Part shown: in pieces, positions 1-26,195 of the stretch
Layout of the letters: the number at the start of each line of letters is the position of its first letter
How positions within the stretch are numbered: position 1 is the stretch's first letter
Virus record (IMG/VR): IMGVR_UViG_3300017763_005946
Span: 1-26,195 of that record
DNA: 26,195 nt
Direction: 5' to 3' (one strand)
From: a virus
Notes under the pieces: generated by a model
What the model saw: only the letters and a program-made list of their open reading frames with translations
The model's database searches: none
Told to the model about the DNA's origin: nothing
Position numbers and translations under genes: made by a program

Positions 1-1
1 C

Positions 2-313
2 GCTGAGCGCGTTAGCTATATTACCCCTTATCTTGATGGTGATAAGTTTGACATTCTTCAGGATGGAGCCAGGTGTTGTGATGAGCTCGGACTTGACTTT
101 GACAAAGTATATAGGAACACAAACACTAGTTACAAGCCCATTAATATTGGTGGTACTTGGTACAGTGATTATAAATCAGCTTCATCGGTGGAGAGGGTTG
201 AGGCTTTTCTTAAAGTGGGAAGACCTGATCCGGTTGCGTATGCAGACGAGACAGGACCTGTTGATTGGGGAACTGTACGAAACCATGTAGAGAAAGTATT
301 AGAGGATGCGTAA
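2..313 (+). CDS. queC: QueC-like 7-cyano-7-deazaguanine synthase, C-terminal part (zinc site lost)
   Basis: The frame is open from the window edge and ends at TAA 311-313, so only the last 103 residues are visible. The stretch around visible residues 56-81 (SSVERVEAFLKVGRPDPVAY) matches the C-terminal end of QueC, where a CxxCxxC zinc motif normally runs into VERxEAF...G..DP..Y. QueC is an ATP-dependent enzyme that turns 7-carboxy-7-deazaguanine into preQ0 through an amide intermediate. Here the aligned zinc ligands read Ser43, Asp56, Ser59 and Ser62, so all four usual cysteines are gone although the 3-residue spacing is kept. The next gene is QueE, the preceding enzyme of the pathway, and it overlaps this one by 8 bases. 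The ATP-binding half lies outside the window. The family call is fairly sure; retained activity is not. Confidence 0.72.
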   Translation, partial: AERVSYITPYLDGDKFDILQDGARCCDELGLDFDKVYRNTNTSYKPINIGGTWYSDYKSASSVERVEAFLKVGRPDPVAYADETGPVDWGTVRNHVEKVLEDA

Positions 314-1079
314 ACGAATAGAAGATTACGATAAAGTACTCCCTATAGTAGAGGTATACCGTTGTGTGCAAAGTGAGGGTTCCCGTTTTGGGCGCCCCAC
401 TATTGCCGTTCGAACTACAGGATGTACCCACCGTTGCTGGTTTGGTGATGGGGGGTGGTGTGATAGCTGGTATACAAGCATTCATCCCGATAAAGGTACT
501 TTTACTTTTAACGATATAATCGCTATTTATGATAAGAACCCACAAGTAAAAGAAATGATGCTTACTGGAGGTTCACCTTCAATGCATTTTGCCCTAGTAA
601 ATGAAATTACACACTTCGCCAAAGAACGAGGAATCCTCGTTACAATTGAAACGGAAGGATCCCATTTTCTTGAGACTGATTATCCCATTAATCTCATATC
701 TCTTAGCCCTAAGTTTTCTAATTCTGTACCTGTTGTGGGTATTACTACTCCCGGTGGTAAAATTGTTGATGAAAGGTTTGTTAAAACTCATAATAGGCAT
801 AGATTACATTATGAAAATATTGAAAAAACCCTAAATTACCACGAAGATTATCACTACAAACCAGTATGGGATGGTACAGATGAGGGTTTAAAAGAAATTG
901 AAGAATTTAGGGTTAGAATGAATATCCCTAAAGATAAAACATTTGTTATGCCCGCAGGAGATACTAGAGAAACGCTAGTACCAATGTATGTAAAAGTATT
1001 TGAAATGGTAGCTGAGCATGGGTATAATATGACAGGTAGAGACCACATAATAGCATATGATACTGAAAGAGGAGTATAA
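306..1079 (+). CDS. queE: QueE-like 7-carboxy-7-deazaguanine synthase (radical SAM)
   Basis: A 257-aa protein of about the usual QueE size or slightly longer. QueE rearranges 6-carboxy-tetrahydropterin to 7-carboxy-7-deazaguanine (CDG) with SAM and a 4Fe-4S cluster. Visible hallmarks are an N-terminal VEVYRCVQSEGSRFGRP segment, cluster cysteines C40, C44 and C52, WCD-x-WYTS after the last cysteine, a SAM-binding loop TGGSP (87-91, usually TGGEP), VTIETEGS in the middle, and SLSPKF. The cysteine spacing is CX3CX7C rather than the common CX3CX2C, which means about five extra residues before the WCD turn. The ATG at 306 overlaps the QueC-like stop by 8 bases, and the TAA overlaps the next ATG by 1 base. 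With QueC-like and FolE neighbours, the role is most likely modified guanine for phage DNA. Confidence 0.9.
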   Translation: MRKRIEDYDKVLPIVEVYRCVQSEGSRFGRPTIAVRTTGCTHRCWFGDGGWCDSWYTSIHPDKGTFTFNDIIAIYDKNPQVKEMMLTGGSPSMHFALVNEITHFAKERGILVTIETEGSHFLETDYPINLISLSPKFSNSVPVVGITTPGGKIVDERFVKTHNRHRLHYENIEKTLNYHEDYHYKPVWDGTDEGLKEIEEFRVRMNIPKDKTFVMPAGDTRETLVPMYVKVFEMVAEHGYNMTGRDHIIAYDTERGV

Positions 1080-1222
1080 TGAAGGAAAAAGCACTTGAAA
1101 TCTTAGAAGAAATAAAATCCAATGTAAGCGTATGTTGTGCTATAACTATGGAACCTGAAGATGTAGAAGACCTAATAGATCAATTAAAAATAATTATAGA
1201 AGAAGGATGGAACAAGCAATAA
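1079..1222 (+). CDS. Small acidic protein, 47 aa, unknown function
   Basis: The ATG overlaps the QueE stop by one base (TAATG) and the frame runs to TAA at 1220-1222, overlapping the start of the phosphoribosyltransferase gene by 16 bases. The protein is strongly helical and acidic (start MKEKALEILEEIKSN, then EPEDVEDLIDQLKIIIEE). It has two adjacent cysteines and no domain that I recognise. It is reported as a gene because it fills exactly the gap between two real genes with coupled junctions at both ends. It could be a small partner of either neighbour. Confidence 0.6.
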   Translation: MKEKALEILEEIKSNVSVCCAITMEPEDVEDLIDQLKIIIEEGWNKQ

Positions 1223-1719
1223 GTGAAAAGGATTTAGATATAAAAATTAAAATTCTAGCTAAACAAATAAGTGATGAACATAGAAACGATCCTACACCTG
1301 TAGTACTTGTTTGCATTCTAAATGGTGGATTTATGTTTTTTAGTGATTTAGTAAAACAAATTAATATTCCTATTGAAATAGACTTTATCCGTTGTAAATC
1401 TTATTTTGGTAGAAAACAAGGTGATTTAGTAGTTACTAAAGATTTAGAAACAAAAATTAAACATAAACACGTTTATCTTGTAGATGATATATTAGATTCT
1501 GGCAATACTATGAAAGCTGTATCTAAATTCTTACAAGTAAAAGAACCTAAATCTATTACTCCTGTGGCAGCAATTTATAAAGAGAGTGTGGATTTTGATA
1601 AGGTACTTCATATATTGTACCAAGATGTTGATTCTATATTTGATCCATGGTATATTGGATATGGTATGGATGATGATAAAGGACATAATAGAAATTTAAG
1701 CACGATTTATACTATATAA
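1207..1719 (+). CDS. Hypoxanthine/guanine phosphoribosyltransferase family protein
   Basis: A 170-aa type I phosphoribosyltransferase, which joins a purine base to PRPP to give the nucleotide. The PRPP-binding loop is clear at residues 90-101 (YLVDDILDSGNT). The purine-recognition end WYIGYGMDDD followed by NRNLSTIY (about 143-168) matches the hypoxanthine PRTase signature usually written F-x-x-GYGLD...RNLP-x-I. An ILNGG loop (37-41) corresponds to the LKGG region. Length is typical for bacterial Hpt. It sits between QueE and FolE, so besides ordinary purine salvage it could act on a deazaguanine base, which is speculation from position only. The TAA overlaps the folE ATG by one base. Confidence 0.87.
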   Translation: MEQAISEKDLDIKIKILAKQISDEHRNDPTPVVLVCILNGGFMFFSDLVKQINIPIEIDFIRCKSYFGRKQGDLVVTKDLETKIKHKHVYLVDDILDSGNTMKAVSKFLQVKEPKSITPVAAIYKESVDFDKVLHILYQDVDSIFDPWYIGYGMDDDKGHNRNLSTIYTI

Positions 1720-2414
1720 TGGAAAATAAAAGAAGAAAAGTACACGAAGAATTAGAAGTTGTACAAACGGGTTTTGCAAATGGGGTTGCTGAGGGATTTC
1801 CACTCCAACAATCTGATAAAGATAAAATGATTAATAAAGCTGAAAAAGCATACGGTAAATTTTTAGATGCACTTAAGTGTGATTGGCGTAATGATCCTAA
1901 TTCAATGGAAACCCCAAGACGTGTAGCTAAAGCTTACGTAAATGATTTATGGGCGGGTAGATATACAGCAATGTCTCCAATTACTTCTTTCCCAAGTGAT
2001 GGTTATGATGGTATTATTATTGAAAGAAATATCCCCTTAACATCAATGTGCTCTCATCACCACCAAACAATTGGGGGTGTAGTACATATTGGATATATAG
2101 CGGGTGAAGGGGGTCAAGTAATTGGTTTATCTAAATTAAACCGTATTGTAGAATTATTTGGACGTAGAGGAGCAATCCAAGAGCAACTAACATCCGCAAT
2201 TCATAACGCTGTAGATAAAATTACTGAAGGTAATAGAGGCGTAATTGTAACCATTGTAGGAACACATAATTGTGTTAGTTGTAGAGGGGTTAAACATCAG
2301 GGAGCCGCAATGGTTACAACTAAAGCATCAGGAGTATTTAGAGATAATGATAATCTATCTCGTAAAGAATTTTTTGATAGCTTAAAAATTAATAATGGAG
2401 GACATAATATTTAA
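1719..2414 (+). CDS. folE: GTP cyclohydrolase I
   Basis: A 231-aa GTP cyclohydrolase I, which opens the guanine ring of GTP to dihydroneopterin triphosphate. This is the first step of both folate and 7-deazaguanine synthesis. Zinc ligands appear as C111 and H114 in SMCSHHHQTIGGVVHIGYI and C185 in THNCVSCRG. The substrate-binding block VIGLSKLNRIVELFGRR (134-150) and the RGVKHQGAAMVTT block are also present. The N-terminal 30 residues are not conserved. Together with QueE and the QueC-like protein it gives three of the four enzymes needed to reach preQ0; QueD is not in this window. The start is chosen because TAATG joins it to the upstream gene. Confidence 0.93.
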   Translation: MENKRRKVHEELEVVQTGFANGVAEGFPLQQSDKDKMINKAEKAYGKFLDALKCDWRNDPNSMETPRRVAKAYVNDLWAGRYTAMSPITSFPSDGYDGIIIERNIPLTSMCSHHHQTIGGVVHIGYIAGEGGQVIGLSKLNRIVELFGRRGAIQEQLTSAIHNAVDKITEGNRGVIVTIVGTHNCVSCRGVKHQGAAMVTTKASGVFRDNDNLSRKEFFDSLKINNGGHNI

Positions 2415-2420
2415 AAAATC

Positions 2421-2579
2421 ATGAAAGAAGTTACAGAATTTTTATACCACGCATTGGGGGTTTGTGGTGAACATAATCACCCCCACTTAATTAACCTTGG
2501 CTTTTTAGCAGCTGGGGTGTACGCAATCATTAAAATAAATAAAAGTTATGGCATATTGGCTAGCAAAAGTAAAGGTTGA
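2421..2579 (+). CDS. Small single-helix membrane protein, 52 aa
   Basis: The ATG lies 6 bases after the folE stop in an A-rich context and the frame ends at TGA 2577-2579, overlapping the next gene by 32 bases. The protein begins MKEVTEFLYHALGVCGEHNH, with a His/Cys-rich stretch near residues 10-22, followed by a hydrophobic segment at about 23-41 that could span the membrane, and a basic tail. It reads like the small membrane proteins common in phage early regions. I do not recognise a family. A coding call is favoured because without it 133 bases would be empty in an otherwise gapless array. Confidence 0.55.
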   Translation: MKEVTEFLYHALGVCGEHNHPHLINLGFLAAGVYAIIKINKSYGILASKSKG

Positions 2580-2748
2580 AGAGGAAACCTCTCGTGGCGC
2601 CTTAAGATGGACCACTGAACAATTCCTCGTTAATGCAGAAAATGCAACAGACGCAGAAGTTAAATTAACTGAAGAATATTCAGCATACCCACATGATTGG
2701 CATGTTGATCAGTTAAAACAAATCAAATTAGTTAAAGTTATAGAATAA
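2548..2748 (+). CDS. DUF4494-like small protein
   Basis: A 66-aa protein with the pattern W-x-x-KVKVEEE...TEQFLVNAENATDAEVKLTEE...KQIKLVKVIE. This resembles DUF4494, a short family of unknown function common in Bacteroidota and their phages (an aromatic start, KV-x-YEK, T-x-x-YLVDA-x-SFTEAEARI, and a K-I-x-E-I end). The function is unknown. Its taxonomic spread is one of my reasons for suggesting a Bacteroidota host. The start ATG at 2548 follows an A-rich stretch, and the stop overlaps the next ATG by one base. Confidence 0.72.
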   Translation: MAYWLAKVKVEEETSRGALRWTTEQFLVNAENATDAEVKLTEEYSAYPHDWHVDQLKQIKLVKVIE

Positions 2749-3326
2749 TGAGTCAAGTTTATACAGATTTAGAACGTAGAAAAACAGACGTTCCGTTCGT
2801 AGATGAAGTTGAAGAGTTTAATGATTTAATGAATAAACCCAACAACTATGAACCAACAATACCAGAAAAGAAGGAATGGGAGTTTGTATACAACTTCGTC
2901 CTGGAAGAGCTTAATGAATATAGAGAAGCGTGTGAACGAGGCGACATCGTCGAGGTTTTGGACGCGCTGTGTGACATTGCTTATGTTTCCTTGGGGAATG
3001 GGACTATGTTACATGGTCTTAAGGATAAAATTTGGCCAGCCTATCAAGAGGTGCAAGCTTCAAACCTATCAAAGGCTTGCTCGACTGAGGATGAAGCAGA
3101 AAGGACAGTGGAACTCAGATCTAGGGAACAAGGGGAAGCATGCCACTATGAAAAGTGTGGTGATAAATATATTGTATACAGATCACGTGATAAGAAGGTC
3201 ATGAAAAATGTTAATTACTTTAGACCAGATCTTAAACAGTTTTTTACCGAAAATGAATTAGAATCTGTTAAACCAAAAAATATTTTTGGTACAACTACTA
3301 AAATTATAGGAGGAATAGGAGCATGA
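2748..3326 (+). CDS. MazG / phosphoribosyl-ATP pyrophosphohydrolase-like NTP-PPase
   Basis: A 192-aa protein with the all-alpha NTP pyrophosphohydrolase signature. Helix 1 carries EELNEYRE (53-60) and helix 2 carries DIVEVLDALCDIAYV (66-80), giving the EExxE and ExxD/DxxxD magnesium ligands of the MazG/PRA-PH fold. EVQASNLSKA follows at 101-110, as in many phage and cyanophage members. Such enzymes hydrolyse (d)NTPs to monophosphates, or an ATP-like substrate. The C-terminal 70 residues include a RSRDKKVMKNVNYFRPDL segment seen after this domain in related phage proteins. The middle of the gene (about 2880-3130) is near 50 percent GC, against roughly 25-30 percent on either side. It is joined to its neighbours by TAATG upstream and ATGA downstream. 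Confidence 0.78.
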   Translation: MSQVYTDLERRKTDVPFVDEVEEFNDLMNKPNNYEPTIPEKKEWEFVYNFVLEELNEYREACERGDIVEVLDALCDIAYVSLGNGTMLHGLKDKIWPAYQEVQASNLSKACSTEDEAERTVELRSREQGEACHYEKCGDKYIVYRSRDKKVMKNVNYFRPDLKQFFTENELESVKPKNIFGTTTKIIGGIGA

Positions 3327-3544
3327 GTGATAGAGAAATAATGAATGCTAAAAGAGGTAAAAATACTCCTCCTAAAGTAAAAAATTTAGATCAAATGCCT
3401 GATCAAAAATGGCACCGTAGAATTTCATTTATTAAATCTGGAATCCGAATTGTAGGATATTTAGCTATCCCCATTAATATACCAGCTGCTGTAGCTTTAC
3501 TAGTTGTAAGTGAAGTAGTAGGAATTATAGAAGAATTAGTATGA
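3323..3544 (+). CDS. Small membrane protein, 73 aa
   Basis: The N-terminal 35 residues are charged and basic (MSDREIMNAKRGKNTPPKVK), and the C-terminal half (about 41-70) is continuously hydrophobic with only a central Pro-Asn-Ile-Pro, which suggests one long or two short membrane helices. The last residues are acidic. The gene overlaps both neighbours by 4 bases (ATGA), so it is probably translated together with the pyrophosphohydrolase and thioredoxin. No family recognised. Confidence 0.65.
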   Translation: MSDREIMNAKRGKNTPPKVKNLDQMPDQKWHRRISFIKSGIRIVGYLAIPINIPAAVALLVVSEVVGIIEELV

Positions 3545-3792
3545 AAAAGTTTTTATATTTTAGTGCCCCCTGGTGTGGGCCTTGTAAACAGTTAGGTCCT
3601 ATTATGGACGAACTTAATAGTGAAGGATATACAGTTCAAAAAATTGACGTAGACTCAAATCCTGAAATTGTCCAATCCTTTGGAATCAAAAATGTCCCCA
3701 CTGTAATTTTACAAGTAGATAATACAGAAAAGGGAAGGAAAATTGGCCTTGGGTCAAAACCTATGTATATTGACCTATATAATCAGGGTTAA
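3541..3792 (+). CDS. Thioredoxin
   Basis: An 83-aa minimal thioredoxin fold with the redox motif WCGPC (11-15, cysteines 12 and 15) and the cis-proline NVPT (P53). KIDVDSNPEIVQSFGI in between is typical. It lacks the first helix and strand of the 105-aa E. coli protein, as phage thioredoxins and glutaredoxins often do. A likely role is reducing phage ribonucleotide reductase or other dithiol enzymes. A polymerase-processivity role as in T7 is unlikely because this phage has its own sliding clamp. It lies directly before the polymerase gene with a TAATG junction. Confidence 0.92.
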   Translation: MKKFLYFSAPWCGPCKQLGPIMDELNSEGYTVQKIDVDSNPEIVQSFGIKNVPTVILQVDNTEKGRKIGLGSKPMYIDLYNQG

Positions 3793-5507
3793 TGTATAAA
3801 AATTGTTATGTTCAAAGAGGCGAAGAATGGAATCATTATAGAATCCATTTATGGACTGATGAGGGGTATTCTGTAGAAGATTACCAAAACTATGGTTATA
3901 TAGAGTGTTCTGATAGTGCCGCTACTCATGTAGGTCTTAAGGGAGAAACCCTTAAAAGAGTATTTAATTGGGATAGAAATGACCCCCGTATGCATTATTC
4001 TGATCATACTAGGGGAAATATTCATACTAAATTTCTTATAGACAAATATGGTGATGATGATACTCCCTCAGTAACTCATAGAGAAGTATTTTTTGATATT
4101 GAGATTGAAATAGGAGGTGCACTTACTCCGGAATATATTAAAAAAGCCCCTAAACCAGTTACTTCAATTGCCCTTTGGGATAAACAATTAAATGACTGGA
4201 AAATTATTATTTTAGATAAAGATAATAAAATTGAACATACAACGGATAGTCAGGGAAGAGAAGTGATTCCCGTTAGGAGAGAATCTGATCTATTAGAAAA
4301 ATTTCTTAATACATTAGAGGAAATAGAACCAGATATCCTTATAGGTTATAATAGTGATTATTTCGATATTCCATATCTATATTACAGAATTAAAAACACA
4401 TTAGGGGATAGATATGCTAATAGAATGTCTCCTGTTAAAATAGTACAAGAACAAACTTGGAATGAAGATGTACCTATTAGAATAGCTGGAGTTACTTCTC
4501 TTGACTACATGCGTTTGCATAAAAAATATAGCTTTAAAGATGAACCATCATTTAAACTAGATGCCTTAGGAGAAAAGTATGTTGATCAAAAGAAAATAGA
4601 ATATGAAGGTTCACTTGATAGACTATTTGCTGAGGATAAAGAAAAATTTATTGAATATAACTTTGTTGATGTTTTAATACTTAAAAAGTTAGATGAAAAA
4701 TTTCAATATATTAATCTAACTAAAAATCTTGCCCATAAGGGAAAGGTATTATACGAGGAAGTATATTTATCTTCTAAAATTCAGGATGGTGCTATTTCAA
4801 GTTGGCTATTATCTGAAAATATTATACCACCTAATAAAGATTTAGATCCACTTACTAAGAAAAACTATGCAGGGGGGTATTTATTTTGCCCTAAAACAGG
4901 TATCTATAATTATATGTTTGATGAAGATCTCACATCACTATACCCCTCTATTATTATGTCCTTAAATATAGGTAAAGAAACTTATGTAGGTAGAGTATTG
5001 GATTTATATGATGATAGAAATAATAGACTTGGTTTAAACGACTTAGAAAAATTAGTTAACAGAGACCCCGAAGCAGAAATGCCCGTTGAAAATTTGCAAC
5101 GTAAACGCAATAATATGAAACTTAAAGACGTTATAGATACAATTAAAAAAAATAATTTATCTGTAACCGCTAATGGTGTTATGTTTAGAACCGATAAACC
5201 ATCTACCTTAAATGTTATTCTGGATAAATGGTTTGATGAAAGGGTAATGTACAAGAAAGCTATGAAAAAAGCTTATAAAAGTGGTAATAAGAAAGAAGGT
5301 GAACTAAATCACCTAAAGCAATATACAATGAAGATCTTGCTGAATTCACTTTATGGTGCAACTGCTTTACCTAGTTTTAGATACGGTAGTGTTATCCTAT
5401 CAGAAGGTATTACACTTACTGGACAACGAATTATTCAAGAATCAGCTTTATTTGCAAATACACACATGAATAAAGTTCTTAGAAACGAATTAAAAATAGA
5501 ATTATAA
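3792..5507 (+). CDS. DNA polymerase family B, N-terminal piece (exonuclease + motifs A and B)
   Basis: A 571-aa protein that matches T4 gp43 in motif order. The proofreading exonuclease has ExoI FFDIEIE (D102, E104), ExoII IGYNSDYFD (N187, D192) and ExoIII YNFVD (Y289, D293). Polymerase motif A is DLTSLYPSII (379-388), with catalytic D379 and the NIGKET that follows in T4-like enzymes. Motif B is KILLNSLYG (514-522). The chain stops about 50 residues later, before the second catalytic motif (YxDTDS), which is in the ORF at 5770-6696. The two pieces total 879 residues, close to the 898 of T4 gp43, so little or nothing seems to be missing. The protein should need its partner piece to polymerise; the exonuclease could work alone. 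Confidence 0.95.
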   Translation: MYKNCYVQRGEEWNHYRIHLWTDEGYSVEDYQNYGYIECSDSAATHVGLKGETLKRVFNWDRNDPRMHYSDHTRGNIHTKFLIDKYGDDDTPSVTHREVFFDIEIEIGGALTPEYIKKAPKPVTSIALWDKQLNDWKIIILDKDNKIEHTTDSQGREVIPVRRESDLLEKFLNTLEEIEPDILIGYNSDYFDIPYLYYRIKNTLGDRYANRMSPVKIVQEQTWNEDVPIRIAGVTSLDYMRLHKKYSFKDEPSFKLDALGEKYVDQKKIEYEGSLDRLFAEDKEKFIEYNFVDVLILKKLDEKFQYINLTKNLAHKGKVLYEEVYLSSKIQDGAISSWLLSENIIPPNKDLDPLTKKNYAGGYLFCPKTGIYNYMFDEDLTSLYPSIIMSLNIGKETYVGRVLDLYDDRNNRLGLNDLEKLVNRDPEAEMPVENLQRKRNNMKLKDVIDTIKKNNLSVTANGVMFRTDKPSTLNVILDKWFDERVMYKKAMKKAYKSGNKKEGELNHLKQYTMKILLNSLYGATALPSFRYGSVILSEGITLTGQRIIQESALFANTHMNKVLRNELKIEL

Positions 5508-5770
5508 TGGGATTATCTCCACAGTCAATAAGAAGTAACGTTCTCATTCAAATGAATGGTGAATACGTTAAAAAAGAAACCATAATTTCATTAAGTAAAA
5601 ATTGGAATGATAAACAAATTTCGTATTTTCGTAAAATGGTCCAACAAGGAGGAAATTTAAAAATTAATGGTGATTTATTTGAAATTACTATCAATGAAAA
5701 TATTTTAAACTCTCGTGGAGAAAAAGATGGTGGTATAATCACAATCCCCGGTGAAGACGAAAGATTTTAA
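5507..5770 (+). CDS. 87-aa ORF inserted between the two polymerase pieces
   Basis: This ORF separates the two parts of the polymerase. It is joined by TAATG on both sides, and the three ORFs are in three different frames. The protein (start MGLSPQSIRSNVLIQMNG) is mixed alpha/beta, with a central KNWNDKQISYFRKMVQQGG helix and a LKINGDLFEITINEN strand pair. I see no GIY-YIG, HNH or LAGLIDADG motif and no intein or intron boundary, so it is not an evident homing endonuclease, although it may be what remains of the event that split the gene. It could also be a small subunit that bridges the two halves. Function unknown. Confidence 0.75.
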   Translation: MGLSPQSIRSNVLIQMNGEYVKKETIISLSKNWNDKQISYFRKMVQQGGNLKINGDLFEITINENILNSRGEKDGGIITIPGEDERF

Positions 5771-6696
5771 TGAATAATCAAGAACAAATACCGTGGTGGA
5801 TATGTAAAGAAGGTGATAAAAACTTCTGCACATATGTCGACACTGACTCTAACTATTTTCACGCAGAGCCACTTCTGAAACATTTATACCCTAATTTTTC
5901 TGAAATGTCAGAAGAAGAACAGGATGATCTTTTAGAAAAAATGGCCCTTAAGTATCAGGATCTTATTACAGAATACTATGATACATTAGCTGAGGAAGCA
6001 TTTAATATCAATAAACATCGACTTGAAATGAAAACCGAATGTACCATTCGTTCTGGTTTTTTTTCAGGTAAAAGAAGATATGCCCAATATATTACTAAAA
6101 AAGAGGGTATGAAGGTAGAGGATATTGATGTTAAAGGTCTTGACTTTATGAAATCAAATTTCCCACCCTTATTTAAGAAATTCTTTAATGGTATACTTAA
6201 TAAAATCCTATTTGGTGCTACTCGAAGTGAAATTGACCAAGAGATTCTTGAATTCAAAAATAGCCTAAATGAGTTACCACTTGAATTGCTAGGCAAACCT
6301 ACTGGAGTAAAAGACATTAAAAAATATGTTGAACGCCCCCCGGGTGCCGGAAATATATTTACAGTATTAAAAACAGGGGCACCTGTTAATGTTAAAGCTG
6401 CTGTTCGTTATAATGATTTTCTTAGATTTAAAGGTCTAGATAAAAAACACTCACAAATTGTACAGGGAGATAAAATCAAATGGGTATATTTAAAAGATAA
6501 CCCATACAAGATTGACACAATGGGTTTCTTAGACTTTGATTTCCCAGAAGGTATTCGTACATTCGTAGAGACTTATATAGATAGAAACAAAGCATTTGAT
6601 TCAATCTTAAAAAATAAGTTAGAAACCTTCTATAAAGACTTAAGTTGGGGTAGTTTAACCCTTAACACACATGTAAATAATTTTTTCTCATTCTAA
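5770..6696 (+). CDS. DNA polymerase family B, C-terminal piece (motif C, thumb)
   Basis: A 308-aa protein that opens with about 20 residues and then motif C, TYVDTDSNYF (21-30), which carries the second pair of catalytic aspartates of family B polymerases. EMKTECTIRSGFFSGKRRYA and the KGLDFMKSNFP block follow, matching the region of T4 gp43 after motif C and the thumb. The C-terminus THVNNFFSF resembles a clamp-binding peptide, as does the SLDFLFG end of T4 gp43, and the clamp gene comes next. The start ATG at 5770 overlaps the stop of the inserted ORF by one base. It must pair with the 3792-5507 product to form an active polymerase. Confidence 0.93.
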   Translation: MNNQEQIPWWICKEGDKNFCTYVDTDSNYFHAEPLLKHLYPNFSEMSEEEQDDLLEKMALKYQDLITEYYDTLAEEAFNINKHRLEMKTECTIRSGFFSGKRRYAQYITKKEGMKVEDIDVKGLDFMKSNFPPLFKKFFNGILNKILFGATRSEIDQEILEFKNSLNELPLELLGKPTGVKDIKKYVERPPGAGNIFTVLKTGAPVNVKAAVRYNDFLRFKGLDKKHSQIVQGDKIKWVYLKDNPYKIDTMGFLDFDFPEGIRTFVETYIDRNKAFDSILKNKLETFYKDLSWGSLTLNTHVNNFFSF

Positions 6697-7424
6697 TGAC
6701 AGATAAAAGAATAATAGATAGTTTTATAGGTAAATACCATTTAGGTGGTAATATAGAACGAGTTAAGTGGGTTTCAGATGGTGAATCCCTTAAAGCAGAC
6801 TTTATAAATGATTCTCAAAATTTAGTAGGTAAAGTAGTATCTAAAAAATTTAAATTCCCTATAGGTGAATTTGGTATTTATAGTACTTCTACACTTAGTA
6901 AAATGTTAGGGATTCTTGAAAACGAAGTTATGTTTGAAATAGTCAAAGAAAATAAAATTCCCTCTAAATTTACTATTGGGGATACTGCTATGGATATTAA
7001 ATTTAACTTAGCAGACCCTCAAGTTATTCCTAAGGTACCTAATATTAATAAAACTGAAAATGATATTCATGTAGAATTAAATGAAGAATTTACTACACGT
7101 TTTATTAAATCTAAAGACGCAGTAGGTGAAGAAGTATTTTATGTTTCTACCCAAGATGGGTTTACTTCACCTGAAATAAAATTTACTATAGGGAATAGTA
7201 CATCTAATTCAGTATCTTTTGCTTCTCATATAGAAGATAGTAGTTCTGAAGGAGCATTAGATAATATCCCTTTTAATGCGGATTTAGTTAAAGAAATATT
7301 TAAACACAATAAACGTTTTGAATTAGGTTGGATGAGAGTAAATCCAAAAGGATTAATGTCTTTTGCATTTAAATTTGGAGACCTAGAAAGTAATTATTAT
7401 CTTGTAAGAAATCAAAATCAATAA
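6696..7424 (+). CDS. Sliding clamp, T4 gp45-like
   Basis: A 242-aa protein close to the 228 aa of T4 gp45. The call rests on length, on position between the polymerase and the clamp-loader genes, and on the pattern of the C-terminal half: IPFNADLVKEIFKHNK, then FELGWMRV, KGLMSFAFKFGD and YYLV, as in phage clamp second domains. The N-terminal half has the matching FPIGEFGIYSTSTLSKML pattern (about 53-70). It would form a ring on DNA that holds the polymerase and, in T4 biology, also supports late transcription. There are no catalytic residues to check, so a profile search would settle it. Confidence 0.82.
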   Translation: MTDKRIIDSFIGKYHLGGNIERVKWVSDGESLKADFINDSQNLVGKVVSKKFKFPIGEFGIYSTSTLSKMLGILENEVMFEIVKENKIPSKFTIGDTAMDIKFNLADPQVIPKVPNINKTENDIHVELNEEFTTRFIKSKDAVGEEVFYVSTQDGFTSPEIKFTIGNSTSNSVSFASHIEDSSSEGALDNIPFNADLVKEIFKHNKRFELGWMRVNPKGLMSFAFKFGDLESNYYLVRNQNQ

Positions 7425-7429
7425 AAAAT

Positions 7430-7726
7430 ATGGAAAATATACCTATTACACCGTTGGCTGATCGGATTTTAATCCAACCGATTGAAGCTGAAGAATCAAC
7501 CTACGGGAACATTGTTGTTCCTGATATGGGGAAGGATCGTCCTGACTTTGGAACAGTACTTGCAGTTGGGCCCGGCCGTTATGACAATAATGGTAATCTG
7601 GTACCTATGAGAGTAGAAGTAGGACAAAAAGTTATTATGCCTAAGTACGGGGCAAATACCGTAGAAATCGAAGGTGAAGAGTATGTACTCTCATCAGAAT
7701 CAGAAATTTTAGGAGTTATAAATTAA
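7430..7726 (+). CDS. groES: Co-chaperonin GroES
   Basis: A full-length 98-aa GroES. The start PLADRILIQPIEAEE matches the conserved N-terminal strand. The mobile loop STYGNIVVPDMGKDRP (about 24-39) carries the hydrophobic GroEL-binding tripeptide IVV. The GTVLAVGPGRYDNNGN roof loop and the VGQKVIMPKYGANTVEIEGEEYVL body follow. It is one of the few genes with a short non-coding leader (5 bases, A-rich), and groEL starts 6 bases after its stop. It most likely caps the phage GroEL next door, perhaps with different substrates from the host pair. Confidence 0.97.
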   Translation: MENIPITPLADRILIQPIEAEESTYGNIVVPDMGKDRPDFGTVLAVGPGRYDNNGNLVPMRVEVGQKVIMPKYGANTVEIEGEEYVLSSESEILGVIN

Positions 7727-7729
7727 TAA

Positions 7730-9360
<1,631 letters not shown>

Positions 9361-9361
<1 letters not shown>

Positions 9362-10251
9362 TGGATTTATTTGTAGAAAAATATAGACCTAAAGATTTAA
9401 ATGGCTTTGTTGGGGATAATACTATTAGAACCAAAATACAAGATTATTTAGATACAGGTAAACTACAAAATCTACTATTGTTTGGTCCAGCGGGGACAGG
9501 AAAAACCTCGCTGGCCAAACTAATAGTAGATCAATTAGAAGCTGATCATCTTTACATTAATGCTTCAGATGAACGAGGAATTGACACAATTAGAGATAAA
9601 ATAGTCCCATTTGCCTCTAGTATAGGATTTAATGGGCTAAAAATAGTTATATTAGATGAGGCAGATTACCTTACAGCTCAAGCCCAAGCAACCCTTAGGA
9701 ACGTTATTGAAACGTTTTCTACTAGCTGTCGTTTTATATTTACATGTAATTATCTGGACCGTATCATTAGTCCCTTACAGTCTCGTTGCGTTGCCTTTGG
9801 AATTACTCCACCTTCTAAAAAAGAAGTGGGACAACATGTTTTACAAATCTGTGAAAGTGAAAGAATTAACTTTACTAAGGAAGATCTGGGACAAATAATA
9901 ATTACCCATTACCCAGATATTAGAAAAATCCTTAACACAGTACAAGGTAGTGTAAAGGGGGGTAAATTAATTCTAGATTCAAAATCATTAGTTAATACTG
10001 ATTTTGAGAATAAAGTTGTAGCTGCTTTAAAAAATAAAGCTAAACTAAATGATATTAGACAAATAATTGCCGATAGTGGTGCACAACAATTTGAGTCATT
10101 ATTTAGGTGTTTATACGATAATGTAGAAGAGTATACTACAAAGGTAGGCGATGCCATTATAGTAATATCTCAATATCAATATGAATATAGTTTTGTTATT
10201 GATAAAGAAATTTGTGTAGCCGCTATGTTAAATAAATTATTAAAATTATGA
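9361..10251 (+). CDS. Clamp-loader ATPase, T4 gp44 / RFC small-subunit-like
   Basis: A 296-aa AAA+ ATPase with the start VEKYRPKDLNGFVG typical of RFC/gp44. It has Walker A GPAGTGKTS (42-50), Walker B VILDEAD (96-102), a sensor-1 FIFTCNYLDRI segment and the SRC arginine-finger motif (141-143). The C-terminal part is helical and fits the collar domain. With the gp62-like protein downstream it should form the loader that opens the clamp encoded at 6696-7424. In T4 the order is 62-44-45; here the clamp is first and the loader genes come after the chaperonins. Confidence 0.94.
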
Positions 10252-10370
10252 GTGTAAATTCACCCCAACAAAGATTAGAACAGTTTAGAGATTGGTATAA
10301 ATGGTTTAATAAGAAATATGACCGTTATGATAAAATCCGGTTTAAAAAGCCAAAAAAAACATATAAATAA
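10248..10370 (+). CDS. Small basic protein, 40 aa
   Basis: The ATG overlaps the clamp-loader stop (ATGA) and the TAA at 10368-10370 overlaps the next ATG by one base, so the ORF fits exactly between two genes. The protein is aromatic and strongly basic at its end (RDWYKWFNKKYDRYDKIRFKK), as expected for a nucleic-acid-binding or protein-tail peptide. No family recognised. Coding is supported only by the fit and by the coupled junctions. Confidence 0.6.
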   Translation: MSVNSPQQRLEQFRDWYKWFNKKYDRYDKIRFKKPKKTYK

Positions 10371-10594
10371 TGGACCCACAACAATTCAACATAGATCTAT
10401 CACAAACAACCCCAGTTCACTGTGATAAATGTCACCATGAACATTTTACAGAAGTATCCTTAATGCGTAAATTATCACCTATGTTATCCCCTAATGGACA
10501 ACCTGCATTGATCCCTATTTCTGTGTTTGCGTGTGCCAAGTGTGGTCATGTAAATGAAGAATTCTTACCTAAAGAAGCTAATGACTCCCTTTGA
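10370..10594 (+). CDS. Zinc-ribbon protein, 74 aa
   Basis: Two CxxC pairs (CDKC near residue 18 and CAKC near residue 55) are separated by about 35 residues, with KLSPMLSPNGQPALIPISVF between them and a CGHVNEEF end. This is a classic small zinc ribbon. Similar proteins occur beside replication genes in T4-like phages, but the function is unknown. It sits between the two clamp-loader subunit genes and overlaps the gp62-like gene by 14 bases if that gene starts at 10581. Confidence 0.78.
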   Translation: MDPQQFNIDLSQTTPVHCDKCHHEHFTEVSLMRKLSPMLSPNGQPALIPISVFACAKCGHVNEEFLPKEANDSL

Positions 10595-10994
10595 TTTTCT
10601 AAAATTAGTACATGATAAAAAGATTAAATGGGAGGATCTTAATGAAGACGAACAAAAAACCTATAATAAATTTATTATTAATAGAGCTTTAGGTTTTAAT
10701 AATAATATGTTAGATATAGTAAATCGTTTACAGGGATACGATGTTACCCCAAAAGAATCTTTTAAATATTATCAATCTATGACTGGTGATAAATTTAGAT
10801 TTAATAAATGGATAAAGGGTAGTAAGGAAAAATCTTATAACTCTGATTTACTTGTTATAGTAAGTACGTATTTTGAGTGTTCATGTAAGCAAGCTAAAGA
10901 ATATTTAGATGTTTTAGGGAAGAAAGAGACTAAAACCTTCCTTAAACATATAGGGTTACAAGAAAATAGAATTAAACAACTTTTAAAAAAATGA
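10581..10994 (+). CDS. Clamp-loader small subunit, T4 gp62-like
   Basis: From ATG 10581 the product is 137 aa, starting MTPFDFLKLVHDKK; an upstream in-frame ATG at 10554 would overlap the zinc-ribbon gene by 41 bases and is less likely. The pattern YNKFIINRALGFNNNMLDIV followed by KYYQSMTGDKFRFNKWIKG, then LVIVSTYFECSCKQAKEYLD, parallels T4 gp62 (YSKFMVENALSQ..., FNYLMAAVPRGKRYGKWAK, IIKLLAKRYQVNTNDAINY). In T4, gp62 is the non-ATPase subunit that bridges the gp44 ring to the clamp. This is a motif-by-motif comparison from memory without an alignment score; position beside the gp44-like gene supports it. Confidence 0.75.
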   Translation: MTPFDFLKLVHDKKIKWEDLNEDEQKTYNKFIINRALGFNNNMLDIVNRLQGYDVTPKESFKYYQSMTGDKFRFNKWIKGSKEKSYNSDLLVIVSTYFECSCKQAKEYLDVLGKKETKTFLKHIGLQENRIKQLLKK

Positions 10995-11827
10995 ATATAG
11001 GAATTATAGGACAAGGATTTGTTGGTAATGCAGTTTACCAAAAATTTAAAAACTATTATGACATATTAACGTATGACTTAGATAAATCTAAATGTAACTC
11101 TACATATAAAGATTTAGTTTTTAAAAGTGATACTATATTTTTATGTTTACCAACTCCGATGAATGAAGATGGGAGTTGTCATACTGATATCTTAGAAAAA
11201 GAATTAGTTAACATAGATTTATTAGCAAACGATCAAGAAGTCAAAAAAACAATTGTAGTAAAATCAACAGTATCACCCGGCACGATATCAAAATGGAATG
11301 ATAGATATTGTTCATTAAATATCATATTCAATCCTGAATTCCTTACAGAAGCAAACGCTGTAGAGGATTTTAACAATCAAAATAGAATTATACTTGGAGG
11401 CCCCCGCCCAGGGACTACTAAATTACGTAGAATTTATGCAAAGGTATTTCCTAAAGCTAAAATCATTAAAACAGGATCTACTCATGCTGAAATGGTTAAA
11501 TATATTACTAATTGCTTTTTAGCAACTAAAGTTTCATTCGCTAATGAAATTTATCAATTATGTGATGAGTTAGAGATTGATTATGATAAAGTAATAGAAT
11601 ATGCTATCTATGATGAAAGGTTAGGTAAATCACACTGGGCAGTCCCAGGACCTGATAGTGATTTTGGGTTTGGTGGACATTGTTTCCCTAAAGACATGAA
11701 CGCTTTAATTTATTTAGGGGATCAATTAGGTGTAGACCTAAAAACACTAAAATCAGCATTAGAAACTAACGATAAAGTTAGATCTAATAGAGATTGGGAA
11801 CAACAAAAAGGAAGAGCAATAATATGA
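10991..11827 (+). CDS. Short UDP-glucose/GDP-mannose dehydrogenase family protein
   Basis: A 278-aa NAD-dependent nucleotide-sugar dehydrogenase. It has the Rossmann motif GIIGQGFVG (4-12), NPEFLTEANAVEDF (114-127), the catalytic lysine region CFLATKVSFANE (about 175-186) and the active-site cysteine in GFGGHCFPKD (C231). These enzymes oxidise a UDP- or GDP-hexose twice to the uronic acid. Family members are usually about 390-450 aa and end in a third domain that binds the nucleotide; this protein stops about 45 residues after the catalytic cysteine, so that domain is missing. Either the substrate differs or another protein supplies the missing part. It precedes the carbohydrate island and may feed it a uronic acid. 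Confidence 0.85.
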   Translation: MNIGIIGQGFVGNAVYQKFKNYYDILTYDLDKSKCNSTYKDLVFKSDTIFLCLPTPMNEDGSCHTDILEKELVNIDLLANDQEVKKTIVVKSTVSPGTISKWNDRYCSLNIIFNPEFLTEANAVEDFNNQNRIILGGPRPGTTKLRRIYAKVFPKAKIIKTGSTHAEMVKYITNCFLATKVSFANEIYQLCDELEIDYDKVIEYAIYDERLGKSHWAVPGPDSDFGFGGHCFPKDMNALIYLGDQLGVDLKTLKSALETNDKVRSNRDWEQQKGRAII

Positions 11828-12180
11828 TTAACTTTACTAAAGAAGATGACGCCGCTGTAAAGTGGTGTGAAGAAAAATACCCTGAATTGACAGAAGAGTA
11901 TAAAAAAATTATGATGGAACAGTATGTTTTATTCTGTAAAAAACACCGTAATTATGGTACTTCAAATGTAAATGTAGGAACCAACCTTGAAACAGATGCT
12001 GATATTAAATTAGCACTTACAGGATTATGGTTTAGGATAAATGATAAAATCCAACGTTTAAAAAACTTGGTTGTAGTAGGAGAACCTGATACAGTAGGAG
12101 AACCTATAGAAGATACACTTAAAGATCTTAGTGTATATGGGATTATAGGGCAAATTGTACAACAAGGTAAGTTTAAATGA
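11824..12180 (+). CDS. DUF1599 / nucleotide-modification-associated domain 1-like protein
   Basis: The start at 11824 (ATGA overlap) gives 118 aa; an upstream GTG-type start is possible but would overlap more. The sequence LFCKKHRNYGTSNVNVGTNL, then ALTGLWFRINDKIQRLKNL, GEPIEDTLKDLSVYGII matches DUF1599 (Nmad1), a helical family linked by genome context to base modification in phages and common in Bacteroidota. The fold resembles MazG-type pyrophosphohydrolases, with acidic residues in the last two helices. It may therefore handle a modified nucleotide, in keeping with the 7-deazaguanine genes. The region holds a 12-base direct repeat that encodes VGEP twice. Confidence 0.72.
   Translation: MINFTKEDDAAVKWCEEKYPELTEEYKKIMMEQYVLFCKKHRNYGTSNVNVGTNLETDADIKLALTGLWFRINDKIQRLKNLVVVGEPDTVGEPIEDTLKDLSVYGIIGQIVQQGKFK
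12076..12105 (+). repeat. 12-base direct repeat, 18-base period, inside the DUF1599-like gene
   Basis: The 12-mer gtaggagaacct occurs at 12076-12087 and again at 12094-12105. The copies are in the same frame and encode VGEP-DT-VGEP, which suggests a short in-frame tandem duplication in a surface loop between two helices. No regulatory role is implied. Confidence 0.7.
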
Positions 12181-13106
12181 TTTTAGAAAACATACAAAAT
12201 ACGGTTGTCCCCCAAATGGACTTTGAAAAGTATAGGATGATTTCCTATACTCAACTTTCTTTATGGTTAGAGTGCCCCCATAAATGGAAATTAATGTATA
12301 TTGATAAAATGCGCCAACCCCCAAATATACATTTAGCATTTGGTTCTGCAATGCATGAAACTCTCCAAGAATATCTTGATTTAATGTATAATACATCAAT
12401 TAAAGCCGCTGATGAGTTTCCTATCTATGAAGATTTTCAACAACGCTTTATGCAGATGTATAAGGACTATAAAGAACAAATTGGTGAAAATTTTTCTACT
12501 AAAAAAGAAATTATGGAGTTTGTAAATGATGGTCTTAATATCATTGATTTTTTTCTCCAAAGGCGTCAGATGTATTTTTCAAAAAGGGGAACTAGATTAT
12601 TAGGTGTAGAAATGCCTATACTAACACCCCCTCACGAAGAGCATCCTAATATTATGCTTTATGGTAAACTTGACTTAGTATTCTATGATGAAGATCTTCA
12701 AAAAGTAACTATATGGGATATTAAAACATCTACTAGAGGTTGGGGGAAATGGGATAAAGAAAATAAAATTAAAATGGCTCAGATGGTTCTATATAAAAGA
12801 TATTTTGCGGAACAATATAATATCCCAGTTGATTCAATTGATTGTAAATATTTCATTGTAAAACGTAAAATCCCAAAAGATCCAAAATACCCTGCGATGG
12901 CTTCACGTATTCAAACATATGAACCCTCATCAGGTAAGGTAACTATGAATCGTGTATCTAAACATCTCCATGAATTTATTGAAGACTGTTTTAAGGATGA
13001 TATGTATCAGGTGAAGGAGTACACTAAAAACCCATCAGATAAAAACTGTAAGTGGTGTCCCTTTAAAGATAAACCTGAATTCTGTGATAAAAACCATACA
13101 AAATAA
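12177..13106 (+). CDS. PD-(D/E)XK nuclease, Cas4/RecB type, probable Fe-S protein
   Basis: A 309-aa nuclease of the RecB/Cas4/AddB family. The start SYTQLSLWLECPHKWKLMY is the usual family opening with one cysteine (C33). FGSAMHETLQEYL gives the histidine motif (H60), YGKLDLVF gives D166, IWDIKTST gives the D181-I-K183 catalytic pair, and AQMVLYKRYF gives the Q-x-x-x-Y motif. Three cysteines near the end (C291, C294, C303 in CKWCPFKDKPEFC) combine with C33 in the pattern that holds a 4Fe-4S cluster in Cas4 and AddB. It probably cuts or resects single-strand ends in recombination or host-DNA breakdown. No Cas genes lie nearby. Confidence 0.88.
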   Translation: MILENIQNTVVPQMDFEKYRMISYTQLSLWLECPHKWKLMYIDKMRQPPNIHLAFGSAMHETLQEYLDLMYNTSIKAADEFPIYEDFQQRFMQMYKDYKEQIGENFSTKKEIMEFVNDGLNIIDFFLQRRQMYFSKRGTRLLGVEMPILTPPHEEHPNIMLYGKLDLVFYDEDLQKVTIWDIKTSTRGWGKWDKENKIKMAQMVLYKRYFAEQYNIPVDSIDCKYFIVKRKIPKDPKYPAMASRIQTYEPSSGKVTMNRVSKHLHEFIEDCFKDDMYQVKEYTKNPSDKNCKWCPFKDKPEFCDKNHTK

Positions 13107-14121
13107 GCTATTTCCTTTTATAATAGCACTATCTGCTCTTTCCGTTTCAGCATCAGCTGCTTTCTACTCTATAAGTGGTTTAAGTAAGTTGTTTGCTGGA
13201 GCGGCATTTGCTGTTATAATAATGGCTGCTTCACTTGAAATAGCTAAATTAGTAATAGCCTCACTACTTTATCAATACCGAAAAAATTTACCTCGATTAT
13301 TAAAATACTACCTTTCAGTAGCTTGTTTGGTATTAATTTTAATTACATCAATGGGTATTTATGGTTTCTTATCTGCTGCGTATCAAGAAACTGCGGCTTT
13401 AGCTGGCAATATAGATGCTCAAATCTCTCTTATAGAAACTAAAAGGGATAATGTAAAAGAACAACTTACGATATACAGCGATGAAAAATCCTCTATTAAC
13501 GAGGCCGTGAGCGACCTGAGGTCTGGCTTATCTAACAATGTAATACAGTATAAAGACAAAGAAACTGGCCAACTAATAACAACAACTTCGTCATCTACTC
13601 GAAGAGCCTTAGAAAAACAACTTGATCAAGCTATTGAAAGACAGACTGAAATTAACTCTAGAGTAGATAACCTAAACCAACAGCTATTCGATTATGAAAC
13701 CGAAATAGTTGAGGTAACTAGTAATAATAACATAGCTGGCGAACTTGGTCCCCTTAAGTATTTATCTGGTTTAACAGGTAAACCAATGGACCAGATTATT
13801 AATATACTTTTATTGGTTATAATTTTTGTATTTGATCCACTTGCAATTGCACTTGTTATTGCAGCAAATTTTGCGTTTGAGCAATTAAAGCCAAAAAAAG
13901 TTATAGAAAAAGGAAATATAGTTGAAGAAGAAGAATGGGATGAAGATCATGCTCACGATATGGTTTTAAACCAAATGGTAGAGGAAGTGGGTGACGATTT
14001 ATTTGAAGAATCAACTAAAACAAATGTTTATGGGGAAAATATAGAAAAAAAATTAAAAATACTAGAACATCCTCGAGTAAAAGAAGCAATAAAACATGCT
14101 AAAAGGGCGGGGGAATTGTGA
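13084..14121 (+). CDS. Membrane protein with four helices and a central coiled coil
   Basis: A 345-aa protein starting at GTG 13084, overlapping the nuclease by 23 bases; the next in-frame ATG would remove the first helix, so GTG is favoured. Hydrophobic segments lie at about 10-30, 36-62, 75-97 and 238-265. Between the third and fourth is a charged helical region (about 100-215) with heptad-like spacing and a Gly/Thr/Ser-rich break near 160-172. The tail is very acidic (EEEEWDED near 285). Proteins with this plan, including an IFVFDPLAIALVIAAN-type last helix, are frequent in large marine phages and have no assigned function. It may act in the host inner membrane, for example in lysis control or exclusion, but that is a guess. 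Confidence 0.78.
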   Translation: MIKTIQNKLFPFIIALSALSVSASAAFYSISGLSKLFAGAAFAVIIMAASLEIAKLVIASLLYQYRKNLPRLLKYYLSVACLVLILITSMGIYGFLSAAYQETAALAGNIDAQISLIETKRDNVKEQLTIYSDEKSSINEAVSDLRSGLSNNVIQYKDKETGQLITTTSSSTRRALEKQLDQAIERQTEINSRVDNLNQQLFDYETEIVEVTSNNNIAGELGPLKYLSGLTGKPMDQIINILLLVIIFVFDPLAIALVIAANFAFEQLKPKKVIEKGNIVEEEEWDEDHAHDMVLNQMVEEVGDDLFEESTKTNVYGENIEKKLKILEHPRVKEAIKHAKRAGEL

Positions 14122-14131
14122 TTTATGTATA

Positions 14132-14151
14132 TGTATATGTAAACATATACA
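14132..14151. promoter_or_regulatory. Inverted repeat just before the RHH-like gene, candidate operator or RNA hairpin
   Basis: The two 9-base arms tgtatatgt and acatataca are separated by only AA, and the repeat ends 2 bases before the ATG at 14154. Two-fold symmetric sites of this size are typical operators for ribbon-helix-helix dimers, and the downstream gene looks like one, so autoregulation is plausible. It could also form a weak A/T-rich hairpin that covers the start site. It lies just after the membrane-protein stop, and the upstream GTG frame reads through it as a Tyr-Val repeat. Confidence 0.5.
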
Positions 14152-14153
14152 AC

Positions 14154-14345
14154 ATGGCACTAAAATTAACATCCGTAAAATTAGAAGAACGTTTATTTGA
14201 AGATTTTAAAGTTGCTTCAATTAGACAAAAGTTTAACCTTCAAAAACTAGTAAATAGAAGTATACATCTTTATTTAACTAATGAGGAATTTGCAAAAACT
14301 TTACATACACATACTGACCTAACCGTTAGTGGTAGTGGATTATAA
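14154..14345 (+). CDS. Small ribbon-helix-helix-like regulator, 63 aa
   Basis: From ATG 14154 the protein starts MALKLTSVKLEERLFEDFKV. A short strand (about 4-9) is followed by two helices (13-24 and 28-41, ending NRSIHLYLTNEEF), the usual layout of Arc/MetJ-type DNA-binding proteins. A longer frame from GTG 14118 would add a Tyr-Val repeat encoded by the inverted repeat and is unlikely to be the true start. The fold call is by pattern only. The gene closes the mixed region, and the largest non-coding spacer of the window follows it. Confidence 0.62.
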   Translation: MALKLTSVKLEERLFEDFKVASIRQKFNLQKLVNRSIHLYLTNEEFAKTLHTHTDLTVSGSGL

Positions 14346-14347
14346 AC

Positions 14348-14364
14348 AATAAAAAGGTTTTATT
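14348..14364 (+). other. Short A/T-only inverted repeat in the spacer before the carbohydrate island
   Basis: The 21-base spacer 14346-14366 is the longest non-coding stretch in the window. It holds aataaaa, a 3-base loop agg, and ttttatt, a perfect 7-base inverted repeat with no G-C pairs. It is too weak for a confident terminator and I see no standard promoter beside it. It may simply be an A-rich translation leader for the gene that starts at 14367. Confidence 0.3.
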
Positions 14365-14366
14365 TA

Positions 14367-15836
14367 ATGAAAAAAGGTTATATTCCCCAAGGGGAGAGAA
14401 AAAAAATACTATTCCTCTGTGATGATATTAGATTACACAGTGGTATAGGTACTATGGGCAAAGAGATTGTCCTAAACACAGCCCATCATTTTAATTGGGT
14501 AAATTTAGGGGCTGCCGTTAAGCACCCTGAACAGGGTAATGCTTATGATTTGAGCCCCCAGATAAATGAAGTAACTGGGTTATCTGATTCTAATGTGAAA
14601 GTAATTCCATGGAGTGGGTATGGAGATGACCAAATTATCCGTCAACTTCTTGAACAGGAAAAGCCAGATGCTATCCTTCATTTTACGGACCCACGTTATT
14701 GGACATGGTTATATAGAATGGAAAAGGAAATTAGAACTAAAATCCCTATGATTTTTTATACTATATGGGATGATTTACCTTATCCAATGTATAATAGAGA
14801 TTTTTATCGTTCAGATGACCTTCTTCTTTGTATTTCTAAACAAACTAAAAATCTAGTTAAAAATGTACTTAGGGACTACCCAAAAGAAGATTGGCAAACC
14901 CAATATGTCCCCCATGGCATAGATGATAAAAAATTCTTCCCTATTGTTAACGATTTTGAATTTGAAGCATTTAAAGAAAAATTCTATGAGGGTAAGGAAT
15001 ATGATTTTGTGGTATTTTGGAATAGCAGAAATATTCGCCGTAAAAATCCTGGTGATTTAGTTACTGCTTGGAGAATATTTACAGACCAATTAACCCCTGA
15101 ACAAGCTGAGCGTTGTTTATTCATAATGCACACAGACCCTATAGATAATAATGGTACAGATATACCTGCAGTTATTGAAACTATGTGTGATCCTAATAAA
15201 AATAAAATTAAATTTACTTATGGTAAATGTGATGAAAAAACCCTTAATTATTATTATAATATGGCAGATGCTCAATTTATGATGACTGATAATGAAGGGT
15301 GGGGATTATCACTCACAGAAGGCCTTATGGCTGGTAATATGCTAATAGCACCCGTTCAGGGGGGTATGCAAGACCAAATGCGTTTTGAAGATGAAAATGG
15401 TGATTGGATTAATTTTACGACTGAATTTCCTACTAATAGCAATGGTAAATACAAAAAATGCGGAGAATGGGCTATACCAATGTTTGGTAAAACACGTTCA
15501 TTAAAAGGTTCACCTCCTACCCCATATATTTATGCTACTCAAGTAGATATAGAAGATGCTGGTTTATCTCTTTTAAAATGTTACAATTTAGGAAAAGATG
15601 AAATTAAACGCAGAGGATTAAAGGGTCGTGATTGGTTATTATCTGAGGAAGCAAGAATGGCAGCTAGTGGTATGGGTCAGAATTTTATAGATAATATTGA
15701 TCATTTATTTGAAAATTGGGAACCTGTGGAAAAATTTAGTATAGAAAAAGTTGGTGACGGACACACCACATATAACCCAAACCCCGTCCAATATACCCCT
15801 GAATTTGAACAAAAATTAAAAGAAGTTTTAGCATGA
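14367..15836 (+). CDS. Glycosyltransferase, GT-B fold (GT4-like)
   Basis: A 489-aa protein. The N-terminal domain begins KILFLCDDIRLHSGIGTMGKEI (13-34), the glycine-rich donor/acceptor loop of GT4 enzymes. The C-terminal domain carries DNEGWGLSLTEGLMAGNMLIAP (about 306-327), which corresponds to the E-x-x-G-x-x-x-x-E motif that binds the nucleotide sugar. WNSRNIRRKNP near 222-232 is a typical inter-domain segment with basic phosphate contacts. It transfers a sugar from an NDP donor with retention; donor and acceptor are unknown. It opens the carbohydrate island and overlaps the next glycosyltransferase by 4 bases. Confidence 0.87.
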   Translation: MKKGYIPQGERKKILFLCDDIRLHSGIGTMGKEIVLNTAHHFNWVNLGAAVKHPEQGNAYDLSPQINEVTGLSDSNVKVIPWSGYGDDQIIRQLLEQEKPDAILHFTDPRYWTWLYRMEKEIRTKIPMIFYTIWDDLPYPMYNRDFYRSDDLLLCISKQTKNLVKNVLRDYPKEDWQTQYVPHGIDDKKFFPIVNDFEFEAFKEKFYEGKEYDFVVFWNSRNIRRKNPGDLVTAWRIFTDQLTPEQAERCLFIMHTDPIDNNGTDIPAVIETMCDPNKNKIKFTYGKCDEKTLNYYYNMADAQFMMTDNEGWGLSLTEGLMAGNMLIAPVQGGMQDQMRFEDENGDWINFTTEFPTNSNGKYKKCGEWAIPMFGKTRSLKGSPPTPYIYATQVDIEDAGLSLLKCYNLGKDEIKRRGLKGRDWLLSEEARMAASGMGQNFIDNIDHLFENWEPVEKFSIEKVGDGHTTYNPNPVQYTPEFEQKLKEVLA

Positions 15837-17158
15837 AACCAACTTGTATAATCAGTTGTCCAATAGATACCTTTAGCGGATATGGGCACCGTTCGCGCGA
15901 TTTTGTTCGCTCACTTATAGAGGTAAAAGATAAAGAATGGGATATTAAAATACTCCCTCAAAGGTGGGGAAACACCCCATGGGGGTTTTTAGATAAAAGT
16001 GATAAACTGCGTTCACGCTTTATAAATGAAATTACCCAACAACCCGAAATTTGGATGCAAATCAGTATTCCTAATGAATTCCAAAAAGTAGGTAAGTATA
16101 ATATTGGTGTTACTGCAGGTATTGAATCAACAGTTCCACCCCCTGATTTTATTAAGGGAATGAATAATATGGATTTGAATCTTGTATCTTCCCAATTTAC
16201 TAAGGATACCTTTAGTCAAGTTCAATTTACTGAAAATGATAAACAAGGTAACCCTATTAATCAAATTAAACTCGATAAACCTATTGAAGTATTATTCGAA
16301 GGGTTAGATACCGGGGTATATTTTAAAGAACCTAATAAATCAGGATTACTTAACAATATAGATGAAAGTTTTTGTTTCTTATTTACGGGTCATTGGTTAC
16401 CTGGTAAATTTGGTGAAGATAGAAAAAATGTTGCTACTATGATTAGAACTTTCCTTAAAACTTTTAATAAGAAAGGTATTAAACCCGCTCTACTATTAAA
16501 AACTAATAAGGTTGATTATAGTTTATTAGATAAAGAAGATATTCTTAAAGATATTAGAAAAATTAGAAATGAATTTACTAATAAAGAAAATCTCCCTAAC
16601 ATTTACATATTACATGGTGAATTTACCAATGATGAACTTAATAAATTAAATAATGATCCTAAAGTTAAGGCGTTTATATCCTTTACTAAAGGAGAAGGCT
16701 TTGGTCGCCCCCTATTAGAACAAGCAATTACAGGTAAACCAGTAATTACAACAAATTGGAGTGGCCATATTGATTTTATTAATGCTCAATATAATGTATT
16801 AATTGGGGGTGAATTAAAACCTATCCATGAATCCGCTGCTAATAAATGGTTACTTAAAGAAGCTAGTTGGTTTAATATTAATATAGAAGCCGCATCACAT
16901 GCCATAAAGGATGTTTATAAAAACTATAGAAAATATGTTGAACAAAGTCGTAAACAAACTAAGTGGCTTAAAGAAAACTTTAGCCAAGATAAAATGACTA
17001 AGGTACTTAAAAACCATATGGATAACATAAATGTGTCAGTAAATGTACCTTTTCAAATGCCCGGATTACAACTCCCTAAACTTAAAAAAGTAAGTGAGGA
17101 AAGCAAACCAGAATTGCCTAAACTTAAACTTCCTAAATTGCAAAAAATAAATGGATAA
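15833..17158 (+). CDS. Glycosyltransferase, GT-B fold (GT4-like), with a Leu-Pro-Lys repeat tail
   Basis: A 441-aa protein with an N-terminal CPIDTFSGYGHRSRDFV loop (about 9-25), a LFTGHWLPGKFGEDRKN segment at the domain junction and the donor-binding motif TKGEGFGRPLLEQAITGKP (about 285-303). The final 30 residues contain three LPKL units (LPKLKK, LPKLK, LPKLQK) that look like a disordered basic extension added to an ordinary catalytic core. The start at 15833 overlaps the preceding glycosyltransferase by ATGA, so the two are probably made together. Donor and acceptor unknown. Confidence 0.86.
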   Translation: MKPTCIISCPIDTFSGYGHRSRDFVRSLIEVKDKEWDIKILPQRWGNTPWGFLDKSDKLRSRFINEITQQPEIWMQISIPNEFQKVGKYNIGVTAGIESTVPPPDFIKGMNNMDLNLVSSQFTKDTFSQVQFTENDKQGNPINQIKLDKPIEVLFEGLDTGVYFKEPNKSGLLNNIDESFCFLFTGHWLPGKFGEDRKNVATMIRTFLKTFNKKGIKPALLLKTNKVDYSLLDKEDILKDIRKIRNEFTNKENLPNIYILHGEFTNDELNKLNNDPKVKAFISFTKGEGFGRPLLEQAITGKPVITTNWSGHIDFINAQYNVLIGGELKPIHESAANKWLLKEASWFNINIEAASHAIKDVYKNYRKYVEQSRKQTKWLKENFSQDKMTKVLKNHMDNINVSVNVPFQMPGLQLPKLKKVSEESKPELPKLKLPKLQKING

Positions 17159-17606
17159 TTTTGAAATATGTCCCTGTTGTGGGTCAAATGCTTGCACAAA
17201 AGCCCCTACTTCTGATGGTAATATTATCCAACAATGTTGGACTTGTGGGATGACTACTAATAACCTAATGGAGGATGGAAGCGAATTTGAAAAAGAAAAT
17301 TATAGCCAAACCGCAGAAATAATAAAGGATCTAAAACAAGTACATGAAAATTTGGCTTGGTATCCTAAAGTTATTAACTTACCCGAAAAGGGGATGGTAT
17401 TCCCCGAATGGAATAAACGAATAAAAGATTGGTATTGGGCTGCTGTTAAAGCAATTCCCGTAACAGAAGAAGAAAAAGATAAATATCCAGATCCTACTAA
17501 CCCAGGAGAATTTTATGAATTTAAAATGGATATTCCTAATATAAAACGTTATGGAAAGGATTGTTTTATGGATGCCGCTGAAGAAATAGGATTATTTGAA
17601 TCATGA
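17151..17606 (+). CDS. Zinc-ribbon protein, 151 aa, phage unknown
   Basis: The N-terminus has CPCCGS (8-13) and CWTCG (about 29-33), a zinc ribbon. The rest is aromatic and acidic (NLAWYPKVINLPEKGMVFPE, then WNKRIKDWYWAAVKAIPVTEEE), followed by GKDCFMDAAEEIGLF near the end. I recognise the style from phage hypothetical proteins but no assigned function. It overlaps the glycosyltransferase upstream by 8 bases and the GT2 gene downstream by 4, so it may be a small partner of the glycosylation enzymes. Confidence 0.68.
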   Translation: MDNFEICPCCGSNACTKAPTSDGNIIQQCWTCGMTTNNLMEDGSEFEKENYSQTAEIIKDLKQVHENLAWYPKVINLPEKGMVFPEWNKRIKDWYWAAVKAIPVTEEEKDKYPDPTNPGEFYEFKMDIPNIKRYGKDCFMDAAEEIGLFES

Positions 17607-18229
17607 AAGACCCTAAAATAAGTTACGCTATACCCGTACATAATGAGTACGAAGAAATAGATGGATTAATTAAGCATCTTTTAAAATATAAAAAAGAAGC
17701 AGATGAAATCGTAGTCCAATGTGATAAAGGCAATACTACAGAAAATGTTTATAAAGTATTAGATAAATATCATAATAAAATTAAGATTATTGAATTCCCC
17801 CTGAATAGGGATTTTGCAAGTTTTAAAAATAATCTTAAAAATAATTGTACTGGGGATTGGGTTTTTCAAATTGATGCTGATGAAATACCTGAGGAATATT
17901 TAATATCTATGCTTCCTACTATCTTAAAACAAAACCCTAATACCGAGGTATTTTGGGTCCCCCGGATTAATACTGTAGATGGTTTAACTAAGGAACATAT
18001 TCAAAAATGGGGGTGGAATGTTGAACCTAATGGTAGAGTTAACTTTCCTGACTATCAATGCCGTATACTCCAAAATACACCTACAATACAATGGGTAAGT
18101 AAGGTACACGAGGTATTATATGGGCATAAGAGCCAAACACAATTACCAGCAAATGATGAGTTTTGTCTTATTCACCCAAAATCCATAGAAAGACAAGAAA
18201 TTCAAAACAACTTTTATAATACAATCTAA
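17603..18229 (+). CDS. Glycosyltransferase family 2 (GT-A fold)
   Basis: A 208-aa protein with the GT2 start ISYAIPVHNEYEEIDGLIKHL (6-26), EIVVQCDKGNT in the nucleotide-binding strand and the metal-binding DADE (91-94, in FQIDADEIPEEY). VSKVHEVLYG further on resembles the acceptor-side motif of the small LgtF-like GT2 enzymes. At 208 residues it is short but complete for that group. It should transfer a sugar with inversion and needs a divalent metal. Substrates unknown. Confidence 0.85.
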   Translation: MKDPKISYAIPVHNEYEEIDGLIKHLLKYKKEADEIVVQCDKGNTTENVYKVLDKYHNKIKIIEFPLNRDFASFKNNLKNNCTGDWVFQIDADEIPEEYLISMLPTILKQNPNTEVFWVPRINTVDGLTKEHIQKWGWNVEPNGRVNFPDYQCRILQNTPTIQWVSKVHEVLYGHKSQTQLPANDEFCLIHPKSIERQEIQNNFYNTI

Positions 18230-18235
18230 TATATA

Positions 18236-19075
18236 ATGGTTTTTTGGAGAACATATAATAATAAGGTATATCCTACTCAAGAAGTAAATATGTTAGGCTT
18301 TCAACTAAATGACCCATCATATATTCCTAATGAGTATCTAGAAAAGCAAAATTTTGTAGTTTTAAGAACTTGTTTCGGTGTAGGTGATTGGGGAATTATA
18401 TCAGCATTTCCACGAAAACTTAAAGAAAAATACCCAAATTGTAAAGTATGGATACCATCACCAAAATTACTTAAAGAAATGTTTGGGCATTTAGAACAAA
18501 ACTGGAGTTCCTGGTCAAGTCCCTTCCAAGTAGTTCATACAATTTTTGACAATAACCCCCATATTGATGGGTTTATTGATTCATTTGAAGGCGATGCTTT
18601 TAATGATCATTACAGAATTACAGATGGTAGTGATACACCCCTTATGGAGGAATTACTAAGATTTTGGCAGTTTAATAATTTTGATAACATAGAACCAGAG
18701 TTATACTTTACAGATAAAGAAATAAAATTATCTAAACAAATAATTAAAGAACACTGTGATGGAAAATTTGGGACTTTACTAATTTCTAACCGCTATAAAA
18801 ATGAAGGGAAAAAATTAATTCAACAAAAGTTAGATGAATATAATTTACCTATGTTCTATTGGACTTCTAAAAAAGATAGTGGTTTTAAATTCAAAAGAGC
18901 ATTAGATTTAAGACATGTGGATACTCGTATACAATTGTGCATTAAAACATTAGCAACTTTTAATGTTGGTAACCAAACAGGGGTAAATGATACAATAGCT
19001 AATTATGTTCCTACTTACACAGTACCTAGAGGTAAATTAGGTTCTAATTACATTAAAAGCGAAATATATCTATGA
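18236..19075 (+). CDS. GT9-like glycosyltransferase or related protein
   Basis: A 279-aa protein. The segment NFVVLRTCFGVGDWGIISAFPRKLKEKYPNC (about 39-69) resembles the N-terminal GDxxxxxPAL...P...I region of heptosyltransferase-type (GT9) GT-B enzymes. CIKTLATFNVGNQTGVNDTIANY near the C-terminus matches their nucleotide-binding end, where a conserved G-x-x-TG lies. The ATG at 18236 leaves a 6-base gap after the GT2 stop. The family is tentative because key GT9 residues are only partly visible. Confidence 0.55.
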   Translation: MVFWRTYNNKVYPTQEVNMLGFQLNDPSYIPNEYLEKQNFVVLRTCFGVGDWGIISAFPRKLKEKYPNCKVWIPSPKLLKEMFGHLEQNWSSWSSPFQVVHTIFDNNPHIDGFIDSFEGDAFNDHYRITDGSDTPLMEELLRFWQFNNFDNIEPELYFTDKEIKLSKQIIKEHCDGKFGTLLISNRYKNEGKKLIQQKLDEYNLPMFYWTSKKDSGFKFKRALDLRHVDTRIQLCIKTLATFNVGNQTGVNDTIANYVPTYTVPRGKLGSNYIKSEIYL

Positions 19076-19749
19076 GAATAGCAGTATACACTTCAATATT
19101 TGGTAAATACGATATACTCCATGAGGATCAATTCCAAATGGAAGGAGTAGATTATTTATGTTTTACGGATGAAGATTTACAATCTAATACTTGGAATATA
19201 ATTAAATCAACCCCTATATATAATGACCCCAACAGGAACGCTAAAAAATATAAAATTTTACCACATAGATACCTTCAGGATTATGATTATTCTGTATGGA
19301 TAGATGGGAATATTTTAATAATATCAGATATTAGGGATTTAATTAAAAAAAGTCACTATCAAGTTTTTGATCACAATAAGACTATTTTAGACCCTAGAGA
19401 TTGTATTTACCAAGAATATAATGCTATTATGCAATTAGGACAACAAAGTGGGAATTATAAAGATAATCCCCAATTAATGCATAAACAAGTAAGTAGATAT
19501 GTAAATGAAGGATATCCCTCCAACAATGGTTTAGCTACTAACCCTATTTTACTTAGGAAACATAATGATCCCGATGTAATAAAGAATATGGAAGACTGGT
19601 GGGTTGAAATAAAATATGGTTCTAGAAGAGATCAATTAAGTTTTAATTATATAGCTTGGAAAAATGATTTTAAATTTAATTATTTAGAGGGTGATAGTAG
19701 AAAAAATAAATACTTTTTACAAACGGGTAAACACCAAAAAAGAAAATAA
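19072..19749 (+). CDS. TOD1/MUCI70 (DUF616)-like glycosyltransferase
   Basis: A 225-aa protein that starts RIAVYTSIFGKYDILHEDQF and continues VDYLCFTDED. Then come NAKKYKILPHRYLQDYDYSVWIDGN (about 56-80) and FNYIAWKND near 200. This is the pattern of the TOD1/MUCI70 (formerly DUF616) glycosyltransferase-like domain, known in plants and bacteria as a nucleotide-sugar transferase fold. The acidic WIDGN stands where a DxD-type motif is expected. It overlaps its upstream neighbour by ATGA. Substrate unknown. Confidence 0.7.
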   Translation: MRIAVYTSIFGKYDILHEDQFQMEGVDYLCFTDEDLQSNTWNIIKSTPIYNDPNRNAKKYKILPHRYLQDYDYSVWIDGNILIISDIRDLIKKSHYQVFDHNKTILDPRDCIYQEYNAIMQLGQQSGNYKDNPQLMHKQVSRYVNEGYPSNNGLATNPILLRKHNDPDVIKNMEDWWVEIKYGSRRDQLSFNYIAWKNDFKFNYLEGDSRKNKYFLQTGKHQKRK

Positions 19750-20094
19750 ATGAATTATAAAGAAACTCGCCCTTGGGGTACATTTGAAAATCTACTAGAT
19801 TCAAACTATTGTAAGGTAAAACAAATTATAATTAAACCTGGGCAATCACCTAGCTACCAATATCACTTTAAAAGAGAAGAAGTATGGGTAGTAGTACAGG
19901 GTGAAGGGGAATTAAAATTAAATGATAAAATAACCCCTGTTATTGCAAATCAAATAATTCATATCCCAGTTGAAGCAAAACACCAAATAAAAAACACGGG
20001 TAACACAGATTTAGTATTTATTGAAGTTCAGTTGGGTTCTTATTTTGGTGAAGACGATATTGTTAGATTAGAAGATAACTATGGAAGAGTATAA
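19750..20094 (+). CDS. Cupin, mannose-6-phosphate isomerase type II-like
   Basis: A 114-aa single cupin domain. RPWGTFENLL (7-16) is the usual start of the type II phosphomannose isomerase domain. Metal-site residues lie in YQYHFKREEVWVVVQGEGE (about 37-55), and the end IEVQLGSYFGEDDIVRLEDNYGR is nearly a consensus. In bacteria this domain is usually the C-terminus of the bifunctional GDP-mannose pyrophosphorylase/isomerase. Here it stands alone, directly before a gene whose N-terminus is a nucleotidyltransferase. It likely interconverts a keto- and aldo-sugar phosphate, or an NDP-sugar. It overlaps the next gene by 14 bases. Confidence 0.88.
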   Translation: MNYKETRPWGTFENLLDSNYCKVKQIIIKPGQSPSYQYHFKREEVWVVVQGEGELKLNDKITPVIANQIIHIPVEAKHQIKNTGNTDLVFIEVQLGSYFGEDDIVRLEDNYGRV

Positions 20095-21607
20095 GGTACT
20101 GATAACCACAAGTGGTATTGGTAGTAGATTAGGTAATCTTACTGATTTTACTAATAAATGTTTAGTTAGAGTAGGAGATAAACCTGCCCTATCTTATATA
20201 ATAGAATCATATCCTAAAGATACTAAATTTGTTATTACTTTAGGGCATTTTGGTTCATATGTAAAAGAATTTTTAGAACTAACATATCCTGATAAAGATT
20301 TTACATTTATTAATGTAGATAAATTTAAAGGAGAAGGAAGTAGTTTAGGATATTCCATATTACAGGCAAAATCTTACCTCCAGTGTCCTTTCATATTTCA
20401 TGCTAGCGATACAATACTAACAAAAGAAGATAAAATTCCTCTCCCTATTACTAACTGGTGTGCTGGAGCATACAAAGAAGAAACATCTCAATATAGAACT
20501 TTAAGAGTTAGTAATAGTAAAGTTACCCTTATAAATGAAAAAGGAGAAATCAACTATGACTATCCTTATATAGGATTATGTGGTATTAAAGATTATAAAT
20601 TATTCTGGTCTTGTTTAGAAAATCTTCCTAATAAACATTCTTTGTCGGATGTACATGTTATTAATGAAATGTTAAAATCTATATCTTTTGAATTTAAACA
20701 AATTGATAAATGGTTAGATATAGGGAACGTTACGGAATTAAATAAAACTAGAAAACATTTTGGTAGTAGTATAGAAGTTTTAGACAAATTAAATGAATCA
20801 ATTTACTTTTTTGATAACTTTGTTATTAAATTTTTTTCTGATCCTGTTACTAATAAAAATAGGGTAGATAGGGCTCTAAAATTATACCCCCTAGTCCCAC
20901 AAATATTAGGATCAACTAATAATTTTTATAAGTACCAAAAAGCTGAGGGTAAACTTTTTTCTAAATCTGTAAATGAAGTATCATTTACTAAATTTTTAAA
21001 ATGGGCCCATAACAACTTATGGATTAAAACAACTAAAGATTCTTTTAAAACTAGCTGCCATAAATTTTATATAGATAAGTCTTTGGATAGAATTTCTTTG
21101 TACCTAAAAGAATATACTGACTGTAACAATATAAATGGGGAGTCTTTACCATCTATTTACTCATTATTTGACCAAATTGACAAACAAAAATTATGTAATG
21201 GAATACCTAGCCAATTTCACGGTGATTTTATTTTAGATAATATAATAGAAACTAATAAAGACTTTACTCTAATAGATTGGAGACAAGATTTTGCTGGCGA
21301 TCTAGAAGTAGGAGATATTTACTACGATCTAGCTAAACTTAACCATAATTTAACGGTAAACCATGGTATTATAGATCAAGGATTATATAGTCACTCTCCC
21401 GAAAACTGTTATATACTATGTAATAGTACTTTGCTAAGATGTAAAAAATTATTACATAAATTTATAATAGAACATGGTTATGACCTTAAAAAGGTAGAAT
21501 TACTTACTTCTATAATTTGGTTAAACATGGCCCCATTACATGAATACCCCTTTAATAAATTTTTATTTAATTTTGGGAAATATAATTTTTATAAAAACTT
21601 ACAATGA
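20081..21607 (+). CDS. Nucleotidyltransferase fused to an APH/choline-kinase-type kinase
   Basis: A 508-aa two-domain protein. Residues 1-235 are a sugar- or choline-phosphate nucleotidyltransferase: ITTSGIGSRLGNLTDFTNK (8-26) holds the GxGxRL-x-x-x-T-x-x-x-NK motif, then VGDKPALSYIIE and HASDTIL for the metal site. Residues about 245-508 are a phosphotransferase of the aminoglycoside/choline kinase type: HGDFILDNII gives catalytic D382 and N387, and LIDWRQDFAGDLEVGDIYYDL gives the metal-binding aspartate and the GD-x-x-YDLAK segment. One chain could therefore phosphorylate a small molecule and then activate it with an NTP, like LicA plus LicC. The substrate is not predictable. Overlaps on both sides support coupled expression. 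Confidence 0.85.
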   Translation: MEEYKVLITTSGIGSRLGNLTDFTNKCLVRVGDKPALSYIIESYPKDTKFVITLGHFGSYVKEFLELTYPDKDFTFINVDKFKGEGSSLGYSILQAKSYLQCPFIFHASDTILTKEDKIPLPITNWCAGAYKEETSQYRTLRVSNSKVTLINEKGEINYDYPYIGLCGIKDYKLFWSCLENLPNKHSLSDVHVINEMLKSISFEFKQIDKWLDIGNVTELNKTRKHFGSSIEVLDKLNESIYFFDNFVIKFFSDPVTNKNRVDRALKLYPLVPQILGSTNNFYKYQKAEGKLFSKSVNEVSFTKFLKWAHNNLWIKTTKDSFKTSCHKFYIDKSLDRISLYLKEYTDCNNINGESLPSIYSLFDQIDKQKLCNGIPSQFHGDFILDNIIETNKDFTLIDWRQDFAGDLEVGDIYYDLAKLNHNLTVNHGIIDQGLYSHSPENCYILCNSTLLRCKKLLHKFIIEHGYDLKKVELLTSIIWLNMAPLHEYPFNKFLFNFGKYNFYKNLQ

Positions 21608-22548
21608 ATTATCCTAAATATTACATAGGACCCATGTCTAAAAATATAGTAAATGCTATTATTGAATTTTGCAATGAAACAAAACATAATATAGGCTTAA
21701 TTCCTTCTAGGAGACAAATAGAGTGGAATGGTGGATATGTTAATAACTGGACTACCGAAGAATTTAGTAAACATGCTATCTCACTAATCCTTAAAAGAGA
21801 CCATTCTGGTCCAGGTCAAGGTTATACAGATGATGATGGTTTTACTTCTTTAAAAGAAGATTGTAAATATTTTAATTTAATTCATATAGATCCCTGGAAA
21901 AAATATCCTAAATATAAAGATGGATTACGATGGACTATAAAAATGATTAAATTTTGTTATAATCTTAATCCCAATATTGAGTTTGAGGTAGGAACCGAGG
22001 AAGCCATAAGAAAATTTGAACCCGGGAAATTAGATATGTTATTAAATGATCTTCATACTACATTAGAAGAAAAAATATTTGCTCAAATTAAATACTTAGT
22101 AATTCAATCAGGTACATCTTTAAAAGGTAATTTAAATACTGGAGAGTATAATAAAAATAGACTTTTAAATATGGTTAAAATAGCTAAATCTTGGAATTTA
22201 CTTTCTAAAGAACATAATGGAGATTATATACCTGTAGATCTTATAAAAGAAAAAATGTCTTTAGGCCTAAATTCAATTAATATAGCCCCTGAATTTGGTC
22301 TTATAGAAACTCAAACATACATAGATAATAATATTGATTTAGATAAATTTTGGGAAATCTGTTATAATTCTAAACGATGGGAAAAATGGGTCAATACAGA
22401 TTTTGATCCACTTACACAAAAAGAAGATTTAATTAAAATATGTGGACATTATGTTTTATCTAATCCTGAGTTTTTAAAAATTAAACCTAATATTGATACC
22501 CAAATTAAAACTAATATAAAGAAAAAATTATATGAGTTATATGGATAA
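21604..22548 (+). CDS. GatZ/KbaZ-like TIM-barrel aldolase family protein (tentative)
   Basis: A 314-aa protein with NIGLIPSRRQIEWNGGYVNN (about 30-49), LILKRDHSGPGQGYTDDDG (about 62-80) and FNLIHIDPWKKYP (about 91-103). These blocks follow the order and spacing of the class II tagatose-bisphosphate aldolase subunit family (SRRQ-x-x-x-x-GGY, RDHGGPGQG, IHIDPWK). That family is often found in polysaccharide loci rather than galactitol catabolism. It would build or split a phosphorylated sugar from a small precursor. Position between the nucleotidyltransferase-kinase and a HAD phosphatase fits a sugar-precursor step. The name is from memory of motifs and needs a profile search. Confidence 0.6.
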   Translation: MNYPKYYIGPMSKNIVNAIIEFCNETKHNIGLIPSRRQIEWNGGYVNNWTTEEFSKHAISLILKRDHSGPGQGYTDDDGFTSLKEDCKYFNLIHIDPWKKYPKYKDGLRWTIKMIKFCYNLNPNIEFEVGTEEAIRKFEPGKLDMLLNDLHTTLEEKIFAQIKYLVIQSGTSLKGNLNTGEYNKNRLLNMVKIAKSWNLLSKEHNGDYIPVDLIKEKMSLGLNSINIAPEFGLIETQTYIDNNIDLDKFWEICYNSKRWEKWVNTDFDPLTQKEDLIKICGHYVLSNPEFLKIKPNIDTQIKTNIKKKLYELYG

Positions 22549-22903
22549 AAGACCAGTTACTATATTTTGTGACATTGATGGTACTTTAGTAACACATACT
22601 AAACCTACAGATTCACAAAGGCCCTCACATAAATTAAATCTATTAGAAGGTACTATAGAAAAAATTTTAGAGTGGGATAAATTGGGTTATAATATTATTC
22701 TTACTACGGGTAGAAAGGAAAGTCTTAGAGAAGTAACTAAAAACCAATTAGAGGAAGCAGGAATCATTTATGATCAATTAATAATGGGTATTGGTGGTGG
22801 TAAACGTTATATTATAAATGATAGAAAACCTTATGGTGATGAAAATTATGCATTTGCCATAAACTTAGAACGTAATAAAGGAATTAAAAGTATAGAAATA
22901 TGA
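22532..22903 (+). CDS. Small HAD-family phosphatase
   Basis: A 123-aa capless HAD enzyme. Motif I is FCDIDGTLV (D14, D16), motif II ILTTGRKES (T58/T59), motif III K91 in GGGKRYIINDRKP and motif IV D97. The sugar-locus phosphatases of this type remove phosphate from intermediates such as Kdo 8-phosphate or heptose phosphates. Two starts are possible: ATG 22532 (17-base overlap with the previous gene) or ATG 22541 (8-base overlap); no ribosome-binding site separates them. It lies directly after the aldolase-like gene, which suits a make-then-dephosphorylate sequence. Confidence 0.87.
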   Translation: MSYMDKRPVTIFCDIDGTLVTHTKPTDSQRPSHKLNLLEGTIEKILEWDKLGYNIILTTGRKESLREVTKNQLEEAGIIYDQLIMGIGGGKRYIINDRKPYGDENYAFAINLERNKGIKSIEI

Positions 22904-23676
22904 GAGTAGCTTTATGTCTTTATGGATTAGTAGGCAGTGATAGAGGAAAGTCCTATGATAAAAAGGGGGGTACTGATGAAGTATTAAAAGAATGTTCTAA
23001 TTCATTCCAAAAACACATTATTAATAAAAACAACACTGATGTATTTTTTCATACATGGGATTATGAATTTGAAAAAGAATTAGTAAAAAATTACACCCCT
23101 AAATTATATAAAATAGAACCCCAAAAAGTATTCGAAAATACAGTTTCGGGCCCCACAAAAAGAGTTCAAGCCCATTATAGTAAATGGTATAGTACAAAAG
23201 TTGTAAATGATCTAAGACAAAAATATGAAGCCGATAATAATTTTAAATATGATTTTGTTATAACTTCCCGTTTTGATATGATTTGGACTGTAGATGTTAT
23301 TTGTGCAAATCTTAATAAAGATATTTTTTATATACCTGGAACTACAAAAGGAAAAGTACCATGGGGATGGCCTAATAATAAAAATGGAACTGATTATGAA
23401 ATAGACGATTTATGGTGTATTAGTAATAGTAAAAACATGGATGATTTTAGTTTACTTTATAACCATATTAACGACTATATTATAAAAGAAAAATGTCCAG
23501 TATGGAATAGTATATCTAACCACATGTTATCTGTTTATCATCTAAAAAAATTAAAATTATTACCTAATAAAACTAAAAGATTATTATGTGGGCCTGAATT
23601 ACCTAATAATACGGGTTACAGTGATTACCAACTTTACAGAACCTTTTTAAAAAAGCAAAATAATGGAATTATATAA
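22900..23676 (+). CDS. Glycosyltransferase-like protein of the carbohydrate island (function unproven)
   Basis: A 258-aa protein starting MRVALCLYGLVGSDRGKSYD and continuing with DVFFHTWD (near 47-54), then SKWYSTKVVNDLRQKYE and FKYDFVITSRFDMIWTVD (about 114-131). These blocks recur in hypothetical proteins of phage and bacterial polysaccharide loci that are often listed as putative glycosyltransferases. SRFDMIW is the best candidate for an acidic donor-binding site. I know no characterised member. The gene overlaps the HAD gene by ATGA and the methyltransferase gene by 14 bases. Confidence 0.6.
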   Translation: MRVALCLYGLVGSDRGKSYDKKGGTDEVLKECSNSFQKHIINKNNTDVFFHTWDYEFEKELVKNYTPKLYKIEPQKVFENTVSGPTKRVQAHYSKWYSTKVVNDLRQKYEADNNFKYDFVITSRFDMIWTVDVICANLNKDIFYIPGTTKGKVPWGWPNNKNGTDYEIDDLWCISNSKNMDDFSLLYNHINDYIIKEKCPVWNSISNHMLSVYHLKKLKLLPNKTKRLLCGPELPNNTGYSDYQLYRTFLKKQNNGII

Positions 23677-24283
23677 ATACAAAAATTACGAGGATTATAA
23701 AAAAAATCAAATTGATGCTAATATAAGAAAGATAAATAATTCTTATGTTGATCCTAATTCTTTATGTTCTTTACTTGATTATTTAGTAAAAGACCTAAAT
23801 ATAAACCCAAAATTAATATTATGTCATGGTACTAGAAGAGGATTAGAACAACAATATATTATTGATTTTTTGAACCCTCTAGGCTACACTCCTGAAGTTA
23901 TTGGTACCGAAATAAGCCCCACAGCTACAGATTATCCTCATACAATACAATGGGATTTCCATGAAACAAAACCAGAATGGATCAATAATACAGACATAGT
24001 TTATACAAATTCTTTTGATCACTCATGTAAACCACAAGAATGTCTAGATACATGGATGTCATGTCTAAATAATAAAGGAGTTTGTATTATAGAATATAGT
24101 CCGGATTGTGATAATAAATCTCAAGCAGCTGATCCTTTTGCGGCTACATTAGATGAATATAAAACTTTTATTAAAGAAAAATATGAAATTGTAGATGTAT
24201 TAGTTAATGAAGGAATTCCCGATAATGGGCTTACCCATAAAGGTGTTAGATATTTTATTATTATAAATAATAAAAATGAGTAA
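23663..24283 (+). CDS. SAM-dependent methyltransferase-like protein
   Basis: A 206-aa Rossmann-like protein. LILCHGTRRGLEQQYI (about 52-67) stands where motif I (a glycine-rich loop after a strand) occurs, VIGTEISPTATDYPHTIQWDF gives the acidic post-I strand (E82), and NTDIVYTNSFDHSCKP gives motif IV with D and N residues. GVCIIEYSPDCDN is the motif VI strand. The pattern matches small methyltransferases that modify sugars in polysaccharide loci. Its place between glycosyltransferase-type genes suggests a methylated glycan. Confidence 0.65.
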   Translation: MELYKYKNYEDYKKNQIDANIRKINNSYVDPNSLCSLLDYLVKDLNINPKLILCHGTRRGLEQQYIIDFLNPLGYTPEVIGTEISPTATDYPHTIQWDFHETKPEWINNTDIVYTNSFDHSCKPQECLDTWMSCLNNKGVCIIEYSPDCDNKSQAADPFAATLDEYKTFIKEKYEIVDVLVNEGIPDNGLTHKGVRYFIIINNKNE

Positions 24284-24821
24284 GTGTATTTTAGTAGGAA
24301 ATAGTTCAAATATTCTAAATAAAGAACTGGGATCCTATATTGATAGTTTTGAAAATGTAGTTAGGTTTAATAGGTTTAAAGTTAAAGATTTTGAAAAAGA
24401 CTTAGGTACAAAATGCACCTACTGGGTATTAAATTATAAATTAACTACTGATAGTAGGAATTATTTAGTAAAAAATTTACCCAAAATAAAATCAGAAACA
24501 ACAAACCTAGAAAAAGCTTTAATACTAACAACAGCAAAAGATAAGGGACAAATAAATAAAATTAAGAAACAAGTAGATATAGAAGTTATTTATAAAAGAT
24601 TTGAACCCCTTTTTGATTCAAAACCTACTACTGGTCTTCTGGCAATTAACTATTTTTTAGAACAATTTTCCCAATTAACATTAGTGGGATTTGATTTTGG
24701 GAAAAGCAATCATTATTGGGGTAACCATAATATATCCGATATCCCCGGTAAACATGAATGGGGCAAAGAAAAAAAATACATTAACGATTTAGTCAAACAA
24801 AATAAAATAGAAATGATATGA
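24276..24821 (+). CDS. GT29-like sialyltransferase family protein
   Basis: A 181-aa protein with the sialylmotif-like start CILVGNSSNILNKELGSYID (4-23), VVRFNRFKV and KDLGTKCTYWVLN. This is the same order as in GT29 enzymes (VGNS-x-x-L...G..ID....V.R.N.......DVG..T). A second block PTTGLLAINYFLE (117-129) matches the small sialylmotif, and LVGFDFGKSNHYWGN with KHEWGKEK near 160 provides the conserved H and E. GT29 enzymes transfer a CMP-activated sialic acid; bacterial relatives may use other CMP sugars. A CMP-sugar synthetase gene begins 0.9 kb downstream, which supports the call. It is shorter than animal enzymes because it lacks the stem and membrane anchor. Confidence 0.75.
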   Translation: MSKCILVGNSSNILNKELGSYIDSFENVVRFNRFKVKDFEKDLGTKCTYWVLNYKLTTDSRNYLVKNLPKIKSETTNLEKALILTTAKDKGQINKIKKQVDIEVIYKRFEPLFDSKPTTGLLAINYFLEQFSQLTLVGFDFGKSNHYWGNHNISDIPGKHEWGKEKKYINDLVKQNKIEMI

Positions 24822-24834
24822 ACAACGAACAAAA

Positions 24835-25764
24835 ATGGGTAACAATAGAAGAATAGCAGTTATAACACCTGTGTCCCATTTAGAAGGTATTATACCTTTA
24901 CTTATGACTAAAGGTACTCCTTTTTTATATGAAGAAGCATCTAAAGACACTGTAAGGGAATTACTATTATCCCATAATATTGATACTATAGTTTGTAACC
25001 CTAATCAACAAACCTATAAAATAGATAAGGAATTATTAAATAATACAAATGTTAGTACTATTAATTCTTGCTCTACAGGCCTAAACCATATTGATTTAGA
25101 TTATTGTAAAGAAAACAATATTAAAATCCAATGCCACAAAAATGATTACGAATTAATTAACCAATTACCTTCTACATCTGAATTAGCCTTTGGTTTAATG
25201 GTATCTTTACTTAGAAATATCCCTGAATGTAATAATCATGTATCCAGGTATAATTGGGATTATACTCAATTTATGGGAAGGCAAATTAAAGATTTAAAAA
25301 TAGGAATTATTGGATATGGACGTTTAGGAAAAATGATGGATGGTTATTGTAAAGCATTTGGTGCCCAAACTTTTATTTATGACCCTTATATTAACACCCC
25401 TCAAACTTCCCTTAAACAAATGTTTCAAATATGTGATGTGATATCTCTTCATGTCCATGTAACAGATGAAACAAAATATATGATTAATAAAGATTTACTT
25501 GGCTTAACCCAAAAAGATTTATACATTATTAATACCTCTAGGGGCGAAATAGTAAATGAATTAGATATAGTAGATGCTCTAAATACTAAAAAATTAACTG
25601 GGTATGGAACAGATGTTATTGAAAATGAATTTGATGACATAACTAAATCTCCTATTATTAAGGCTATGAATGAAGGAAAAAATATAATAGCAACACCCCA
25701 TATAGGGGGTATGACGATTGAAGGTCAAACTAAAGCATATAAATGGTCAATAGATAAATTATGA
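24835..25764 (+). CDS. D-2-hydroxyacid dehydrogenase family protein
   Basis: A 309-aa NAD(P)-dependent dehydrogenase. The coenzyme domain has IGIIGYGRLGKMM (about 154-166) and the partner aspartate in YDPY. Catalytic residues appear as R in INTSRGEIVNE (near 239), E in GTDVIENEF (near 263) and H in TPHIGGMT (near 288). The family oxidises or reduces 2-hydroxy acids such as 3-phosphoglycerate or erythronate 4-phosphate. The ATG at 24835 leaves 13 bases after the upstream stop. In a sugar-acid context it could supply a 2-keto acid precursor, but the substrate cannot be read from sequence. Confidence 0.85.
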   Translation: MGNNRRIAVITPVSHLEGIIPLLMTKGTPFLYEEASKDTVRELLLSHNIDTIVCNPNQQTYKIDKELLNNTNVSTINSCSTGLNHIDLDYCKENNIKIQCHKNDYELINQLPSTSELAFGLMVSLLRNIPECNNHVSRYNWDYTQFMGRQIKDLKIGIIGYGRLGKMMDGYCKAFGAQTFIYDPYINTPQTSLKQMFQICDVISLHVHVTDETKYMINKDLLGLTQKDLYIINTSRGEIVNELDIVDALNTKKLTGYGTDVIENEFDDITKSPIIKAMNEGKNIIATPHIGGMTIEGQTKAYKWSIDKL

Positions 25765-26195
25765 TAAAAGCATTTGTAATAATTCCTGCTAAAGGTGATT
25801 CTAAAAGATTAGTAGGTAAAAATAAAAGAATTATAGCAGGTAAAACATTACTTGAACACTCAATTGAATATGCTAAAAAATCCATATTAGCATCTTCTAT
25901 TATAGTATCTACTGAAGATAAAGAAACTAAATCTATAGCAGAATCCTATGGGGTTAAAGTAGTAGGTAGAGATAAAGATTTTATGGGCGAAAGAGAAGTA
26001 GCAGATGTATATGTAAAAATATTTCAGGAATATGGTGATGATAGTTTTACTCATGTAGTAGGTGTACAACCAGATCACCCTGATAGGACAATACCATTGG
26101 ATAAAATGTTAACATATACTGTAGAAAATAAATACGATGACTTATTTACAGTAGACCCTGATGGTACTAGAAACGGTTCAATTAGAATTACTAAA
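25761..26195 (+). CDS. CMP-sugar (NeuA/KdsB-type) cytidylyltransferase, 5' part
   Basis: The frame starts with an ATGA overlap and is open to the window edge, so 145 residues are visible. VIIPAKGDSKRLVGKNKRI (6-24) is the CTP-binding loop of CMP-N-acetylneuraminate and CMP-Kdo synthetases (usually IPARGGSKR-x-x-x-KN). LLEHSIEYAKKS, IIVSTEDKE and VVGVQPDHPDRT follow in the right order. The enzyme activates an acidic nonulosonic or similar sugar with CTP. The usual P-loop-like RGGSKR reads KGDSKR here. With the GT29-like gene it forms an activate-and-transfer pair. The C-terminal end is outside the window. Confidence 0.85.
   Translation, partial: MIKAFVIIPAKGDSKRLVGKNKRIIAGKTLLEHSIEYAKKSILASSIIVSTEDKETKSIAESYGVKVVGRDKDFMGEREVADVYVKIFQEYGDDSFTHVVGVQPDHPDRTIPLDKMLTYTVENKYDDLFTVDPDGTRNGSIRITK

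Follow-up and report, generated by a model that had tools for sequence, protein, structure and literature searches.

The DNA polymerase of the phage sequence studied here is encoded in two pieces, and we consider it very probable that a homing endonuclease split its gene, leaving a noncovalent two-chain polymerase. The gap between the two genes would then be a site for passenger genes, of which the 87-aa gene found there is the commonest, and the product of this gene would not be needed to join the halves. The window, by which we mean the whole stretch of DNA analysed, is the 26,195-base IMG/VR virus record IMGVR_UViG_3300017763_005946, a metagenomic fragment; the features discussed are collected in Table 1.

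What kind of polymerase is encoded in the window? The N half carries Exo I (FFDIEIE), Exo II (YNSDYFD), Exo III (YNFVDV), motif A (DLTSLYPSI) and motif B (KILLNSLYG), and ends in the tail KVLRNELKIEL. Aligned with RB69 gp43, it corresponds to residues 189-611 and the C half to residues 608-840, the exonuclease and palm motifs A, B and C following in co-linear order, and phrog_262 spans both halves. Sliding clamp and clamp loader genes neighbor the polymerase, as expected of a member of the T4-type gp43 group, in a neighborhood that also holds thioredoxin and GroES/GroEL genes. The single chain that is usual, though not universal, in the gp43 family is replaced by two ORFs in different frames; together with the 87-aa ORF in the gap, the starts at 3792, 5507 and 5770 occupy three frames. 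At both TAATG junctions the final A of the TAA stop is also the first base of the next ATG, a one-base overlap. Thus, the arrangement described in an earlier reading of the letters and ORFs (hereafter the sequence-only reading), with a split between motifs B and C, an 87-aa ORF in the gap, TAATG junctions and three frames, is confirmed throughout.

The same reading held that the two ORFs add up to a full T4-size enzyme, and this is the case: the 571 and 308 residues of the halves sum to 879, compared with 903. The closest annotated unsplit relative is the PolB of Microcystis phage Mel-JY01 (848 aa), in which residue 552 pairs with residue 563 of the N half and residue 557 with residue 17 of the C half; hence, no residues are missing, and about 20 have been gained at the break. 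The break sits after motif B, at about residues 608-611 of RB69, and only about 20 residues ahead of the catalytic motif C. The GroES and GroEL genes (7430-9361) lie inside the replication cluster, between sliding clamp and clamp loader, in an order like that of the unsplit sister clade described below. Further along, positions 14367-25764 hold a run of apparent glycan-type genes.

Table 1. Features of the split polymerase locus and its surroundings in the window
Feature	Position	Strand	Content or basis
N half of split T4-type (gp43) family B DNA polymerase, 571 aa	3792..5507	+	Exonuclease (3'-5'), palm motif A, fingers, motif B; from sequence and relatives with both halves
TAATG stop/start overlap, N half to 87-aa gene	5505..5509	+	Sequence
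87-aa gene, probable passenger, of a free-standing phage gene family	5507..5770	+	Predicted beta-alpha-alpha-beta
TAATG stop/start overlap, 87-aa gene to C half	5768..5772	+	Sequence
C half of polymerase, 308 aa	5770..6696	+	Split-specific head (IPWWICKEGDKNFC), motif C YVDTDS, rest of palm, thumb
P-x-x-I-C-containing head extension of C half, proposed interface element	5788..5832	+	Conserved in split enzymes, absent from unsplit
Sliding clamp (gp45-like), next in replication cluster	6696..7424	+	phrog_223, E 1.7e-5
Clamp loader large subunit (gp44-like)	9361..10251	+	phrog_168; no 87-aa gene directly before gp44 here, unlike some unsplit sisters

The same break is found in 116 of 120 deduplicated IMG/VR rows, while the polymerase is unsplit in three near relatives and in the outgroups. 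Among the split rows, the N and C genes overlap or touch in 24, the gap holds the 87-aa gene alone in 38, the 87-aa gene with other ORFs in 49, and other ORFs only in five. The commonest junction among split relatives is ATAATG, and in many of them N and C overlap by 1-4 bases. With dN/dS values of about 0.04-0.11, both halves are under strong purifying selection.

Could the split nevertheless be apparent, one protein being interrupted by an assembly frameshift or made by programmed frameshifting or read-through? The window is a single contig, and its N side and C side match different relatives: compared with L111 (and the near-identical L083 and L084), it is about 80% identical upstream of position 6063, shows zero mismatches from 6064 to at least 6700, and stays near 100% until about 11.7 kb. 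As judged from the sequences, the switch near 6063 may mark either a recombination boundary, which would lie close to the split, or a chimeric join in the assembly. However, many samples have yielded contigs with the identical break, more than 100 in all, in which gaps can contain up to 5.9 kb of other genes, and the C half has acquired a new initiation codon and a conserved head. A split that recurs in over 100 independent contigs is due neither to chance nor to an assembly frameshift, the outcome that the sequence-only reading had named as fatal to its proposal and that was not borne out; we regard this explanation as practically negligible.

The same holds for a rejoining of the halves by a split intein or a group I intron, which we consider next to impossible here. 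Phage MIJ3 provides a precedent, with a split intein and an HNH gene in PolB (PMC6892783), and intein-like ends occur in the jumbo phage LR756508. In the window, however, the N half ends 8 residues past the last residue aligned with Mel-JY01 and the C half begins 16 before the first; these extensions are too short for the N and C parts of an intein, neither of which was found at the break, and the lack of an intein signature makes protein splicing unlikely. For an intron, the 1-4 base overlaps of many relatives leave no space. The jumbo phage itself (L110; LR756508.1 258500-268500, from a 484-kb uncultured phage) is a separate case: some 4 kb beyond the N part of its polB, the C part, at 7937, starts ...HHFACGVGSIVVHN followed by TDSVF, where motif C bears the C-terminal signature of an intein. 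By this signature, it is a probable split-intein fractured polymerase.

The origin of the break is illuminated by a sister clade with about 38-47% identity to the window halves, in which the polymerase is unsplit and the conserved helix after motif B is separated from motif C by 32 residues, as in Mel-JY01. In four of its members (L342-L345), the gene is broken at the equivalent site by a nuclease-type gene. Those of L342, L344 and L345 are 88-91% alike, and each is 49-50% identical to the gene in the gap of L049, a member of the window clade; related nuclease genes thus occupy one site in both clades. The L342 gene matches phrog_314 'homing endonuclease' (E 4e-18) and NUMOD1, and that of L345 matches NUMOD1; Pfam GIY-YIG scores are at or slightly under the curated cut-off, so that the call rests on NUMOD1 and the PHROG homing-endonuclease match. 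The L343 gene is a diverged copy, 32-34% like the other three, with no family match of its own. In the window clade, gap nuclease genes are of GIY-YIG type (L049, L089), HNH type with CapR (L067) and T5orf172 type (L011, L121), the last being a GIY-YIG subfamily of homing nucleases (PMC10448857). Relatives with a nuclease at the break (L049, L067, L089, L011, L121, L342, L344 and L345) can be set against unsplit sisters such as L302 and L321, the pattern expected of a split by homing. The window's own break has no endonuclease gene, its gap holding the 87-aa ORF only; a homing origin is inferred because present-day insertions sit at the same site in relatives, the ancestral inserter of the window lineage being gone. 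The N-half tails of L067, L070, L081 and L049 differ where an HNH or GIY-YIG gene comes next (KDPKFKEEFLNSL; LVKSPEATKDFLENL), as if their last codons had come in with the nuclease gene.

How often did the split arise? In a tree rooted on unsplit relatives (23 unsplit rows), the whole clade has a support of 100, and the unsplit L120 and L272 are sisters of the window's group, nested inside split lineages with a support of 98; monophyly of all split rows is rejected (AU p 0.0007). An earlier tree, rooted on Mel-JY01 alone, was dropped for its very long outgroup branch. The P-x-x-I-C head occurs in 87 of 92 distinct split C halves, spanning all three split lineages (the window group, L121 and the rest), and was not found in the unsplit enzymes listed. 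On this tree, one basal split, one later re-fusion and separate breaks in the sister clade amount to 4 changes, the simplest reading, versus 5 for three independent splits. By this count, the nested unsplit lineage is likely, though not proven, to be re-fused, with the reservation that recombination between the halves could disturb the tree.

The gap has become a place for genes of many kinds. We surveyed 119 distinct filled gap regions, including a few outside the clade, and found the 87-aa family in 102 of them; the other occupants include Smr-like genes (27), mannose-6-phosphate isomerase-type cupins (17), DUF6165 (13) and DUF2452 (9). Further cargo comprises cytidylyltransferase, DAHP-synthase type, transaldolase, PLP-dependent (cysteine-synthase type) enzyme and methyltransferase genes, as well as an NAD-dependent epimerase recognized by eye. 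Gaps range from 0 to 5.9 kb, the longest being that of L227, their content includes metabolic genes as well as the nuclease genes, and nearly all gap genes are co-directional with the polymerase. In the window, a cupin-like ORF at 19750-20094, far from the break, is similar to the cupin of mannose-6-phosphate isomerase type that L090 and L172 carry in their polymerase gap.

What can be discerned about the 87-aa protein? The sequence-only reading had proposed a search for unsplit relatives and for homologues of this protein, and both were found. The homologues share 40-91% identity at nearly constant length, and dN/dS between relatives is about 0.07-0.36, so the ORF is a real gene. Its reported lack of an endonuclease motif stands: Pfam, PHROG and PDB sequence searches gave no confident match, and no GIY-YIG, HNH, LAGLIDADG or T5orf172 domain was detected in sequence searches, with structure searches coming back empty. 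The predicted structure, a beta-alpha-alpha-beta arrangement of moderate confidence (pLDDT 73), has no fold match (best E-values 2.3 in the PDB and 0.06 in BFVD). A DNA search of phage records returned mainly GroEL matches, and tblastn with the 87-aa protein returned none. Of the 80 best 87-aa loci, in a sample of locations biased by seeding the search with gap copies, 57 lie between polymerase halves, three flank a C half where the contig ends, and 20 lack such context. One of the loci outside any polymerase gap is that of L210, where the polymerase is unsplit. GroEL and gp44 are the neighbors in L210, L321, L338 and L345, although the GroEL/gp44 junction of the window is empty; other neighbors are ribonucleotide reductase (L190 and L216, recognized by eye), DNA ligase (L263), a DnaB-type helicase (L093) and a PD-(D/E)XK protein (L143). 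In L194 and L195, the ORF directly upstream of the 87-aa gene opens with an intein-like stretch ending in VVHNC, after which comes an apparent ribonucleotide reductase piece.

These locations bear on the suggestion of the sequence-only reading that the insert is a small subunit joining the halves. A dedicated third subunit that bridges or regulates them would agree with the 87-aa gene being the commonest resident of the gap (87 of the 116 split rows), with its conservation at near-constant length, and with the stop/start overlaps that link it, in the window, to the genes of both halves. However, it is missing from the gap in the remaining 29 rows, and no copy was detected on the 95-113-kb contigs of insert-free split phages (L036, L037, L040, L132, L181), which may or may not be complete genomes. 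In relatives whose polymerase is unsplit it sits separately, beside GroEL/gp44, DNA ligase or PD-(D/E)XK nuclease genes, the very finding that the sequence-only reading had named as one that would refute it, and other phage contigs have it next to a ribonucleotide reductase or helicase gene. Moreover, it is more diverged than the halves, with dN/dS up to 0.36 versus about 0.05. The joiner proposal thus loses its footing and a third-subunit role is highly improbable; most likely, the protein is dispensable for joining the halves.

The other suggestion made there, that the insertion is the relic of a homing-endonuclease event, needs to be divided. Homing is indeed the best explanation of the split, given the nucleases in the same gap and at the sister-clade breaks. 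It is very hard to believe, however, that the 87-aa ORF itself is a decayed remnant of the endonuclease that split the gene: it has no similarity to the gap nucleases, accompanies them as a separate ORF in L049, L067 and L089, belongs to a separate family that has free-standing members elsewhere, and is under purifying selection. A further explanation, compatible with a homing origin of the split, is that the 87-aa family is a mobile gene or a replication factor that spreads near core replication genes independently of any nuclease. This would account for the range of its neighbors, from PolB, GroEL/gp44 and ribonucleotide reductase to DNA ligase, DnaB-type helicase and PD-(D/E)XK genes, but the protein has neither a nuclease domain nor a fold match, no transfer was seen, and the sample of locations is biased as described, which leaves it rather unlikely, if well worth keeping in view. 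Our best guess is that it is an accessory gene of the replication region that hitch-hiked into a tolerated site.

Taken together, our analysis suggests the following scenario for the homing-derived two-chain polymerase. The invader would have been a free-standing homing endonuclease, probably GIY-YIG/NUMOD, that inserted in gene 43 immediately ahead of the motif C codons and divided the gene; the large clade of uncultured T4-like phages concerned would have inherited its two-chain replicative DNA polymerase from a common ancestor. Both halves presumably gained short tails and stayed under strong purifying selection, assembling noncovalently through the palm into a gp43-like enzyme, for which the split gp43 and split NrdA described below are reported precedents; the split-specific P-x-x-I-C head of the C half may help to form the interface. 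Joint expression would have been kept by operon junctions with overlapping stop and start codons (TAATG or ATGA). The endonuclease gene was then presumably lost from most lineages, leaving the gap as a tolerated landing site for co-directional passengers, of which the 87-aa gene, often found beside core replication genes, would be the commonest. In a model of the isolated C half, built on a shallow alignment of 14 rows, only the thumb is confident, while the palm part (residues 1-32 and 77-128) has pLDDT <50. Such low confidence in the palm might hint at a need for the N half, or may simply reflect the 14-row alignment. Going further, one may tentatively see the split as a maintained trait, although we think the odds are against it: a cut at a permissive palm loop would have made the most essential replication gene of an ancient clade a protected, exchangeable cargo site, with the P-x-x-I-C head as a new subunit interface and at least one lineage re-fused.

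Until now, split gp43 was seen in a few Aeromonas phages; here, a palm split is inherited by a large uncultured clade, and by this inheritance the split is both old and stable, and the enzyme may be the replicative one. Since the set spans unsplit sisters, sisters with a nuclease at the site, descendants free of the endonuclease, gaps filled with cargo and a lineage that is probably re-fused, every stage between invasion by a homing endonuclease and a domesticated enzyme of two subunits is open to testing. For annotation, it carries a warning that a small ORF within a split gene may be unrelated to the split. A literature search, mostly of open papers, returned no report of this palm split or of a polymerase gap as cargo site.

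Several known systems are nonetheless related to it. In Aeromonas phages 44RR and 25, gene 43 is split as 43A/43B (Petrov et al., 2010, as summarized in the review PMC2988022), and by the account in that review the split gp43 subunits co-purify and are active. Their records (NC_005135, NC_008208) resemble the window clade in encoding a T4-type gp43 as two adjacent cistrons, with a homing-endonuclease gene in the gap of phage 25. The precedent drawn by the sequence-only reading, in which the Aeromonas insertions are linked to a homing endonuclease, is thus sound as to the split gp43 but not in its detail: only phage 25 has such a gene, 44RR being split without one, and the break lies in the fingers before motif B (43A of 498 aa, KILINSLYG in 43B), whereas that of the window follows motif B. 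Unlike those of the window clade, the Aeromonas gaps consist of untranslated sequence or a seg-type gene, with no cargo and no 87-aa gene.

Beyond gp43, the split nrdA of Aeh1 (mobE) and T4 gene 60 (mobA) likewise have a homing endonuclease in a critical part of an essential phage gene, and the split product works, split NrdA being reported as functional; they concern other enzymes, however, the endonuclease is still in place, and no diversified cargo is reported (PMC2988022). In MIJ3, a phage family B polymerase is also encoded by two ORFs with a gene between, but its halves are proposed to be rejoined by protein splicing, through a split intein with an HNH gene, whereas the window clade has no intein (PMC6892783). 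The OM43 phages MEP401 and MEP402 and their group I relatives, likened here by description, have a two-ORF DNA polymerase whose parts flank a small ORF of unknown product, a pattern that recurs within a clade of marine phages; these are 43-kb phages with a family A polymerase, for which the authors suggest an intron (PMC10580990). Finally, 'HEG islands' resemble the window clade in that homing nucleases (T5orf172, HNH) sit inside or close to genes that are essential, those of the replisome among them, at exchange boundaries, but their nuclease genes persist, whereas the gaps of the window clade have mostly lost them (PMC10448857).
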